Shown piece by piece: positions 1 to 64,000 of a DNA stretch of 64,000 bases. A program made the position numbers and the translations under genes. The stretch comes from Dorea longicatena (GTDB lineage Bacteria > Bacillota > Clostridia > Lachnospirales > Lachnospiraceae): positions 1,499,001-1,563,000 of the forward strand of contig NZ_CP102280.1 of NCBI RefSeq assembly GCF_025150085.1, written 5' to 3'. Positions within the stretch are counted from its first letter, which is position 1. Each line of letters starts with the position of its first letter. The notes beneath the pieces were generated by a model that worked only from the letters and a program-made list of their open reading frames with translations, ran no database searches and was not told the DNA's origin.

Positions 1-863
1 AATCTTCCCTTCCAAGTAAATACTGGCTGATCATCGTAATCGTCATCTGTGTTATTCTGATGGGGGTAGAACGTATTACCGGAGGGAACGGACCAATCAG
101 TTTCATTGCAAATTATACAGTAATTCCTATGCAAAAAGGTATCGGATATGTAGGACGTTATATGAGCGATCTTTCCGATAATTTTGAGACACTGCAGGAT
201 ATGAAAAAGGAAAACAAAAAATTACAATCCAAAGTAGATGATCTTACAATAGACAACACCAGACTCCGTCAGGATCAGTATGAACTGGAAAGACTCCGTG
301 AATTATATAAACTCGATGAAAATTATTCGGATTATAAAAAAATCGGCGCACATGTAATTTCCAACAGCGGTTCTAACTGGTTCAGCGACTTTACGATCGA
401 CAAAGGGAGCAAAGACGGAATCAAGAAAAACTGTAATGTTCTTGCAGGCAGCGGCCTTGTGGGAATTGTAACAGAAGTCGGACCTCATTACGCCCGGGTA
501 CGTTCTATTATAGATGATGAAAGTAATATCAGTGCAATGCTTCTTTCTACTTCAGATACCTGTGTGGTAAGAGGTGATTTAAAACAGATGGAAAATGGAA
601 GAATCCGTTTTGAAAAGCTTGCTAATAATGATAATAAGATTGAAGTTGGAGAACAAGTCGTTACTTCGCATGTCAGCGACAGATTTCTTCAGGGACTCTT
701 TATCGGATATGTCAGTGATGTAAAAGTAGATTCCAATAACCTGACACGTTCCGGATACATTACACCTGCTGTTGATTTCAGCAAACTTCAGGAGGTTCTT
801 GTTATTACAACGACCAAAAGCGAACTCATCAAACAGGAATCCGGAAACACCAAGGGAGAGTAG
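1..863 (+). CDS. mreC: Rod shape-determining protein MreC (5' end outside window)
   Basis: MreC is a bitopic membrane protein that organises the elongation machinery (MreB, MreD, RodA, PBP2) outside the membrane. The frame is open from base 3, so the N-terminus lies upstream; an ATG at 60 is internal. Visible are a membrane segment (YWLIIVIVICVILMGV), a coiled coil around bases 180-300 (DLSDNFETLQDMKKENKKLQ), then the beta-rich MreC domain with the typical NWFSDFTIDKGSKDGI and GLVGIVTEVG stretches. It ends 3 bases before mreD, so the two are surely co-transcribed. Family assignment is firm; only the start is missing. Confidence 0.95.
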   Translation, partial: SSLPSKYWLIIVIVICVILMGVERITGGNGPISFIANYTVIPMQKGIGYVGRYMSDLSDNFETLQDMKKENKKLQSKVDDLTIDNTRLRQDQYELERLRELYKLDENYSDYKKIGAHVISNSGSNWFSDFTIDKGSKDGIKKNCNVLAGSGLVGIVTEVGPHYARVRSIIDDESNISAMLLSTSDTCVVRGDLKQMENGRIRFEKLANNDNKIEVGEQVVTSHVSDRFLQGLFIGYVSDVKVDSNNLTRSGYITPAVDFSKLQEVLVITTTKSELIKQESGNTKGE

Positions 864-866
864 CAT

Positions 867-1385
867 ATGAAAAGAAAACTTATCACATTTTTCATTATCA
901 TTATCTGCTTTTTATTAGAATGTACCGTTTTTCACAGATTGGCATTCGCAACGATCAAACCCAATCTGTTGATTATCGTTACTTCTTCGTTCGGATTTAT
1001 GAGAGGGAAAAAAGAGGGCCTTGCCGTTGGATTTCTGTCCGGTTTCCTGACAGATGTATTCTGGGGAAACACTCTCGGTTTTTACACCCTGCTTTTTTCG
1101 GTAATTGGTTACATGAACGGGTCATTTCGAAGACTCTTTTACGATGATGATATCAAACTTCCTATCGCACTTATTGCGATCAGTGAATTGATATACGGTT
1201 TAGTTACATACTTCTGTATGTATCTTTTGCAGGGGGATTTTGCTTTTGAAGCATACCTGAGACAGATCATTATGCCAGAACTTGTGTATACCATTCTGGT
1301 TACTCTGATTCTGTATCAGATCATATTACACATTAACAAGAAACTGGAAGCAGAAGAGCAAAGGAGTGCAAGTAAATTTGTATAG
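867..1385 (+). CDS. mreD: Rod shape-determining protein MreD
   Basis: A 172-residue, very hydrophobic protein with about five membrane segments (an N-terminal one at residues 5-25, then KPNLLIIVTSSFGFMRG, which is typical of MreD). MreD bridges MreC and the cytoplasmic MreB cytoskeleton during side-wall synthesis. It starts 3 bases after mreC behind GGGAGAG and overlaps the start of the PBP2 gene. Length matches the family. Confidence 0.92.
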   Translation: MKRKLITFFIIIICFLLECTVFHRLAFATIKPNLLIIVTSSFGFMRGKKEGLAVGFLSGFLTDVFWGNTLGFYTLLFSVIGYMNGSFRRLFYDDDIKLPIALIAISELIYGLVTYFCMYLLQGDFAFEAYLRQIIMPELVYTILVTLILYQIILHINKKLEAEEQRSASKFV

Positions 1386-4317
1386 TTTATGGGAACGGAT
1401 CAAATCCGGCATTGCAGAATTCGTACAATCTCGAATATTTGTATTAATTATTGTCTTTTGTATTACATCGGCAATCCTGGTACAGAGAATATTCTATCTT
1501 CAGATTGTCAAAGGGCAGGAATATCTTGATGATTATAAACTGCAGATTCAGAAAACAAAAGAAATACAGGGTACCCGTGGTAATATCTATGACCGGAACG
1601 GTAATCTGCTGGCATATAATGAATTGGCATATTCCGTTACAATCGAAGATAACGGATCTTATGACAGCATAGCACAACAGAATAAAGTTTTGAACAAGAC
1701 GATTTCTTCTGTTATTAAAATGGTCGAATCGAACGGAGATACCGTTATCAATAACTTCGGAATCATTTTGGACAGTAATAACAATTATCAGTTTGTTGCG
1801 CAAAATGAGACTCAGAAATTACGTTTTATTGCCGATGTATATGGAAAATCAACCATCGACCAGCTTTCTAAAAAACAGAAAGCAACAACGGCAGATGAAC
1901 TTATTCATTATCTCTGTACGGATAAACAAAAGTTCGGAATTAATGAAAAGGAGATGGACAAGTCCACTGTACTAAAACTGATCAATATTCGTTATCAGAT
2001 CTGGCTGAACAGTTATCAGAAATATATCTCAACCACAATCGCTGAAGATGTCAGCGATGCCACAGTTGCGGATATTATGGAAAATCTGGACAAATTATCA
2101 GGAATCAATGTAGAAGAAGAATCACTTCGTAAGTATGCTGACAGTAAATGTTTTGCAAATATTATCGGATATACCGGTCAGATCTCGCAGGAAGAGTATG
2201 ATGCTTTAAGCGATGCCGATCAGGAACGATACAGCAAAACTGATACTGTAGGTAAGGCAGGACTTGAAAAGGCGATGGATTCTCAGCTTCAGGGTAAAAA
2301 AGGAAGCGAGAAACTCTATGTTAACAACGTAGGTAAAGTTATCAAAACCGTAAAAGGAACAAATCCGAAAGCCGGGAATGATCTTTATCTGACGATTGAT
2401 GCCAATCTGCAGAAAGCTGCCTACAATATTCTCGAGCAGGAACTTGCAGGAGTTCTTCTCGCCAAAATTCAGAACTCTCTTGATTTTGACCGCAATAAGG
2501 TAGAAGATGGAAGTGACGTTATCATCCCGATCGGTGATGTATATAACGCAATGATCAATAATGATGTGCTTGACATGACACACTTTACGGATCCCGATGC
2601 CGGAGAAGCTGAAAAAGAAGTTGCCTCTGCATTTTCTATAAGAAAAGAAGAAGTTAAAAATACACTGACAAAAGTGCTGAATGATTCAAAAGCTGCCGCA
2701 TACAAAGATCAGCCAAAAGAAGTCCAGGCGTATCTGACATACCTGGTATCTGATGTACTGACTAACGGTACAGGCGTCTTGATGTCAAAATCCATTGATA
2801 CTAAAGATGCTACGTATAAAGCCTGGAAAGATGAAGAATCTATTAATGTTTATACGTATTTGAATTATGCAATTTCAAAGAACTGGATAGATACTTCTTT
2901 ATTAAAAGACTATATAAAATCCAACGAACAATATTCCGATTCCGGAGAAGTATATCAGGGAATCATAAATTATATTCTGGATTATATAAATACCGATAAC
3001 AATTTTGACAAACTGATCTACCGTTACATGATAAAATCAGGAACTATTACCGGCAGACAGATATGTATGATGTTATATGAGCAGAATATTCTGGATAAAA
3101 AAGATAATCAGTACGACAGCTTAAAAGCCGGAAGCATCGGTGCTTATGATTTTATCCGCAGCAAGATCCAATCACTGGAAATTACCCCGGGACAGCTTGG
3201 ACTTGAACCATGTACCGGATCTTTAGTTGCAACAGATCCGAATACTGGTGAAGTACTGGCCTGTGTATCATATCCGGGATATGACAACAACCGTCTTGCA
3301 AATACTATGGACTCCGATTATTATAGTAAACTGCTTACAAATCAGTCTCGTCCATTTTATAATAATGCAACTCAGGAAAAAACAGCACCAGGTTCTACCT
3401 ATAAGCCGTTATCTGCTATCACCGGTCTGACAGAAGGTGTTATTGATGTAAATACTTACCTTCCGTGCGCAGGTGTATATAAAAAAGTTACACCAAATCC
3501 AAAGTGCTGGATTTATCCGTCTGCTCATGGCAACCTGAATGTATCGCAGGGAATTCAACATTCTTGTAATGATTTCTTCTATGAAGTCGGATACAGACTT
3601 GGCCTTAACAGTACAGGGAATTCAAAATTAGATAATGATACTTCTGACGGAAAGAGTACTCAGAATTACTATTCAAGTGAAAGAGGAATTGCAAAACTGC
3701 AGAAATATGCAGAAGAATTCGGACTTGGAGATACTTCCGGTATGGAAATTCCGGAATCAGATCCGCAGATTTCCGATGACAACTCTGTATTATCCGCTAT
3801 CGGACAGGGAACCAACAACTATACAACCAGTCAGCTGGCAAGATATATTACAGCTGTTGCAAATAAGGGTACTGTATATAATTTAAGTCTTTTAGACAAA
3901 GTGACTAATCCGAAGGGAAAGACAGTAAAAGATTATACACCGGAAGTAAAAAATAAAGTAACCGATGTATCATCTACTACATGGCAGGCAGTTCACGAAG
4001 GTATGAGAGCAGTGGTAACATCCGAAGACAAAGATATTTTCACAAAATTAAATGCCAGCGGTGTACAATTATCCGGTAAAACAGGAACAGCTCAGCAAAG
4101 TCAGACTCACCCAGATCATGGTCTTTTTGTAGGATTTGCTCCTAGTGACAGTCCACAGATTGCATTTGCAATACGTATCGCCAATGGTTACAGTTCAACT
4201 TTTGCAGCTGAAGTTGGTAATAATGTCATGGAGTATTATTATAAAGTTACTCCGGAAAATGAACTGATCACCGGAGAGGCTTCCAATATCGGAACTGGAT
4301 CAAACGGTGGAGATTAA
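1378..4317 (+). CDS. mrdA: Penicillin-binding protein 2, elongation transpeptidase, with large insertion
   Basis: Class B PBP that cross-links peptidoglycan with RodA during elongation. The start chosen is TTG 1378, because AAGGAG (1361-1366) sits 11 bases upstream; the upstream in-frame GTG at 1366 overlaps that site. One membrane anchor (IFVLIIVFCITSAILV) is followed by the dimerisation domain (RGNIYDRNGNLLA). The transpeptidase has SxxK as STYK (Ser about 673), SxN as SCN (about 729) and KTG (about 901). At about 979 residues it is some 300 longer than E. coli PBP2. The extra helical, acidic block lies after TIDANLQKAAYNILE and before CTGSLVATDPNTGEVLA. It overlaps mreD by 8 bases. All catalytic motifs are present. 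Confidence 0.93.
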   Translation: MYSLWERIKSGIAEFVQSRIFVLIIVFCITSAILVQRIFYLQIVKGQEYLDDYKLQIQKTKEIQGTRGNIYDRNGNLLAYNELAYSVTIEDNGSYDSIAQQNKVLNKTISSVIKMVESNGDTVINNFGIILDSNNNYQFVAQNETQKLRFIADVYGKSTIDQLSKKQKATTADELIHYLCTDKQKFGINEKEMDKSTVLKLINIRYQIWLNSYQKYISTTIAEDVSDATVADIMENLDKLSGINVEEESLRKYADSKCFANIIGYTGQISQEEYDALSDADQERYSKTDTVGKAGLEKAMDSQLQGKKGSEKLYVNNVGKVIKTVKGTNPKAGNDLYLTIDANLQKAAYNILEQELAGVLLAKIQNSLDFDRNKVEDGSDVIIPIGDVYNAMINNDVLDMTHFTDPDAGEAEKEVASAFSIRKEEVKNTLTKVLNDSKAAAYKDQPKEVQAYLTYLVSDVLTNGTGVLMSKSIDTKDATYKAWKDEESINVYTYLNYAISKNWIDTSLLKDYIKSNEQYSDSGEVYQGIINYILDYINTDNNFDKLIYRYMIKSGTITGRQICMMLYEQNILDKKDNQYDSLKAGSIGAYDFIRSKIQSLEITPGQLGLEPCTGSLVATDPNTGEVLACVSYPGYDNNRLANTMDSDYYSKLLTNQSRPFYNNATQEKTAPGSTYKPLSAITGLTEGVIDVNTYLPCAGVYKKVTPNPKCWIYPSAHGNLNVSQGIQHSCNDFFYEVGYRLGLNSTGNSKLDNDTSDGKSTQNYYSSERGIAKLQKYAEEFGLGDTSGMEIPESDPQISDDNSVLSAIGQGTNNYTTSQLARYITAVANKGTVYNLSLLDKVTNPKGKTVKDYTPEVKNKVTDVSSTTWQAVHEGMRAVVTSEDKDIFTKLNASGVQLSGKTGTAQQSQTHPDHGLFVGFAPSDSPQIAFAIRIANGYSSTFAAEVGNNVMEYYYKVTPENELITGEASNIGTGSNGGD

Positions 4318-4334
4318 AGAAAGGATGATTCTAT

Positions 4335-4925
4335 GTGAAAGATGATGTTCTCATCAAGAGCAACAAATACGGCATTACGATTTATTTTAATTCCGACAAT
4401 TCATTTGAAGAATTGCTTGATGACGTAAAAAACAAATTTCAATCTGCCGCCAAATTTTTTAATCATGCAAAAATGGCGGTAGAATATGAAGGCCGTTCTT
4501 TCACAGAAGAAGAAGAGCGGCAGCTGACAAGAGCGATTGAATCAGCTGCCGGTATTGAAATACTATGCATTATTGAAAAGAATACTGCTACAGAACAAGT
4601 CCATAAAAAATTACTGGACGAAAGCCTTGAAGCTATCCATGAAAGGGACGGACAGTTCTATAAAGGTACATTAAGAGGAAGACAGGTTCTGGAGTCGGAA
4701 CAGAGCATCGTGATCATCGGAGATGTTGAAGAGGGTGCAACGGTTGCATCAAAAGGAAATGTAATCGTGACAGGTACTATATACGGAACCGTGATTGCAG
4801 GTGCCGCCGGCAGGACAGATGCTGTCATAGCAGCACTCCATATGCAGCCTAAAAAACTGCGGATCGGAGGGATTAAAGTAAAACCAGTTATAGGAGGAAG
4901 TTATTCATGGGCGAAGTTATTGTAA
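4335..4925 (+). CDS. minC: Septum site-determining protein MinC
   Basis: MinC is the FtsZ inhibitor that MinD recruits to the membrane to block division near the poles. It has 196 residues. The start is GTG 4335 behind AAGGATG, since the overlapping ATG at 4333 runs straight into a stop. The N-terminal half is divergent. The C-terminal half has the beta-helix dimer domain with IIGDVEEGATVASKGNVIVTG and GTVIAGAAGRTDAVIAAL. It overlaps minD by 19 bases, indicating translational coupling. Confidence 0.93.
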   Translation: MKDDVLIKSNKYGITIYFNSDNSFEELLDDVKNKFQSAAKFFNHAKMAVEYEGRSFTEEEERQLTRAIESAAGIEILCIIEKNTATEQVHKKLLDESLEAIHERDGQFYKGTLRGRQVLESEQSIVIIGDVEEGATVASKGNVIVTGTIYGTVIAGAAGRTDAVIAALHMQPKKLRIGGIKVKPVIGGSYSWAKLL

Positions 4926-5698
4926 TTACATCAGGAAAAGGCGGTGTTGGAAAGACAACAACAACGGCAAATATAGGTGCAGGATTATCTAAGCTTGGCA
5001 AAAAGGTAGTGATTATTGATACTGATCTCGGTCTTCGCAACCTTGATGTTGTTATGGGCATGGAAAATCTGGTTGTATATAATCTTGTTGATGTTGTTGA
5101 GGGAAGCTGCCGGCTTAAACAGGCACTGATCAGAGACAGCCGATATGAGAATCTTTATTTACTGCCATCCGCACAGACAAAAGATAAATCCGCAGTTTCT
5201 CCGGGACAGATGAAGAAACTCACCGCAGAATTAAAAGAAGAATTCGATTACATACTTCTGGATTGTCCTGCAGGAATTGAGCAGGGCTTCCAAAATGCAA
5301 TTGCCGGTGCTGACCGTGCACTTGTAGTTACAACTCCGGAAGTATCATCCATCCGTGATGCCGACCGTATCATCGGACTTCTGGAACAGAACCAGATCCA
5401 TACAATCGATCTTATCATTAATCGTATCCGGATGGATATGGTGAAAAGAGGAGATATGATGTCGGTTGACGATGTCACAGAGATTCTTGCCGTTCCGCTG
5501 ATTGGGATCCTTCCTGATGACGAACAGGTTGTAATAGGAACGAACCAGGGGGAACCGGTAATCGGATTGGATTCAAAAGCCGGAAAGGGATATCTTAACA
5601 TTTGCAAACGAATCACGGGCACGGAAGTCTCTTTTATGAATCTTGACACAGGCAAAGGGTTATTTTCCAGAATTTCCCATGCTTTCAGGAAGAATTAG
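4907..5698 (+). CDS. minD: Septum site-determining ATPase MinD
   Basis: ParA/MinD-type ATPase of 263 residues that binds the membrane as an ATP dimer and carries MinC. The deviant Walker A motif GKGGVGKTT begins at residue 10. Other family stretches are IDTDLGLRNLDVVMG and LDCPAGIEQGF. The C-terminus (LFSRISHAFRKN) is an amphipathic membrane-targeting helix. It begins inside the end of minC, and minE follows after 11 bases, so minCDE is one unit. Confidence 0.96.
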   Translation: MGEVIVITSGKGGVGKTTTTANIGAGLSKLGKKVVIIDTDLGLRNLDVVMGMENLVVYNLVDVVEGSCRLKQALIRDSRYENLYLLPSAQTKDKSAVSPGQMKKLTAELKEEFDYILLDCPAGIEQGFQNAIAGADRALVVTTPEVSSIRDADRIIGLLEQNQIHTIDLIINRIRMDMVKRGDMMSVDDVTEILAVPLIGILPDDEQVVIGTNQGEPVIGLDSKAGKGYLNICKRITGTEVSFMNLDTGKGLFSRISHAFRKN

Positions 5699-5709
5699 GA
5701 GGATTTATT

Positions 5710-5922
5710 ATGCTGAAAAACTCTTCCGTATCCATTGCAAAGAATCGTCTGCGCACGTTGGTCATATCAGATCGTGTACAATGTACTCCTTCGGCTTATG
5801 AACATATTTGCAAAGATTTATACGAAACACTTTCCAAATATATGGAACTTACAGAAGATGATTTTCAGGTAGAGATTAACCGTTCACAGATAGTGATAAA
5901 AATAGCAGGAGAAGAAACGTGA
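5710..5922 (+). CDS. minE: Cell division topological specificity factor MinE (short form)
   Basis: MinE stimulates MinD ATPase and drives Min oscillation. The assignment rests on position after minD and on sequence: an N-terminal stretch with AKNRLRTLVISDR, the MinD-contact helix of the family, then a topological specificity domain. At 70 residues it is shorter than E. coli MinE (88). RBS is AGGAGG at 5698-5703. It overlaps rodA by 3 bases. Confidence 0.85.
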   Translation: MLKNSSVSIAKNRLRTLVISDRVQCTPSAYEHICKDLYETLSKYMELTEDDFQVEINRSQIVIKIAGEET

Positions 5923-7043
5923 GATCACATAGATTTACTAAACCATACAATTTAAAAAATTACAAATTTGGAATCGTAACACTTGTCGGGATTTTGTCTG
6001 TTCTGGGTATTTTAGTTGTCGGCAGTGCAAAGGAATCACTTCAGAGCAAACAGATTCTTGGTGTTATCATAGGCTTTACTGCAATGATTGTTGTTTCCTT
6101 AATTGATTACATGTGGATTATGAATTTTTACTGGGTTTTGTATGCATTGTCTATCATTATGCTTGCAGCTGTAAAATTATTCGGAGAAAATGTAAATGGG
6201 GCAACCCGTTGGATTAAAGTAGGATTTATTCAGTTCCAGCCATCTGAACTGGCAAAAATATTGCTTATTATTTTCTTTGCCAAATTCCTGATGGAACATG
6301 AAGAGGATATTAATGATAAATTTACATTAATTAAATATGCCGTTCTGGCAGGAATTCCTCTTGCTTTAATTTTAATTGAGCCAAACTTATCTACTACGAT
6401 ATGTCCGGCACTTATGATCTGCCTTATGATCTATATTGCCGGACTCAGTTATAAGTTTATCGGTACGGTATTGATTATACTAGTCCCGATCGCAGTAATA
6501 TTTTTGAGTATTGTTGTTCAGCCGAATCAGAAAATCCTCAAAGATTATCAGCAGAAACGTATCCTTGCTTTCATTGAACCAGAAAAATATGAAAGTGATG
6601 AAGCATATCAGCAGAAAAATTCTGTAATGGCTATAGGATCCGGACAGTTAACAGGAAAAGGACTGGATAACAATACAACTACTTCCGTAAAAAACGGTAA
6701 TTTCATTCTGGAACCTCAGACAGACTTTATTTTCGCGATCATCGGAGAAGAATTAGGTTTTGTCGGAGGGTGTATAATTATTGCGTTATTACTATTGATT
6801 GTGATACAATGTATCTTAGTTGGGATACGATCGCAAGACCTTGCAGGAAGAATCATATGCTGCGGTGTTGGCGGCCTGATCGGCATACAAAGTTTTATCA
6901 ACATTGGTGTTGCCACCAAAATTTTGCCAAATACCGGAGTTCCATTACCTTTTGTAAGTTATGGTCTGACTTCTCTTGTAAGTTTATATATTGGAATTGG
7001 ATTAGTCTTGAACGTAGGATTACAACCGAAAAAATACCAGTAA
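5919..7043 (+). CDS. rodA: Peptidoglycan glycosyltransferase RodA (SEDS family)
   Basis: SEDS polymerase that builds glycan strands from lipid II in partnership with the PBP2 encoded upstream. It has 374 residues and about ten membrane segments. Family signatures include NGATRWIKVGFIQFQPSELAK near residue 90, the LIEPNLST loop with the catalytic-type Asp replaced by Asn context, and LPNTGVPLPFVSYG near the C-terminus. Start is GTG 5919, overlapping the minE stop. Grouping with mreCD, mrdA and min favours RodA over the septal paralogue FtsW. Confidence 0.92.
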   Translation: MRSHRFTKPYNLKNYKFGIVTLVGILSVLGILVVGSAKESLQSKQILGVIIGFTAMIVVSLIDYMWIMNFYWVLYALSIIMLAAVKLFGENVNGATRWIKVGFIQFQPSELAKILLIIFFAKFLMEHEEDINDKFTLIKYAVLAGIPLALILIEPNLSTTICPALMICLMIYIAGLSYKFIGTVLIILVPIAVIFLSIVVQPNQKILKDYQQKRILAFIEPEKYESDEAYQQKNSVMAIGSGQLTGKGLDNNTTTSVKNGNFILEPQTDFIFAIIGEELGFVGGCIIIALLLLIVIQCILVGIRSQDLAGRIICCGVGGLIGIQSFINIGVATKILPNTGVPLPFVSYGLTSLVSLYIGIGLVLNVGLQPKKYQ

Positions 7044-7055
7044 GGAGTGAATGAT

Positions 7056-7451
7056 ATGAATATAGGTCTGATAGCACATGATTCAAAAAAAGCATTGATG
7101 CAAAATTTCTGTATCGCTTATAGAGGGATTTTAAGCAAACACAGTCTTTATGCTACAGGAACGACCGGAAGATTAATTGAAGAAGTTACGAACCTGAAAG
7201 TTCATAAATATCTTGCCGGTCCTTTAGGTGGCAAACAGCAGCTGGGAGCTCAGATTGCGCAAAATGACATTGATGCGCTTATCTTTTTGAGAGAACCCTC
7301 TAATCCAAAGCCACATGATCCAGATTTAAATGACGTGATTCGGATGTGTGATACTTATAATATCCCGTTAGCTACGAACCTTGCAACAGCAGAGATTATT
7401 ATTTTGGCAATTGACAGAGGAGATTTGGACTGGCGTGAAATGTATCGGTAA
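7056..7451 (+). CDS. mgsA: Methylglyoxal synthase
   Basis: Converts dihydroxyacetone phosphate to methylglyoxal and phosphate, a bypass of lower glycolysis. The start chosen is ATG 7056, because AAGGAG at 7042-7047 is 8 bases upstream and an earlier in-frame GTG at 7047 overlaps it. It has 131 residues. Recognisable stretches are GPLGGKQQLGAQIA, the REPSNPKPHDPD active-site loop and NIPLATNLATAE. Clustering with rodA is common in Clostridia. Confidence 0.93.
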   Translation: MNIGLIAHDSKKALMQNFCIAYRGILSKHSLYATGTTGRLIEEVTNLKVHKYLAGPLGGKQQLGAQIAQNDIDALIFLREPSNPKPHDPDLNDVIRMCDTYNIPLATNLATAEIIILAIDRGDLDWREMYR

Positions 7452-8061
7452 ATATTCAAAATTAATTTCTGTACTGTTATTAACGGTTGTCATGGCAACC
7501 GGATGTGGAATTACAGATCTGCTTGGAACGAAGAATGTAGTCTCTGAATACGAGGCAGAAAATTATAACAAAGACCTTTACACCGGAAAATTATTTGCTT
7601 CAGATTTATGTGTAGCTTCCGGTGATATCAGTCTCAGTGGCATATCTTCGGATGAGACTAATACATTACATTCTGCTGCGCTGTTTGATGTGGACAGAAA
7701 GAAAGTAGATTTTTCTTATCAAATGTTTGACAAAATATATCCTGCAAGTACAACAAAGATCATGACGGCACTTGTAGCCTTAGAAAATGCGGATCTTTCC
7801 GATGTTGTAACCGTTTCCCAGAATGCGGATATGAACAGTTTTGCTGCGGATGAAGCAACTTGTGGAATAAAAGCTGGAGATAAAATTACTTTATCCGATT
7901 TATTATATGGTCTGTTATTACATTCAGGTAATGATAATGCTACTGCTATAGCAGAATATGTAGGCGGAAGTATGGATGGATTTGCTGAAATGATGAATAA
8001 AGAAGCAGCTAAATTAATGGCAACCGGCACACAATATGCTCGAAGCATCGAAGGTTCCTGA
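7435..8061 (+). pseudogene. N-terminal fragment of a D-alanyl-D-alanine carboxypeptidase lipoprotein
   Basis: Start GTG 7435 behind AGAGGAG within the end of mgsA. It has a signal sequence with a lipoprotein-like cysteine (VVMATGCG), then the peptidase S11 fold with SxxK as STTK and SxN in HSGNDNA. The reading frame ends about residue 208, shortly after MNKEAAKLMATGTQ, where S11 enzymes continue with the KTG motif and a C-terminal domain. From about base 8035 the DNA instead matches a radical SAM protein in another frame. Without KTG no carboxypeptidase activity is expected. Confidence 0.85.
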
Positions 8062-8689
8062 TATCGTAGAAATTGCGATTTCCACACGTCCGGACTGCAT
8101 CCGTGAAGATTATCTTGATGTTTTAAATAGGATTCGCGAAACAACGGGAATTCAGATTGCAATAGAACTTGGACTTCAGACAGTAAATTATCATACTCTG
8201 AAAAGAATATCGCGCGGTCATACTCTTGCAGAATATATTGACGCCGTTCTTCGTATCAGCAGATATGGTTATGATATCTGTACTCATGTGATTTTAAATC
8301 TGCCAGGAGATGAGATGGATGATTCGATTGAAACCGCCAAGATATTATCGGCTCTTCCCGTTCAGATTGTAAAAGCACATTCTCTCTATATAGCCAAAGA
8401 CACACGGTTGTGCGATGACTATGAAAATGGTACAATATCTCTATGCGAAAAAGAAGAATATCTGAACAGACTGATTGCTTTTCTTGAACATCTAAATCCG
8501 GATATTGCCGTAGAGCGTCTGTTTAGCCGTATTCCTGAAAAAGATGCCGTATTCTGCAACTGGAACACAAGTTGGTGGAAATTACGTGATGAACTTCTTT
8601 TAAGAATGGAAGAGCAGAATAGTTTTCAAGGAAAAAAACTGAACTATCTGGATGGAGCGGCATTGCGTTTATTGGACAACAAAGAATAG
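8036..8689 (+). pseudogene. C-terminal fragment of a TIGR01212/YhcC-type radical SAM protein
   Basis: The reading frame encodes 217 residues that match the second half of the TIGR01212 radical SAM family: VPDIVEIAISTRPDCI, IAIELGLQTVNYHTLKRISRGH and VKAHSLYIAKDTRL. The N-terminal part with the CxxxCxxC iron-sulfur cluster ligands is absent; its place is taken by the carboxypeptidase fragment upstream. The ATG at 8036 has no ribosome site and lies inside the domain, so this is a 5'-truncated remnant. Confidence 0.85.
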
Positions 8690-8701
8690 GAGGCCCGTAT
8701 T

Positions 8702-10078
8702 TTGGCTGCAAATATTACTTCTTCAAATATAAAAGTTTATCAAAAGAAAAAACATTTAAATATCGGAATCGTCATTTTTGGGGTTATATTTATTTATCTT
8801 CTTGTGACGGTTCTGATGTATCTGACCGCAAAGCACATTTCTGTTTATGAAGTACGTGAGGGTTCGATCGTAAAAGATACTTCTTACACCGGTCTAGCCA
8901 TTCGTAACGAAACGGTCGTACATTCCAAAGGGAAGGGTTATGTTAATTACTTTATTTCAGAAGGAAACAAAGTCGGTGCCAAAACACAGGTTTATTCCCT
9001 GTCTGACCAGAAACTTCAATTTGAAACAAATACAAACAACACACAAAAATTAACCTCCAGTGAACAGTCGGCAATCAGTCAGAAGACACAGACTTTCTGC
9101 GAAAATTATACCGACGGAACCTTTGGGGATGTATATACTTTAAAGAACAATATTTCCGGAGTTCTTGAAGGCAAGTCTAATCAGAATCGTCAGACGCAGA
9201 TCGCGGCTTTGACGGAATCAGATCTTGATGGTTTGAAAGTATATACCGCTGAGTCCGACGGAATTATCAGCTATTCTGTAGATGGTTTTGAAAATACAAA
9301 AGCAGAAGATATAACCCCTGATATGCTCAACAAAGAAAACTACAATAAAAAAGAGCAGAAGAATAATACGAAAATCAAATCTGGTGATTCAGTATATAAA
9401 TTGATCAAAGATGATGACTGGACACTTGTGATTGCTCTAAGTAAACAATCAGTAAAAGATTTAACTGATGCTTCCAGCGTTCAGGTCCGTTTTCCGAAAG
9501 ATAACGAAACTATGACAGCGGCTTTTTCCATGAAAAAAGTAAAAGGCACCTGGCTTGGATATCTGGCATTTGATAATTCTATGGTTCGTTATGCCCAGGA
9601 TCGTTTTGTAGATGTAGAGCTTATTATGGCAGATCATACCGGACTTAAAATACCAAAATCTGCAGTCACCAAAAAGAATTTTTATGTGATCTCAGAAGAC
9701 TATCTTACACAGGGTGGTAACAGCAACAGCACAGGAGTATTGATCGATACCGGGAAGGAAAATGCACAGTTCCAATCAGTCGATATCTATTACCGAGATA
9801 CATCAACCGGTTCTGTTTATATAGATCCTGATGATTTTGAAGAAAATACAACACTTAGAAAGCCTGATTCATCGGATACCTGCCAGTTAAACAAAACCCG
9901 GAAGTTAAAAGGTGTATATAATATTAACCGTGGTTATGCCGTATTCCGACAGGTACAGATTCTGTGCGAAAGCGATGAATATTATATTGTTCAAAGTGGT
10001 GATGACTACGGACTTTCCAATTATGATCACATTGCTCTGACGGGTAAGGACGTACATGAGGGCGATGTAATATCCTGA
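8702..10078 (+). CDS. HlyD-like membrane fusion/adaptor protein
   Basis: A 458-residue protein starting at TTG 8702 with AGGAGG 8 bases upstream. One N-terminal membrane helix (residues about 20-42) is followed by an extracellular region resembling HlyD adaptors: a barrel-sandwich start (EGSIVKDTSYTGLAIRNETVVHSKGKGYVNYF), a spacer, and a C-terminal barrel. In Clostridia such proteins occur just before yggS-sepF, suggesting a role linked to division or envelope. No cognate transporter is adjacent. The exact function is unknown. Confidence 0.75.
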   Translation: MAANITSSNIKVYQKKKHLNIGIVIFGVIFIYLLVTVLMYLTAKHISVYEVREGSIVKDTSYTGLAIRNETVVHSKGKGYVNYFISEGNKVGAKTQVYSLSDQKLQFETNTNNTQKLTSSEQSAISQKTQTFCENYTDGTFGDVYTLKNNISGVLEGKSNQNRQTQIAALTESDLDGLKVYTAESDGIISYSVDGFENTKAEDITPDMLNKENYNKKEQKNNTKIKSGDSVYKLIKDDDWTLVIALSKQSVKDLTDASSVQVRFPKDNETMTAAFSMKKVKGTWLGYLAFDNSMVRYAQDRFVDVELIMADHTGLKIPKSAVTKKNFYVISEDYLTQGGNSNSTGVLIDTGKENAQFQSVDIYYRDTSTGSVYIDPDDFEENTTLRKPDSSDTCQLNKTRKLKGVYNINRGYAVFRQVQILCESDEYYIVQSGDDYGLSNYDHIALTGKDVHEGDVIS

Positions 10079-10115
10079 CACACACAATAACAGATTATAC
10101 AAGGAGTGGACAATT

Positions 10116-10814
10116 ATGTTAAAAGAAAATCTGGAAAAAGTAGAAGAAAATATACAGGCTGCATGTGACCGTGCCGGACGTAAAAGAGATGAAGTTACTC
10201 TGATCGCCGTAAGCAAAACAAAACCTGTAGAAATGCTGCAGGAGGCCTATGACCTTGGAGTCCGTATAAACGGAGAAAACAAAGCACAGGAACTGGCTTC
10301 TAAATATGAAGTCCTTCCAAAGGATATTCACTGGCATATGATTGGGCATATGCAGCGTAATAAAGTAAAATACATTATTGATAAAGTTGATCTGATTCAT
10401 TCTGTAGATTCTGTCCGACTCGCAGAAACAATTGATAAAGAAGCAGAAAAGCACGGTGTTATTGCCAATATATTGATTGAAGTAAATGTCGCAAAAGAAG
10501 AAAGTAAATTTGGTCTCATGCCGGAAGAGGTTCCTGAATTTGTAGAAAAGATTGCCGGATTTCCTCATATCCGCGTAAAGGGATTAATGACAATTGCTCC
10601 ATTTGTAGAAAATCCAGAAGAAAACAGACCGATTTTTGCACATTTAAGAAAATTATCTGTTGACATCGCAAAGAAAAACATTGATAATATTACTATGAGT
10701 ATTCTTTCTATGGGTATGACAAATGACTATCAGGTGGCCATAGAAGAAGGAGCTACCATGGTCCGTGTGGGAACCGGAATTTTTGGAGCACGTGATTATA
10801 CTCATCAAGTATAA
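10116..10814 (+). CDS. yggS: YggS/PROSC-family pyridoxal phosphate homeostasis protein
   Basis: A fold-type III PLP-binding TIM barrel that controls free PLP and has no known catalytic reaction. It has 232 residues. The PLP lysine lies in LIAVSKTKP. Other family motifs are GENKAQELASKYE, HMIGHMQRNK and LSMGMTNDYQVAIEEGATMVRVGTGIFG. RBS AAGGAG is 9 bases before ATG. It sits immediately before sepF, the usual order in Gram-positive division clusters. Confidence 0.95.
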   Translation: MLKENLEKVEENIQAACDRAGRKRDEVTLIAVSKTKPVEMLQEAYDLGVRINGENKAQELASKYEVLPKDIHWHMIGHMQRNKVKYIIDKVDLIHSVDSVRLAETIDKEAEKHGVIANILIEVNVAKEESKFGLMPEEVPEFVEKIAGFPHIRVKGLMTIAPFVENPEENRPIFAHLRKLSVDIAKKNIDNITMSILSMGMTNDYQVAIEEGATMVRVGTGIFGARDYTHQV

Positions 10815-10839
10815 ACGGAAGATAGGAGATTTATTAAAA

Positions 10840-11400
10840 ATGGGAGTATTAGATAAGTTCTTAAGTATCATGAAGTTAGACGACGGAGATGATGAATACG
10901 ATGAGGATGAATTCTTCGACGATGACGAATATGATGATGATTATGAAGAAAAGCCCAAGAGAAGCCTCTTTCATAAAAACACCAAAGACAATGATAAAGA
11001 TTTCGATGAAGACGATGAAGACGATTACACAGCACCTGTGAAGTCCAAATCTGCATTCTCTAATAATAAAGTAACTCCGATGCGTCAGCCTTCAAGAAGA
11101 AGCAGTGTAAATATGGAGGTTTGCGTGATCAAGCCAACTTCTGTAGAAGATTCAAGAGAGATTACAGAGACTTTATTAAGTGGACGTACCGTTATTTTGA
11201 ATCTTGAGGGACTGGATCTTGAGATTGCTCAGCGTATTATTGATTTTACTTCAGGAGCTACATTTGCAATCAGTGGTAACCTGCAGAAAATTTCTAATTA
11301 CATATTCCTGGTAACACCTACAAATGTTGATATATCTGGAGATCTTCAGGATTTGCTTAACACTTCTCTGGATTCTTCATCTATGAGGTCAAGATTTTAA
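10840..11400 (+). CDS. sepF: Cell division protein SepF
   Basis: SepF anchors and bundles FtsZ at the septum. The start chosen is ATG 10840 behind TAGGAG; the frame is also open further upstream inside yggS. The protein has 186 residues. An N-terminal amphipathic helix (MGVLDKFLSIMKL) should bind membrane. A highly acidic linker of Asp/Glu/Tyr repeats follows (about residues 14-70), then the conserved SepF domain (VCVIKPTSVEDSREITETLL to FLVTPTNVDISG). Confidence 0.94.
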   Translation: MGVLDKFLSIMKLDDGDDEYDEDEFFDDDEYDDDYEEKPKRSLFHKNTKDNDKDFDEDDEDDYTAPVKSKSAFSNNKVTPMRQPSRRSSVNMEVCVIKPTSVEDSREITETLLSGRTVILNLEGLDLEIAQRIIDFTSGATFAISGNLQKISNYIFLVTPTNVDISGDLQDLLNTSLDSSSMRSRF

Positions 11401-11402
11401 TT

Positions 11403-12158
11403 ATGAATAAAGAAGAAAGTATGTTACAGAAACGTCTGGTGGAACTCTCCAGACTGGCATATAACAGAGGGATTGTTATATTTTCCGACTTTCTTAATTT
11501 GAATGAATTAAATATTCTTCATACCACACCAAAAGACATGTTTTTATCTCAGTATAAAACTTATGGTGGATATGACTTATCAGAGCGTCAGATGGCTGTT
11601 TTTCTACCTGATGCTCTTTATTATGATTATGAATATCCCATTCAGATTATAGAAGTCACTCCGTCAAGCAAAAGATTTGCCGAAGATCTTACACACAGGG
11701 ATTATCTTGGAGCACTTATGAATCTTGGCATCGAGCGCTCCAAAGTTGGAGATATTATTGTTGAAGATCAGAAAGGATTGATTTTTGTCAAAGAAGAACT
11801 CGCTGAATATATTGCAGATAATCTGACTGTGGTTCGTCATACGAACGTAAATACCTCCATAGGAAAAGGGGTTAAAGTAGATTATGAACCAAGATTTGAA
11901 GAGCTGAAAGGAACCGTATCTTCCATTCGTCTGGACAGTGTACTTGCTCTTGCCTATCCACTTTCCAGAAGTAAGATTACTGCACAGATTGAAGCCGGAA
12001 AAGTCTTTGTAAATGGAAAACTTATCACGAGTAACGGTTATCGTTTAAAAGACAATGATATTATCTCTGTAAGGAAAATGGGACGTATTGCATATGATGG
12101 TATTCTCTCAGAAACAAAAAAGGGACGCTACCTGATCTCTGTACGCAAATACATTTAG
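11403..12158 (+). CDS. ylmH: YlmH-family S4-domain RNA-binding protein
   Basis: A 251-residue protein with an N-terminal YlmH domain and a C-terminal S4 RNA-binding domain (residues about 178-240, RLDSVLALAYPLSRSKITAQIEAGKVFVNGK). YlmH proteins act on the ribosome or tRNA and cluster with sepF in Firmicutes. It begins 2 bases after the sepF stop. The DivIVA gene that often follows is absent here. Confidence 0.9.
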   Translation: MNKEESMLQKRLVELSRLAYNRGIVIFSDFLNLNELNILHTTPKDMFLSQYKTYGGYDLSERQMAVFLPDALYYDYEYPIQIIEVTPSSKRFAEDLTHRDYLGALMNLGIERSKVGDIIVEDQKGLIFVKEELAEYIADNLTVVRHTNVNTSIGKGVKVDYEPRFEELKGTVSSIRLDSVLALAYPLSRSKITAQIEAGKVFVNGKLITSNGYRLKDNDIISVRKMGRIAYDGILSETKKGRYLISVRKYI

Positions 12159-12205
12159 GACAATAATTTAAATAATTTATACAGTTAATTTATAGAAGGA
12201 GTATC

Positions 12206-12712
12206 ATGAAGACAAATACAAAACGAATCACACATTATATAATGGCATTGGTAAGTATCGTTGTACTGGTATTATTGGATCAGATTACAAAACATCTGGT
12301 TGTATTACATCTTAAGGATCGGTCTGCCTATGTACTGATTAAAGATGTATTTCAATTAGAATATCTGGAAAACAGGGGTGCAGCCTTCGGTGTGCTGCAA
12401 AATCAACGTATATTCTTTTATATCAGTGTACTTTTGATTACAATTGCTGTTATCTGGTTTTACCACAAAGTACCTATAGAACATAAATATCTGCCGCTTC
12501 GTATCTGTGCAGTGTTAATTCTTTCCGGTGCTTTCGGCAATTGTATAGACCGGATCCGTCTGAATTATGTAGTCGATTTTTTATACTTCAAGCTGATCAA
12601 CTTCCCGATTTTTAACGTTGCTGATATCTATGTAACCGTTGCAGCATTTCTGCTGGTTATATTAATACTCATTTACTATAAGGAGGACGACCTTGAAAGA
12701 ATTTTCCATTGA
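12206..12712 (+). CDS. lspA: Lipoprotein signal peptidase (signal peptidase II)
   Basis: Cleaves prolipoprotein signal peptides after lipidation. It has 168 residues and four membrane helices. The family boxes are present: LLDQITKHLV, NRGAAFGVLQ, GNCIDRI (catalytic Asp) and FNVADIYVTVA (second catalytic Asp). RBS AAGGAG precedes ATG. It overlaps the next gene by 20 bases; the pairing of lspA with rluD is widespread. Confidence 0.95.
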   Translation: MKTNTKRITHYIMALVSIVVLVLLDQITKHLVVLHLKDRSAYVLIKDVFQLEYLENRGAAFGVLQNQRIFFYISVLLITIAVIWFYHKVPIEHKYLPLRICAVLILSGAFGNCIDRIRLNYVVDFLYFKLINFPIFNVADIYVTVAAFLLVILILIYYKEDDLERIFH

Positions 12713-13613
12713 TCGCAATACAGAAGGCCAGCGGATAGACCGCTATCTTTCAGATGAATTAGAAGACAGATCAAGATCTTATATACAGAAAATTATGAAA
12801 GAAGGATATGTAAAAGTCAACCAGAAGCCTGTAAAATCCAATTACAGGCTTTCTTTTGGCGACAGCGTGGAAGTTACCCTTCCGGAGGCAAAAGAGCCTG
12901 ATATCGTACCAGAGAACATTCCTTTGGATATCCTTTATGAAGACCAGGATATCATCATGATCAACAAACCAAAACAAATGGTCGTACATCCGGCTCCCGG
13001 ACATTATAGCGGGACACTGGTAAATGCTTTGATGTATCATTGCGGTGATGAGCTGTCCGGTATTAACGGCTGTATGAGGCCTGGAATTGTCCACAGGATT
13101 GATATGGATACGACAGGATCATTAGTTGTATGTAAGAACGATAAAGCTCATCAAAGCCTTTCGGAACAGTTAAAAGTACACTCTATACGGCGTATCTATG
13201 TTGCTATCGTACATGGAAATATCAAAGAAGATTCCGGTACGGTCAATGCTCCAATCGGACGCCATCCAACAGACCGAAAGAAAATGAGCACCCATTGTAA
13301 AAACGGACGGGATGCAGTCACACATTATAAAGTTCTGGAGCGATTCGGCGATTACACATATATTCAGTGCGAACTTGAAACCGGGCGTACACATCAGATT
13401 CGCGTCCATATGGCAAGTATCGGACATCCTCTGGTTGGTGATGAGGTCTATGGTCCGAAAAAATGCCCATTCAAAGGATTACAGGGGCAGACCCTGCACG
13501 CACGCACACTTGGAATCATTCATCCAACCACAGGAAAATATCTGGAAGTAAATGCACCTCTCCCAGAATATTTCATTGAACTATTAGACAGACTAAGGAA
13601 TATTTATAACTGA
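12693..13613 (+). CDS. rluD: RluD-family 23S rRNA pseudouridine synthase
   Basis: A 306-residue RluA/RluD-type enzyme that isomerises uridines in large-subunit rRNA. It has an N-terminal S4 domain (RIDRYLSDELEDRSRSYIQKIMKEGYVKVN) and a catalytic domain with HRIDMDTTGSLVV, whose Asp is the nucleophile, plus GRTHQIRVHMASIGHPLVGDEVYG. Start is TTG 12693 behind AGGAGG inside the end of lspA. The exact target uridines cannot be read from sequence. Confidence 0.93.
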   Translation: MKEFSIDRNTEGQRIDRYLSDELEDRSRSYIQKIMKEGYVKVNQKPVKSNYRLSFGDSVEVTLPEAKEPDIVPENIPLDILYEDQDIIMINKPKQMVVHPAPGHYSGTLVNALMYHCGDELSGINGCMRPGIVHRIDMDTTGSLVVCKNDKAHQSLSEQLKVHSIRRIYVAIVHGNIKEDSGTVNAPIGRHPTDRKKMSTHCKNGRDAVTHYKVLERFGDYTYIQCELETGRTHQIRVHMASIGHPLVGDEVYGPKKCPFKGLQGQTLHARTLGIIHPTTGKYLEVNAPLPEYFIELLDRLRNIYN

Positions 13614-13628
13614 ATTATGAGAAAATTC

Positions 13629-13657
13629 TATACATTTGTCTAAGTTTGCTGTATAAT
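13629..13657 (+). promoter_or_regulatory. Sigma-A promoter of the cytidylate-kinase-like gene
   Basis: -35 TATACA at 13629-13634, a 17-base spacer, and a perfect -10 TATAAT at 13652-13657. It sits in the short gap after rluD, so the next gene can be transcribed on its own. Confidence 0.6.
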
Positions 13658-13694
13658 ATGTTTATATTAATTCTTGTTTAGGAGCGTGATTTAT

Positions 13695-14339
13695 ATGGCA
13701 AAGACAAATACAATCATTACAATCGGTCGTGAATATGGTAGTGCCGGACGCCAGATCGGATATAAAGTTGCGGAAGATCTTGGAATCAAATTATACGACA
13801 AAGAAATGCTGGAACGCGCAGCAAAAGAAAGTGGTATCTGTGAAGAACTTTTTGAGACACATGATGAGAAACCTACCAACAGTTTTCTGTATTCTTTGGT
13901 TATGGATTCTTATTCTTTCGGGTATCCTTCATCCAGTTACACAGATATGCCAATTAATCATAAGATTTTTCTTGCCCAGTTCGATACAATCCGTAAGATA
14001 GCGTCTGAGGGACCATGTATTCTAGTCGGACGTTGTGCTGATTATGCATTGGAAGAATTCGATAATGTTTTAAGCGTATTCATTCATGCCGATATGGATG
14101 CCAGAATCCGCAGAATTGCACGTATCTATGATCTGACAGATGCAAAGGCGAAAGACTTGATCAAAAAAACGGACAAGAGACGTTCCAGCTATTATAATTA
14201 TTACAGCAATAAAAAATGGGGAGCTGCCGAAAGCTATAATATCTGCCTTGACAGTTCACTTCTGGGAATTGATGGTACTGCAAAGGCCATTGAGCAGCTG
14301 GTTGAATTAAAAGAGAACATTACAGATAAAAAATTATAA
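13695..14339 (+). CDS. Cytidylate kinase-like protein
   Basis: A 214-residue protein of the Cytidylate_kin2 group. The phosphate-binding loop is near the N-terminus (TIGREYGSAGRQIGYKVAEDLG), and ILVGRCADYAL and ARIRRIARIYDLT match the nucleoside monophosphate kinase fold. Start ATG 13695 is chosen with AGGAG at 13680-13684. Proteins of this group are common in Clostridia next to unrelated genes; their true substrate is not established. It has its own promoter and terminator. Confidence 0.85.
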   Translation: MAKTNTIITIGREYGSAGRQIGYKVAEDLGIKLYDKEMLERAAKESGICEELFETHDEKPTNSFLYSLVMDSYSFGYPSSSYTDMPINHKIFLAQFDTIRKIASEGPCILVGRCADYALEEFDNVLSVFIHADMDARIRRIARIYDLTDAKAKDLIKKTDKRRSSYYNYYSNKKWGAAESYNICLDSSLLGIDGTAKAIEQLVELKENITDKKL

Positions 14340-14362
14340 TCTAATTAAGCTAATAAATAAAA

Positions 14363-14411
14363 GGATCTCCGACATATATTATTTACTATATGTTGCCGGA
14401 GATTCTTTTTT
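14363..14411 (+). terminator. Intrinsic terminator after cytidylate-kinase-like gene
   Basis: ATCTCCG and CGGAGAT arms with an extended, slightly bulged AT stem (ACATATA/TATATGT), followed by TTCTTTTTT. It ends the long + strand run before the oppositely directed recombinase gene. Confidence 0.8.
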
Positions 14412-14480
14412 CATTTAAATTAAAAATAGATGAACAAGAAGAACACACCTGTCACTGTGACAAAAAAGTTCCATTACATT

Positions 14481-15581
14481 TTATATTTCTCGTAATTTGA
14501 CCGCAGAAGCAGCTTTACGGCGTCGGTTATCATCAATCGCTGCATAATGCTTTTTTGTCGTGTTAACATCTTTATGTCCCAGGACATCCGCTACCAGATA
14601 AATATCCCCAGTCTCTTTATAGAGAGAAGTACCATATGTACTGCGCAGTTTATGCGGCGTGATTTTTTTGTTCGGTGTTACCTGCCTGGCATATTTTTTC
14701 ACCATATTTTCAACAGCCTGGACACCCATGCGTTTTCTCTGTGTTGACAAAAACAATGCCTGTTCATGGCCGGGAAGGGGAGTAGCGGCCTCACGGTCAC
14801 CTGCCATATAATTCTTAAGCGCCTCCGCAACCTCATCACCGAAATAGACAACCATCTGATTTCCACCTTTTCTTGTAACCATAATTCCATTGTTCTTAAA
14901 ATCTACATCCTTTATATCCAGTCCGACACATTCGGATACACGGATTCCGGTTCCTAATAATAATGTGAGAATAGCAATGTCACGGTCACGCGTTTTCTTA
15001 TAATAATTCAGTGCCTGCCCGGTCAGATGTTCGCCTGCAGATTCCACAAAATCCAATAACAGCGCAACTTCATCAGTATCCAGACGTATGATTGCCTTAT
15101 CATGTAATTTAGGCATATCTACCAGAAGTGTCGGATTTTTCTGAATGATCCGGTGCTTGAAGTAATATCCATAAAAACTTCTAAGGGCAGACATTTTTCG
15201 TGCCAGACCTTTTTCCCCATTGGTGATCAGTTCGCCGTCCTCATCACGTTTGTATACTTTCAGATATTCCAGGTATTCCTCAATATCTACAGGCTCAAGA
15301 TTCTCAAGATCCTGAGGCGTAAATCTGTCAATTGTATAATTCTTGTATACAGGATTGTTTTCCATAAGAAAGTGGAAAAACACACGGATATCGTAAGCAT
15401 AGTTAATACGGGTACGTGCCGATGATTTCGGTTCCATAGCACGGAAATAGTCCTTAACAAAAGGCGGTAAAGTCTTCAAAACTTCACGGAGCCGTAACGT
15501 CTGGTCGATCTGGCTCTGTTCATGATAATTATGCGGTTTGTTTGACGATGTATTGGCCAGATTTGTAGATGAATCAATCAT
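14481..15581 (-). CDS. Xer-like tyrosine recombinase
   Basis: A 366-residue site-specific recombinase with an N-terminal SAM-like core-binding domain and a C-terminal catalytic domain. Catalytic residues visible are Arg in LLGTGIRVSECVGLD, the HKLRSTYGT box (His, Arg), GHKDVNTTKKHYA (His and the Tyr nucleophile). Start ATG 15581 is chosen with AAGGAGG 11 bases upstream; the longer frame begins in AT-rich noncoding DNA. No integrated element surrounds it and it lies beside lexA, so a housekeeping role such as chromosome-dimer resolution is more likely than phage integration. A dif site was not identified. Confidence 0.85.
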   Translation of the reverse strand: MIDSSTNLANTSSNKPHNYHEQSQIDQTLRLREVLKTLPPFVKDYFRAMEPKSSARTRINYAYDIRVFFHFLMENNPVYKNYTIDRFTPQDLENLEPVDIEEYLEYLKVYKRDEDGELITNGEKGLARKMSALRSFYGYYFKHRIIQKNPTLLVDMPKLHDKAIIRLDTDEVALLLDFVESAGEHLTGQALNYYKKTRDRDIAILTLLLGTGIRVSECVGLDIKDVDFKNNGIMVTRKGGNQMVVYFGDEVAEALKNYMAGDREAATPLPGHEQALFLSTQRKRMGVQAVENMVKKYARQVTPNKKITPHKLRSTYGTSLYKETGDIYLVADVLGHKDVNTTKKHYAAIDDNRRRKAASAVKLREI

Positions 15582-15968
15582 GTAAGAAAAAACCTCCTTA
15601 AAATAATAAATATAAAAAGCATAAGTGTATGATAGTATGTATATATACATATTTTTACAAAACGTATTGTAAAGAAAACATATCGTAAATACCTTACAAA
15701 ACAGTATAATTATAGCAGAATGAGTCCTTTTCGTCCACATCTTTTGGAAAAATCGGTATTTGTCGTATAGATATGAGTTACTTAAAAAAACTATTCTCTA
15801 CCATTTTTTCAAAGTTTTATTTATCTCATCCATCATATCAGCTATCATTCCATAATAATAAAAATGGCAATGAACTACTATTTTTCATTCATTGCCGTGG
15901 GTGAGTATATTATATATAAGCCTTTTCAGCATATATATCAAATTTGTCCTGTTTTGAAGAATACCAAA
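15582..15968. other. Intergenic region between recombinase and YneA-like gene
   Basis: No gene seen in 387 bases. It contains an AT-rich upstream stretch for the recombinase with a possible - strand promoter (TGGACG, 17-base spacer, TATAAT, near 15710-15740). Several TTTTGTAA-like repeats (15650-15710) of unknown meaning follow, as does the terminator at 15860-15896. Confidence 0.6.
15860..15896 (-). terminator. Terminator of the YneA-like gene
   Basis: Perfect 9-base arms GGCAATGAA (15866-15874) and TTCATTGCC (15888-15896). On the - strand they are followed by TTTTTATTATTATG. It lies downstream of the LysM gene. Confidence 0.75.
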
Positions 15969-16403
15969 CTATTTATTATAACTATAATACGGAACCATCA
16001 GATACTGACTGTCCTGAATTTGATCAGAAGAAAGTTTGTTAATCTTTTTCACTTCTGTAATATAATCATTAACCGACTCATAATCATCTGACATATTTTC
16101 TTCGGCGATATTCCACAAGGTGTCTCCACAATGAATCTGAATGCTTTTATAATATTTATATCTGATTGAATTATCCTTTGCATTGTCATGTGCACTCACA
16201 AGACCACTTCCGTAAAACGCGCTAAGGCCCAGAATCATGATAATAGAAAAGAAACCAGCAAATAACTTCTTCACATACAAGCTTCTCTTTCTCCGGATGC
16301 TTACTCTGTTATAACCGGAATAATTGTTTCCCACATAAATCTTTTTATCCGCATTTTCGTCAGTTTCCTTCAATCCTTCCAAGTATATTCTTCTTGTGCT
16401 CAT
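15969..16403 (-). CDS. yneA: YneA-like SOS cell division inhibitor (LysM protein)
   Basis: A 144-residue protein starting at ATG 16403 behind GGAGGGG. It has a short basic cytoplasmic part (SIRRKRSLYVKKL), one membrane helix (LFAGFFSIIMILGLSAFYGSG) and an extracellular LysM domain (IQIHCGDTLWNIAEENM to SQYLMVPYY). This layout and the divergent position next to lexA match B. subtilis YneA, which delays division during the SOS response. The promoter is a perfect consensus overlapped by LexA boxes. Sequence identity alone is modest, so the function is inferred from architecture, position and regulation. Confidence 0.82.
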   Translation of the reverse strand: MSTRRIYLEGLKETDENADKKIYVGNNYSGYNRVSIRRKRSLYVKKLFAGFFSIIMILGLSAFYGSGLVSAHDNAKDNSIRYKYYKSIQIHCGDTLWNIAEENMSDDYESVNDYITEVKKINKLSSDQIQDSQYLMVPYYSYNK

Positions 16404-16441
16404 CCTGTACCCCTCCATCATTTCTTCAAAACAGTTGTCTA

Positions 16442-16455
16442 CGAACATGTGTTCC
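16442..16455. promoter_or_regulatory. LexA box 1
   Basis: CGAACATGTGTTCC, close to the Gram-positive SOS consensus CGAAC-N4-GTTCG. It falls just downstream of the predicted yneA transcription start. Confidence 0.85.
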
Positions 16456-16466
16456 TTGTACTGTTT

Positions 16467-16495
16467 ATTATATATCTCGAACACATGTTTGTCAA
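16467..16495 (-). promoter_or_regulatory. Consensus promoter of the YneA-like gene
   Basis: Read on the - strand: TTGACA (16490-16495), exactly 17 bases, TATAAT (16467-16472). Both hexamers are perfect. LexA box 2 lies within the spacer and covers part of the -35, so LexA binding would shut it off. Confidence 0.88.
16478..16491. promoter_or_regulatory. LexA box 2
   Basis: CGAACACATGTTTG, a one-mismatch form of CGAAC-N4-GTTCG, embedded between the -35 and -10 of the yneA promoter. Confidence 0.82.
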
Positions 16496-16514
16496 TAGAT
16501 TCAATGCTATATTT

Positions 16515-16528
16515 CGAACATATTTTCT
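16515..16528. promoter_or_regulatory. Imperfect LexA box 3
   Basis: CGAACATATTTTCT, with an intact left half-site and a weak right one. It lies just upstream of the predicted lexA -35 (TTGCGT 16539-16544, 17 bases, TATCAT 16562-16567), consistent with lexA autoregulation. Confidence 0.55.
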
Positions 16529-16618
16529 AAACATCTGTTTGCGTTTTCCTATATACTGTGTTATCATTAAATATATAAAAATTAACGGAAAGAAAGCCCA
16601 CTTAAGGAGGACATACAT

Positions 16619-17236
16619 ATGGCACAAGGTAAGATAAGTGCAAAGCAGGAAGAAATATTGGAATATATAAAATCCCAGATACTGGAGCGTGGATTTCCAC
16701 CATCGGTCAGAGATATCTGTGAGGCAGTACATCTGAAGTCTACTTCTTCTGTCCACTCTCATCTGGAAACTTTAGAGAAGAATGGATACATTCACAGGGA
16801 TCCAACTAAGCCTCGTGCAATCGAGATTTTGGATGATTCTTTTAATTTTAATCGCAGAGAGATGGTAAACGTACCTGTGATCGGGCATGTTGCTGCAGGA
16901 GAACCTCTTCTTGCCGAACAGAATATAGAAAACTACTTTCCTATCCCGATGGAATACATGCCGAATAAGCAGACTTTTATGCTTAAGGTACACGGAGAAA
17001 GCATGATCAATGCCGGAATCCTTGACGGTGACCTCGTATTAGTTGAACAATCTTCTGTTGCCGATAACGGTGATATTGTAGTTGCATTACTCGATGACAG
17101 CGCTACTGTCAAAAGATTTTACAAAGAAGAAGGCATCTTCCGCCTCCAGCCGGAAAACGATGCACTGGAACCAATTATCGTCCGTGATCTTCAGATCATG
17201 GGAAAAGTAATCGGAGTCTTCCGTTTCTTCGCTTAA
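16619..17236 (+). CDS. lexA: SOS repressor LexA
   Basis: Transcriptional repressor of the SOS regulon that cleaves itself when stimulated by RecA filaments. It has 205 residues. The winged helix N-terminus includes [34 protein letters not shown]. The cleavage site is Ala93-Gly94 (HVAAGEP). The catalytic dyad is Ser128 ([10 protein letters not shown]) and Lys165 (SATVKRF). RBS AAGGAGG is 8 bases before ATG. It is divergent from the YneA-like gene, as in Bacillus. Confidence 0.97.
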
Positions 17237-17306
17237 ACACAAACAATTCCAAGCATTCAAGCGTTCATTCAATATTTATTTGTTGTTGCAAAATCAATAA
17301 CGTTCA

Positions 17307-17395
17307 AAAGCCCCGTGCAATATATAAAATATAAAACAGATAACTTCGAACGAAGTGAGCGGAATCAGTTTTATATTTTATATGCACGGGGCTTT
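17307..17395. terminator. Long hairpin between convergent lexA and rsfS
   Basis: The left arm AAAGCCCCGTGC plus AT tract pairs with the right arm ATATGCACGGGGCTTT over about 28 base pairs with a small bulge. The apical loop (17338-17370) contains a smaller CTTC/GAAG hairpin. T-rich sequence follows on both strands, so it probably acts in both directions. Confidence 0.8.
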
Positions 17396-17425
17396 CATAA
17401 AATCTTTTACAACAATAAACTTTTA

Positions 17426-17779
17426 TTAAAATTCATTTACATCATCAATTTTCTTTCCATCATTCCAGATCCGTTCCAGATTATAGAACTGACGGTTTTC
17501 TCTATCAAAAATATGCACGATCACATCACCGAAGTCAATCAATACCCATGCTCCGCTTCTGTGTCCTTCTGTCTCTTTTGCAGCGTAGCCTGCTTTGTGC
17601 ATCTTTTCCTCTACATTCTCAACAAGTGCACGTACCTGGCTGTCGCTGTTACCATTTGCAATTACAAAATAGTCTGCAAGTACAGATACCGCTGAAATAT
17701 CAATCGCACATACATCTTCACCTTTTTTATCCTCTAACGCTTCAAAAGCAATTTTTGCCATTTCTTTTGCCTGATCCAT
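17426..17779 (-). CDS. rsfS: Ribosomal silencing factor RsfS
   Basis: RsfS binds L14 on the large subunit and blocks subunit joining under starvation. It has 117 residues from ATG 17779 behind AAAGGAGG. Signature stretches are VCAIDISAVSVLADYFVIANGNSDSQVRALVENVEEKM and EGHRSGAWVLIDFGDVIVHIF. Its RBS lies in the end of yqeK; the order nadD-yqeK-rsfS is standard in Firmicutes. Confidence 0.96.
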   Translation of the reverse strand: MDQAKEMAKIAFEALEDKKGEDVCAIDISAVSVLADYFVIANGNSDSQVRALVENVEEKMHKAGYAAKETEGHRSGAWVLIDFGDVIVHIFDRENRQFYNLERIWNDGKKIDDVNEF

Positions 17780-17780
17780 A

Positions 17781-18368
17781 TTAATCCTCCTTTCCCATTT
17801 CTTTTTTATAATAATCATAAGTTCTTTGTGTCATAGGGTCCACTGTAATATTCTTACTATCCAGATATATCAGTGAATCTTTTAAAATCCGGTAAAGACA
17901 TTCATCAATGTCCCTAAAAGCAAGCTGTCTTACATCTGCCATATTCGGCAGTTCTCTTCTACCCGGCTCGATATAATCCGCAATGTAGACGATCTTCTCC
18001 AACATGCTCATACCCGGACGTCCGGTTGTATGGCTTTCAATCGCATAAATGATTTCTTCATCCTTCACACCATATTTTTCATGAGCCAGATACGCACCGA
18101 GTCTGGCATGTAACAGACTTGGATTTTCCCTTTCTACAGATGACACTGGAAGGCCGTATTTCTCGCACAGACGGATTTTCTTATCGCTAGGGATACATTT
18201 TGCACAATCATGCAGTAATCCCGCGTAAAGTGCCTTCTGTACGTCTACATCGTAACGCATGGCCATTGAAGCAGACGTGTACATCACACCAAGTGTATGA
18301 TGATAGCGGTTTTCATCCAGTTCTTTCTTTAACGTATGCTGTATTTTTAAAATTTTTTCATCCATCAT
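17781..18368 (-). CDS. yqeK: YqeK-type symmetrical Ap4A hydrolase (HD domain)
   Basis: HD-superfamily metal phosphohydrolase that cleaves diadenosine tetraphosphate to two ADP. It has about 195 residues from ATG 18368 (a second ATG follows directly) behind AGAGGAAAA. Metal ligands are seen in RYHHTLGV, LLHDCAKCI and ESHTTGRPGMSMLEKIVYIADYIEPGR. It lies 41 bases downstream of nadD. Confidence 0.93.
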   Translation of the reverse strand: MMDEKILKIQHTLKKELDENRYHHTLGVMYTSASMAMRYDVDVQKALYAGLLHDCAKCIPSDKKIRLCEKYGLPVSSVERENPSLLHARLGAYLAHEKYGVKDEEIIYAIESHTTGRPGMSMLEKIVYIADYIEPGRRELPNMADVRQLAFRDIDECLYRILKDSLIYLDSKNITVDPMTQRTYDYYKKEMGKED

Positions 18369-18409
18369 CGTTTTCCTCTTTTGCTTTTTCACATGCTTTT
18401 TCAAAGCTG

Positions 18410-19015
18410 TTACCGGTATAACTGGTGTTCCTTTATATAACCGCACACAGCATCCGGAACATATGCCGAGACAGATTCACCGGCCTGAAGACTGGCACGC
18501 AGTTCATGAGAGGATACTGGCATAAGCGGTGTCTCCATAAGCAGGACCTGCGCCCCATATTTCTCAGACAGATGATGAATCTGCTGATCCATCTCTTCTT
18601 TCGTCTTTATCTCGTCACGGTACGTCGCAAGGATCGTACACGTTGGGAAGATCCGCTCCGGATGTACCCAGGTCTCAATTGCCATAAGCGAATCTGCGCC
18701 GATAATAAAGTAAAATTCATCCTCCGGATACATTTCCTTAAAATATTCCATCGTCTGATAAGAGCAGGATACTTCCTCTCTCAATGCCTCATACGGCTGC
18801 AACACAAACTCTGGGAACGGTGCAATTGCAAGACTGGTCATCTTCATCCGGTCCTCAGCAGTAGATTTTATTGTCTCACTCTTTTTATGAGGAGGATTTC
18901 CATTTGGCATAAACCAGATCTGATCCAGAGAAAATGTCTCATATGCAGCATGTCCCAGCATCAAATGTCCGTTGTGGATCGGATCGAAGGTTCCTCCCAT
19001 AATCCCTATCTTCAT
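18410..19015 (-). CDS. nadD: Nicotinate-nucleotide adenylyltransferase
   Basis: Makes deamido-NAD from nicotinate mononucleotide and ATP. It has 201 residues. The nucleotidyltransferase motif GGTFDPIHNGHL is at residues 7-18. Further matches are FMPNGNPPHK, YFIIGADSL and the C-terminal PVSSHELRASLQAG (the ISSTxIR-type motif). RBS GGAGAT precedes ATG 19015. Confidence 0.96.
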   Translation of the reverse strand: MKIGIMGGTFDPIHNGHLMLGHAAYETFSLDQIWFMPNGNPPHKKSETIKSTAEDRMKMTSLAIAPFPEFVLQPYEALREEVSCSYQTMEYFKEMYPEDEFYFIIGADSLMAIETWVHPERIFPTCTILATYRDEIKTKEEMDQQIHHLSEKYGAQVLLMETPLMPVSSHELRASLQAGESVSAYVPDAVCGYIKEHQLYR

Positions 19016-19034
19016 TCAAATCTCCTACCTGTAT

Positions 19035-19328
19035 TTATTTTGGCAGTTCGATCTTCTTATGTTTATCTTTGCCTTCTTTATATAATACAATCTTCTTACC
19101 GATTACCTGAACTACCTGTGAACGTGTACGTTCTGCAATCACTTCTGCAAGCGCACGCGGATCATCTGCACAGTTCTTAAGCACACTGATCTTAATCAGT
19201 TCTCTTGCGTCCAGTGCTTCCTGGATTGCTTTGGTAACTTCCGGTGTCATGCTGTTCTTTCCAATCTGGAAGATTGGATCTAAATTCATGGCAAGACCTT
19301 TTAAATAAGCTCTTTGTTTTGTTGTCAT
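19035..19328 (-). CDS. yhbY: YhbY-family CRM-domain RNA-binding protein
   Basis: A 97-residue CRM-domain protein linked to large-subunit maturation. It carries LTTKQRAYLKGLAMNLDPIFQIGK-type N-terminal sequence and the alpha-beta core down to VQVIGKKIVLYKE. Start ATG 19328 is chosen behind AGGAG. It lies between obgE and nadD, the usual Firmicute order. Confidence 0.94.
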   Translation of the reverse strand: MTTKQRAYLKGLAMNLDPIFQIGKNSMTPEVTKAIQEALDARELIKISVLKNCADDPRALAEVIAERTRSQVVQVIGKKIVLYKEGKDKHKKIELPK

Positions 19329-19373
19329 CTTTAATCTCCTCTTTATCACAATCAACGGACCGCAATTGATCTT

Positions 19374-20666
<1,293 letters not shown>

Positions 20667-20691
20667 TCATCTATATAAATAAACGGAAGTT

Positions 20692-20747
20692 AAAAAAAGC
20701 GCGCTGCATCATAACCGAAAGAAGTTAATCATTGCAACGCACTTTTT
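20692..20747 (-). terminator. Terminator between rpmA and obgE
   Basis: On the - strand AAAAAGTGCGTTGCA pairs with TGCAGCGCGCTTTTT over 15 positions with two G-U pairs, followed by more T. It would end or attenuate the rplU-prp-rpmA transcript before obgE. Confidence 0.82.
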
Positions 20748-20757
20748 CAACTCATAA

Positions 20758-21039
20758 TTAAGCTACTGGATAGATAGAAACCTGTTTCTTATCTTTTCCT
20801 TTTCTTTCAAATCTTACAACGCCATCAACGAGTGCGAATAATGTATCGTCACCGCCGCGTCCTACATTGATTCCTGGGTGAATCTTTGTTCCGCGCTGTC
20901 TGTAAAGAATGTTACCAGCTTTTACAAACTGTCCGTCAGCTCTTTTAGCACCAAGTCTCTTAGACTCAGAATCTCTACCGTTCTTTGTAGAACCTACACC
21001 TTTTTTATGAGCGAAAAACTGAAGGTTTAATTTCATCAT
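20758..21039 (-). CDS. rpmA: 50S ribosomal protein L27
   Basis: L27 lies at the peptidyl transferase centre. The 93-residue product begins [18 protein letters not shown], the leader form found in Firmicutes and Fusobacteria where residues through LQFF are removed by the Prp protease encoded just upstream. The rest is canonical ([31 protein letters not shown]). RBS AGGAGGTG precedes two consecutive ATGs; the first (21039) has the better spacing. Confidence 0.97.
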
Positions 21040-21044
21040 GGTTG

Positions 21045-21374
21045 TTACACCTCCTCGAATGTTAAATCAATATATTCTGCATAGTTGTCATCATCTACCA
21101 TCTGTTCCAGACCAAGGATCATTGTGTTCAGCAAAAGCTGTGCATCTTTTGAAGGATGATTCAGATGATAGGAAATCATTCCCATCTCATCTTCCGAAAT
21201 CAGACTCGCATCATCTTCCGTAAATTCTTCAATTGCATTGATTGTGTTAATCACCAGGATAGAAGCAGCGGCACATACAATATCCTGTCCTGGATCTGCA
21301 TATTCAGCATGTCCTTCCGTCTGAAAACCTACACATTCTTTATACTTGTTCTGAAAGATCGTTACATGAATCAT
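21045..21374 (-). CDS. prp: Prp, cysteine protease that matures L27
   Basis: A 109-residue YsxB/Prp protein. The catalytic His is in [11 protein letters not shown] and the Cys in [10 protein letters not shown], which is the expected spacing for the family. Prp cleaves the L27 leader, an essential step in Staphylococcus aureus. It lies between rplU and rpmA, ending 5 bases before the rpmA start, as in most Firmicutes. Confidence 0.95.
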
Positions 21375-21389
21375 GGATGCTCTCCAATA

Positions 21390-21698
21390 TTAAGCGTTGA
21401 TTTTTTCAATCTTAACTGCAGTATACTGCTGTCTGTGACCGTTTTTCTTATGGTATCCAGTCTTTCTCTTGTACTTGTAAACGATAACTTTTTTAGCTTT
21501 ACCGTTCTCAACTACAGAAGCTTCAACTGTTGCACCTGCAACTGTCGGGTTACCAACTTTTAATCCGTTGTCACTTACTGCAAGAACCTGGTCAAATGTA
21601 AAAGTTTCTCCAGCTTCTACACCAAGTTTCTCTACTTTAATGATATCGCCTTCGGCTACTTTGTACTGTTTACCACCTGTTGCTATAATTGCGTACAT
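21390..21698 (-). CDS. rplU: 50S ribosomal protein L21
   Basis: A 102-residue L21: [25 protein letters not shown] at the start and the [29 protein letters not shown]-terminal RNA-binding signature. RBS AGGAGG is 7 bases before ATG 21698. It is first in rplU-prp-rpmA with its own promoter and a leader of about 85 bases. Confidence 0.97.
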
Positions 21699-21789
21699 AT
21701 GGCACCTCCTATTATCATTACTCGCCAGTTACGGTGTCTGACTGATAATTTCAGCAGAACTTCAACCTCACTGTGCGGCATACTAGAAG

Positions 21790-21818
21790 ATAATAGCATA
21801 CGTTTTTCCAAAATGCAA
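21790..21818 (-). promoter_or_regulatory. Promoter of rplU-prp-rpmA with ~85-base leader
   Basis: On the - strand: TTGCAT (21813-21818), exactly 17 bases, TATTAT (21790-21795). Transcription would start near 21783. The leader (21699-21783) is in the position of the known L21 leader RNA of Firmicutes, but I could not fold or align it, so the leader element itself is only a suggestion. Confidence 0.7.
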
Positions 21819-21899
21819 GTGGTATCCGGAATATTTTTTATTTTTTTACATTTTTTGTATCATCAACATTTTGCAGCCTTCTTTTCTTACTTCTGTCTG

Positions 21900-22700
21900 C
21901 TATATTCCCAGCAATTTCTTTGCATTTTCTGAAAAGATGGCAGCCTTCTCTTCCTCTGTCAGTGGCATATGCTCTAACAACGCCACAAAATTCTTCTGAT
22001 CTGCCCACGGAGAATCTGTTCCAAACAGAATCCTGTCTGCACCATGCATATGTACGATCCGTAAGAACTGTTCCTGCGGCATTGTATCCAGTATGACTCC
22101 TGTATCAAAATATACGTTCTGTCCCACCAGATACCGTTCCACATCATCCCACATTTCATTGCCGCCCATATGTGCAAGCACCAGTTTCTCCGGTTTTACA
22201 TCATCCAGAACCTTTCTTGCCATCTCCGGTGTACAGTGTACATCCTCCGGACATTTTGGATCAACACCCGCGTGCACCACTGTGATCAGTCCCAGTTCTG
22301 ATGCTGCATCAATAATACGTTCATAGCGGATATTGTCAAAATACATATCCTGATAATCCGGATGCAGCTTAATCCCCTTCAATCCCAGATTCTTTATTTC
22401 TTTTAATATCTCTTTATAATTCTCACATTCCGGATGAATCCCGCCAAAAGAGATGACAGGTCCTTCCGTATACGCAGATGCAAACCGGTTGATCGCTGCA
22501 ACCTGCGATATCTTCGTCACAGCCGGAAGTGCAATGGAAATATCAACTGCTCCTTTTCCCATAGAATTACAAAGTCCCGTATATGTTCCATCCGCAAACG
22601 GACTTGCTCCAAAAATGCCAGAAAGATAGTCGAGCGTACGCCCGGCTATCTTATCTGGAAACATATGTGTATGAAAATCAATGATCATCTTGTGTCCCAT
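21900..22700 (-). CDS. Amidohydrolase-2 family metal-dependent hydrolase
   Basis: A TIM-barrel hydrolase of 266 residues. It has the N-terminal metal motif DFHTHMFPD, HPECENYKEI, KLHPDYQ, VVHAGVDPK, AHMGGNE and the late catalytic Asp in ILFGTDSPW. This set matches the uronate/ACMSD-type amidohydrolase-2 family. The substrate is not predictable. It overlaps the 3' end of the CBS-domain gene by 23 bases; an internal Met at 22688 is an alternative start. Confidence 0.85.
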   Translation of the reverse strand: MGHKMIIDFHTHMFPDKIAGRTLDYLSGIFGASPFADGTYTGLCNSMGKGAVDISIALPAVTKISQVAAINRFASAYTEGPVISFGGIHPECENYKEILKEIKNLGLKGIKLHPDYQDMYFDNIRYERIIDAASELGLITVVHAGVDPKCPEDVHCTPEMARKVLDDVKPEKLVLAHMGGNEMWDDVERYLVGQNVYFDTGVILDTMPQEQFLRIVHMHGADRILFGTDSPWADQKNFVALLEHMPLTEEEKAAIFSENAKKLLGI

Positions 22701-23103
22701 ATTCTTTCAATTTGTCATAACAGTAACCAATAATGTCTCGTCTGGTAATAATACCGATAAAATGTTCCTGGTCGTCGATAACAGGTACAAAATTCTGTTC
22801 CATCGCACGGCCGATCAGATCTTCTATGTCTGACTCAGCAGTTACACACTGATAGTCTACACGGCGTTTGATCTTCATAATACTGATATCTTCTGCTTCC
22901 TTTATATTAAAGATATCCAGCTTTTTTAATGCCCACAGGACATCACCTTCCGTGATCGAGCCGACATATTTCCCCTCTTTATTCAGTATCGGCACACACG
23001 AATACTTGTGATATTCCATGATCTCCATAGCCTGTCGGAGTGTGTGATAGTCATAGATATATGCCAGCTCACTCTTTGGCTTCAGGAAAAACATAATATT
23101 CAT
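22678..23103 (-). CDS. CBS-domain pair protein
   Basis: A 141-residue protein made of two CBS motifs (ILNKEGKYVGSITEGDVLWAL and VIDDQEHFIGIITRRDIIGY), which form a Bateman module that usually binds adenosyl ligands. There is no catalytic domain. Start ATG 23103 is chosen with GGGGAGG 12 bases upstream. It is translationally linked with the amidohydrolase gene by overlap. The effector and partner are unknown. Confidence 0.85.
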   Translation of the reverse strand: MNIMFFLKPKSELAYIYDYHTLRQAMEIMEYHKYSCVPILNKEGKYVGSITEGDVLWALKKLDIFNIKEAEDISIMKIKRRVDYQCVTAESDIEDLIGRAMEQNFVPVIDDQEHFIGIITRRDIIGYCYDKLKEYGTQDDH

Positions 23104-23202
23104 TGCTAATAATAGCCTCCCCAATTCTTAATTACAATTTACAAGCATTGTAATGTTCTTACTTGCAAAGTTAAATATCTTTCTTGTTATCTACGCGAGA
23201 TC

Positions 23203-24534
23203 CTAAATCATTGTTTTTACGAAAATATCATAAATCGCGTTGATTGCGGCATCAAAATCATGACTTCTGACACCAATGATAATATTCAGCTCACTGGATC
23301 CCTGATCGATCATCTTGACATTGACATTCGCATGTGCGAGTGCAGCAAAGATACGTCCGGAAGTTCCTCTGGTTGCACGCATACCTCTTCCCACAACAGC
23401 GATCAACGCCAGATCTGATTCCAGTTCCAGGAAGTCAGGCTCTACGGCTCTGTGGATTCCGGCAATGACATCCTGTTCTTTTTCTTCAAATTCATCTCTG
23501 TGAACGAAGATTGTCATCGTATCAATTCCTGACGGCATATGTTCAATGGAAATATTATTATTTTCAAACACCTCCAGAACCTTGCGGCAGAATCCGACTT
23601 CGGAATTCATCATCGCTTTTTCAATCGTGATAGAAGCGAAATCCTTCTTACCTGCGATACCTGTAATTGTAAAACGAGGTTTTCTGCAAGTATCTTCTAC
23701 GATCAGAGTTCCCTTATCTTCCGGTGCATTGGTATTGCGGATATTGATCGGGATACCTTCTTTACGTACCGGGAAGATTGCATCTTCATGAAGTACAGTT
23801 GCTCCCATGTAAGACAACTCTCTCAATTCTCTGTATGTAATCACATCGATCGGCTTTGGATTCTTGATGATTCTTGGATCAGCGATCAGGAAACCAGATA
23901 CATCTGTCCAGTTTTCATACATATCGGCATGTACAGCCTTTGCAACGATCGAACCTGTGATATCAGAACCACCACGGGAGAATGTCTGAATACTTCCGTC
24001 TGGCTTTGCACCATAAAATCCAGGAATAACTGCACGCTCTGTATTCTCCAGCCTTTCAGAAAGGATCTTGTGTGTCTCATCTCCGTCAAAATTACCATTT
24101 TCATCAAAGACGATTACTTCCGCAGCATCGATGAATTCATATCCAAGATATGCAGCCATGATGATACCATTCAGATACTCTCCACGGGAAGCCGCATAAT
24201 CTCTGCCGATTTTCTTGCTGAAGTTTGTACGGATTGTTTTAAATTCCTCATCCAGGCTCAGATCCAGGTTCAATCCTCTGATGATGCTGTTATATCTCTC
24301 TTTGATTGCCTCTAACTGTTCTTCAAAATCTCTTTCCGCATCTTCTCCAAGAATTGCCTGTCCATAACAGCTGTATAACATATCTGTTACCTTTGTATCA
24401 TCCGGCGTACGTTTACCAGGTGCAGATGGAATGACATATCTTCTGGATTCCTCTTTTCTGATAATGTTACCTACTTTTTTAAACTGCTCGGCACTTGCAA
24501 GCGAACTACCACCAAATTTTACAACTTTTTTCAC
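23203..24534 (-). CDS. Aspartate kinase
   Basis: First enzyme of lysine, threonine and methionine synthesis from aspartate. It has 443 residues from GTG 24534, chosen because GGAGGAA lies just upstream. It has the N-terminal KFGGSSLAS, SRGGSDITGSIVA, and two C-terminal ACT regions (ITIEKAMMNSEVGFCRKVLEVF; IAVVGRGMRATRGTSGRIFAAL) for feedback control. No lysine riboswitch was recognised upstream. The isozyme class cannot be assigned from this alone. Confidence 0.93.
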   Translation of the reverse strand: MKKVVKFGGSSLASAEQFKKVGNIIRKEESRRYVIPSAPGKRTPDDTKVTDMLYSCYGQAILGEDAERDFEEQLEAIKERYNSIIRGLNLDLSLDEEFKTIRTNFSKKIGRDYAASRGEYLNGIIMAAYLGYEFIDAAEVIVFDENGNFDGDETHKILSERLENTERAVIPGFYGAKPDGSIQTFSRGGSDITGSIVAKAVHADMYENWTDVSGFLIADPRIIKNPKPIDVITYRELRELSYMGATVLHEDAIFPVRKEGIPINIRNTNAPEDKGTLIVEDTCRKPRFTITGIAGKKDFASITIEKAMMNSEVGFCRKVLEVFENNNISIEHMPSGIDTMTIFVHRDEFEEKEQDVIAGIHRAVEPDFLELESDLALIAVVGRGMRATRGTSGRIFAALAHANVNVKMIDQGSSELNIIIGVRSHDFDAAINAIYDIFVKTMI

Positions 24535-24750
24535 TTTTCGTATTCCTCCAACCAAGTATTTTCTGAAATGTATTCATATTCTTCCGCTATAAAAACGTAA
24601 CTGTATTTATCTTACATCATTTTCGTGCGCACTTCAATGCAATAATGTGTTAATATGCACGTGAATAGCGGATGATTTTTAGAACTACTGCATAAATATA
24701 CATACTTTTCGTCTATACACAGATGCTCTGCACACCATCACCACATCTGG

Positions 24751-25233
24751 TTATGGACGGATCACATCTGCAAATTCTGCTTTTGCAACCTTTTGAAGGT
24801 CTAACGGTGCAAGCCTGATCTGCATTCCAAGCTTTCCGCCGCTGACATGCATATATTCCAGCTCTTTTGCATCTTCCTGGATTACGGTAGGAAACTGTTT
24901 CTTCATGCCAATCGCCGTGCAGCCGCCGCGCACATATCCGGTTACTTTGGTCAGATCTTTTAAATGCAGCATCTCCAGCGATTTTTCACCGACAACTTTT
25001 GCTGCCTTTTTAAAATCAATCTCTGCTTCGATCGGAATTACGAATACATAATGGTTTCCCGTCTTCCCTGTTGTTACAAGTGTCTTATAGACCAGTTTGT
25101 GGTCATATCCAAGTTTGTCTGCGGTCTGGATACCGTCTGTAAAATCATCGCATTCATATTCTTCATATGTATACGAGACTTTTGCACGGTCCAGCATACG
25201 CATGGCATTTGTCTTTACTTCCTTTTTGCTCAT
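24751..25233 (-). CDS. ybaK: YbaK/EbsC-type Cys-tRNA(Pro) deacylase
   Basis: A 160-residue YbaK-family editing enzyme that hydrolyses Cys mischarged on tRNA-Pro. It shows VYKTLVTTGKTGNHYVFVIPIEAEIDFKKAAKV, the GYVRGGCTAIGMKKQFPTVI active-site region, and a short C-terminus. RBS CAGGAGTG precedes ATG. It is monocistronic in appearance, set between TIGR03936 and aspartate kinase. Confidence 0.92.
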   Translation of the reverse strand: MSKKEVKTNAMRMLDRAKVSYTYEEYECDDFTDGIQTADKLGYDHKLVYKTLVTTGKTGNHYVFVIPIEAEIDFKKAAKVVGEKSLEMLHLKDLTKVTGYVRGGCTAIGMKKQFPTVIQEDAKELEYMHVSGGKLGMQIRLAPLDLQKVAKAEFADVIRP

Positions 25234-25318
25234 TGTTTTATCACTCCTGTCAGATTAATGGAAGTTCGTTATATCTGTATCATTTTAGTAATCACTGTAA
25301 ATGATCTCTGGATTTATT

Positions 25319-26056
25319 TTATAAAATATCTTTTCCAAGACCTTCCAGTGTTATAAACTCGGTCTGTCCTTCTGCCGCCTCCGGATTCTTTGCATACACA
25401 TCAATGCGGTGGATATGCACCGGTATTTCTTCCGGATCTTCTCCTGCGAATTTTAAGAACGCTTCTGCCACCAGATCCGGCTTCAGATTCTGCTCACTTC
25501 CTGTTGCAAGGTACAGATAGATGCCATCGTCCAATGCAGTCATTTTGTAGATCATTGGTTTGATATCGACTTCTTTTTCACTTCGCTTTGTCTTCTTTAA
25601 CACAACGATCTCCGGCTGTGCCATAAATGCATCCACCTTCTCTTTCCAGCTCTCCGGAAGTGTACGAATCTCTTCCGCATGCTGGAATGTCTCAGGAAAT
25701 GTCACTTTATAATCTGCTGCAGCCACAATCGTCATACCGCTTGCTTTCTTATCCGATGAGATTTCGCGGAAGCTTATGACTTCTACGCCCTCCACCATCA
25801 CTGCATTTAACTGGGCAACCGCCTTCTCGGAAGAAATCGGTTCCGTAATCTCGATATCAAAATATTCTCCGTCACTCGTCACGCCAACTCCAAGCGGCTG
25901 CGCAAACGACATGATCATATGCGGACTGTATCCGGTTGTAAATGCGATCGGTATCTCTGCGCGCCGGATTGCTTTCTGGAAATAACGCATCACGTCCAGA
26001 TGTCCGATGAAACGCATGACTCCATATTTACGGAATTTAATTCTTACTTTCAACAC
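25319..26056 (-). CDS. TIGR03936 family protein (DUF2344)
   Basis: About 245 residues. Family hallmarks are KFRKYGVMRFIGHLDVMRYFQKAIRRAEIPIAFTTGYSPHMIMSFAQPLGVGVTS. It is nearly always encoded after the TIGR03960 radical SAM gene, as here, where it overlaps that gene by 20 bases, and often beside rplU-rpmA. Biochemical function is unknown; tRNA or rRNA modification is only a guess. Start is GTG 26056 or TTG 26053, both behind AAAGGAGG. Confidence 0.88.
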   Translation of the reverse strand: MLKVRIKFRKYGVMRFIGHLDVMRYFQKAIRRAEIPIAFTTGYSPHMIMSFAQPLGVGVTSDGEYFDIEITEPISSEKAVAQLNAVMVEGVEVISFREISSDKKASGMTIVAAADYKVTFPETFQHAEEIRTLPESWKEKVDAFMAQPEIVVLKKTKRSEKEVDIKPMIYKMTALDDGIYLYLATGSEQNLKPDLVAEAFLKFAGEDPEEIPVHIHRIDVYAKNPEAAEGQTEFITLEGLGKDIL

Positions 26057-27902
26057 AGACACCTCCTTTCCATTTTGCGACACCGCAGCCGGAACATTTC
26101 ATACGGCAGTTCGGTGTTACTTCGGCATTCATTGCCTGATTCCATTCTCTCTTCAGGAATTCTTTCGTTACGCCGATATCAATGAAATCCCACGGGAACA
26201 CTTCATCCAGCGGACGCTCCCTGTGATTATAGAATGCGATATCAATGCCTGTATTTTCAAACGCCTGCATCCATTTCTCATTATCAAATTGATCGCTCCA
26301 GGAGTCATACAGACATCCCAGACGATACGCTTCTTTAATTACTGCTGCCGTCTTTCTGTCCCCTCTTGCAAAGACACCCTCCAGCACAGTAACCTCTGCA
26401 TCATGCCAGTTATATCTCAGGCTCTTTCTGTTAAGCTGTTCATTAAATGCATGCTTTACGATCGCTGCTCTTGAAATATATTCTTCATTCGTATACATTC
26501 TTGCCCACTGGAACGGGGTGAATGGTTTTGGAATAAAGAACGACGTACTCGTTGTAATCTGACACTTTCCATTCCGCTGATCCTTCGGAATCTCGTAATA
26601 ACGTCTGGCGATTCTGTCAGCAAGTTCCGGAATGGCTCTCATATCTTCTTCCGTCTCTGTCGGAAGTCCAAGCATGAAATAAAGCTTTACCTTATTCCAG
26701 CCGCCATCGAACGCCTGTCCGGCACCTCCGAGGATATCATCCTCTGTAAGCCCTTTATTGATCACATTACGCATACGCTGTGATCCGGCTTCAGGCGCAA
26801 ATGTCAGACTGCTCTTTCTGATATCCTGTACCTGTCCCATCACATCCAGAGAAAATGCGTCAATACGAAGCGACGGAAGACTGATGTTGATTCCCTGCGA
26901 CTTAAAGTTCTCGATCAGGAACATTACAAGCTCTCTTAAGTGGCTGTAATCACTGGAACTTAAGGAGCTTAAAGAAATCTCTTCATGTCCTGTATTCTTC
27001 AGCATCTTGTATGCATATTCTTTTAATACTTCTACATCCTTCTCACGGGTCGGGCGGTATAACATTCCCGCCTGGCAGAAACGGCATCCGCGGATACATC
27101 CTCTCTGAATCTCAAGCACGACACGGTCCTGTGTTGCCTTGATAAACGGAACGACCGGCTTTTCCGGATACGTTGCACTGCTCATATCCATGACTACCTG
27201 TTTCTTGATCTTTTCTTTTGCATGCGGATTATTTGGACGGAAGCTTTCAATCGTACCGTCTTCTTTATAAGTCACATCATAGAATGCCGGAACATAGATT
27301 CCTTCGATCTCTGCTGCCATCTCCAGAAATTCTTTCCTCGTTCCGCCACGCTTCTTATTCTCCTTATAGGCATCCAGAAGCTCATCATAGACCGTCTCGC
27401 CTTCTCCCATATAGAACAGGTCGAAGAACTCCGCTAACGGCTCCGGATTATACGTACACGGACCGCCGCCGATCACGATCGGATCTTCGTCCGTTCTTTC
27501 CTCTGCTGCCAGTGGGATGCCGCTCAGATCCAAAACCTGCAGGATATTGGTATAACACATCTCATACTGCAGCGTGATTCCAAGAAAATCGAATTCCTTT
27601 ACCGGATCCTGGGACTCCAGTGCAAATAACGGAATCTTTCTCTCTCGCATAATCTGATCCAGATCGGTCCACGGCGAATAGACACGTTCACACCACACAT
27701 CATCCCGGCGGTTGAACATGTCATAAAGGATCTGTATTCCCAGATGCGACATTCCTATTTCGTAGACATCCGGGAAGCACATGGCAAATCTAATAGACAC
27801 CTTTTCAGGGTCTTTCATGACCGAGTTTACTTCATTCCCGATATAACGTGCCGGTTTCTCTATTTTTAGTAATATTTCATCATTTAACGCAAGCTTTCTC
27901 AT
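26037..27902 (-). CDS. TIGR03960 radical SAM protein (B12-binding type)
   Basis: A 621-residue radical SAM enzyme. The N-terminal third resembles a cobalamin-binding region (VSIRFAMCFPDVYEIGMSHLGIQILYDMFN). The cluster motif is CIRGCRFC in IQRGCIRGCRFCQAG. The C-terminal Cys cluster CRMKCSGCGVAKW lies near the end. Its partner TIGR03936 overlaps it. The substrate is unknown. In related genomes the pair is followed by an RNase G gene and rplU; here no RNase G gene follows and four unrelated genes intervene. Confidence 0.9.
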   Translation of the reverse strand: MRKLALNDEILLKIEKPARYIGNEVNSVMKDPEKVSIRFAMCFPDVYEIGMSHLGIQILYDMFNRRDDVWCERVYSPWTDLDQIMRERKIPLFALESQDPVKEFDFLGITLQYEMCYTNILQVLDLSGIPLAAEERTDEDPIVIGGGPCTYNPEPLAEFFDLFYMGEGETVYDELLDAYKENKKRGGTRKEFLEMAAEIEGIYVPAFYDVTYKEDGTIESFRPNNPHAKEKIKKQVVMDMSSATYPEKPVVPFIKATQDRVVLEIQRGCIRGCRFCQAGMLYRPTREKDVEVLKEYAYKMLKNTGHEEISLSSLSSSDYSHLRELVMFLIENFKSQGINISLPSLRIDAFSLDVMGQVQDIRKSSLTFAPEAGSQRMRNVINKGLTEDDILGGAGQAFDGGWNKVKLYFMLGLPTETEEDMRAIPELADRIARRYYEIPKDQRNGKCQITTSTSFFIPKPFTPFQWARMYTNEEYISRAAIVKHAFNEQLNRKSLRYNWHDAEVTVLEGVFARGDRKTAAVIKEAYRLGCLYDSWSDQFDNEKWMQAFENTGIDIAFYNHRERPLDEVFPWDFIDIGVTKEFLKREWNQAMNAEVTPNCRMKCSGCGVAKWKGGVCVESKN

Positions 27903-28191
27903 TAAATCTCCTTGTATTTTTGTACATGTTGCACAATAATTTTCTTATTGTTTTTTTCGTAAATCTTTAATTATTTTCTTTTTTTGGGGCTTTTTTTCTG
28001 CCTGTTTTTTTACTGTTTTTCGTCGCATTTTGGGGTCAAAATCGCGAATTACTACAAAACCTGTAAAACACTAAATGCTGACTAACGTTTTGCAATGTTC
28101 AGCAATGTTTACCAATATATAATAATATATGGTAATCAGTTAGGAGTCAATCCTATTTACAAGCATCTTTTTTTGTTCTTTTTTTTAATAA

Positions 28192-29352
28192 CTATTCCTT
28201 TGATTTCTGGTCAAAAATCACCTCAAAGATTGTTCCACCTGCAGGGTTTGACTTAATGCTGATACTGCCATCGTGCACTCTCACGATCTCATGAACCAGA
28301 GCAAGTCCAAGTCCTACACCACCAAGCTCTCGGCTTCTGGATTTATCCACGCGAAAGAATGGTTCAAATACACGTTCCCTGAGTTCTTTCGGAATTCCGC
28401 TTCCGGTATCCTCTACTGACAGGTAAATATGTTTTTGGTTTTTGTATGCATTTACTGTAACCTGTCCATCTGAATGATTGTATTTTATAGCATTCTCAAC
28501 AAGATTGTATACCAGCCTATAAATAAGGATATCACTTCCAATCATCGTTATATTCTTATATTTTCCAATAAGTTTTATATTCTTTTCCTGTGCAAGAGGT
28601 TCCAAATCTTCCAATACCTCGTCAACGAGATCATTAAGGATAATTTTTTCATCCCGTCCTACAGTCTGAAGCTCACTCATGTCAAGAAGTGTTTTTACCA
28701 TCTTGCCAAGCCTGTCATTTTGTTCCGTCAACATCTTTATCATCTGTACGGTGTCTGCATCACTGCCCGGATGCTGAGTGGAATGATACAAGTCAAGCTG
28801 TACCTGCATTAACGATAATGGAGTTCGAAGCTCATGTGCTGCACTCGCAGTAAATTGTCTCTGTATCTCAAATGCATCCGAAAGGCGTTCAAGCATCTTG
28901 TTATACGAAACACTAAGCTGATTCAGTTCTTTAATCTTACATTCTTCTATTCCCGAATCTGCCAGATTTTGAGCCTGCACTTCTTCAATTTTATCAGAAA
29001 ACTCACGAATTGGTTTAAGCGCATGTCCACTTATAAAATATGCGGCCACTCCACCAAGGAGAGCCAATAAAGCCGAAACTATCAGACTGTTTCTTTTGTA
29101 GTCTTCTTTATTATTGTACACTTGAACAGAAAAATCATTTGAGAACTCATCCCACTTGTCCTCTGGTATGCTGATGTATATTTCTTCCGAATCACCTCCG
29201 CTGTCATCTCCCTGAGCGTCAACAGCCTTTTGCAGGGAATCCATATAATACACACCATTTTTATAGACAAACATTGTCAGGCACCCACATATAATCGCAA
29301 TACACAATGTAGTTATACAAGTAAGTCTCCACTGCAGTGACATTTTTTTCAT
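28192..29352 (-). CDS. Sensor histidine kinase (OmpR-type partner)
   Basis: About 386 residues. There are two membrane helices (about 8-28 and 88-110) around a short extracellular sensor (EEIYISIPEDKWDEFSNDFSVQVYNN), a HAMP-like linker, the H box SAAHELRTPLSLMQVQ, and ATPase boxes NLVENAIKYN, DTGSGIPKE and GVGLGLALVHEIV. Start ATG 29352 shares TGATG with the regulator stop, so the two are coupled. It is divergent from the redox operon at 30132, its likely target; the signal is unknown. Confidence 0.9.
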   Translation of the reverse strand: MKKMSLQWRLTCITTLCIAIICGCLTMFVYKNGVYYMDSLQKAVDAQGDDSGGDSEEIYISIPEDKWDEFSNDFSVQVYNNKEDYKRNSLIVSALLALLGGVAAYFISGHALKPIREFSDKIEEVQAQNLADSGIEECKIKELNQLSVSYNKMLERLSDAFEIQRQFTASAAHELRTPLSLMQVQLDLYHSTQHPGSDADTVQMIKMLTEQNDRLGKMVKTLLDMSELQTVGRDEKIILNDLVDEVLEDLEPLAQEKNIKLIGKYKNITMIGSDILIYRLVYNLVENAIKYNHSDGQVTVNAYKNQKHIYLSVEDTGSGIPKELRERVFEPFFRVDKSRSRELGGVGLGLALVHEIVRVHDGSISIKSNPAGGTIFEVIFDQKSKE

Positions 29353-30035
29353 CAATCAGACTCCTCTCGTATTTTATATCCTTCTCCCACCTTATTCATA
29401 ATTGCATCATATCCAAGCACTGCCTTAAGCTTTCTCCTTAGCGAAGACATATGCACCCGGATGGCTCCACTGAAGCTATCCACAGATGCATCCCAGACAT
29501 GCTCCATCAATTCCTCCTGACTTACCGGTCTTCCCAGGTTAAGAAGCAAATATTCCAAAATTCCTTTTTCTTTTCTTGTCAGGGAAATCTTTGTTTCCTT
29601 TGCATATGCCTCACGTTTTATCGTGTCGAACATGATATCACCGCTTTCCAGACATACATCCTTTTGTACAAATTTCCTTCTTGTCAGACTTCTGATACGA
29701 GCCTCAAGTTCCTGTAGATGAAACGGCTTTTCCATATAATCATTCGCACCAGCATCCAACCCTTCGACTTTATCTGCAATCTGCCCTCTTGCCGATAATA
29801 TAAGAACCTTTGTCTCCTCATTGCTCTGTCTGAGTTCTTTTAGAATTTCCATCCCATCCATGCCGGGCAGATTCAGATCCAGAACAATCAAATCATAATT
29901 TTCTGTCAGGATGTATTCCAATGCCTCTTCCCCATCATAACAGGTATCCACCTCGTACCCGGCATCATACAGACTTTTCGCAACCGCATCACATATTTGT
30001 TTTTCATCTTCAACTATTAATAATCTCAAAATCAT
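29352..30035 (-). CDS. OmpR/PhoB-family response regulator
   Basis: 227 residues: a receiver domain with acidic pocket EDEK, phospho-Asp in LIVLDLNLPG and Lys in DYMEKPF, then a winged helix C-terminus (LTRKEKGILEYLLLNLGRPVSQEELMEHVW and AIRVHMSSLRRKLKA). First gene of the regulator-kinase pair. The divergent 96-base gap to the CXXC microprotein gene probably holds its binding site, but no clear repeat was found. Confidence 0.93.
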   Translation of the reverse strand: MILRLLIVEDEKQICDAVAKSLYDAGYEVDTCYDGEEALEYILTENYDLIVLDLNLPGMDGMEILKELRQSNEETKVLILSARGQIADKVEGLDAGANDYMEKPFHLQELEARIRSLTRRKFVQKDVCLESGDIMFDTIKREAYAKETKISLTRKEKGILEYLLLNLGRPVSQEELMEHVWDASVDSFSGAIRVHMSSLRRKLKAVLGYDAIMNKVGEGYKIREESD

Positions 30036-30131
30036 TCCACCCGCTTCTTAACGAAAATTTCACACTAACTATTGTATAATACCGAAGTCAGCTGGTCAAC
30101 AAATACAACCAACGAAAGGAGTAACAAAATC

Positions 30132-30272
30132 TTGAAGTGCAAAAAAATATTTCAATTTGTAATATTCATCACAGGTACAGCCATGATTGGCTATGGTGTG
30201 ATCCGAGGTGAAGCTGCTGCCGTCTTTGGCAAAGCAATAAAATTATGTCTGGAGTGTGTTGGAATTGGATAA
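30132..30272 (+). CDS. CD1871A-type CXXC microprotein
   Basis: A 46-residue product from TTG 30132 behind AAAGGAG. One membrane helix (FQFVIFITGTAMIGYGVIRGE) is followed by KAIKLCLECVGIG with a CLEC dithiol motif near the end. This matches the small CD1871A family of Clostridia in size and pattern. It overlaps the start of the iron-sulfur gene and is followed by a redoxin, so a thiol relay at the membrane is inferred. The frame is open upstream, but without a better ribosome site. Confidence 0.8.
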   Translation: MKCKKIFQFVIFITGTAMIGYGVIRGEAAAVFGKAIKLCLECVGIG

Positions 30273-31173
30273 AAAAACGAAATTACTATCAAAAAAAGTT
30301 GCCAGAATACGGGGATGGATACAGGCAATTGCCACATTACTTACCAATATCCATATTCCCAATTTACTTAAAGGCAAAATATATCAGGGCAAGATTAAAA
30401 CAGTATGTGTGCCAGGATTAAACTGCTATTCCTGTCCTGCTGCAACAGGCGCCTGCCCCATTGGAGCTTTTCAGGCGGTTATCGGATCCTCCCGATTTAA
30501 ATTTTCATATTACATAACCGGGTTTTTCATTCTACTCGGTATGATACTCGGAAGATTTATCTGTGGTTTTTTATGTCCGTTTGGCTGGTTTCAGGATTTA
30601 CTTCATAAAATCCCCGGAAAAAAATTTTCCACAGCCCGTCTGAAGCTGCTAAGATACTTGAAATATATGATCCTCATTGTTTTCGTTATCCTTCTGCCAA
30701 TGTTTGTAACGAACTCTGTAGGAATGGGGGATCCGTTCTTCTGTAAATACATTTGCCCACAAGGTGTTTTGGAAGGAGCCATACCACTGTCACTTGGAAA
30801 TACCGCTATAAGGTCTGCACTTGGAACACTTTTTTCTTTTAAATGTCTTATTTTAATTACAGTTGTTTTGTTGAGTATTTTGTTTTACAGGCCGTTCTGT
30901 AAATGGATCTGTCCTCTTGGAGCGATCTATTCATTATTTAATAAGATCAGCTTTCTTAATATTAAGGTTGAAGGCAGCAAATGTGTCGGATGCAATCAAT
31001 GTTCAAAGGCATGTAAAATGGATATTGATGTGTGCAAGACTCCAAATCATCCAGAATGTATACGATGCGGGGCTTGCATCAAGGCTTGTCCAAAAGATGC
31101 GATCCAATATCAGTTTCTGGGAAAAACATGCCCCAAAAAAGAACAGCAGCAATCAACCATAACCAACCGGTAA
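30265..31173 (+). CDS. Polyferredoxin-type 4Fe-4S membrane protein (NapH/YccM-like)
   Basis: About 302 residues. It starts with a Cys cluster region (LNCYSCPAATGACPIGAF). Four or five membrane helices are interleaved with CGFLCPFGW, CKYICPQG and CKWICPLGA, where Cys-Pro pairs line the membrane. The end has two 4Fe-4S ferredoxin motifs (CVGCNQCSKAC and CIRCGACIKACPKD). Such proteins pass electrons across or along the membrane. Start is uncertain: TTG 30265 is 10 bases after GGAG; GTG 30256 and TTG 30259 are also in frame. Confidence 0.87.
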   Translation: MDKKTKLLSKKVARIRGWIQAIATLLTNIHIPNLLKGKIYQGKIKTVCVPGLNCYSCPAATGACPIGAFQAVIGSSRFKFSYYITGFFILLGMILGRFICGFLCPFGWFQDLLHKIPGKKFSTARLKLLRYLKYMILIVFVILLPMFVTNSVGMGDPFFCKYICPQGVLEGAIPLSLGNTAIRSALGTLFSFKCLILITVVLLSILFYRPFCKWICPLGAIYSLFNKISFLNIKVEGSKCVGCNQCSKACKMDIDVCKTPNHPECIRCGACIKACPKDAIQYQFLGKTCPKKEQQQSTITNR

Positions 31174-31213
31174 CTATTAATTTTATTACTATTATTTTAA
31201 GGAGCAATTATTT

Positions 31214-32122
31214 ATGAAAACAAAAAGAACATTTCTCTCTATTTTAACACTTTGCATAGCATTATTATTTACAGCATGTAGCGGGAAAGGAACTGCAGAC
31301 ACAGAAAAATCTCAGAATACCAAGACTGAATCCGGCTCAGAATCTGCAGACGATTCCAACTCTAAACTGAATGATTTATATCAGCAGGAAAATCAGATCT
31401 TCGCAGATCACGAAGATGTATGGAACAAAGCATTTGGCATGATGAGCAAAAGTGCTGCAGATCAAAATGGAAACTATGCGGATTATCTGGCTGACACTGT
31501 TGAATCAAACAAAGACTCTTTTACAGATGACGAGCTGAAAACACTTACCGCTGATATTGAAATTATCCGAAAAATCGAGGAACAGATCGCTGAGATTGAA
31601 AAGAAAAATACAGGATCTGATAACACCGATCAGAAAAACAGTTCCAACGACACATCTCCTTTCAAGAATTTTTCTGGTCAGGATTATGATGGGAATTCTG
31701 TTGATGAAAGCCTGTTTTCCAAAAATGCAGTAACTGTCATCAATTTCTGGTTCACCGGATGCAAGCCTTGTGTTGCCGAGTTATCTAAACTTAACGAATT
31801 AAACGATGCAATCAAATCAATGGGCGGCGAAGTCGTAGGCATCAATACAGAAACCTTCGATGGAAATAAAACTGCCATAAAAGAAGCAAAGACTCTTCTC
31901 AAGAGCCAGGGTGCTAAATATCGCAATCTTTCCATTGACTCTTCTTCAGATGCAGGGAAATACGCATCCGATATCATGGCATTTCCTACAACAATACTGG
32001 TCGATAGAAATGGTAATATTGTAGGTGATCCGATGCTCGGCGGGATTGATAATCAAGACAATTATGATACTCTGATGAAACAGATTCAGTCTGTCATCGA
32101 TGCTGATAGCACAAAAAAATAA
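31214..32122 (+). CDS. TlpA-like thioredoxin-fold lipoprotein
   Basis: 302 residues with a lipoprotein signal (ALLFTACSGKG). A helical, low-complexity region follows to about residue 145, then a TlpA/redoxin domain with the CxxC active site in FWFTGCKPCVAELSKLN and the cis-Pro loop in AFPTTILVD. It should work outside the membrane, tethered by lipid. It follows the iron-sulfur membrane protein by 40 bases and ends in a terminator, so it is probably the extracellular end of the same electron chain. Confidence 0.88.
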   Translation: MKTKRTFLSILTLCIALLFTACSGKGTADTEKSQNTKTESGSESADDSNSKLNDLYQQENQIFADHEDVWNKAFGMMSKSAADQNGNYADYLADTVESNKDSFTDDELKTLTADIEIIRKIEEQIAEIEKKNTGSDNTDQKNSSNDTSPFKNFSGQDYDGNSVDESLFSKNAVTVINFWFTGCKPCVAELSKLNELNDAIKSMGGEVVGINTETFDGNKTAIKEAKTLLKSQGAKYRNLSIDSSSDAGKYASDIMAFPTTILVDRNGNIVGDPMLGGIDNQDNYDTLMKQIQSVIDADSTKK

Positions 32123-32133
32123 AAATATGCAAA

Positions 32134-32166
32134 AGGCTCCCTGTGTATTCCACAGAGAGCTCTTTT
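32134..32166 (+). terminator. Terminator of the redox operon
   Basis: GGCTCCCTGTG and CACAGAGAGCTC arms around TATTC, followed by TTTTG. It lies directly after the redoxin gene. Confidence 0.8.
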
Positions 32167-32317
32167 GCTGCAATGAAACGATTTCGTTTAAAAGTCTGCC
32201 AACTATTGTCATACTTTTATTTATTTTTCTCTCTTCAGAATTCTTGTCTTCAGGGGTTCAAGAATCTCATTTTTCTCGCCATAAATCTCTTTTTAGGTAT
32301 GGGAAGTCTTAGTAATC

Positions 32318-33337
32318 TTATTTTTTCTCGCTGATATTATGATAGATTTCCTTTGTTGCCGGATCATTTTCACCATTAACAACTAATATTTTTCCACCTA
32401 TGTTCATCACTACATATGAATGACAAGATGAATGCGTATAACGGATATAATTTCCATAAACATCATTTCTAAAATTTCCCATAGCATATTTAAAATTCCC
32501 TAATCCATTGGTCCTATAATCATTCGAGTTCTGAAATAAATTTTCTTCATACGAGATACTGTCAATCTTCGTATAGTCTACGGTATAATCACTCCATCCC
32601 TGAGCCTTGATAGTAAAACTGTTATCTTGGAACTGAATATCAATACTTCCCCAAAACAAACTTCCTATAATGAATATAATAGTTAAAATTGTTACGATTC
32701 CGTATCTCACAATTGCCTTTTTTTTATATTGAATTTTTAATTTTTCTCCGGTTTCTATCTTTTTCTTATAAAAGAAATAGGAATAAAGAACACTGATGAT
32801 TACTGCTGCCATAATGCTTACAACATACAAAACAAGTGCAGCTATGCTTTCTGCAAAAAGACCGCAAAGCATGCACAGAATACCTGATGCCACCCATATT
32901 TTCCCACTGAATCTATGCGTTGCACTCCAATTTTCTTCATCCTGCAATGTCCATACGACCCTGATTCCTATCGTATTGTTCTGTTTTACCTTTGGCAGAT
33001 AATTTCCTATAACCATGAACATTAAACCTGTCCCATAATAAATGAATGCCATAAATAAATTCTCTATATCTGCTCCCATATCAACCAATCTGACAATACC
33101 ATTATAAAGCAATGTAATAACAGGTATGATCCATATAGTCATCCCTATAACCTTGCGATTCTGTTGTCTGTTCCTGTTATCATAAAATATGATTGCAACA
33201 AACACACATTGCATCACTACAAAAAATAGATTTATCCACTTACCTTGTATACTCGTAAAACCCACCAGGACTCCTGCAAGAATTACCAATGCAGAGCTAA
33301 TTAATGTACCTCTATATTTTCTTATCATTTCCTTCAT
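32318..33337 (-). CDS. SdpI-family multi-spanning membrane protein
   Basis: 339 residues with about seven membrane helices. The SdpI signature region is clear (MFMVIGNYLPKVKQNNTIGIRVVWTLQDEENWSATHRFSGKIW). A C-terminal PH-like segment (FKAQGWSDYTVDYTKIDSISYEENLF type) is fused. In B. subtilis SdpI gives immunity to the SdpC toxin and senses it for the repressor SdpR. The ArsR-type repressor gene overlaps it by 26 bases, but no sdpABC toxin genes are present. Confidence 0.85.
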   Translation of the reverse strand: MKEMIRKYRGTLISSALVILAGVLVGFTSIQGKWINLFFVVMQCVFVAIIFYDNRNRQQNRKVIGMTIWIIPVITLLYNGIVRLVDMGADIENLFMAFIYYGTGLMFMVIGNYLPKVKQNNTIGIRVVWTLQDEENWSATHRFSGKIWVASGILCMLCGLFAESIAALVLYVVSIMAAVIISVLYSYFFYKKKIETGEKLKIQYKKKAIVRYGIVTILTIIFIIGSLFWGSIDIQFQDNSFTIKAQGWSDYTVDYTKIDSISYEENLFQNSNDYRTNGLGNFKYAMGNFRNDVYGNYIRYTHSSCHSYVVMNIGGKILVVNGENDPATKEIYHNISEKK

Positions 33338-33626
33338 CGTCCGCTGCTCCTTTCAAGTCTGTTATCCACAACATGACATCTTCCAGTACGGAAGTGTTTA
33401 ATTCATAATAAATAAACTTTCCTTCTCTTTGATTTCGAATCAAATCAGCTTCCCTCAATATTGCCAGATGTCTTGATATAGATGCTCCCGTTACCGAAAA
33501 ATGCTCACATATTTCTCCGGCTGAAAGCCGCCCTTTTTTCAACAGGTTCAAAATCTCACGTCGTATTGGATCAGCCAGTGCTTTTAATGTATCTTGTATA
33601 CCCAAAAATTCATCACGACCTTTCAT
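33312..33626 (-). CDS. ArsR/SdpR-type autorepressor
   Basis: 104 residues: a winged helix with LKALADPIRREILNLLKKGRLSAGEICEHFSVTGASISRHLAILREADLI. Metal-binding Cys sites of classic ArsR proteins are missing, as in SdpR. It is encoded before and overlaps the SdpI-like gene, the SdpRI arrangement. A perfect inverted repeat covers its start codon, indicating autoregulation. Confidence 0.9.
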   Translation of the reverse strand: MKGRDEFLGIQDTLKALADPIRREILNLLKKGRLSAGEICEHFSVTGASISRHLAILREADLIRNQREGKFIYYELNTSVLEDVMLWITDLKGAADDEGNDKKI

Positions 33627-33652
33627 TTAACATTTAGCCTAATCGTTAAATG
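33624..33652 (-). promoter_or_regulatory. Probable SdpR-type operator
   Basis: Perfect 8-base arms CATTTAAC (33624-33631) and GTTAAATG (33645-33652), 13 bases apart, overlapping the start codon of the repressor gene. The AT-rich arms are typical of ArsR-family operators. Confidence 0.7.
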
Positions 33653-33845
33653 AATTGTAATCCAAGATATGCTATATGTCAAGATACTACGCTCAGAAAA
33701 GTATCCGTGTTTCCGATAATGGCTAGTCTGGTACATATTCTTTATTTTGATATTGTTAAATTTCAAATTCTTTCAATAACTTTTCCTGATATACTATTTC
33801 TGTTTTCAATATGTAATTTAGAAATGCTCAATTTTTGTGAATCTT

Positions 33846-34610
33846 TTACAACTCTTTCATTTTCTCAAGAATCTCCTGATAAAATGCCTCCTGATCCCCA
33901 CTGTTCTTCAGATCTTCCAGTATCACACCATCTTTCAACAGGATCAACCGGCTGCAATAGCTTGCCATCTGCGGATCATGTGTGACCATAATAATCGTCT
34001 TTCCCATATGTTCATTAATGTCCTTCAATGCATCAATCACGATCTTCCCGGACTTGGAATCGAGGTTTCCGGTCGGTTCGTCCGCTAGGATCAGATCTGG
34101 ATTATTGATCAGCGCACGGCAAATCGCAACTCTCTGTTTTTCTCCGCCGGATACTTCATATGGCTGCTTCTCGAGAAGGTGTGATAAACCAAATTTTTCG
34201 GCATATGTTTCTACATTCTTATAACACTTATCAACCGGTGCCTTGTCCAACACCATTGGTAGCATGATGTTCTCCTTTACAGACAGACTATTTAACAGAT
34301 AAAAATCCTGAAACACGAATCCAATCTCTCTTCTGCGTATATCTGCCAGTTCATCACTCCATAATTCAGATGCATCTTTTCCAGTGAAAAATATCTTTCC
34401 GGAAGTTGGCTTATCGATCAGACCAAGCACTTTTAAAAGCGTTGTCTTACCGCATCCTGATTTTCCCATGATCCCGACAAATTCCTGTTCTTCAATGGTA
34501 AAATCCAGCCCTTTTAAAACTTTAATTTCTTCTTCACCCTGTCTGTCAGAATAGACCATTTTATAATTCCGAACAAGGTTCTCCACTTTCATAACTTCCC
34601 GTTTATTCAT
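33846..34610 (-). CDS. ABC transporter ATPase, module A (MacB/BceA type)
   Basis: 254 residues with Walker A GKSGCGKTT, Q loop FVFQDFYLLNSLSV, signature VSGGEKQRVAICRALI, Walker B LILADEPTGNLD and the H loop MVTHDPQMA. It belongs to the class that powers FtsX-like permeases such as BceAB. It overlaps the permease gene by 8 bases. It is close kin of the module B ATPase at 41434, including the same C-terminus (EILEKMKEL). Confidence 0.93.
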   Translation of the reverse strand: MNKREVMKVENLVRNYKMVYSDRQGEEEIKVLKGLDFTIEEQEFVGIMGKSGCGKTTLLKVLGLIDKPTSGKIFFTGKDASELWSDELADIRRREIGFVFQDFYLLNSLSVKENIMLPMVLDKAPVDKCYKNVETYAEKFGLSHLLEKQPYEVSGGEKQRVAICRALINNPDLILADEPTGNLDSKSGKIVIDALKDINEHMGKTIIMVTHDPQMASYCSRLILLKDGVILEDLKNSGDQEAFYQEILEKMKEL

Positions 34611-37233
34611 CTTTTCCTTCCACCTTTCGAATGATAAATCTTCCTAATATCCATGCAAATCCCCACTGTACTGCCAGATACATAAGCCATATCCAGACAG
34701 CATGTTTCAGCCATGCAATTCTGACGGCATGCGTATACATCCGAGCATGAAACGTTGCTGCTGTAAAGATACTGGTCACGACTATCGTTATCAGCTCCGG
34801 CAGCCAGTAAAAGTAATACAGTTCTCTTTTCAGGAGTGATACTCGTTCTTTCTTTCGCATTCCCATACATTTCAAAAAGTCAGCCCTTGCTTTCTTATCA
34901 CTCATTTCTGATAACGATTTAATATACATCAGGAAAAGGCCGGAGATGGTCATTGTAAGCAATACGAATGTATTTATGATCAGTTTCATCATATATTCTG
35001 TCTTCAGATCATTGACTGCCGTCTTTTTTGAATACCAGCAATGTACTTCGAAATCATACTGCGCTTCATATGTATGATTCTTTTCCAGCTTTTTCATTTT
35101 CTTTTCAATTGCTTTCTGGTATTTTGGGTCTGCCTGAATCAGTACAAGCTTCGTCGGACCCTGCTTAATTGTGACACCATCTATTCGCAAGGCCTTTTCT
35201 TCTATCTTATCTCCGGTTAATATGTTCGTGTATTTCCACATTCCCTGTGCTTTTTTGAAATATGCATCCGAGAATACAACGATATTTTCCAGTTTTCCCT
35301 GACGGAAACATCCAATCAGACTTCCAATTTCTTCCCCTTCTATTGTTCTTTTCGGATATGCTTTGCTCGGCGAATATAAGGTATAATATTCACACGGAAG
35401 ACCGATATGCAAAAATGGTTTCTTCTTTCCAAATGTCCAATCCACCGGCTGTGCCTTCACGGAGCAATCCTGTTGGTGCACCAGATATATCTTCTTTCCA
35501 TTTCGATCAAGATGCATTGCTTCTTCCTTATACGATGGATCTACATATTTTTTCAATTGTTTGTATGTCGATTCAGAAATCCCGATCTGTTGTCCCTGCG
35601 GTCTTTTTCCTTGTTGCACGCCTTCGTTTTGTTCTGTCTTATCTGCATTTGCCACACGCACCATCGGATATTCTATGATTTTTGCCTGATAACCGTTCTT
35701 TATCCTATCAAAAATCGCATCATCTCCATCATCTGCAATACAGACAAAATCATACGGATACAGACTTTCCGGCTTCTCTGCAATCGTTACCGAAACTACC
35801 TGAAACAGAAAGTAAAACACTGCGCATACGTTCAATATTGTAAGTGCCAGCACATACCTTGCAGTTGTCTTTGATTTATAATACAAATGATTCCGGTTCA
35901 GCATCTGTGGCAGATATGCCGGTGTCTTTTTTGCACGTCTCAAATATCCGGCTCCTACAAAACGAATCAGTAAAAATATACCTGCAAAGAATGCAAAGAG
36001 CAGATACATACTTTCATGATTTCTCAACTGCCGGTATTCGAATATAGCGATCATACAGATTATGATTCCGGCTGTTATGAATAACTTTGTCCTCCTCTGC
36101 GGCATAGGTTCTTTTGCAATGTTTCTGATCGATGCCCTGACCAGATTGAAATCCGATACGATATCCCTGGTCGCCATCAATGCAATTATATACACTGCCA
36201 ACACCACCAACGTACCTTTCACATAAGTAAGCCACGTCACCTTTGACAGAACAATTCCTTTTGCCAGCATTGAGAAAATCACTTTCCGGAACAGAAACAT
36301 GATCATATTTCCCAATAGACCGCCGGCAATCAGCGAACACAAAAAAGCGACTGCGATCTCTATCCCAATAATCGTATACAACGCTTTTTTTCGAATTCCC
36401 AGCGTCACGAATACACTGTAATTCTGCGTCCATTTTTTCATGTAAAATACGAGAACAAACACCATCAAAAAGATGGCACATACCGCCATCGGAAGCATTG
36501 CATTCAGCAATATCCTTCCAAGTCCTTCACCCAGCAGGAAATTCTCTGCCCGGTGAGCCTTCGCCATCATCTGATATATTCCAAGTCCTGCAAAGGAGAA
36601 TGCAGAAACGATTACACCACAGAACAGCAAGAGGCCGTAATCTTTCCAGTCATATTTAAAATTGTGCCAGACCATCTGATAAAAAAGTTTGGTATAATTT
36701 CCCGGAAAATATAATCTCCTGCGTTCTTCTTCTTTTTCTTCCCGTTCCTTTTCCGCAAATATTTCTGCTGATTCCTTGGCATCTTTCCATACATCAAGCA
36801 TTTTACTGATCAACACTTCTGCCATAACAAATATCATGATGATTGCAGGAATCAGAATCGTTTTTGTTGAATTATCCGCAAGCATTCCAAATCCGGATTC
36901 ATTCACCACAATATATACACCTAGAACAACTAACGCAGCGATATTCAGATAATATTCCTTATGCAGCCACTGCGTCACTATATGTAATACAATCACGATC
37001 TGAAATACAATAAGCAGTATTAACTGTATCCGGATTATCGTAATATTCCCATCCCAGACAGACGCTGCCATCTCCGAAAGCGCTTTTATTCCTTTTGCTT
37101 TGATTCGGAAATATGCTGCATATATACTGTAATTTTTCCCTTTCAAAACCACCCACGGAAGCTGAATAAAAATCAAAATCATACCGTACATAATTGTCGA
37201 TACAATATATCTTCTTTTCTTTGTTTCTTTCAT
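34603..37233 (-). CDS. FtsX-like ABC permease, module A
   Basis: 876 residues from ATG 37233, 9 bases after AGGAGG. The N-terminus adds about four membrane helices that resemble the kinase sensor region of the modules. Then come an FtsX-type core (YHNFKYDWKDYGLLLFCGVIVSAFSF), a large extracellular domain (residues about 480-770) and a final membrane bundle. It is paired with its ATPase by overlap. BceAB-type transporters act in peptide-antibiotic resistance and sensing; that role is inferred, not shown. Confidence 0.88.
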   Translation of the reverse strand: MKETKKRRYIVSTIMYGMILIFIQLPWVVLKGKNYSIYAAYFRIKAKGIKALSEMAASVWDGNITIIRIQLILLIVFQIVIVLHIVTQWLHKEYYLNIAALVVLGVYIVVNESGFGMLADNSTKTILIPAIIMIFVMAEVLISKMLDVWKDAKESAEIFAEKEREEKEEERRRLYFPGNYTKLFYQMVWHNFKYDWKDYGLLLFCGVIVSAFSFAGLGIYQMMAKAHRAENFLLGEGLGRILLNAMLPMAVCAIFLMVFVLVFYMKKWTQNYSVFVTLGIRKKALYTIIGIEIAVAFLCSLIAGGLLGNMIMFLFRKVIFSMLAKGIVLSKVTWLTYVKGTLVVLAVYIIALMATRDIVSDFNLVRASIRNIAKEPMPQRRTKLFITAGIIICMIAIFEYRQLRNHESMYLLFAFFAGIFLLIRFVGAGYLRRAKKTPAYLPQMLNRNHLYYKSKTTARYVLALTILNVCAVFYFLFQVVSVTIAEKPESLYPYDFVCIADDGDDAIFDRIKNGYQAKIIEYPMVRVANADKTEQNEGVQQGKRPQGQQIGISESTYKQLKKYVDPSYKEEAMHLDRNGKKIYLVHQQDCSVKAQPVDWTFGKKKPFLHIGLPCEYYTLYSPSKAYPKRTIEGEEIGSLIGCFRQGKLENIVVFSDAYFKKAQGMWKYTNILTGDKIEEKALRIDGVTIKQGPTKLVLIQADPKYQKAIEKKMKKLEKNHTYEAQYDFEVHCWYSKKTAVNDLKTEYMMKLIINTFVLLTMTISGLFLMYIKSLSEMSDKKARADFLKCMGMRKKERVSLLKRELYYFYWLPELITIVVTSIFTAATFHARMYTHAVRIAWLKHAVWIWLMYLAVQWGFAWILGRFIIRKVEGKDE

Positions 37234-37246
37234 ATTCACCTGCCTC

Positions 37247-38398
37247 CTATCCGTAAATAGTAATCACAACCTCAAACCGATCCTCCTGGCTTTTACACTG
37301 AAACATTCCATTGTATTGTTCTACAATATCCCGGATATTTTTCATTCCATAACCATGTAACACTCCATCCTTTTTTTTTGATACAAAATTTTCATCTGTC
37401 TGTATTCCCGTATTTTTAGCCGCATTTACAATCTCGATGTATAAGAGCTGATTCTTCTTTTTCATTTTTATATGTATCCAGCGTTCTCCTTCTTTGATCT
37501 GCTCACACGCTTCCAACGCATTGTCCAAAAGATTTCCAAAAAGTGAAATGATCTCTCTGTCAGAAAACGGAAGCGTTGTGAATACTTCCGTGCTGATCTG
37601 CATCTGCGTCTTTTGCTTCTCTGCCTCCTTCTCTTTCTGGTTAAGAATCATATCCAGCATATGGTTTCCTGTCCAGATCTGGTAATTGTAATCCAACATG
37701 TCCCGGCTGAGTTCGTTCAGATATTCTTCCAATCCCTTCCAGTCCTGTTCCTGCGTATATTTCTTTAATGCAAGCAAATGATTCTTCATATCATGAACAA
37801 TCTTCCGGCTCTTTAACATTTCCCTATATTGTTCTTCCATCGCCTTTACTTTCATCTGGAGCATCTTCTTATCCTGCTCTTCCAGTTCAGCTCTGTGCTG
37901 TTCTGTCTCAACGTCCCATGCTTCTGCCTGAATATCAAGAAATATCCAGATTCCTATGACAGCCAGAAACAGCATCATATAACAAAACATCGGCATAGAA
38001 TAAAATTCTGCAAATCCGGTAGATGCTATAGCCATAAAGATGTAAAATGCTGCAAGATAAGTAATCCAAACAAATATATGATAATTTGTTGATTGATTCC
38101 CGTTTTTTATGCACTGGTATAATTCATACAATTCTATACTCTGAAGCAAAATCAGGAATATTAACATCAGTAAAAATATAAACGCAACTACCTGTGAATG
38201 TTTCCATTTCCACATATGCTGTTTTAAAAATGTATGATTATACATCTTGATGTAATCATTTTCCTGAAAGGTCTTAATTACATACATGTGAATCGTATTC
38301 CATTTTCTATTTATGCGCATCCACGGGAAGAAACAGTACACTTGCAATAAAATCCCCATAAAAGTATCTACTTTTCTCTTTTTTGTCCATCCATTCAT
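37247..38398 (-). CDS. GHKL histidine kinase, module A (no adjacent regulator)
   Basis: 384 residues from ATG 38398 behind GGAG. About five membrane helices, a coiled coil, the phospho-accepting region VHDMKNHLLALKKYTQEQDWKGLEEYLNELS and the GHKL ATPase (NLLDNALEACEQI, GYGMKNIRDIVEQYNG). This is the LytTR-partner kinase type. No response regulator gene precedes it, unlike module B. Its promoter carries the same repeat as module B, so the LytTR protein at 46081 may serve both. Confidence 0.88.
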   Translation of the reverse strand: MNGWTKKRKVDTFMGILLQVYCFFPWMRINRKWNTIHMYVIKTFQENDYIKMYNHTFLKQHMWKWKHSQVVAFIFLLMLIFLILLQSIELYELYQCIKNGNQSTNYHIFVWITYLAAFYIFMAIASTGFAEFYSMPMFCYMMLFLAVIGIWIFLDIQAEAWDVETEQHRAELEEQDKKMLQMKVKAMEEQYREMLKSRKIVHDMKNHLLALKKYTQEQDWKGLEEYLNELSRDMLDYNYQIWTGNHMLDMILNQKEKEAEKQKTQMQISTEVFTTLPFSDREIISLFGNLLDNALEACEQIKEGERWIHIKMKKKNQLLYIEIVNAAKNTGIQTDENFVSKKKDGVLHGYGMKNIRDIVEQYNGMFQCKSQEDRFEVVITIYG

Positions 38399-38441
38399 TT
38401 TATCGGTCTCCATCTTATTTTCACATGAAATCTTTATAGTT

Positions 38442-38447
38442 ATTGTA
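38442..38447 (-). promoter_or_regulatory. -10 element of module A
   Basis: TACAAT on the - strand, preceded by GG. It lies exactly 28 bases from the proximal repeat, the same as in module B. There is no good -35, as expected of an activator-dependent promoter. Confidence 0.65.
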
Positions 38448-38475
38448 CCATGCCTTTTCTTCTTCCGCCTTATAA

Positions 38476-38507
38476 TGGCCATGAATAGCGGGTTTTCTGA
38501 CCATGAA
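38476..38507 (-). promoter_or_regulatory. LytTR-type direct repeat upstream of module A
   Basis: TGGCCATGAA (38476) and TGACCATGAA (38498) on the + strand, 22 bases apart start to start. On the - strand they read TTCATGGTCA then TTCATGGCCA. Spacing matches the two-site arrangement bound by LytTR regulators. The same pair stands before the LytTR gene of module B. Confidence 0.78.
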
Positions 38508-38582
38508 ATTTTAAAAATATGGATCTACCGTGGTAATTACACACAGAAAAACCGCATGTTTTCTTTCATCCCCTGCTATACG

Positions 38583-38626
38583 AAGAACGGTCAGACATGT
38601 CTTGATAAACATATCTGACCGTTCTT
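38583..38626. terminator. Hairpin between Rpn-type gene and module A
   Basis: AAGAACGGTCAGACATGT and ACATATCTGACCGTTCTT form an 18-base stem with one G-U pair and an 8-base loop. There is no strong T tract on either side, but its position after the Rpn-type gene suggests a terminator. Confidence 0.6.
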
Positions 38627-38686
38627 ATAATATGACCATGCATTAGTATAAAGCTGCTACCCACAGAACCTGCCACTAACAATTTC

Positions 38687-39184
38687 TTACAGATACTTTT
38701 CGTTCTGTATCTCTTTCATAATATTCTTTAATTCTGAAATATCGATCTCTAACATTTCTGAAATTTGCTCAATCGAAAATTTATCAGACAATTTTTCTAA
38801 GAGTTCGCTTTTTCCTCTTAATTGTCCAATTTTCTCGCCTTCTATTCTTCCCTCAGTAATTCCCTCCTGCTTTATCATTATCTGTTCTTCCCATGTCTGC
38901 ATATACTTCACCTCTGTCTTTTCACTTGCTTTGATCTGACAAACTCGTCTATGCATCTCTTGAATCCGCTTACTTTTACACTTCCCTGATACTTCATCCG
39001 TACTACGTTCCATATACTTCAACAATTCTATCAATTCTGGTGACACCAGCTCGGGATGTTTGCCCCTGGTATTCAGAAGTATGATATCCAACATCGTCTT
39101 TACATTTTCCGGATCATCCATCGCTTCATCGAGCAGAAATTTATCCAGCAAGTTTAATTCTTTTAATGATTTTCTTTGGTTCAT
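38687..39184 (-). CDS. Rpn/PD-(D/E)XK transposase-family protein lacking its nuclease core
   Basis: 165 residues from ATG 39184 behind GAGAGGAG. The N-terminus (KSLKELNLLDKFLLDEAMDDPENVKTMLDIIL) and the C-terminal part (NTRGKHPELVSPELIELLKYME, KYMQTWEEQI, SIEQISEMLEI) match this family. The central catalytic segment is missing by an in-frame deletion after about residue 37. The second copy at 40497 still shows part of that segment. The protein may be made but should not cut DNA. Confidence 0.8.
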   Translation of the reverse strand: MNQRKSLKELNLLDKFLLDEAMDDPENVKTMLDIILLNTRGKHPELVSPELIELLKYMERSTDEVSGKCKSKRIQEMHRRVCQIKASEKTEVKYMQTWEEQIMIKQEGITEGRIEGEKIGQLRGKSELLEKLSDKFSIEQISEMLEIDISELKNIMKEIQNEKYL

Positions 39185-39499
39185 AAGCAGTTCTCCTCTC
39201 TTGTACAGATATAATACCTGCAAAGAAGAACTGTTTAGCTTTATGCATATGATAACACAGAATTTATATATATACCAGTATATACCGTTATCTTCTTTTA
39301 TCAGACATGTATTTATCTGTTTTTTATGATTTTCATCTTGGATTCTTACCCGATTGTTTGGGCTTGAAATAAATGAATTGGTAAATATAGATGCGTTGCA
39401 GATATTAGAATTCATCTGCGTGTTGATAGGATAACATGCTCTATTCATGCTTTCAATATATATTTTAGAAATGCTCAATTTTTGTAAATCTTCTACAAA
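39185..39499 (-). repeat. Repeat copy R2: Rpn leader plus ABC 3' flank
   Basis: About 315 bases closely similar to 41125-41444. Shared tracts include the TATATATATACCAGTATATA stretch, GGGCTTGAA and GTTGCAGAT. The distal part (39451-39499) also matches 33802-33854 after module A. It carries no gene and acts as the upstream region of the Rpn-type gene; at its far end lies what was once the tail flank of an ABC ATPase gene. Confidence 0.75.
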
Positions 39500-39572
39500 T
39501 TATCCCCGGGCAATTTTACTCCACAGACATATATTATATTGTAGACACATATATGAAAGGAAGGTTAAAAAT

Positions 39573-40424
39573 ATGGCTCAATTTACGAACCAGGCACAAC
39601 TCCGTTACGGAAATTCTGTTACTAATTCAAATATTGCCGTCGGTGAGATTCTCGAAGTATTGTCAATCTCGAAAACTGCAGTAAAAAATACCTATCATCC
39701 GGGAGGGACCGTCACCTATATTATAAGTATTATTAACTCCGGTACCGCTCCGATTACAGGACTTACACTCACAGATGACCTTGGTGCGTATGCATTTTCT
39801 ACTACTTCACTGACACCGTTAACGTATCTGGATAACACGGTAAAATACTATACAAACGGAACGTTACAGGCTGCACCTGCTGTAACCGCAGGTCCTCCGC
39901 TTATCTTCTCTGGATTAACTGTTCCCGCAAATGGCAATCTGACACTGGTCTATGAAACAGCTGTAAATCAATACGCTCCTCTCACCAATGAATCATTCAT
40001 TACCAACACGGTCACTGCAAGTGGAGACGGCATTACTTCTATCACCGCTAAGGAAACGGTAAATGCAGAAGCCTTGCCACTCTTAGGTATCACAAAATCT
40101 ATCAGTCCGGTACCTGTTACTGAAAACGGAAGCCTGACCTACACGTTCCTGATTCAGAATGAAGGAAACGTTCCTGCAAATGAATCCACGGCCGTAATCG
40201 TTACCGATACGTTTAATCCAATACTTTCTAATCTGACTGTCACCTTTAACGGAAGCACATGGACAGAAGGTGAAGACTACACTTATGATAAAACTACCGG
40301 TACTTTTGCTACTGGTGCCGGAAAAGTTACTGTTCCTGCAGCAACATTTACCGTCAACGAGACTACCGGTGAATGGAGTTCTAATCCGGGATTCAGCACT
40401 CTGACAATTACCGGAACAGTATAA
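39573..40424 (+). CDS. DUF11-domain repeat protein without signal peptide
   Basis: 283 residues from ATG 39573 behind GAAAGGAAGG. Two DUF11-like beta domains are seen: about residues 25-135 (VLSISKTAVKNTYHPGGTVTYIISIINSGTAPITGLTLTDDLG) and 150-250 (LGITKSISPVPVTENGSLTYTFLIQNEGN). No signal peptide, membrane helix or sorting motif is visible. Similar proteins in spore-formers may be surface or spore-coat components, but that is conjecture. It is the only + strand gene in this region and sits between two repeat copies. Confidence 0.8.
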   Translation: MAQFTNQAQLRYGNSVTNSNIAVGEILEVLSISKTAVKNTYHPGGTVTYIISIINSGTAPITGLTLTDDLGAYAFSTTSLTPLTYLDNTVKYYTNGTLQAAPAVTAGPPLIFSGLTVPANGNLTLVYETAVNQYAPLTNESFITNTVTASGDGITSITAKETVNAEALPLLGITKSISPVPVTENGSLTYTFLIQNEGNVPANESTAVIVTDTFNPILSNLTVTFNGSTWTEGEDYTYDKTTGTFATGAGKVTVPAATFTVNETTGEWSSNPGFSTLTITGTV

Positions 40425-40442
40425 CCATAAAGAAATGGCAGA

Positions 40443-40474
40443 AGAGACCATCCGAATAATGTCAGATGGTCTCT
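40443..40474. terminator. Hairpin after the DUF11 gene
   Basis: GAGACCATC and GATGGTCTC perfect 9-base arms around 12 bases. It is shared by the convergent DUF11 gene and the Rpn-type pseudogene; T content is modest on both sides. Confidence 0.65.
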
Positions 40475-40496
40475 CCCGTTGCGATTATTTTCCGAT

Positions 40497-41124
40497 TTAA
40501 TCTTCTGTATCATATTGTTCCTCAATGATATGTTTCACCTCTGAAACATCCATATCCAATACATCTGCAATTTCCTCAATGGACATCTTATGATTCATTT
40601 TTCTGAGCAATTCTCTTTTTTCTTTTTGTCTTTCCAGCAATTTTTCTTCCCATGCCTGCATATACTTCACCTCTGTTTTTTCACTTGCTTTAATCCGACA
40701 AACTCGTCTATGCATCTTTTGAATCCGTTCACTTTTGCACTGTTCTGACACTTCATCTGTACTGTGTTCCATATATTTCAAAAGTTCTATCAGTTCTTGG
40801 GATACCACCCGGCGGCAGCAGTTTACTGTCGATGATTCCCTGATACAAACGACTTCTTTTCGGAAGATTATGCGTATTTTCTTTCCGCGCCTCCACTTCG
40901 TATATCACATCATCTTCATCCATAGTATAGACATCTAACCGGATCTACCGATTATCCGTAGACGTTCTCTGTTCCTTCTCTGTCTGCGGTGGATGCTTCA
41001 GATTCGTCTTTTGACTTAATATGATGTCTAACATCGTCTTTACATTTTCGGGGTCATCCATTGCTTCATCGAATAGAAATTTGTCCAGCAAGTTTAATTC
41101 TTTTAATGATTTTCTTTTGTTCAT
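40497..41124 (-). pseudogene. Broken Rpn/PD-(D/E)XK transposase-family gene
   Basis: Starts like the copy at 39184 (MNKRKSLKELNLLDKFLFDEAMDDPENV) and continues through LKHPPQTEKE to an in-frame TAG at about 40945. Beyond it the same frame still encodes the family core (LDVYTMDEDDVIYEVEARKE, LPKRSRLYQGIIDSKLLPPG). A frame change with loss of the middle follows near 40808. The tail VSQELIELLKYMEHSTDEV to IEEQYDTED is intact. At least two inactivating changes are present. Confidence 0.85.
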
Positions 41125-41444
41125 AAACAGCTCTCCTTTCTTATACAGATATAACTCCTTTAAAAGAAAAACTGCTTATTTTTATGAATATCATAGCATA
41201 CATTTTATATATATACCAGTATATATGAACAACTTTCTTTATCAGGCATGTATTTATCTGTTTTCTGTGGTTTTCATTTTTGATTAATGCCCGAATATCT
41301 GGGCTTGAAGTAAATGAATTGATAAATATAGATACGTTGCAGATGCTAGAATTTATCTGCGTGCCGCTAGAATAACATGCCTGATTTTTATTTTCAATGC
41401 AATTTCTAGAAATACTGATTTTTTGTGAACTTTCTACAACTCCT
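41125..41444 (-). repeat. Repeat copy R3: Rpn leader plus module B ABC tail
   Basis: The counterpart of 39185-39499. Its distal end includes the last codons and stop of the module B ATPase gene. Together with 33802-33854 it shows that each transporter module was once followed by the same flank. Confidence 0.75.
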
Positions 41445-42228
41445 TCATCTTCCCAAGAATCTCCTGATAAAACGCTTCCTGATCCCCGCCATTTCTCATA
41501 TCTTCCAGAATCATTCCATCTTTCAGAAGAATCAGCCTGCTGCAATAACTTGCCATCTTCGGATCATGTGTTACCATAACAATTGTCTTGCCAAGTTCCC
41601 GATTGATATGACTCAGTGTATGGATTACCACATCACCGGACTTAGAGTCGAGGTTTCCGGTCGGCTCATCCGCAAGTATCAGATCCGGATTGTTGATCAA
41701 TGCTCTGGATATCGCCACTCGCTGCTTTTCACCTCCGGATAATTCATACGGCTTCTTGTTCATCAGATGTGTAATTCCGAACTGTTCTGCATATTTCTGC
41801 GATTCTTCCATACACTCTTTCGCACTCTTCTTATCCAGGATCTTCGGAAGCATGATATTTTCCCTGACGGACAGACTGTCCATCAAATAGAAGTCCTGGA
41901 ACACGAATCCGATCTTTCTCCGTCGTATGTCCGCAAATTCATCCTTCCACAAATCTTCCGTATCATGTTCTTCAAAGAACAGCTTTCCTCCGGTCTGACG
42001 GTCTATCATACCCAATAGTTTCAAAAATGTCGTCTTTCCACATCCGGATCTTCCCATAATTCCGACAAACTCCTGTCTCTGGATAGAAAAATTTAATCCC
42101 TTCAGGACATGGATCTCTTTCTTCTTTTCACCATCTTCTCCATACTGCACATAATCACGGACCAGATTCTCTGCTCTTAATACGTCTGCCGTTTTTTTAT
42201 TTTCATTCTTTTCTAATTTTTCATTCAT
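41434..42228 (-). CDS. ABC transporter ATPase, module B (MacB/BceA type)
   Basis: 264 residues. Walker A GRSGCGKTT, FVFQDFYLMDSLSV, LSGGEKQRVAISRALI, LILADEPTGNLD and MVTHDPKMA. The permease stop and this start share one base (TAATG), so translation is coupled. It is clearly paralogous to the module A ATPase at 33846. Confidence 0.93.
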   Translation of the reverse strand: MNEKLEKNENKKTADVLRAENLVRDYVQYGEDGEKKKEIHVLKGLNFSIQRQEFVGIMGRSGCGKTTFLKLLGMIDRQTGGKLFFEEHDTEDLWKDEFADIRRRKIGFVFQDFYLMDSLSVRENIMLPKILDKKSAKECMEESQKYAEQFGITHLMNKKPYELSGGEKQRVAISRALINNPDLILADEPTGNLDSKSGDVVIHTLSHINRELGKTIVMVTHDPKMASYCSRLILLKDGMILEDMRNGGDQEAFYQEILGKMKEL

Positions 42229-44912
42229 TACAAATCTGCTCCCTTTTCAATCTTTTTCACAATCGTATCTTCCAGCCACTTCAGATTCAGCCACTGTAAT
42301 ATGAAATATATAATCCAAAGTACACCTGCATTTATCACATAATTCTTCACATCATTCAGATGATAATCCCTGAGTCCAAATACAATTCCAGAATACAGTA
42401 CCGTAACTATAACGGCAATAACAGATGGGATCGTCACAAACCGGCTGATTTCCTTTTTCTCGATGCAGATCCGTTCCCTGCGATTCATTCCCAGACGGTT
42501 CATGAACTGATACCGTTTCCGCATATCCGGCAGTTCCATCTGAACCTTCATATGAAGTAGGAGCATACTGATCACAGATAAAATAATAAGCACAAATCCA
42601 TTCATCACACATTCAAGGATTCGCTCCATCTGCCGCTTTTTCGCTGCTTCTGTCTTCGTATATGTACTTTTTACAAGCGAATCAAATGACTCATCATATG
42701 CATGTTGCTTTGCAAAATCTATTGTCAACTGATCTGCTTTTTTCTGGTATTTTTCCGGTACATTTGCAAGGACAAGTTTCGTCGGCCATTCATGGATATT
42801 TTCTTCCAATACCGCATCCGACGTTTTTATTTTTTCTCCCGTATTCATGTCTGTCGTTTTCCAATAGTCTTTTATTTTGTCAAAATATGCATCAGCAAAT
42901 ACAATAAGATTCTCGTATTTTCCCTGTTTGAATGCACCGATCAGACTCGAAGTCTCGGAACCTGTAATCGTCCGTACCGGATAATAAGTCTGGTGCTCCA
43001 TTGTATCAAAGCCAAACAATGGCTGTCCGATATGCAGATTCGGATGTATCATCAACTGATAGTGATCAATTGGTTTCGCCTTTGTTCCCTGATCTTGCTG
43101 ATACACGACATAAATTTTCTTTCCGTTCTTGTCAAGATTCAGATGCTTTTTCGGTTTTTCTCCGACTGCCTTCTTTAACTTTCGATAACTGCTCTCTGAT
43201 ATACCGATATTCTGGCCTTGCTGCCAGACAAGATCAAATGGTCCTTCCAGACGTTCTGTATTATCAATCGTTGTTGCCCGGACCATCGGAATACTGGTCA
43301 CTTCTGCTTTGCATTCTTGCTTAAGCTTTTCGATAATCCCTGTATCATTACTATTCGCAAGCCATACATAGTCGTATGGGTACAGCGTATCCGTCTTATC
43401 TGCAATTCTGTTAGATACAACTTTTACCGAGAAAAAGGACATCACACATACATGTATCACGATCATAAGTGTCAGATACTTTACAGTTGTCTGGTATCTG
43501 TGTCGTATCATATGTTCTTCCGGAAGGGTTCGCAGGTATTGATCCATAGACGTTTCTTTTTTACGCAGGATCATGGCACCTATATTATACAGAAAAACAT
43601 ACAAACACAGGAAGAACCCACACAAAAGAAAGATACTCTCTGAAAATCTTCTCTGTGTATACAGATACAGGACGATTACTCCCAGCAGCCCGCTGATCAA
43701 CGCCCCTGCTTTTCTGTATATTCCCGGAATCTTCTCACTTTTCACCGCTGCATTTCTGGCATCGGCGGAACGTTCTCCTGCATGGATATCCCCAGAGATA
43801 CCAAAAGCAAACAAACAGATAACAGCTATCACGATTGCCGTGATCAGATACACCTTCCACGATACCTCTGATTTCATATCGATTTTAGGAAAATGCTGTA
43901 TAACAGCGGCATATATGCCAAACAAAATGGCTCTTCCAATCACAAATGCCGTCACCAGTGCCACCGCAAATCCGGCAAGTAATTCTCCGATCCAGGACCA
44001 GAACACGGCATTGCTCCGCATGCCAAGTGTCCGGAAAATCCCATCATCCGCCATCCGTTTTTTCCGGTAGAATACCATGACAACCGTAATCAAAAACAAT
44101 GATATCAGTACGATCACGATCAGGCAGTCCTTCATAATCTCAGTCAGCCCAAGCCCTAGTAATTCATTATCATATCCATAGCTTCCGGAAAATGCCTCTC
44201 TCATTCCAAATCCAATGAACAGAAATGCTGCCGATAACAGAACCGATACAAATAAAAAAGAAAAATCTCTCCAGTGATATTTAAAATTCTCCCACAGCAC
44301 ATGGTAATAAAGCTTCGAATATTTCCCTGGAAAATATAATCTTCTTTTCCGTTCCTGTTTATAATGCTTATCATTTTCCTGAGTTTTCAGGATCTGTTCA
44401 CCGGATTCTTCCCATTCTTCCATGGATTTATGCATCAGTAACCGTATCCCCGTCCATATCGGAAATACTGCCAGATACCCAAGTAGATACATCGGGAACA
44501 CCTGTATCGTACCCGCACTGCTCCATGAACTGTTAAGTCCAATCTCGGCCACTACCGACAGCATTGCAAATAATCCGATAAGTTCTATGATAGATAAAAA
44601 TTTTATTTCCCATCCCTTGATATTACAGATAAGCCGTATTGTTTCGATTACTTCAAGAACGACATACAGCATAACACATACCGTGAATGTTTTTGCCAGT
44701 GTATGAATATCCAGTGGTAATGCATCTGCTGCTCCGTCTAAAAACGTCGTGTTATATGTATCTGCACAACTGTGATTTCTCAACACAGCAATTACATACA
44801 TAATAAAATTCTTCCGTTCTCCCGTTATATTCATCCACGGAAACAGAAAATATATCTGAAGTATGATCCCCAGAATAATATTCATCCGTCTCTTTTTCTC
44901 TTCCATTCTCAT
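42228..44912 (-). CDS. FtsX-like ABC permease, module B
   Basis: 894 residues, organised like the module A permease: four N-terminal helices, FtsX-like core (VLWENFKYHWRDFSFLFVSVLLSAAFLF), a large extracellular domain (about 500-780) with PYDYVWLANSNDTGII and GQNIGISESSYRKLKK matching module A, and C-terminal helices. Its start overlaps the kinase stop (ATGA); ATG 44906 is an alternative with better spacing from the RBS. A cell-envelope peptide sensor or exporter role is inferred. Confidence 0.88.
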   Translation of the reverse strand: MRMEEKKRRMNIILGIILQIYFLFPWMNITGERKNFIMYVIAVLRNHSCADTYNTTFLDGAADALPLDIHTLAKTFTVCVMLYVVLEVIETIRLICNIKGWEIKFLSIIELIGLFAMLSVVAEIGLNSSWSSAGTIQVFPMYLLGYLAVFPIWTGIRLLMHKSMEEWEESGEQILKTQENDKHYKQERKRRLYFPGKYSKLYYHVLWENFKYHWRDFSFLFVSVLLSAAFLFIGFGMREAFSGSYGYDNELLGLGLTEIMKDCLIVIVLISLFLITVVMVFYRKKRMADDGIFRTLGMRSNAVFWSWIGELLAGFAVALVTAFVIGRAILFGIYAAVIQHFPKIDMKSEVSWKVYLITAIVIAVICLFAFGISGDIHAGERSADARNAAVKSEKIPGIYRKAGALISGLLGVIVLYLYTQRRFSESIFLLCGFFLCLYVFLYNIGAMILRKKETSMDQYLRTLPEEHMIRHRYQTTVKYLTLMIVIHVCVMSFFSVKVVSNRIADKTDTLYPYDYVWLANSNDTGIIEKLKQECKAEVTSIPMVRATTIDNTERLEGPFDLVWQQGQNIGISESSYRKLKKAVGEKPKKHLNLDKNGKKIYVVYQQDQGTKAKPIDHYQLMIHPNLHIGQPLFGFDTMEHQTYYPVRTITGSETSSLIGAFKQGKYENLIVFADAYFDKIKDYWKTTDMNTGEKIKTSDAVLEENIHEWPTKLVLANVPEKYQKKADQLTIDFAKQHAYDESFDSLVKSTYTKTEAAKKRQMERILECVMNGFVLIILSVISMLLLHMKVQMELPDMRKRYQFMNRLGMNRRERICIEKKEISRFVTIPSVIAVIVTVLYSGIVFGLRDYHLNDVKNYVINAGVLWIIYFILQWLNLKWLEDTIVKKIEKGADL

Positions 44913-46084
44913 TCCTCTTCCGCCCCTCTTATATCATATATCGAGATGATACAGACCAGATACTCCCCGTAAATTTTATATCGGAATATGCCGTCATATT
45001 TTCTGACAATATCCTGTATGTTCTTCATTCCATATCCATGAAGTATCTCATCTTCTTTTACTGATACAAATTCCTTCTGATTCTGCACCGGCATTTCTTT
45101 AATTGCATTTGAGGTCTCAATATATAATAAATGATTCTTCTTTTTTATCTTAATTTTTATCCAGCGCTTTTTATCTTGGATCCGTTCACAGGCTTCCAGC
45201 GCATTATCTAGAACGTTTCCAAAAAGTGAAATAATCTCCCTGTCTGAAAACGGAAGGGTTGCAAATACTTCTGTCTCAATCTGCATATCCGTCTCTTTCT
45301 CTTTTGCATCTTTCGTCTTTTGATTGAGGATCATATCCAGCATGCGGTTACCCGTCCAGATCTGATAGCTGTCATCCAGCATATCATCACTTAATTCATT
45401 CAGATACTGGTGCAGTCCTTCCCAGTCTCTCTCCTGATCGTATTTTTTCAATGCAAGCAGGTGATTTTTCATATCATGTACAACCTTCCGGCTCTTTAAC
45501 ATTTCCTGATATTTTTCTTCCAGCGCTTTCACTTTTACCTGCAGCAACTGTTCGTCCCGCTCTTTCAGTTCTGTCTTATGCTTTGCTGTCTCCGTATCCC
45601 ATGCAGCCGCCTCGATATCCAGAAACATCCAGATTCCAATAATACCTATGAATATCACCATATACATATAGATTCTAAGCTTGAACAGCGCACTGTCATC
45701 CAGATAGATGTATGAAGCATCAAGATATAAGAAAAAAAGAACGATGGCAAGAACCCAGACATACCTGTGTATATCAAACGTTTTGATCCCTTTCATATGT
45801 CTGTACAATTGCCATAGTTCGATCATCTGCATCACAATCATAAATGCTATGATCATGGTAAATGTCACTGCCGCAAAACCGGAATATTTCCATAAGATTG
45901 GATGCCCAGATAAGAAAATATAATTATATGCCTTGATGCAGCTTTCTTTCCGGAATATCTCGATCAGATACACGTGAATCGTGTGATACCCTCCGTCTAT
46001 ACGGATCCATGGAAAGAAGAAATATATTTGCAGCAGAATCCCCATACAAACATCTGCTTTTCGCTTTCTCGTCCATTCTTTCAT
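44909..46084 (-). CDS. GHKL histidine kinase, module B
   Basis: 391 residues from ATG 46084, which overlaps the regulator stop (ATGA) and follows GGAGAA. Several N-terminal membrane helices, a coiled coil (ETAKHKTELKERDEQLLQVKVKALEEKYQEML), the VHDMKNHLLALKKYDQERDWEGLHQYLNELS phosphorylation region, and NVLDNALEACERI and GYGMKNIQDIVRKYDG in the ATPase. About as similar to the module A kinase as the two permeases are to each other. Confidence 0.9.
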   Translation of the reverse strand: MKEWTRKRKADVCMGILLQIYFFFPWIRIDGGYHTIHVYLIEIFRKESCIKAYNYIFLSGHPILWKYSGFAAVTFTMIIAFMIVMQMIELWQLYRHMKGIKTFDIHRYVWVLAIVLFFLYLDASYIYLDDSALFKLRIYMYMVIFIGIIGIWMFLDIEAAAWDTETAKHKTELKERDEQLLQVKVKALEEKYQEMLKSRKVVHDMKNHLLALKKYDQERDWEGLHQYLNELSDDMLDDSYQIWTGNRMLDMILNQKTKDAKEKETDMQIETEVFATLPFSDREIISLFGNVLDNALEACERIQDKKRWIKIKIKKKNHLLYIETSNAIKEMPVQNQKEFVSVKEDEILHGYGMKNIQDIVRKYDGIFRYKIYGEYLVCIISIYDIRGAEEE

Positions 46085-46797
46085 TCTACATTTCTCCAAT
46101 ATTCCATGATCCGTGTCTTCACATCCTGAATAGTCTCTGCCCCTGCCTGAATCTTAATCCCGTCTTCCAGATAGACTGCATCCGTCGTGATCCGATCCAC
46201 ATGATCGATATTGATAATATAACTTCTTCCGGCAAATATAAAAGCCGGGCTTTTCAAATCTTCAAAAATCTGATGCAGTGCCAGACGTTCTTTGTATGCG
46301 CCATTTACCATTACAAATTCAACATACTTCTGCCCTTTGACCTTGCGGATACAGATAATGTCTTTATGATATAATTTTCTCTGGTCCGTCACCCCACCGA
46401 TCCAGAAGAAATTCTGGCTCTCTTTTTGCTTTTCCTGATAAATTTTCTGTAATACTGCCGGCAAACGTTCTTTCATATCTCTTTTCAAAATATACTGATA
46501 TGCCTCGAGGACATAACTATCCACTGCAAATTCGGCGTACGATGTCAGGAATACCAGGCAGATATCTTTTTGTTCTGCCTTTAAAATTCTTCCCAAATCG
46601 ATCCCGCTTTTCCCCGGAAGATCAATATCTGAGATAACTACATCGTAGTGCTTCTTAACTTCCAGAAATTCTTCGGCTGTTTTATATATTTCGGTGGTTA
46701 TATCCTGCACCTTAAGTTTCTCGAACTCCCGGCTAATAAGTCTTTCCACTTCCTGTCTTGTATGTTCTTCATCTTCTATCATTGCTATCTGAAACAT
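46081..46797 (-). CDS. LytTR-family response regulator
   Basis: 238 residues: receiver domain (MIEDEEHTRQEVERL, phospho-Asp in VVISDIDLPGKSGIDL, FLTSYAEFAVDSYVLEAYQYILK) and a C-terminal LytTR DNA-binding domain (IICIRKVKGQKYVEFVMVNG, FIFAGRSYIINIDHVDRI). First gene of module B. A 22-base-period direct repeat stands before its promoter and before module A, so it likely controls itself and both transporters. Confidence 0.93.
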   Translation of the reverse strand: MFQIAMIEDEEHTRQEVERLISREFEKLKVQDITTEIYKTAEEFLEVKKHYDVVISDIDLPGKSGIDLGRILKAEQKDICLVFLTSYAEFAVDSYVLEAYQYILKRDMKERLPAVLQKIYQEKQKESQNFFWIGGVTDQRKLYHKDIICIRKVKGQKYVEFVMVNGAYKERLALHQIFEDLKSPAFIFAGRSYIINIDHVDRITTDAVYLEDGIKIQAGAETIQDVKTRIMEYWRNVE

Positions 46798-46837
46798 TTA
46801 TATTTTCTCCGTATTTATTCACATAATTATTGCATTC

Positions 46838-46843
46838 ATTGTA
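46838..46843 (-). promoter_or_regulatory. -10 element of module B
   Basis: TACAAT on the - strand, preceded by GG, exactly 28 bases from the proximal repeat as in module A. No recognisable -35. Confidence 0.65.
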
Positions 46844-46871
46844 CCACGATAGTTACAAATATTGTTATAAC

Positions 46872-46906
46872 TGGCCATGAATTCCGGGATTTGTGGCCAT
46901 GAATTC
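46872..46906 (-). promoter_or_regulatory. LytTR-type direct repeat upstream of module B
   Basis: TGGCCATGAATTC at 46872 and again at 46894, identical over 13 bases and 22 bases apart. It matches the pair before module A in sequence, period and distance to the -10. Confidence 0.8.
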
Positions 46907-47006
46907 TTGAAAAAACGTCTGCTGATACAGAAAACTTACCATTGGCAAAGCTCCTTACAGATGTTTTGGCAGCCAAGCAACTCCTTACGAACACATGGCA
47001 ACACAA

Positions 47007-47050
47007 AAGAACTGCTATTTTAAGACTTTACTCCTAAAACAGCAGTTCTT
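47007..47050. terminator. Bidirectional terminator after Xaa-Pro peptidase gene
   Basis: AAGAACTGCTATTTTAG-type arm pairs with CTAAAACAGCAGTTCTT over about 17 bases with one G-U pair. TTTTTT follows on the + strand and TTCTTTTG on the - strand. Confidence 0.82.
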
Positions 47051-47124
47051 ATTTTTTCAATCATTTACTTCTAATATTTTCAACCAGCAGCTCGTACTTT
47101 TCTCATTTCCGATAGATATTCTAT

Positions 47125-49254
47125 CTATTCCGCTTTATTCAGTCCCATGTTCTCACTCGCTTTTGTCACAGGAACTTCCACCATCACAGAGTTGTCATCA
47201 ATCTCTACCGAATATGTCTTATGGATCAGGCAGTTCACCGGATCTTCTGTTGCAACAACTACTGCAAGTCTGTGTCCCGGCTCTACGGTATATCTTGTCG
47301 CATTGAGATATACGCTGTAATCATGATATTCGCCTTTTTTAAGTTCGATACTGTTCTGTGCTGTCTCCGGCGCATAACCTGCTTCCGGATTACACAGATC
47401 GGCAAATGCACGTGTGATCACGCGGTATTTTTTATGTACAGTATTGAATTCTGCCTCATCAAATGCCGGAAGATCTCCGCCATTAATGATTCCGCCTTCT
47501 TTCACCGTTGTTACCGGAACGATATTTCTTTCCGGATCTACGGTCTGGATACTGTCGAATTCTTCGTCACATACATCACAGAGAAGCACTGCAATCTCTA
47601 CATCATCCATTTTACCGGATACTTTGGAATTACCAAGCTGCATGGTCAATGTATCCACATCGTTTCTGTTTTCCGGATCGAAATCTGTTTCGATATTTCC
47701 GTCTTTTAATGCTGCCTTTAAGTTCAGGCATACCGTTCCCTGTACAGTCACTGCCTCTTCAAATGGATCTGTCACATAGCGCTGTGCCATATTCGTAGAC
47801 TTCTGTGCCATCACATCATCGAAGTTTTCTGCACTGACACCGGCTTTCTCCCAATCCGTGTCGATGACGGTCTTACTCTCCTCTTTAGATGCGAGCTTCA
47901 TGGTATGCTCTGTTTCCCATGCAGATTCTACTTCCCATTTTTTCTGGTCATAGTTTGTCTGCGCAAGTACTTCCGGCATCTTTTCGGCACCATTTTCTAC
48001 TCCGTACAGATAATGGGATATCCATTCATTTACGATATCATCATAGAATTTTCCATCGATCAGGATTCCGTAATTCTTATTCGCCATGGTCGGTGTGATA
48101 TGTGGACCCTGATGAAGGATCAGTTTCACTGTCTGTCCTGCCTGTTCGAATGCGGTATGCATCATTTCGAACTGTTTTGTAGATACATTTTCATCATTGA
48201 ATCCATGTACGATCAGCGCACTGCACTTGATCTGGTCTGCATGCAGACGGTAGTTTCCGGCTCCCCAAAATTCCGGATCATAGTCGAATCCGCATTTTAA
48301 CTGCTGAAGACTTAATTCATGATGGAATGCTGCAATATCATCCAACTGTTTCTCAGATAATGTCTCATCGTTATAACGGCTGGAACAGAAATATGCCAGG
48401 AAACTGTTCAGCATCTCTTTCGGCCAGTAGCGCTGTGCACCCTGCATATTCTGCTGTGTATACCAGTCTGCGATACCTGCAACCGGAACAATTGTTTTCA
48501 GGCCTTCTACGCCTGTGGTTGCAACTGCAAACGGCATGGTTCCGGCATAAGATCTTCCGGTCATGGCAACATTCCCATTCGCCCAGTCTGCCTTCGTCTC
48601 GATCTTTCCTTCACGGTCTGCGTAAGCCACTCTGTCGCCATGCAGCCATTCTACAACAGATTTGAATGCATCTCTTTCATACTCTGAACCGACATAGTTG
48701 AATCCATCTGAGCCAAGCGCTCCGAATCCGGCACTTACAACCACTGCAAAGCCGCGCACCAGATAATAATTGAAGTTATCCAGATTTTCATATACCATGC
48801 TGTTATTGTTCCCTTTATCCGGATAATACCAGTCTGCCGGATCTGCCTTTAATGCAAGATCCATGGCACTGATCATTCCTTCCGGGATACGTGCAGGCAC
48901 TTCTTTGTCAAGATCTGCAAAATCAATTTTGCGGTATTCTTTGCTTTCCACTTCTTTCATATGATCGTATCCGTCTGCCTGTACACCGGCACAATACGGA
49001 CGTGCCTCATATAACGTTGCCGCCTTATAATTGCCTTCTACGGCACTTCTTGGAACCTGAATGAATGCTTTAACGAGATCTCTCTTTCCGTCTCCATCCA
49101 TGTCATAGTCAGATTCCACATATACACAGTATCTTACGATACTTGATGTCGCAGGATCGTATTTTTCTCCTGTCTTTCCGTCTGTGAATTTGAAAACAGG
49201 CTGTGCAAGTCCATTTTCGAATACCGGTACTTTACTGTAATTCTTTTCTTCCAT
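47125..49254 (-). CDS. Xaa-Pro dipeptidyl-peptidase (CocE/PepX type)
   Basis: 709 residues; removes N-terminal X-Pro dipeptides from peptides. The serine nucleophile is in TGRSYAGTMPFA (GxSYxG), and the Asp and His of the triad fit HGFNDENVSTKQ and LILHQGPHITP. A C-terminal jelly-roll domain (from about residue 500) ends the family fold. No signal peptide, so cytosolic. It is monocistronic; RBS AGAGAGG precedes ATG 49254. Confidence 0.9.
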   Translation of the reverse strand: MEEKNYSKVPVFENGLAQPVFKFTDGKTGEKYDPATSSIVRYCVYVESDYDMDGDGKRDLVKAFIQVPRSAVEGNYKAATLYEARPYCAGVQADGYDHMKEVESKEYRKIDFADLDKEVPARIPEGMISAMDLALKADPADWYYPDKGNNNSMVYENLDNFNYYLVRGFAVVVSAGFGALGSDGFNYVGSEYERDAFKSVVEWLHGDRVAYADREGKIETKADWANGNVAMTGRSYAGTMPFAVATTGVEGLKTIVPVAGIADWYTQQNMQGAQRYWPKEMLNSFLAYFCSSRYNDETLSEKQLDDIAAFHHELSLQQLKCGFDYDPEFWGAGNYRLHADQIKCSALIVHGFNDENVSTKQFEMMHTAFEQAGQTVKLILHQGPHITPTMANKNYGILIDGKFYDDIVNEWISHYLYGVENGAEKMPEVLAQTNYDQKKWEVESAWETEHTMKLASKEESKTVIDTDWEKAGVSAENFDDVMAQKSTNMAQRYVTDPFEEAVTVQGTVCLNLKAALKDGNIETDFDPENRNDVDTLTMQLGNSKVSGKMDDVEIAVLLCDVCDEEFDSIQTVDPERNIVPVTTVKEGGIINGGDLPAFDEAEFNTVHKKYRVITRAFADLCNPEAGYAPETAQNSIELKKGEYHDYSVYLNATRYTVEPGHRLAVVVATEDPVNCLIHKTYSVEIDDNSVMVEVPVTKASENMGLNKAE

Positions 49255-49364
49255 TGTAAAAACCTCTCTGATTCAATATTTTACCTAAGGAATATTGTAC
49301 CACGCATTTCGGAACCGGGCAAATTTTCTTTCTGAAAATATCTGGAAATGACTGATACAGAAAA

Positions 49365-49400
49365 ATGCGTAAAAACAGTTCTTTATCTGTTTTTACGCAT
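49365..49400 (-). terminator. Terminator of the ATPase gene
   Basis: Perfect 14-base arms ATGCGTAAAAACAG and CTGTTTTTACGCAT with an 8-base loop. On the - strand TTTTTC follows. It directly adjoins the stop codon of the gene at 49401. Confidence 0.88.
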
Positions 49401-50894
49401 CTATAATATATCCAAAATCGTATCATACACTGACGGATTGTCTTTGATCACAATCGCCAGTTTTTCTTTTGCCTGATTCAGCTGATGAAAAAGAAGTCTC
49501 ACATTTGATTTTCTGCCTTCACTCGTTGTTATACGGGTTATTTCATAAGAAGCTTCACTAATCTTTCCCGCACGGAGATAACCGTCCTTATCATAATAAT
49601 ACTGTTCATCCAGTACGGCTACCAGGCGGTTCACATCCCGCATTGCCGAATTCTGATAGCGATATCCCCGTCTCGCATAGCCTTGCATCAAACATACTGC
49701 TTCTGTATCATCATTCGCATACACCACTTCAATATTAGGATAGCCCTTCTGCCCTTTTCTCCGCGACAGATCCAGCATGTTCTGAATAAAGGAAGAAAGT
49801 TCTGCATTTGTACGGATACGGTTCGTCATATGAAAGCTCTGCACATCCGGCAGGCTCGCAAGTCTTTGCGATATTTCACGATCCAGTTCTTTAGGCGAGA
49901 TCATGTCTTCCGTATCACTGGAGAAGATTATCGGAATCTGCTTTTTACATTCTTCTAATATCTTTAATTGCTCCACAGAAAGCAGATGTGCCTCATCCAC
50001 CAGAATAGCACTGTATGGCTTTAAGAATGTGTCAAACGCTTCTTCCGCACACACATTTTCTGTCATCGTCTGCTTTGCTGCCTGAAGTGATAACTGACGA
50101 TCCGACAGAAAATCAATCCGGCGCAGACGTTTATGTAAAATTCTCCAGTCCTCTCCTGATTCTCCGCAATGAATCATGCAGACTCTCTGACGTACCGACA
50201 ACTTCATCGCAAGATCATACAGAAGCAATGTCTTTCCCGTCCCCGGAAGTCCGCTGAACCAGTAATAGTCGGAATATTTTGCTCGGATTCCTTTCAGGAT
50301 CTGTCGTTCGATATCTCTTTGCTGTGCCGTCAGAAAATATTCTTTCTGTAAAAAGCGTTCCGGCTCTCTGAGCGGTGAGATCAGATAGAGTTCTGCGCGG
50401 AACAGTTCTTCGATATTCCCGTCATAATCCGGACTTTCTCTTTTCAAAGCTCTGCATAATTCGTCCCAGTCTGCCTCTGCGATATGATCATGATTCGTCA
50501 GTCTTACCAGACGGTTCTGGCTGCTGATATAAGTATACGAATGAATCGTTCTTCCAAGCACCGACAGATAATATCGATTCTGCAGAAGCTGTCTGCAGAT
50601 AGCCTCATCTGATACCACACCACTTTTTAACTCAATATTTACAATCTGGTCTTCTTTGATCTGAAGAAGATCAAATTCTTTTCCCAGTCTCGGAATCTGA
50701 AACGAATAAAAGAAACGAAGTGCATATACATCCTCCATACAGGTTTCCAATTCGGCTGTCAGTGCTTTCATACTTTCCAGTTCCCATTCCCGCATTTTCA
50801 GAAAATAGTCTCTTCCGGATAACTGACGTTCCAGTTTTTGCAGCTGTTCGATATTCTGATTTCTTGTGATCGTATAAATGGATATGGATTTCAT
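49401..50894 (-). CDS. DUF2075-like AAA ATPase with nuclease-like N-terminus
   Basis: 497 residues. Residues 60-95 (IPRLGKEFDLLQIKEDQIVNIELKSG) show a PD-(D/E)XK-like pattern: E73-F-D75, 12 residues, E88-L-K90. The second part is a P-loop ATPase: Walker A SGLPGTGKT (214-222), Walker B AILVDEAHLL, sensor IIFSSDTED and a superfamily-1-like tail. This fits DUF2075/Schlafen-like ATPases fused to a nuclease. It overlaps the AlkD-like gene by 4 bases (ATGA), implying a common task. DNA repair or defence is possible; function is unknown. Confidence 0.75.
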   Translation of the reverse strand: MKSISIYTITRNQNIEQLQKLERQLSGRDYFLKMREWELESMKALTAELETCMEDVYALRFFYSFQIPRLGKEFDLLQIKEDQIVNIELKSGVVSDEAICRQLLQNRYYLSVLGRTIHSYTYISSQNRLVRLTNHDHIAEADWDELCRALKRESPDYDGNIEELFRAELYLISPLREPERFLQKEYFLTAQQRDIERQILKGIRAKYSDYYWFSGLPGTGKTLLLYDLAMKLSVRQRVCMIHCGESGEDWRILHKRLRRIDFLSDRQLSLQAAKQTMTENVCAEEAFDTFLKPYSAILVDEAHLLSVEQLKILEECKKQIPIIFSSDTEDMISPKELDREISQRLASLPDVQSFHMTNRIRTNAELSSFIQNMLDLSRRKGQKGYPNIEVVYANDDTEAVCLMQGYARRGYRYQNSAMRDVNRLVAVLDEQYYYDKDGYLRAGKISEASYEITRITTSEGRKSNVRLLFHQLNQAKEKLAIVIKDNPSVYDTILDIL

Positions 50895-51592
50895 TTTTTA
50901 ATCTTTAACCCTCTTAGATATTCTTTCTGCTCTGGCGTGATCCGGTAACTTTCGATAGCTTTCTGGATCGTCTTATTATGCGTCCAGACATCTAATTTTT
51001 GCTTTTCGATAAACGGGAGAATCTTATCATACTGCTTTGCAAGCGCCGTCGCAAAATACCATGCACACATCATATTTACATAATATTCTTCCGAACGGAT
51101 CTGTGCCACTTTCTCCGGGTACTCCATCTGAAATGCATCTTCCAGATAATAGCGCATCAGCATACTGATACCGAACCGGATGGTATATGCATGGTCGGAT
51201 TCCATCCATCGGTATACTTCATCTATAAATGTATCCAGATGTTTCTTCACTACCTTGACCGCAAGCATATCGCAGGTCGCCCAGTTATCAATATACGGAA
51301 GAAAACGTTCCAGTTCTTCCAGACATATGTCATAGTCTTTAATCTGTTCGATCAAAAGTCCGTGCAAATTATTTTCTTCGTAGTACTGATGTGGCAGTAT
51401 CTGCAGATATTCTTTTGCTTCATCCGTTTTTCCATACTTCTTCGCAAATACACGAAGTGCCGGCGTCCGAACACCGATGATCTTTTCTTTGTTGACTGTC
51501 GGCATTAGTTTTGCATGGAAGTCGCGGTATTTTAAGTCTTGCAACTCAAAAAGACGGGTTTGTACGTTGGTTATGATTGTTGTTTTATTCAT
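50891..51592 (-). CDS. AlkD-like DNA alkylation repair protein
   Basis: 233 residues of HEAT-like repeats: YRDFHAKLMPTVNKEKIIGVRTPALRVFAKKYGK, LERFLPYIDNWATCDMLAVKVVKKH and MCAWYFATALAKQYDKILPFIE. AlkD glycosylases remove bulky alkylated bases; many paralogues are non-enzymatic. The D-x-x-A-x-C-D-M-L region with Trp is conserved. Start ATG 51592 behind AAGGATG. It is coupled to the downstream ATPase. Confidence 0.87.
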   Translation of the reverse strand: MNKTTIITNVQTRLFELQDLKYRDFHAKLMPTVNKEKIIGVRTPALRVFAKKYGKTDEAKEYLQILPHQYYEENNLHGLLIEQIKDYDICLEELERFLPYIDNWATCDMLAVKVVKKHLDTFIDEVYRWMESDHAYTIRFGISMLMRYYLEDAFQMEYPEKVAQIRSEEYYVNMMCAWYFATALAKQYDKILPFIEKQKLDVWTHNKTIQKAIESYRITPEQKEYLRGLKIKK

Positions 51593-51689
51593 ATTTTCAT
51601 CCTTGATTCTTATATTTCCCATGTCAGGCATATGATCTTTTTATTTATTATATCGCTGTTGCGATACAATTTCTATTGTTTTAAACGCA

Positions 51690-52229
51690 TTAAACAGCAC
51701 TTCTCCTCTTTTTTCTTGCCAAAAAAACTCTCACACAAACCCCCACAATCAATCCAACAACAATTGTCGCCCAAAGCGACATCTGTTCCGACATCGGCAA
51801 TGTTCCCCATTCATCTTTGCGCAAAAAGAACCATAACATATAACACAGGAAATAAATCACTGAAAACACCCCTTCGATCCAGGGATTCGAATATCTCAGC
51901 TTCCTTTCCGGGATTTTCTTATCCAGATAATATGCAGCAAAGAACAGTGCACCCCATACAGCCCAGCATATAATATTCACACACATAGGTCCGTGTGAAA
52001 AAAGAGGAACCTGCAATACCGCAACCGCTGCAATTCCTAATATATATATGATCATCTGAATTTTATACAATAACGGCTCATCCAGCGATGCAATCCAGGC
52101 TTTTTCTGTCTCTTCCTGATAGTGTTCCGGTTCAATCCTTTTTCCAAGCATGAATTCACTGACACTGATATCCAGTATCTGACACAGTGGCTCGATCAGA
52201 CTGATGTCCGGGAATGATTTTCCGGTATC
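51690..52229 (-). pseudogene. C-terminal part of a split XRE-family membrane regulator
   Basis: The frame begins at the element junction (52228) with TGKSFPDISLIEPLCQILDISVSEF, the end of an XRE helix-turn-helix, and continues as MLGKRIEPEHYQEE and four hydrophobic segments. A Met at 52151 could start a 153-residue membrane protein, but it has no ribosome site. The N-terminal half is found at 60421-60537, beyond the mobile element, on the same strand. Confidence 0.85.
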
Positions 52230-52244
52230 ACATAGTTAAAGATA
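52229..52244 (+). repeat. Left terminal inverted repeat
   Basis: CACATAGTTAAAGATA. It matches the right repeat, CACTTAGATAAAGATA on the opposite strand, at 14 of 16 positions. Confidence 0.78.
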
Positions 52245-52254
52245 TTGGTGTCAT

Positions 52255-53877
52255 TTAATCAATTTTGCCGATAAAGCGGTAGAAGATTTCTACCTCCTGT
52301 TCCCGGCTTCCGTCCTCACCTTTGACCGCTTCATGGACAACGATTTTTTCAATCAGCGTATTCAAAAGTTCGGCGGTCAGTTCTGTTGGATTGACGCACT
52401 CTTTCATCAAGGCAATCCATTTTTCTGCGTCTGCGGCGTTCTGGCTTTCAGTGGCGATAGCGGATTGAAGCTGTTCAATCTTTGTGTCCAGTTCAGCCTG
52501 TTCGCTCTGGTACTTCCCGGACAGCATAGAGAAGTTGTATTCTGTGATACGCCCCGCCGCCCAGTCCTCATACATCCGGGCAAACAGGGTATCGACTTCG
52601 GCTTTCCGCTTCTCCGCTTTGTTCAACTCTGCGGCTTGCTTCTTTCTTGCGGCGGCCTGTCCCTTGTCATTGGCATTTAACAGCCGCTTCAAAAGCCGTT
52701 CTTCATCATGCTGTACCAGCCTCGACCAGTATTGCAGACGGGAGAGGACATAGGCGTAAAGCACATCATAGCGGATATAATGCATGGAGCATTGGCGTGT
52801 GCCCTGTCCGTACTTGCTACAATGATAATGGCCGTAAGGCTTGCTGTTCTGCCTGTTCTCCCCATAGGACAGCGACCAGCCGCAATCCGCACATTTTACC
52901 AATCCGGAAAAAATCTGCGTCGTACCATCCTTGCACTTCCTGCGGCGGTTTGCTATCTGCTCCTGTACCTGCCGGAAAACCTGTTCGCTGATAATCGGCT
53001 CCTGCGTGTCCTCCACCCGCACCCATTCACTTTGGGGCTTGCGTATCCTCCGCTTGTTCTTAAAAGAAATGTTTGTTTCCCGGTAGTGGATGGTATGACC
53101 GATATAGGTTTCGTCTTTCATAATGCTCTTGACCTGCGCTATCGTCCATGCGTAGCTTTTTTCCTCCGGCGCACCCGCATAGATGTTTGCGAAAGTCCCG
53201 TCACGCTGGAAGTTGATAAATCCCGGCGTAGGAACCTTTTCCTCAATCAGTATTCTTGTGATACTGGCCGCCCCTCTGCCATGAAAGGCAAGGTCAAAAA
53301 TCTTCTCCACTATCCAGCGGGTTTCCTCGTCGATTATCAGCTTGTTTTTGATTTCCGGGTGTTTCCTGTACCCGATGGGAGCATAGGCGCCGATACGCTG
53401 TCCTGTGGCAAACTTTGCTTTGAAAGCGGCCTTTACCTTGCGGCTTGTATCTTTCGCAAACCATTCATTGAACAGGTTTTTGAACGGGACAAAATCGGAA
53501 AGCCCTTTCTCTGTGTCCTCATTCTCCGCAACGGCGATGTAGCGCACCCGTTTTTCCGGGAACAGAAATTCCAGATAGTAGTCCATCATCACATGTTCCC
53601 GCCCGAAACGGGAAAGGTCTTTCGTGACAATGCAGTTTACTTTTCCGGCTTCCACATCGTCCATCATGCGCTGAAAATCCGGGCGTTCAAAGTTCGTCCC
53701 CGACCAGCCATCGTCCACATATTCACCGACTACATGAAGCCCCTGTTCCTTTGCGTACTGTTGCAGGATTGTCCGCTGTGTTTCAATGCTTACGCTGTCA
53801 CCATAGTTTTCATCGTCCCGGCTCAATCTCATATAAAGCGCCGTGTTGTAAATCGTAGTATTGTAAGGTTGTTTCAC
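52255..53877 (-). CDS. tnpX: Large serine recombinase (TnpX-like)
   Basis: 540 residues from GTG 53877, 9 bases after AAGGAGG. The resolvase domain has the catalytic Ser in LYMRLSRDDENYGDSVSIETQR and conserved VDDGWSGTNFERPDFQRMM and VTKDLSRFGR. A recombinase domain, a zinc ribbon (CADCGWSLSYG with later Cys pairs) and a coiled coil follow. It should excise and insert the element through a circular form, leaving GA dinucleotides. It is shorter than Tn4451 TnpX (707 residues). It lies at the left end reading outward. Confidence 0.9.
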   Translation of the reverse strand: MKQPYNTTIYNTALYMRLSRDDENYGDSVSIETQRTILQQYAKEQGLHVVGEYVDDGWSGTNFERPDFQRMMDDVEAGKVNCIVTKDLSRFGREHVMMDYYLEFLFPEKRVRYIAVAENEDTEKGLSDFVPFKNLFNEWFAKDTSRKVKAAFKAKFATGQRIGAYAPIGYRKHPEIKNKLIIDEETRWIVEKIFDLAFHGRGAASITRILIEEKVPTPGFINFQRDGTFANIYAGAPEEKSYAWTIAQVKSIMKDETYIGHTIHYRETNISFKNKRRIRKPQSEWVRVEDTQEPIISEQVFRQVQEQIANRRRKCKDGTTQIFSGLVKCADCGWSLSYGENRQNSKPYGHYHCSKYGQGTRQCSMHYIRYDVLYAYVLSRLQYWSRLVQHDEERLLKRLLNANDKGQAAARKKQAAELNKAEKRKAEVDTLFARMYEDWAAGRITEYNFSMLSGKYQSEQAELDTKIEQLQSAIATESQNAADAEKWIALMKECVNPTELTAELLNTLIEKIVVHEAVKGEDGSREQEVEIFYRFIGKID

Positions 53878-53976
53878 CGTAAAAATCCTCCTTCTAAAGA
53901 AACAACCCACGCTTACAATACTTTTGCTCTATGGCAATTATATCATAAGCGTGGGCGTGTTATCAATGATGGGCTA

Positions 53977-54171
53977 TCAGGTTGAAGCGGCTTTTTCTGC
54001 GGTATGCCGCACCACATCTACAATCAGATCACCGAGGGGCTTCCCGCCTGCGGCGAAGTGTTCGGAGATTTTTATACGGTTGTTCCCACATACAAAATAC
54101 TGCGTGCCGTTCTCTGCTTGTATGACCTGCCCTGTCCGGGGTGTAAAAATATCGCTTTCGCTTTTTGCCAT
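53977..54171 (-). CDS. TnpW-like element-encoded protein
   Basis: 64 residues from ATG 54171 behind GGAGG. The pattern TPRTGQVIQAENGTQYFVCGNNRIKISEHFAAGGKPLGDLIVDVVRH matches the small TnpW-type proteins encoded next to TnpX-like recombinases. Function is unknown. It lies between relaxase and recombinase and reads in the same direction. Confidence 0.78.
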   Translation of the reverse strand: MAKSESDIFTPRTGQVIQAENGTQYFVCGNNRIKISEHFAAGGKPLGDLIVDVVRHTAEKAAST

Positions 54172-54243
54172 CCAGTGTCCTCCATATTCAGTTTTCAAGG
54201 TACAATGCCGCACAAAGGCGGCGAAAATTTCTGCTTATATCTA

Positions 54244-55188
54244 TCACCTTTCCTTTACCGTGTGCCGCTGCTGACGTTTCAGTTCCGCCAGTATATCCGG
54301 CGGGATACGGTCAACCAGCCGCTGTAAATTGTCCAGTTCGCTTTTCAGCTTTGCCCGTTCCATCGTATCTTTCATCTTTCCTTTTTCGCTGGCCTTTGCC
54401 CTTGCTTCCAACTTCTCATTCTCCGCCAACAGGTCATTGATTGTGACCTTGTACTTTTTCAACTGCCCGGAGAAGTTCTCCATCTGCGGGAACCACTTTT
54501 TCAGCATGGAGAGGGCTTCCTCTTTTTTCTTTCCGGCGTTCAGCGGGTTAATGCCGTCAAGGGCGGCTTCAATGGCTCTGGCCTGTTTGGAGAGGGAAAC
54601 CGCCTGTTTGAAAAGCCGGGTGGGGATATGCTTCCGGCCTGTCTTGCTGGCGCTTTCCCCACGCTCCAAGTCAGGATATTTCTCCACCATATAGGCGTGA
54701 AAATCGTCCTGCCACTTCGTCAGGTTTGCCCGGTTGCCGATAATCTCCTTTGCACACAGGCGGTTGTCCTTTGTCAGCGGAACAAAGGTCAAATGCAGGT
54801 GGGGCGTTTTCTCGTCCATGTGTACCACCGCCGACACGATATTTTCCCGTCCTACCCGGCCAATGAGGAAAGCCGCCGCCCTCTGGAAAAACGCCTGTAT
54901 CTCCTTTGGGGATTTCCCCTTGAAAAACTCCGGGCTGGCAGTTACCAGTGTATCGACAAACCGTGTGCTGTCTTTCCTTGTCCGGCATCCGGCCTGCTCG
55001 ATACGGCTCTGAATGAAGTGGTAATAGCGTCCCTCCGGCTTGACGATATGGAAGTTGTATTTACTCCGGCTTGTGTCAATGTCGGGGTTGCTGGCGTATT
55101 GTTCTTTCTGTCTTTCGTGATGGGCTTCCAGCGGCCTTGCCGGGTTGCCCTTGTGCTTCTCAAACCGCAAAATTGCGTGTTGTGCCAT
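54244..55188 (-). CDS. MobV-family relaxase
   Basis: 314 residues. The relaxase domain shows the HxDExxPHxHxxxxP metal motif (HMDEKTPHLHLTFVPLT) and an N-terminal ILRFEKHK start typical of Pre/MobV proteins. The C-terminus is a coiled coil (ENEKLEARAKASEKGK). It would nick a MobV-type oriT and lead transfer with help from a co-resident conjugative element, since no type IV secretion genes are present. A matching oriT is found at 60212-60248. RBS AAAGGAG precedes ATG 55188. Confidence 0.9.
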   Translation of the reverse strand: MAQHAILRFEKHKGNPARPLEAHHERQKEQYASNPDIDTSRSKYNFHIVKPEGRYYHFIQSRIEQAGCRTRKDSTRFVDTLVTASPEFFKGKSPKEIQAFFQRAAAFLIGRVGRENIVSAVVHMDEKTPHLHLTFVPLTKDNRLCAKEIIGNRANLTKWQDDFHAYMVEKYPDLERGESASKTGRKHIPTRLFKQAVSLSKQARAIEAALDGINPLNAGKKKEEALSMLKKWFPQMENFSGQLKKYKVTINDLLAENEKLEARAKASEKGKMKDTMERAKLKSELDNLQRLVDRIPPDILAELKRQQRHTVKER

Positions 55189-55371
55189 TCTGCTCCTTTC
55201 CCCATTCCTTTCCTATCCGGGGTTTTCCACAGGGAAAATCCCGCCGGAATTATCTCTGATACGATAGGAATGGAATGGATATAAATAAATCATTTTAATC
55301 TTTGTATTTCTATATACCGTCCGGTTTTCGTACTTCTCAAGATTGATTTCCGTACTTCAAGGGTACGGTTT

Positions 55372-55767
55372 TCAGTCCTCCGGCGTACCAGAACGGGATT
55401 TCTTGAAGTCGGTGTTTGGAACCGCTTCATAGGATTTTGGGAAAATGCGGTTGGGTTTTCCACAGCCCTGCTTCTGGATCTCCACCAGTCCGGCGTATTG
55501 CAGTTCCCGCAGGGTGTTCACCGCTTTCTGCCGCCCACAGTGGAGCAGGTCAACCACTTCGCAGATAGGGTAATACAGGAAAATCCGTCCGCAGTCATCC
55601 GCCCACCCATTCTTGCGGGACAACTCTGTCCGGCGCAGGATAAAGGCGTACAGAACCTTTGCCTCGTTGGACAGGGGCCTGAATGTGGGGGCTTCAAAGA
55701 GGAAATTCGGGAGCCGGGTGAAGCTGAACGCCTTTTCCGGCTGATGGATATAGATGGTATTTGTCAT
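55372..55767 (-). CDS. RepA N-terminal-domain replication initiator-like protein
   Basis: 131 residues: IYIHQPEKAFSFTRLPNFLFEAPTFRPLSNEAKVLYAFILRRTELSRKNGW and GRIFLYYPICEVVDLLHCGRQKAVNTLRELQYAGLVEI match the winged helix start of RepA_N initiators. Full plasmid initiators are more than twice as long, so this is either a shortened initiator or a regulator. Such short forms are frequent in Clostridial mobilizable elements. Confidence 0.82.
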   Translation of the reverse strand: MTNTIYIHQPEKAFSFTRLPNFLFEAPTFRPLSNEAKVLYAFILRRTELSRKNGWADDCGRIFLYYPICEVVDLLHCGRQKAVNTLRELQYAGLVEIQKQGCGKPNRIFPKSYEAVPNTDFKKSRSGTPED

Positions 55768-55878
55768 AGTGCGTTTTGTGGACGGTTAGAAGCCCGTTTT
55801 CCGGGGCGGGCGATACTTTATACCACCTGCCCCGGTTTGGGGCTTGCGGAGCCTGATAAATCAAGGCTTTTTCCGCTC

Positions 55879-56292
55879 CTAACTGTCCACAGCAGACCTC
55901 CTTTTCCGTTCACTTTCTGTTTTCTGCCGCCTGTGAACTCTGGCGGCACAGCCGGGGCAGTATTTTGCCCGGTTGGATTTTGGGACGAACACGCCGCCGC
56001 AGACCTCACAGCGTTTCAAGTCCTTATCCCGGAAAATCCCCGCTTCCAGCGTCCCGTCCAGCGGCAAGACCGCCCAGCGGAACCACTTACAGCAGACCGA
56101 GAAAGAAACCGTCTGCGGGCAGGTGCAGGTGTCCCCATCATCAAGGGCAATGCAGTTGCCGTCCTCACAACAACAGCACTCCCGGCGTATCAGGCTGGCC
56201 GCCTGTTTCCTCTGCGCCGGTGTCATGCGGTAAAGAGAACCGTCCGGCCTGCGTTCCAGTGGCGGCAAGTCTTTATAGGGGTTATCTCTCAT
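55879..56292 (-). CDS. Cysteine-rich VLP-domain protein
   Basis: 137 residues from ATG 56292 behind GGAGGG. It has many cysteines: ECCCCEDGNC, DTCTCPQ, SVCCKWF, then a C-terminal zinc-finger-like CEVCGGVFVPKSNRAKYCPGCAARVHRRQKTESERKRR. It matches the Cys-rich VLP family common on Clostridial conjugative and mobilizable elements. Nucleic-acid binding is likely; the exact role is unknown. Confidence 0.82.
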   Translation of the reverse strand: MRDNPYKDLPPLERRPDGSLYRMTPAQRKQAASLIRRECCCCEDGNCIALDDGDTCTCPQTVSFSVCCKWFRWAVLPLDGTLEAGIFRDKDLKRCEVCGGVFVPKSNRAKYCPGCAARVHRRQKTESERKRRSAVDS

Positions 56293-56386
56293 GCGTTCCC
56301 TCCATTTTGCTTTCCGTTGCCGTTCCTCCGAAAAGGTTTCCTGCCCCATTCCTGCGGCGTGTTCCGGCGTTGGCACGCTCCCCGCA

Positions 56387-56434
56387 ACTTCGGGACAACT
56401 TGTCCCGAAGTGACCTCTGGACAAAGTGTCCAGA
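56387..56434. repeat. Two tandem hairpins with GGACA-N3-TGTCC cores
   Basis: ACTTCGGGACA/TGTCCCGAAGT (11-base arms, loop ACT) and TCTGGACA/TGTCCAGA (8-base arms, loop AAG), cores 26 bases apart. A third GGACACTTTGTCC core stands at 60023-60035 at the other end of the element. Confidence 0.75.
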
Positions 56435-56478
56435 AGCTGGCTCCTTGCAGTGCTTCCCCAGCCGGGGTATTCCTTTTC

Positions 56479-56549
56479 GGACGGTCATTCTGTTTTCAAG
56501 GTGCCGTTCATCGATGAACTAAAATAAGTCTACACCTAAATGACCGTCC
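56479..56549. repeat. Inverted repeat with central palindrome
   Basis: GGACGGTCATT (56479-56489) and AATGACCGTCC (56539-56549) are perfect 11-base arms 49 bases apart. Midway lies GTTCATCGATGAAC (56506-56519), a perfect 14-base palindrome. Confidence 0.75.
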
Positions 56550-56595
56550 GTCCCGTATATCCATAAAGTCGGAGATCCGCCCGGAAAACTGCCTA

Positions 56596-56624
56596 TTTCC
56601 ACGCTCTCGGAATTGTGGTAAAAT
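56596..56624 (+). promoter_or_regulatory. Promoter of the nucleosidase gene
   Basis: TTTCCA, exactly 17 bases, TAAAAT. A small hairpin TGGCTTTCAAGCCA (56637-56650) follows immediately before the AGGAGG site. Confidence 0.6.
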
Positions 56625-56667
56625 AAACATAAAAATTGGCTTTCAAGCCATAGGAGGACAATAATCT

Positions 56668-57363
56668 ATGAAAATCGGAATTTTATGTGCGGGTGACGAA
56701 GAACTCGCCCCATTTTTGCCCTTGATAAGCAACTGTAAGATAACGGAAAAAGCTATGCTGAAATTCCATGCTGGACAGATTGATAGTGTAGAAGTTGTCG
56801 CCCTGTTTTCCGGCGTGTGCAAAGTAAATGCCGCCATAGCCGCTCAGCTTTTGATAGATGTATTTTGCGTGGATATAATTATCAATTCAGGGACAGCGGG
56901 CGGTATGGAGCCAGAACTTGAAATATTCGATACAGTTATCTCCACAGAAGTTTGTTACCACGATGTAGCGCCAGACATTTTAACGGAATTTCATCCGTGG
57001 ATGAATTCTGTGTTTTTTGTGGCAGACCCAAAGCTGATAGATATGTCAAAGTCTGCTGTTGACAAGCTTTCAACTTCTGGAAAGGTAGTTTGGGGCCGTA
57101 TGGTAACGGGAGAATCGTTTATAACCGATGAGAGCCGGCAAAAAATAAACGATGAATTTGCTCCCTTGACGGTTGACATGGAAACTGCCAGTATCGCTCA
57201 TGTCTGCTATGCAAATGACATACCGTTTATCGCCATTCGGTGTGTGACCGATACTGAAAAACACAGCGGAGTTGATAATTTTGACAAAAACTGTGCAAAA
57301 GCATCAAGTATTGCCAAAGATATTACGGTTGCTTTATTAAGAGAAATCAAAAAGTCGTGGTAA
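56668..57363 (+). CDS. MTA/SAH nucleosidase-like protein (MtnN family)
   Basis: 231 residues of the nucleoside phosphorylase fold. MtnN hydrolyses methylthioadenosine and S-adenosylhomocysteine. Visible are the N-terminal acidic pair (CAGDEELAPF), GTAGGMEPELEIFDTVIS, VDMETASIAHVC (catalytic Met-Glu) and RCVTDTEKHSG (catalytic Asp), so the active site appears intact. RBS AGGAGG. As cargo on a mobile element its role is unclear. More AT-rich than the backbone genes. Confidence 0.88.
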   Translation: MKIGILCAGDEELAPFLPLISNCKITEKAMLKFHAGQIDSVEVVALFSGVCKVNAAIAAQLLIDVFCVDIIINSGTAGGMEPELEIFDTVISTEVCYHDVAPDILTEFHPWMNSVFFVADPKLIDMSKSAVDKLSTSGKVVWGRMVTGESFITDESRQKINDEFAPLTVDMETASIAHVCYANDIPFIAIRCVTDTEKHSGVDNFDKNCAKASSIAKDITVALLREIKKSW

Positions 57364-57405
57364 GATTGGATGATATTTTAGAACAGAGGACAGAGGGGGG
57401 AGAGT

Positions 57406-58206
57406 ATGGCCCTAACTATTCAAGAACGACTAAAAGACCTGCGTGTGGAGCGTGGCTTGACGCTGGAACAGCTTGCGGAACAGACGCACCTCTCCAAATC
57501 TGCTTTAGGCAGTTATGAGGGGGACAATCTCAAAGACATCAGCCACTATGCCCTTATTGAGTTAGCAAAGTTTTACGAAGTGACTGTTGATTATCTGCTG
57601 GGCCGTTCCCAAACAAAAAATCACCCAAACGCCGATCTTGCAGACCTGCGTTTGAGCGACGATATGATTGAACTATTGAAAAGCGGGCGGGTGGACAATT
57701 CCCTTTTGTGTGAACTGGCGACCCACCCGGATTTTCCCCGGCTCATGGCCGACCTTGAAATCTATGTGAACGGCGTGGCGGGAAAACAGGTACAGAGTGC
57801 AAACGCCATTGTGGACGCCGTGAGTGCAACGATTATGAAACAACACAATCCCGGCTTGACTGACCCGCAGTTAAGGCAGCTTATCGCCGCCCATATTGAC
57901 GACGACAGCTTTTGCCGCTATGTGATACAGCAGGACATAAACAAGATAGCCCTCGACCTGCGGGAAGCCCACAAGGACGATTTTTTCAGCGTCCCGGAGG
58001 ATAGCCCACTGGAAGATTTTTTGCAGGCAGCCGAGGAAACCGCTAAAGAGGACAGCGACCCGGAGCAGGCGGCTATGATGTTTATCTGCAAGCGGCTCAA
58101 ACTGAATTATAAGAAGCTGTCCGAGGAAGAAAAGAAGTGGCTGAAAAAGATTGCACAGAAGTCGGACTTGCTGAAAAATCCAAAGCCGCAGCGAGGACGG
58201 AAGTAA
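57406..58206 (+). CDS. XRE-family regulator of the mobile element
   Basis: 266 residues. Helix-turn-helix at residues 6-62 (IQERLKDLRVERGLTLEQLAEQTHLSKSALGSYE, VTVDYLLGRS). A long helical C-terminal domain (about 100-255) of the type found in Clostridial element regulators ends KPQRGRK. The GC content matches the backbone rather than the flanking cargo genes. It probably controls element genes; targets are unknown. Confidence 0.85.
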   Translation: MALTIQERLKDLRVERGLTLEQLAEQTHLSKSALGSYEGDNLKDISHYALIELAKFYEVTVDYLLGRSQTKNHPNADLADLRLSDDMIELLKSGRVDNSLLCELATHPDFPRLMADLEIYVNGVAGKQVQSANAIVDAVSATIMKQHNPGLTDPQLRQLIAAHIDDDSFCRYVIQQDINKIALDLREAHKDDFFSVPEDSPLEDFLQAAEETAKEDSDPEQAAMMFICKRLKLNYKKLSEEEKKWLKKIAQKSDLLKNPKPQRGRK

Positions 58207-58242
58207 GAGAATAATAAATCAGATTATATGGAGGTATTGGTT

Positions 58243-58758
58243 ATGAAAAAATGGTTACTGATAATTTCAGCGACTGTTATTTGCGTTGCTGCCGCTTTTT
58301 TATATTTCTTTAGTTTAACTCCCAAAGGAGATACCATTACCAGCAGAGAAAGCATACTGAACACCGCAATTTCAAAGGGGAATGAATGGACTATTGCAAA
58401 AGAACTGGAACTTGGCGGTTATATCGTGAGTGGAGCATATAGTGCAGATAATAAATCTACACTTGCCATCTTTGAACCAACAGGAAATGGAGATTACAAA
58501 TTTAGTACATCAACAAACCGAAATAGTGATGAGATTATTGTTGGTGGCGTTGCAATAAACGGAGAATGGTATGATTTAATTTGGTTTAATGGTGCTAAAA
58601 CAGAGTATGCCGAAATCACTTATACAATAAATGGACAAGTGCAAGATACATTGAGATACAGCACAGATGATATGGATATTATCTCAATTAAAAACCCAGA
58701 AAAAGAGTATTCCATTCATGTGGTTTACTATGACAATGATGGAAATAAGTACGAATAA
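58243..58758 (+). CDS. Uncharacterised membrane-anchored protein
   Basis: 171 residues from ATG 58243 with ATGGAGG 8 bases upstream (an in-frame ATG at 58228 is part of that site). An N-terminal signal anchor (WLLIISATVICVAAAFLYFF) precedes a beta-rich extracellular part (AKELELGGYIVSGAYSADNKSTLAIFEPTGNGDYKFST). I do not recognise the family. AT-rich like the resistance gene that follows. Confidence 0.65.
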   Translation: MKKWLLIISATVICVAAAFLYFFSLTPKGDTITSRESILNTAISKGNEWTIAKELELGGYIVSGAYSADNKSTLAIFEPTGNGDYKFSTSTNRNSDEIIVGGVAINGEWYDLIWFNGAKTEYAEITYTINGQVQDTLRYSTDDMDIISIKNPEKEYSIHVVYYDNDGNKYE

Positions 58759-58798
58759 ATTGTTTTTCATCGAGAAAATAGCAAAGCCAGCCGAGCCA

Positions 58799-58843
58799 GT
58801 CAACGGTCAAGATGAACGGCGCATTTCATGCGCCGCCGTTGAC
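58799..58843. repeat. Nested inverted repeat before ANT(6)
   Basis: Outer arms GTCAACGG (58799-58806) and CCGTTGAC (58836-58843), inner arms GGCGCA (58818-58823) and TGCGCC (58829-58834). It is GC-rich within AT-rich surroundings and could act as a terminator or attenuator ahead of the resistance gene. Confidence 0.65.
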
Positions 58844-58931
58844 AGTCCCGCCCGTCTTTGCTAAAGGGTAATCAAGGCGGGAAAGCCCTAAAATGGTTTC
58901 ACACCTATTTCAATAATTGGAGGAGATAAAA

Positions 58932-59798
58932 ATGAGATCAGAAAAGGAAGTTTATGATATTGTTTTGAATTTTGCAAAAACAGACAAACGCATTCGCATG
59001 GTTACTTTGGAAGGATCTAGAACAAATACAAATATTCCGCCTGATGATTTTCAGGATTTTGATATTACTTTTTTTGTTACGGATATGGACAGCTTCACAA
59101 GTGATGATAAATGGCTAGATATATTTGGTGAAAGGTTGATTCTGCAAAAGCCGGAAGATATGGAATTATTTCCAGCTGTAGAAAAGGGATTTTCATATTT
59201 AATGCTGTTTACTGATGATGTTAAGATAGATTTAACTTTGCTGCCGCTGGAACTGATAGACGAGTATTTTACATGGGATAAACTGGTAAAGTTACTGTTG
59301 GATAAAGACAACCGTATCGTAAAGCCGCCAATACCAACGGATATAGACTACCACTTGCAGAAGCCTACTCAAAGAATGTTTGACGATTGCTGTAATGAAT
59401 TTTGGAATACTACAACATATGTAGTAAAGGGCTTATGCCGCAAAGAAATTCTTTTTGCTATTGACCATATGAATGATATAGTACGAAAAGAATTGCTTCG
59501 CATGATTTCCTGGCTGATTGGTATCAAACAGGGATTTCATTTCAGTTTGGGAAAAAACTATAAATTTATGAAGCAATATGCCCCAGAGGAATTGTGGGAA
59601 CGACTTATGTCCACTTATAATATGGATTCCTATCCCCATATGTGGGAATCCTTTGAACAATGTATGGCATTGTTCCGGGAGGTTTCGTCAGAAGTGGCAT
59701 GCCAGTTGGATTACCAGTATCCACTATATGATGAAAAAATCAGTAATTATGTGATTCGGCAAAAGAAAAAATATGGCATTGAAGATGATAACAAATAA
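58932..59798 (+). CDS. ant(6): Aminoglycoside 6-nucleotidyltransferase ANT(6)-I, streptomycin resistance
   Basis: 288 residues from ATG 58932 behind GGAGGAG. It adenylylates streptomycin. Catalytic nucleotidyltransferase residues are in TLEGSRTNTNIPPDDFQDFDITFFVTD and KIDLTLLPLE. The remainder (MFDDCCNEFWNTTTYVVKGLCRKEILFAIDHMN and SLGKNYKFMKQY) matches ANT(6)-Ia/Ib closely; from memory it appears nearer the ANT(6)-Ib branch. Full length with no disruption, so likely functional. Last gene of the element. Confidence 0.93.
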   Translation: MRSEKEVYDIVLNFAKTDKRIRMVTLEGSRTNTNIPPDDFQDFDITFFVTDMDSFTSDDKWLDIFGERLILQKPEDMELFPAVEKGFSYLMLFTDDVKIDLTLLPLELIDEYFTWDKLVKLLLDKDNRIVKPPIPTDIDYHLQKPTQRMFDDCCNEFWNTTTYVVKGLCRKEILFAIDHMNDIVRKELLRMISWLIGIKQGFHFSLGKNYKFMKQYAPEELWERLMSTYNMDSYPHMWESFEQCMALFREVSSEVACQLDYQYPLYDEKISNYVIRQKKKYGIEDDNK

Positions 59799-60400
59799 AA
59801 TTTTTTCAATCGAAAAAATTTATTTTGATTATTCAATTTTGAAAAACTGAATACCTCAAAATCAGAAAGAGCGCGGACAAGCACTTTGAGGGATTGACCG
59901 CCTTGTCCACCCATTCAGTGGGACGGCGGGCGGCGGTCAAGGCCGGGTGTAAACCCGTTCATTTCAGCCTTGACGGTTACCCGCTGTCCTGTTACTTTTC
60001 CGGGAGTGTAGCCACAACTTCGGGACACTTTGTCCACAAGTCGGAGCGTAGGACGATGAACGGGGGCTTTCATATACGCCCTGTCTGCTGTTGAAACCAG
60101 ACCTGCGCTTACGGCTCCACGCCACACAAGCACAGCCCTGTTTTCCTGCCGCTTCAAATGCCCTTGCCCTCCCCGGCGGCAACGGCATTTTCACGGCAAC
60201 GCCGACAGAGCGTATAACACACTACACTTTGCTTCGCAAAGTCGTGTGCCAAATGGGGGCGTTGCCCCCTTTGGAAACCCCCACAAGGAAAGGCGGTACG
60301 CTACCCCTCCACGGGGCGCATACCGCCTTTTCTTGTTATCCAGCCCTCCGGCTGTATCGGTTGAGCAAAAGTCAGCGTGGGAATGGTGTGGTATCTTTAT
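59799..60400. other. Noncoding right part of the mobile element
   Basis: About 600 bases, GC-rich, with no credible gene. It contains an inverted repeat TTGACCGCC/GGCGGTCAA (59894-59940), a GGACACTTTGTCC palindrome (60023-60035), the putative oriT (60212-60248), GGGGGCGTTGCCCCC (60256-60270), and AGGCGGTA/TACCGCCT arms (60292-60333). Confidence 0.65.
60212..60248 (-). other. Putative MobV-type oriT
   Basis: On the - strand: ACTTTGC-GAA-GCAAAGT hairpin, then GTAGTGTG followed by TTATAC. The pMV158 oriT has the same order, a hairpin ending AAAGT followed by ATAGTGTG/TTATAC, where the slash is the MobM nick. By analogy the nick would fall between 60218 and 60217 on the - strand. The relaxase gene of the element is of the same MobV family. 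Confidence 0.8.
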
Positions 60401-60407
60401 CTAAGTG
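60392..60407 (-). repeat. Right terminal inverted repeat
   Basis: CACTTAGATAAAGATA on the - strand, 11 bases inside the right TC dinucleotide; matches the left repeat at 14 of 16 positions. Confidence 0.75.
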
Positions 60408-60420
60408 AAACCCCATTCTC

Positions 60421-60537
60421 CCATTTTGACACAGCTCTGTCTGTCACGCCCAGTTCTTCTCCCAGCTGCTTCTGCGTCAGATTTTTTTCCTTCCTGCATG
60501 TCGATATAAACCTTCCAAGTTCTAATGGTTCAACCAT
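60421..60537 (-). pseudogene. N-terminal part of the split XRE-family regulator
   Basis: Starts at ATG 60537 behind AGGAGGTGACGC and reads MVEPLELGRFISTCRKEKNL, TQKQLGEELGVTDRAVSKW, a canonical XRE helix-turn-helix, up to the element boundary. Past the boundary the frame stops at 60401. Its continuation is at 51690-52229. The full protein would be about 220 residues: DNA-binding domain plus a four-helix membrane domain. Confidence 0.85.
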
Positions 60538-60754
60538 ATGCGTCACCTCCTGTCGGCTTTATTATGCCATATTTCTCCCAGAAAAGCACTCCACTTATGG
60601 TTGAACGCCTCTAAATACCGCTAATTCTCACTATTAGACGCATGAACTTATATTTTGTTACAGATTTTTATCTTTATTTTTTAATTTTATAGTAAGCGGC
60701 CAAATTTGTCAGCCTCTTTCGGTCATATGGCGATACAGCGAACACATCGCGATG

Positions 60755-60795
60755 CAAAAAACTCCCCGAGCCACCAAAGACTCCGGGAGTTTTTT
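60755..60795 (-). terminator. Terminator of the MATE exporter gene
   Basis: AAAAAACTCCCC and GGGAGTTTTTT arms with a short loop, T runs on both strands. Confidence 0.88.
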
Positions 60796-60839
60796 ATCAT
60801 TATATGATATATGATATGTATGATATGTTCGAAAAAAGA

Positions 60840-62204
60840 TCACTCTGCCGCAATCACCATCGTCCTGTGGATCTTCTTCCTTACAAACCAGAAGCAGATC
60901 ACCTGCATGATGATCGTTGCAATCCAGGATACCGGATAAGACAGAAACAAGAAAGTCAGTGATCTGTGTGAAGGGAACAGTCCATAGATCCAGATAATCC
61001 GGACTCCGACCGTACCGATGATAGAAAGAATCATCGGTACCGTGGAATATCCCATTCCTCTCAGTGCTCCCGGGAACAGATCCATCAGACCGCACAGGAA
61101 ATAGGTAACGGTTGTATAAGAAAAGATCTCCATACCGTATTTGATAACATCTGCCTGATTACTGTAAATATGCAGAAGTTCCGGTCCGAATATGTACACA
61201 CTGCTTCCGAGGATCAAAGTTACCACAACTGAAAGGATCATACAGTCAATCAGAACCCTGTCCATACGTTTTAATTTCTTCACTCCGTAGTTCTGGCTTG
61301 TGAAGCTCATACAGGCCTGTGTGAAGGAGTTCACCGACACATATAAGAATCCGAAAATATTATTCGATGCCGTATATCCTGCCATTGCGATCGATCCAAA
61401 AGAATTGACCGATGACTGCAGCATCGCATTTGAAATATTGATTACCGTGCTCTGGATTCCCGCCGGAACCCCGACTTCAAAAATCTGCTTCAGATACACG
61501 GATCTGATCCGAAGCTTTGCAAGGTGAAGCTGATAGCTGCTCTCTGTGTGATGCAGGCACCGGAGTACCAGGATACAGGATACCAGCTGGGATATAACGG
61601 TCGCAATCCCAACGCCTGCTACATCCAGATGAAAACCGATGACCAGGAACAGATTCAATATTGCATTAATCACTCCGGATACGATCAGGAAGATCAACGG
61701 ACGTTTGGTATCCCCCACTGCCCTTAATATGGCTGCTCCATAGTTATACATCATAAAAAATGGCATACCGCAGAAATAAATCCGCATATAAAGTGTGGAT
61801 TTGGCAATTACATCATCCGGTGTCCCCATAATTTCCAGTGCGCCTCTGGCAAAGACCACTCCAATCACCGCCATCGCCACTCCGCTTACCAGAGCAAGTG
61901 CAATAGCCGTATGTACCGTCTCCGACATTTCTTTTGTTTTTCCGGTCGCATAATATCTCGCTGCAAGTACATTTGCTCCCAATGAGATTCCGATGAAAAG
62001 ATTGGTAAACACATTGATCAGTGCCGTTGTCGAACCCACCGCTGCGAGCGCCTGACTTCCGCTGAAACGTCCCACTACCACGATATCCACCGCATTGAAC
62101 ATCAGCTGTAAGATTCCTGACAGCATCAGTGGTATGGAAAATGAAATCAATTTGTTCATGATGGTTCCATTGCACATATCAATCTCATATTTATTTTTCT
62201 TCAA
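60840..62204 (-). CDS. MATE-family efflux transporter
   Basis: 454 residues with twelve predicted membrane helices. Starts MCNGTIMNKLISFSIPLMLSGILQLMFNAVDIVVVGRFSGSQALAAVG, the MATE/DinF signature, and repeats it in the second half (EVGVPAGIQSTVINISNAMLQSSVNSFG). These proteins export cationic drugs or metabolites by Na+ or H+ antiport. RBS AAAGGAGAGAG precedes ATG. Substrate not predictable. Confidence 0.93.
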   Translation of the reverse strand: MKKNKYEIDMCNGTIMNKLISFSIPLMLSGILQLMFNAVDIVVVGRFSGSQALAAVGSTTALINVFTNLFIGISLGANVLAARYYATGKTKEMSETVHTAIALALVSGVAMAVIGVVFARGALEIMGTPDDVIAKSTLYMRIYFCGMPFFMMYNYGAAILRAVGDTKRPLIFLIVSGVINAILNLFLVIGFHLDVAGVGIATVISQLVSCILVLRCLHHTESSYQLHLAKLRIRSVYLKQIFEVGVPAGIQSTVINISNAMLQSSVNSFGSIAMAGYTASNNIFGFLYVSVNSFTQACMSFTSQNYGVKKLKRMDRVLIDCMILSVVVTLILGSSVYIFGPELLHIYSNQADVIKYGMEIFSYTTVTYFLCGLMDLFPGALRGMGYSTVPMILSIIGTVGVRIIWIYGLFPSHRSLTFLFLSYPVSWIATIIMQVICFWFVRKKIHRTMVIAAE

Positions 62205-62332
62205 AACAACTCTCTCCTTTTATAGTAATATCTTCAATCAAAGCATAAAGCCGTAATTTTTATTGTAGCATAGATTTATCGTTTGTGAACATTTAATTAT
62301 TAATTCGTTTTATATGTGTAAAGACATTTTCC

Positions 62333-62361
62333 TTGACAGAACATCAAAAACAACCTATAAT
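62333..62361 (+). promoter_or_regulatory. Perfect sigma-A promoter
   Basis: TTGACA (62333-62338), exactly 17 bases, TATAAT (62356-62361). It points away from the MATE gene and into a short region that has no gene. Confidence 0.85.
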
Positions 62362-62367
62362 CACTTA

Positions 62368-62486
62368 GCTTATATGTTTTTATTTACATTCATTGTAAAC
62401 ATCCATATCAGTAAATATAAAAAACGTATCTCTGCAATGTTTCCCCACTGTCTGAAAAGGAAGCATCTCAGAGATACGTTTTTTAT
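62368..62486 (+). ncRNA. Candidate small RNA of about 118 bases
   Basis: Starts 7 bases after the TATAAT and ends at a terminator hairpin. A first hairpin TTTACA/TGTAAA lies near 62380-62400. No ribosome site precedes the small open frame inside it. The adjacent symporter gene reads the other way, so this RNA would not be its leader. It resembles no family I recognise. Confidence 0.55.
62419..62484. terminator. Strong bidirectional terminator
   Basis: AAAAAACGTATCTCTG and CAGAGATACGTTTTTT are perfect 16-base arms; inside, ATGTTTCC pairs with GGAAGCAT. It can end the small-RNA candidate on the + strand and the symporter gene on the - strand. Confidence 0.9.
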
Positions 62487-62523
62487 TTATTAGAACATCT
62501 TTTAAAAATTAATATCTTCGTTC

Positions 62524-63813
62524 CTAATTCTCTTCCGCATAGAACACATTCTTATCCAGTGCCTTGTTCTGGTGTGCAACGATTGTTGTACATACAGCAT
62601 CACCTGTGATATTAACGGCAGTTCTTGTCATATCCAGGATACGGTCGATACCCATGATCAGACCAATTGCCTCAACCGGAAGTCCGACAGAATTGAATAC
62701 CATTGTCAGTGTTACCAGACCTACACTTGGCACACCGGCCGTACCGATGGATGCAAGTGTTGCAGTTCCGATCACAGTAATATAATCTGTCATACTTAAG
62801 TGGATTCCGAATGCCTGTGCGGCAAATACAACGGCTACCCCCTGCATGATCGAAGTACCATCCATATTGATGGTCGCTCCAAGAGGAATGGTGAAAGATG
62901 ATATCTTCTTAGATACACCCACCTTCTTGGACAGGGTATCGATTGACAGCGGAATCGTTGCATTTGATGTTGCTGTTGAGAATGCGAAGGCCATAACCGG
63001 GAAGAACTTCTTGATAAATTTCAGAGGATTCAGTCCGGTAAATATCTTCAGTAAGATCTGGTATACACCGAAACACTGGATTGCCAGTGCGATCAATACA
63101 CCGATCATATATTTTGCCAGCGGTACAAATGCACTGAATCCGATGTTTGCAAATGTGCGGCTGATCAGGCAGAAGACACCAATTGGGGCAAGTGCCATGA
63201 TCATCATCGTCATTTCCATCATGATATCATTAAACTGGCTGAAGAAGTTCGCAACTGTCTCTGCACGTTCTCCTAATTTTGCAAGGATCACACCGATGAT
63301 CAATGCAAATACGATGATCTGCAGCATCTCTCCGCTTGCAAGAGAATTAATCGGGTTATCCGGGATAATATTTAACAACGTGTCTGTCAATGAAGTAGCC
63401 TTCATAGTTTCTACAGATGCTGCATTAGTCTTGATCGTGCTCATGTCCAGTCCCACACCCGGATTGATCAGGTTTCCGACAGACAATGCTACGGTAACCG
63501 CAAGTGCTGTTGTTGCCAGATAAAAGATCAGTGTTCTTGCACCGACTGTACCAAGCTTCTTCGTATCCCCGATCGACATACTTCCGCACACAAGCGAACA
63601 GAATACCAGTGGTACAACCAACATCTTCATCAGTTTGATAAAGCCTTGTCCGACCACGTACAGTACACCTTCTACGATAATGTCGTCTTTGATATGTCCA
63701 CTTGGAACCGCATAACATAAAATAATTCCAAATATCGCTCCTGCAAGCAATGCAATAAAAATCTTCGTTGTAAGTCCTATTTTCTTCTTTTCCTTCTTCT
63801 GTGTCTCTCCCAT
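62524..63813 (-). CDS. Dicarboxylate/amino acid:cation symporter (DAACS family)
   Basis: 429 residues from ATG 63813 with GGAGG upstream (an earlier in-frame Met lies in the preceding gene). Eight helices and two re-entrant loops are expected. Signatures include the serine-rich hairpin region ATSNATIPLSIDTLSKKVGVSK, GATINMDGTSIMQGVAVVFAAQ, and GVPSVGLVTLTMVFNSVGLP with GIDRILDMTRTAVNITGDAV for Na+/substrate binding. It imports glutamate, aspartate or C4-dicarboxylates; the substrate is not settled. Confidence 0.93.
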   Translation of the reverse strand: MGETQKKEKKKIGLTTKIFIALLAGAIFGIILCYAVPSGHIKDDIIVEGVLYVVGQGFIKLMKMLVVPLVFCSLVCGSMSIGDTKKLGTVGARTLIFYLATTALAVTVALSVGNLINPGVGLDMSTIKTNAASVETMKATSLTDTLLNIIPDNPINSLASGEMLQIIVFALIIGVILAKLGERAETVANFFSQFNDIMMEMTMMIMALAPIGVFCLISRTFANIGFSAFVPLAKYMIGVLIALAIQCFGVYQILLKIFTGLNPLKFIKKFFPVMAFAFSTATSNATIPLSIDTLSKKVGVSKKISSFTIPLGATINMDGTSIMQGVAVVFAAQAFGIHLSMTDYITVIGTATLASIGTAGVPSVGLVTLTMVFNSVGLPVEAIGLIMGIDRILDMTRTAVNITGDAVCTTIVAHQNKALDKNVFYAEEN

Positions 63814-63814
63814 A

Positions 63815-64000
63815 TTAGTCCTCCATTCTCTCATCCATATATTCTTTCAGTGAAGCTCTCCAGTCCGGCATCTCGTATACATTGATGATACGAAGGATAA
63901 AATTATCCAGAACCGCATATGCTGGTCTTGTAGAAGAAAGATCCGATTCGCTGGTCACTACCGGGCGCAGAGTGATCCTCTTTCCTGCAAGTTTCAAAAC
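63815..64000 (-). CDS. C-terminal end of an RmlD-like dTDP-4-dehydrorhamnose reductase (cut by window)
   Basis: The last 61 residues of a gene that starts beyond the window. RPAYAVLDNFILRII and EMPDWRASLKEYMDER match the C-terminal substrate-binding end of RmlD/RfbD sugar-nucleotide reductases (RPxYSVLDN and DWKxALKxYL patterns). The stop overlaps the region of the symporter RBS, so the two genes may be co-transcribed. Only this fragment supports the call. Confidence 0.7.
   Translation of the reverse strand, partial: VLKLAGKRITLRPVVTSESDLSSTRPAYAVLDNFILRIINVYEMPDWRASLKEYMDERMED

Follow-up and report, generated by a model that had tools for sequence, protein, structure and literature searches.

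Introduction

The BceS-type kinase of the BceRS-BceAB system of Bacillus subtilis is an intramembrane-sensing protein with two transmembrane (TM) segments (PMC3023708). In S. aureus, a single two-component system, BraRS, governs two Bce-type transporters, BraDE and VraDE (PMC5786555), and in Lacticaseibacillus paracasei the paralogous Bce-type modules PsdRSAB and ApsRSAB are cross-regulated via similar sites (PMC10858260). The AtcS-AtcR system of Treponema denticola pairs a kinase that lacks any predicted sensing domain with a LytTR regulator, adjacent to an ABC transporter, and its authors propose BceS-like sensing (PMC12070737). The published LytTR site is a pair of 9-bp direct repeats, 10 to 13 bp apart (PMC11347149).

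The locus described here lies in a 64,000-nucleotide stretch of the Dorea longicatena genome (C1:1499001-1563000), referred to below as the window. Like BceRS-BceAB, it combines a kinase and a regulator with an ABC ATPase and an FtsX-type permease, and the large loop that separates TM7 from TM8 in BceAB-type permeases has a presumed counterpart here. BceR-type regulators are OmpR-like, whereas the module B regulator is a LytTR protein; the kinases are GHKL/AgrC-like with three hydrophobic segments each, none of kinases A to D being of the 2-TM, short-loop intramembrane type, and permeases A and B carry about four extra N-terminal segments. The likeness to BraRS is that of one apparent two-component system over several Bce-type transporters, but BraRS has a single kinase, whereas four kinases and four transporters were found here; to our knowledge, BraRS includes no GHKL/LytTR pair. 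PsdRSAB and ApsRSAB each keep their own regulator, while three of the four modules here are without one. AgrC-AgrA and other GHKL/LytTR pairs share the AgrC-like transmitter, the LytTR regulator, and the paired direct repeats; the system described here differs from them in that its putative targets are BceB-like transporter operons and in having several kinases per regulator. It differs also from AtcS-AtcR, which is described as a single kinase with a single regulator, without multiple modules that share sites. Among the literature matches listed, with subscription journals thinly covered, no title or abstract opening described multi-kinase LytTR/GHKL control of BceAB-like transporters.

Results

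Modules A and B share paired repeats and promoter spacing

An earlier note on the window had described, in both modules, direct repeats with a period of 22 and exactly 28 bases between the proximal repeat and a TACAAT −10 element, all of which was confirmed. Putative LytTR site B (46872..46903, minus strand), upstream of the regulator gene, consists of two 10-bp direct repeats, TTCATGGCCA, with a 12-bp gap (period 22); putative LytTR site A (38476..38507, minus strand) has the form TTCATGGTCA-N12-TTCATGGCCA. The repeat pattern itself is read on the plus strand at 38476-38507 and 46872-46903 (positions in the window), and because the genes are on the minus strand, both sites lie upstream of their genes. 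The −10 elements of promoter B (46838..46843, minus strand) and promoter A (38442..38447, minus strand) both read TACAAT, are extended by TGG, and are separated from the proximal repeat by 28 bases. Located 17 nt upstream of the −10, the hexamers AGGCGG (A) and AACAAT (B) are poor as −35 elements, and therefore an activator seems to be needed.

With up to three mismatches allowed, these two matches were the only ones in the window (shuffled expectation, 0.06; 0 of 100 shuffles reached two), a figure that alone overstates the surprise since the pattern was derived from the sites themselves. Promoters A and B are identical at 19 of 20 positions in the repeats but at only 32/100 and 9/28 in the flanks, which is at or near chance. 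Coding constraint as an explanation for this conservation was rejected by eye: in modules A, C, and D, a frame continues through the site into the kinase, but the A-to-C differences in the 12-bp gap alter amino acids, and in module B the frame is interrupted by a stop.

Four sites in the genome head four predicted kinase-permease-ATPase operons

The genome scan with the 32-base pattern that the earlier note had suggested (2.92 Mb, up to three mismatches) returned four sites, two beyond A and B, all of them perfect and with no weaker ones; the reversed control gave none, and base composition predicts about 2e-5 exact sites per genome. The two further sites, C1:1439331-1439362 and C1:1444109-1444140, lie ∼55 to 60 kb outside the window and head two more kinase-permease-ATPase operons (C and D), each without a regulator gene. 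The two sensors and two transporters of the earlier note thus became four of each. No additional site was found in the genome at three or fewer mismatches, nor with exact repeats and gaps of 9 to 15. A half site at C1:1460448, within a permease gene, was ignored.

All four putative sites have 10-bp repeats and a 12-bp gap, in keeping with the published LytTR geometry. The repeats are conserved at 19 to 20 of 20 positions pairwise, and in four of four cases the spacing to the −10 is 28 and the −10 is extended by TGn. Because the promoter regions of C and D are almost the same (98/100 identical upstream) and A and D agree at 26 of the 28 positions that separate repeat from −10, the sites cannot be counted as four independent cases; the comparison of A with B is the least confounded. 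The four sites are all located just upstream of the only four full-length kinase B relatives in the genome (B included), and this four-of-four pairing outweighs the shuffle statistic as evidence.

Module B carries the only regulator gene of the four modules

The LytTR response regulator of module B (46081..46797, minus strand; 238 aa; receiver plus LytTR domain) is the only regulator gene across the four modules, as had been claimed for A and B. Matches to PF00072 (E 8.7e-13) and PF04397 (E 2.2e-10) were both above cut-off. Three LytTR genes were found in the genome, of which that of module B alone is accompanied by a repeat site. A second LytTR gene whose product specifically bound site A would have spoken against the earlier reading; two others do exist, which goes halfway toward such a refutation. 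Neither has a 9-mer direct repeat at 19- to 24-bp spacing in the 200 nt upstream. One (LytTR gene 1) adjoins a kinase with an unlike transmitter (16/85 against kinase B), and the other (C1:2843396-2844115) has no kinase among ORFs of at least 120 aa in the 10 kb examined. A tblastn search of the regulator against ∼183 kb of own-genome DNA revealed no regulator remnant near module A; the matches were the regulator itself, LytTR gene 1, and weak ones.

The kinases conserve the transmitter more than the sensor

Kinase B (44909..46084, minus strand) is a GHKL kinase with an N-terminal membrane sensor domain and an AgrC-like transmitter. Its ATG overlaps the regulator stop, and with an earlier TTG start the ORF extends to 46099. 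Kinase A (37247..38398, minus strand) has the same architecture and no regulator gene upstream. Both match the GHKL model HATPase_c_5. The transmitter resembles the AgrC structure 6e52 (E 3e-4); the AgrC model NF046015 scored kinase B at 44.6 bits (E 1.1e-11), far below its cut-off of 500, and kinase B is therefore not AgrC itself. By hydropathy, each kinase has three hydrophobic segments over threshold (four positions in all).

The full-length relatives of kinase B in the genome matched with E 1.6e-130 or better; next came the sensor domain of permease B (2.5e-16) and the kinase adjoining LytTR gene 1 (5e-14). Transmitter identity to kinase B is 65/85 for A, 64/85 for C, and 63/85 for D, compared with 15 to 33 identical residues (of 77 to 85 aligned) for 20 background kinases, a count from which one weaker kinase match in L059 was omitted. 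The sensor regions are identical to that of kinase B at only 62/158, 46/148, and 47/151 positions. The conservation of the transmitters is partly due to common ancestry. All four frames are open, and none of the kinases departs from the others at the phospho-histidine or at the N-box and G-box positions; on these grounds, the view that A, C, or D had lost function was rejected as the default. A TAG counted in the kinase A match is, judged by coordinates, the normal stop codon of the gene at 37247, with spacer beyond it.

The permeases are BceB-like, and two carry the kinase sensor domain

Permease B (42228..44912, minus strand; 894 aa) consists of an N-terminal domain homologous to the kinase sensor (four hydrophobic segments) and a BceB-like permease (10 segments) in which the large gap between the seventh and eighth segments represents the presumed external domain. 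It is followed by an ABC ATPase of the LolD/MacB/BceA type (41434..42228, minus strand), whose matches were below NCBIfam cut-offs. Module A has a permease (34603..37239, minus strand; 878 aa) with an N-terminal kinase-sensor-like domain and an ABC ATPase (33846..34610, minus strand). The N-terminal extensions of permeases A and B are homologous to the kinases' membrane sensor domain.

A profile of five permeases matched BceB 7tcg (E 1.3e-15, profile positions 179 to 535), and the permeases matched PsdB 9ugg with E 3e-13. BceAB-type permeases were defined by exactly 10 TM segments and an external loop of >170 aa between TM7 and TM8. Counted by hydropathy only, permeases C and D have 10 segments and a gap of >230 aa between the seventh and eighth, and permeases A, B, and the fifth have 14 to 15, owing to the N-terminal extension. 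Here the presumed external domain ranks with the best conserved regions (40 to 55% among permeases A, B, and C and the fifth one), whereas the external domain is the least conserved part of the eight BceB proteins compared in PMC3023708. AlphaFold models from two-row alignments were uninformative (mean pLDDT, 41.8 for kinase B and 36.0 for permease B). A search for a peptide gene among ORFs of 20 to 80 aa with a ribosome-binding-site-like motif in four intergenic stretches gave no such gene; its two matches were both the same ATPase-tail fragment.

Relatives in other genomes

Of the 397 genomes searched within the family, just one, the own genome, contains the exact site pattern. Two congeners lack exact sites, and no kinase B-like protein (E ≤ 1e-20) was found in either; one of them (G397) has a 3-mismatch site, but its reversed control has one too. 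Kinase relatives (E ≤ 1e-30) were found in at least 18 of the 397 genomes, own included, a lower bound because scoring was confined to the best few initial candidates in each genome. In the 17 regions examined, which cover all 18 non-own kinase matches, a response-regulator match is next to or near the kinase in every case (separated by another ORF in L066), a permease match in none, and weak ATPase matches in two; judged by gene content, these are ordinary kinase/regulator pairs and not comparators. A distant relative, L088, has the regulator-kinase-permease-ATPase order of module B. It is the only other module found with such a kinase beside a LytTR gene, and no such repeats were found upstream of its regulator; the site is therefore not conserved across the wider family. 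Among named genomes, one weak regulator relative (26%) was found. Plasmids searched with kinase D gave eight matching records, in the transmitter half only; viral contigs contained neither relative nor site, and phage records did not match window positions 40000 to 50000.

Discussion

Most probably, the four sensor-transporter modules signal through one LytTR regulator, that of module B. The paralogous GHKL kinases A to D, each presumably co-transcribed with the genes for a BceB-like permease and an ABC ATPase, would all transfer phosphate to this regulator; the phosphorylated form would bind the 10-bp repeat pair, whose period of 22 is about two helical turns, upstream of each operon and activate an extended −10 promoter lacking a good −35. 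Any one input would then raise all four modules together with the regulator. Judging from Bce systems, the input is likely a peptide antibiotic or similar cell-envelope stress, which would be perceived together with the transporter. That one LytTR protein acts in trans on module A, as the earlier note had proposed on a smaller scale, is the best-supported reading, given two more regulator-less modules with sites, conserved transmitters, and no such sites at the other LytTR genes. Modules A, C, and D would be regulator-less copies in which promoter and leader run straight into the kinase. Since L088 has the gene order of module B, module A likely lost its regulator gene, as had also been suggested; a gain in B is a possible alternative.

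Some or all of the sites might instead be read by another protein, such as the LytTR product of C1:2843396-2844115, with the module B regulator controlling only its own operon or co-binding. A LytTR gene with no adjacent kinase does exist, but the 200 nt upstream of both other LytTR genes are free of 9-bp direct repeats at 19- to 24-bp spacing, the sites occur only with module-B-type kinases, and one site is directly upstream of the module B regulator, as autoregulation would predict; we therefore regard another reader as unlikely. The repeats could also serve as repression operators or follow another stimulus logic, for example, with the regulator repressing the modules until a signal arrives. 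Some LytTR proteins do repress, among them CoxC, whose repeats overlap the −35, but the repeats here end 28 nt upstream of the extended −10, clear of the core promoter, which is the usual activator position (PMC11347149 for both points). Together with the poor −35 hexamers, this makes repression quite unlikely.

It is very unlikely that the promoter match is inherited by duplication and nonfunctional in A, C, or D, with kinases that are relics or serve another regulator. The modules are indeed paralogous, and the resemblance of C to D around the promoter, and of A to D between repeat and −10, is what duplication would leave. Between A and B, the flanks have diverged, yet the repeats and the 28-nt spacing were kept; the kinase frames remain open with their catalytic residues, and the transmitters are far more alike than the sensors.

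More tentatively, the locus may have a plug-in architecture, in which regulator-less cassettes (paired-repeat promoter, kinase, permease, and ATPase), some of them on an A+T-rich island adjoining an integrase-like gene, dock onto one resident LytTR regulator, the kinases vary mainly in the membrane sensor, and the shared domain pairs each kinase with its own transporter, like to like. If true, such sensor-domain coupling would be a mode distinct from that of BceS-BceB. The finding that the kinase sensor and the N terminus of two permeases are the same domain provides a lead on how GHKL kinases might couple to BceB-like transporters. Two-component systems are generally presented as insulated pairs; this genome offers a small natural example in which three of four kinases lack an adjoining regulator and all four apparently converge on one. 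The sites are so well defined that the regulon predicted from them comprises exactly four operons, which makes the integration of signals across several peptide-antibiotic-type pumps directly testable.

Results

The earlier note held that the same two direct repeats stand at the head of modules A and B, two kinase, permease and ABC ATPase operons, and both sites were present, at window positions 38476-38507 (site A) and 46872-46903 (site B; + strand coordinates). Pattern matching at up to three mismatches found only these two in the window (0.06 matches expected; two or more in none of 100 shuffles). The genes of both modules lie on the - strand, where the site reads TTCATGGYCA-N12-TTCATGGYCA, and a TACAAT -10 element follows 28 bases downstream, preceded by TGG as an extended -10. 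A scan of the single-contig genome (2.92 Mb; contig C1, in which the window spans C1:1499001-1563000) at up to three mismatches yielded four sites, each with 0 mismatches, while the reversed control yielded none; about 2e-5 exact sites per genome are expected from base composition. Repeat gaps of 9 to 15 gave no further site genome-wide. Sites C (C1:1439331-1439362) and D (C1:1444109-1444140) each head an operon with a TATAAT -10, the same 28-base spacing and a TGn.

Operons C and D encode a kinase, an FtsX-type permease and an ABC ATPase, without a regulator (by C1 ORF ends, module C: kinase to 1440588, permease 1440579-1442711, ATPase 1442718-1443479; module D: kinase to 1445354, permease 1445368-1447362, ATPase 1447310-1448116). 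A search of the genome with kinase B recovered the four kinases A to D over their full length (E of 1.6e-130 or better); permease B's sensor domain (2.5e-16) and the kinase next to LytTR gene 1 (5e-14) came after. All four kinases of this kind thus have a site, and each site is paired with one of them. A 47-codon ORF resembling the end of the ATPases (L008:13503-13646, +) immediately precedes site D, which suggests that an ATPase tail was duplicated together with the promoter and kinase.

Sites A and B share 19/20 repeat bases and 8/12 of the 12-bp gap, with identity at 32 of 100 bases upstream and 9 of 28 downstream; since the repeats agree while the flanks differ, the sites look selected, more than freshly copied. 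Other pairs are less independent: A and D are identical at 26/28 bases from repeat to -10, and C and D at 98/100 bases upstream. Over the 28 bases at which distant A is so close to D, the near-twins C and D differ at 7 (L008:9363-9390 against 14141-14168), while their flanks are identical at 98/100 and 24/24 bases, a pattern that looks like local conversion. The exact pattern occurred in 1 of 397 family genomes, that of D. longicatena itself. Two congeners lacked exact sites, and no kinase match at E <= 1e-20 was found in either; one of them (G397) had one 3-mismatch site, as did its reversed control.

As for the regulator, three LytTR genes were identified genome-wide. As the earlier note had stated, only module B has one (46081-46797, -); its product has receiver and LytTR domains, both over the cut-off, and modules A, C and D lack a regulator gene. 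LytTR gene 1 (C1:223445-224158) has a kinase of its own directly after it, with a transmitter identical to that of kinase B at only 16 of 85 positions; around LytTR gene 2 (C1:2843396-2844115), the ORFs of at least 120 aa over 10 kb include no kinase. A 9-mer direct repeat 19 to 24 bp apart (one mismatch allowed) is present upstream of A and B and was not found in the 200 nt upstream of LytTR genes 1 and 2. According to PMC11347149, LytTR sites are pairs of 9-bp direct repeats 10 to 13 bp apart, upstream of the -35 in most LytTR activators. Given this rule and the distribution of the repeats, the module-B regulator is the best candidate and predicted binder of the sites. The proposal that it acts on both A and B stands as a prediction, with four putative target modules in place of two.

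Within 85 residues spanning the phospho-histidine, identity to kinase B is 65 positions for kinase A, 64 for C and 63 for D, compared with 15 to 33 (77 to 85 positions aligned) for 20 other kinases (18 from loci L055-L071 and 2 from L088, one weak L059 hit being left out). The sensor halves match that of kinase B at 62/158 (A), 46/148 (C) and 47/151 (D). Judged from these alignments, the inputs have diverged and the regulator-facing part has been kept; common ancestry partly explains the transmitter likeness, less so the contrast between transmitter and sensor. In profile searches the kinases matched AgrC rather than the 2-TM BceS type.

Few genomes carry the sensor domain: at least 9 of 397 in the family (E <= 0.001) and at least 2 of 392 in an order draw (E <= 1e-4), own genome included in both. 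Seven of the eight other family genomes were examined, a weak, stop-containing match in G386 being left out. In six, the domain is on a permease with an ATPase and without a kinase hit in the stretch, some stretches being short contigs. In the seventh, G231, the order is regulator, kinase, permease, ATPase, second kinase (L088:1161-6261). This cluster holds one LytTR regulator and two kinases whose sensors diverge but whose transmitters are nearly the same (90% DNA identity over 573 nt). Its first kinase ORF continues into the permease frame and its ATPase ORF is broken in two, either a real feature or an assembly error. No repeats of this type were found upstream of the L088 regulator.

A profile of five own-genome permeases matched BceB (7tcg; E 1.3e-15) and PsdB (3e-13), beginning at profile position 179-181. 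Permeases C and D resemble BceB in having 10 hydrophobic segments, of which the seventh and eighth are separated by >230 aa; permease A (34603-37239), permease B (42228-44912) and a fifth (C1:2742575-2745244) have 14 to 15, the extras at the N-terminus. This N-terminal domain (permease B, 44409-44912, -; permease A, 36736-37239, -; fifth, C1:2744741-2745244, locus L034) and the kinase sensor domain are homologous, with a profile-comparison probability of 99.2% (E 3e-18); two further permease segments and the sensor of the LytTR gene 1 kinase scored 0.1, 2.8 and 0.3%. The fifth permease has no kinase hit and no repeat site next to it. The presumed external domain (permease B residues 501-765) has 40 to 55% identity among A, B, C and the fifth, compared with 18 to 30% for TM1-7 and 20 to 33% for TM8-10, so that it is better conserved than the membrane parts; among A, B and the fifth, conservation of the 45-residue linker preceding TM1 is similar to that of the external domain. 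Identities to permease D are lower in every part (external domain, 26 to 31%). This order is the reverse of that in the BceB comparison of PMC3023708.

Discussion

Loss of the regulator gene from A, C and D is supported, without proof, by L088, which has the gene order of module B; the several sensors per regulator that recur there are an independent sign of sensor swapping. The setting of C and D invites, also without proof, the idea of mobile cassettes using a resident regulator, because they sit in about 24 kb of A+T-rich DNA (C1:about 1426000-1450000; L008 and the end of L035) with an integrase-like gene near its right end (PF00589, 26.6 bits, just below the 27.1 cut-off). The stretch has 27 to 37% G+C per kb (flanks mostly 37 to 47%; A and B about 35 to 41%) and includes several FtsX/ABC transporters, an ECF sigma factor/anti-sigma pair and an Abi_2 gene; a second A+T-rich patch lies at about 1460-1466 kb. 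Between A and B are a DUF11 protein (39447-40424, +) and two related fragments (38687-39478 and 40497-40808, -) with a common sequence stretch, which presumably resemble Rpn/transposase-type genes; neither fragment had a Pfam hit over the cut-off.

That one system can control two Bce-type transporters is already known from BraRS (PMC5786555), as is cross-talk of paralogous Bce modules (PMC10858260). Within the literature surveyed, what seems new is that several features occur together: GHKL/LytTR control of BceB-like transporters, a lack of any regulator beside three of the four kinases, a single sharply defined set of sites at four operons, and a sensor domain common to kinase and permease. 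In the proposed mechanism, a signal reaching any one of these sensor-transporter pairs, on the model of Bce systems probably a peptide antibiotic or envelope stress, would activate that pair's kinase. From phosphotransfer onwards, we infer that all four kinases would phosphorylate the module-B regulator, which would bind the paired repeats and recruit polymerase to an extended -10 promoter without a good -35, so that the four transporter operons and the regulator would rise together.
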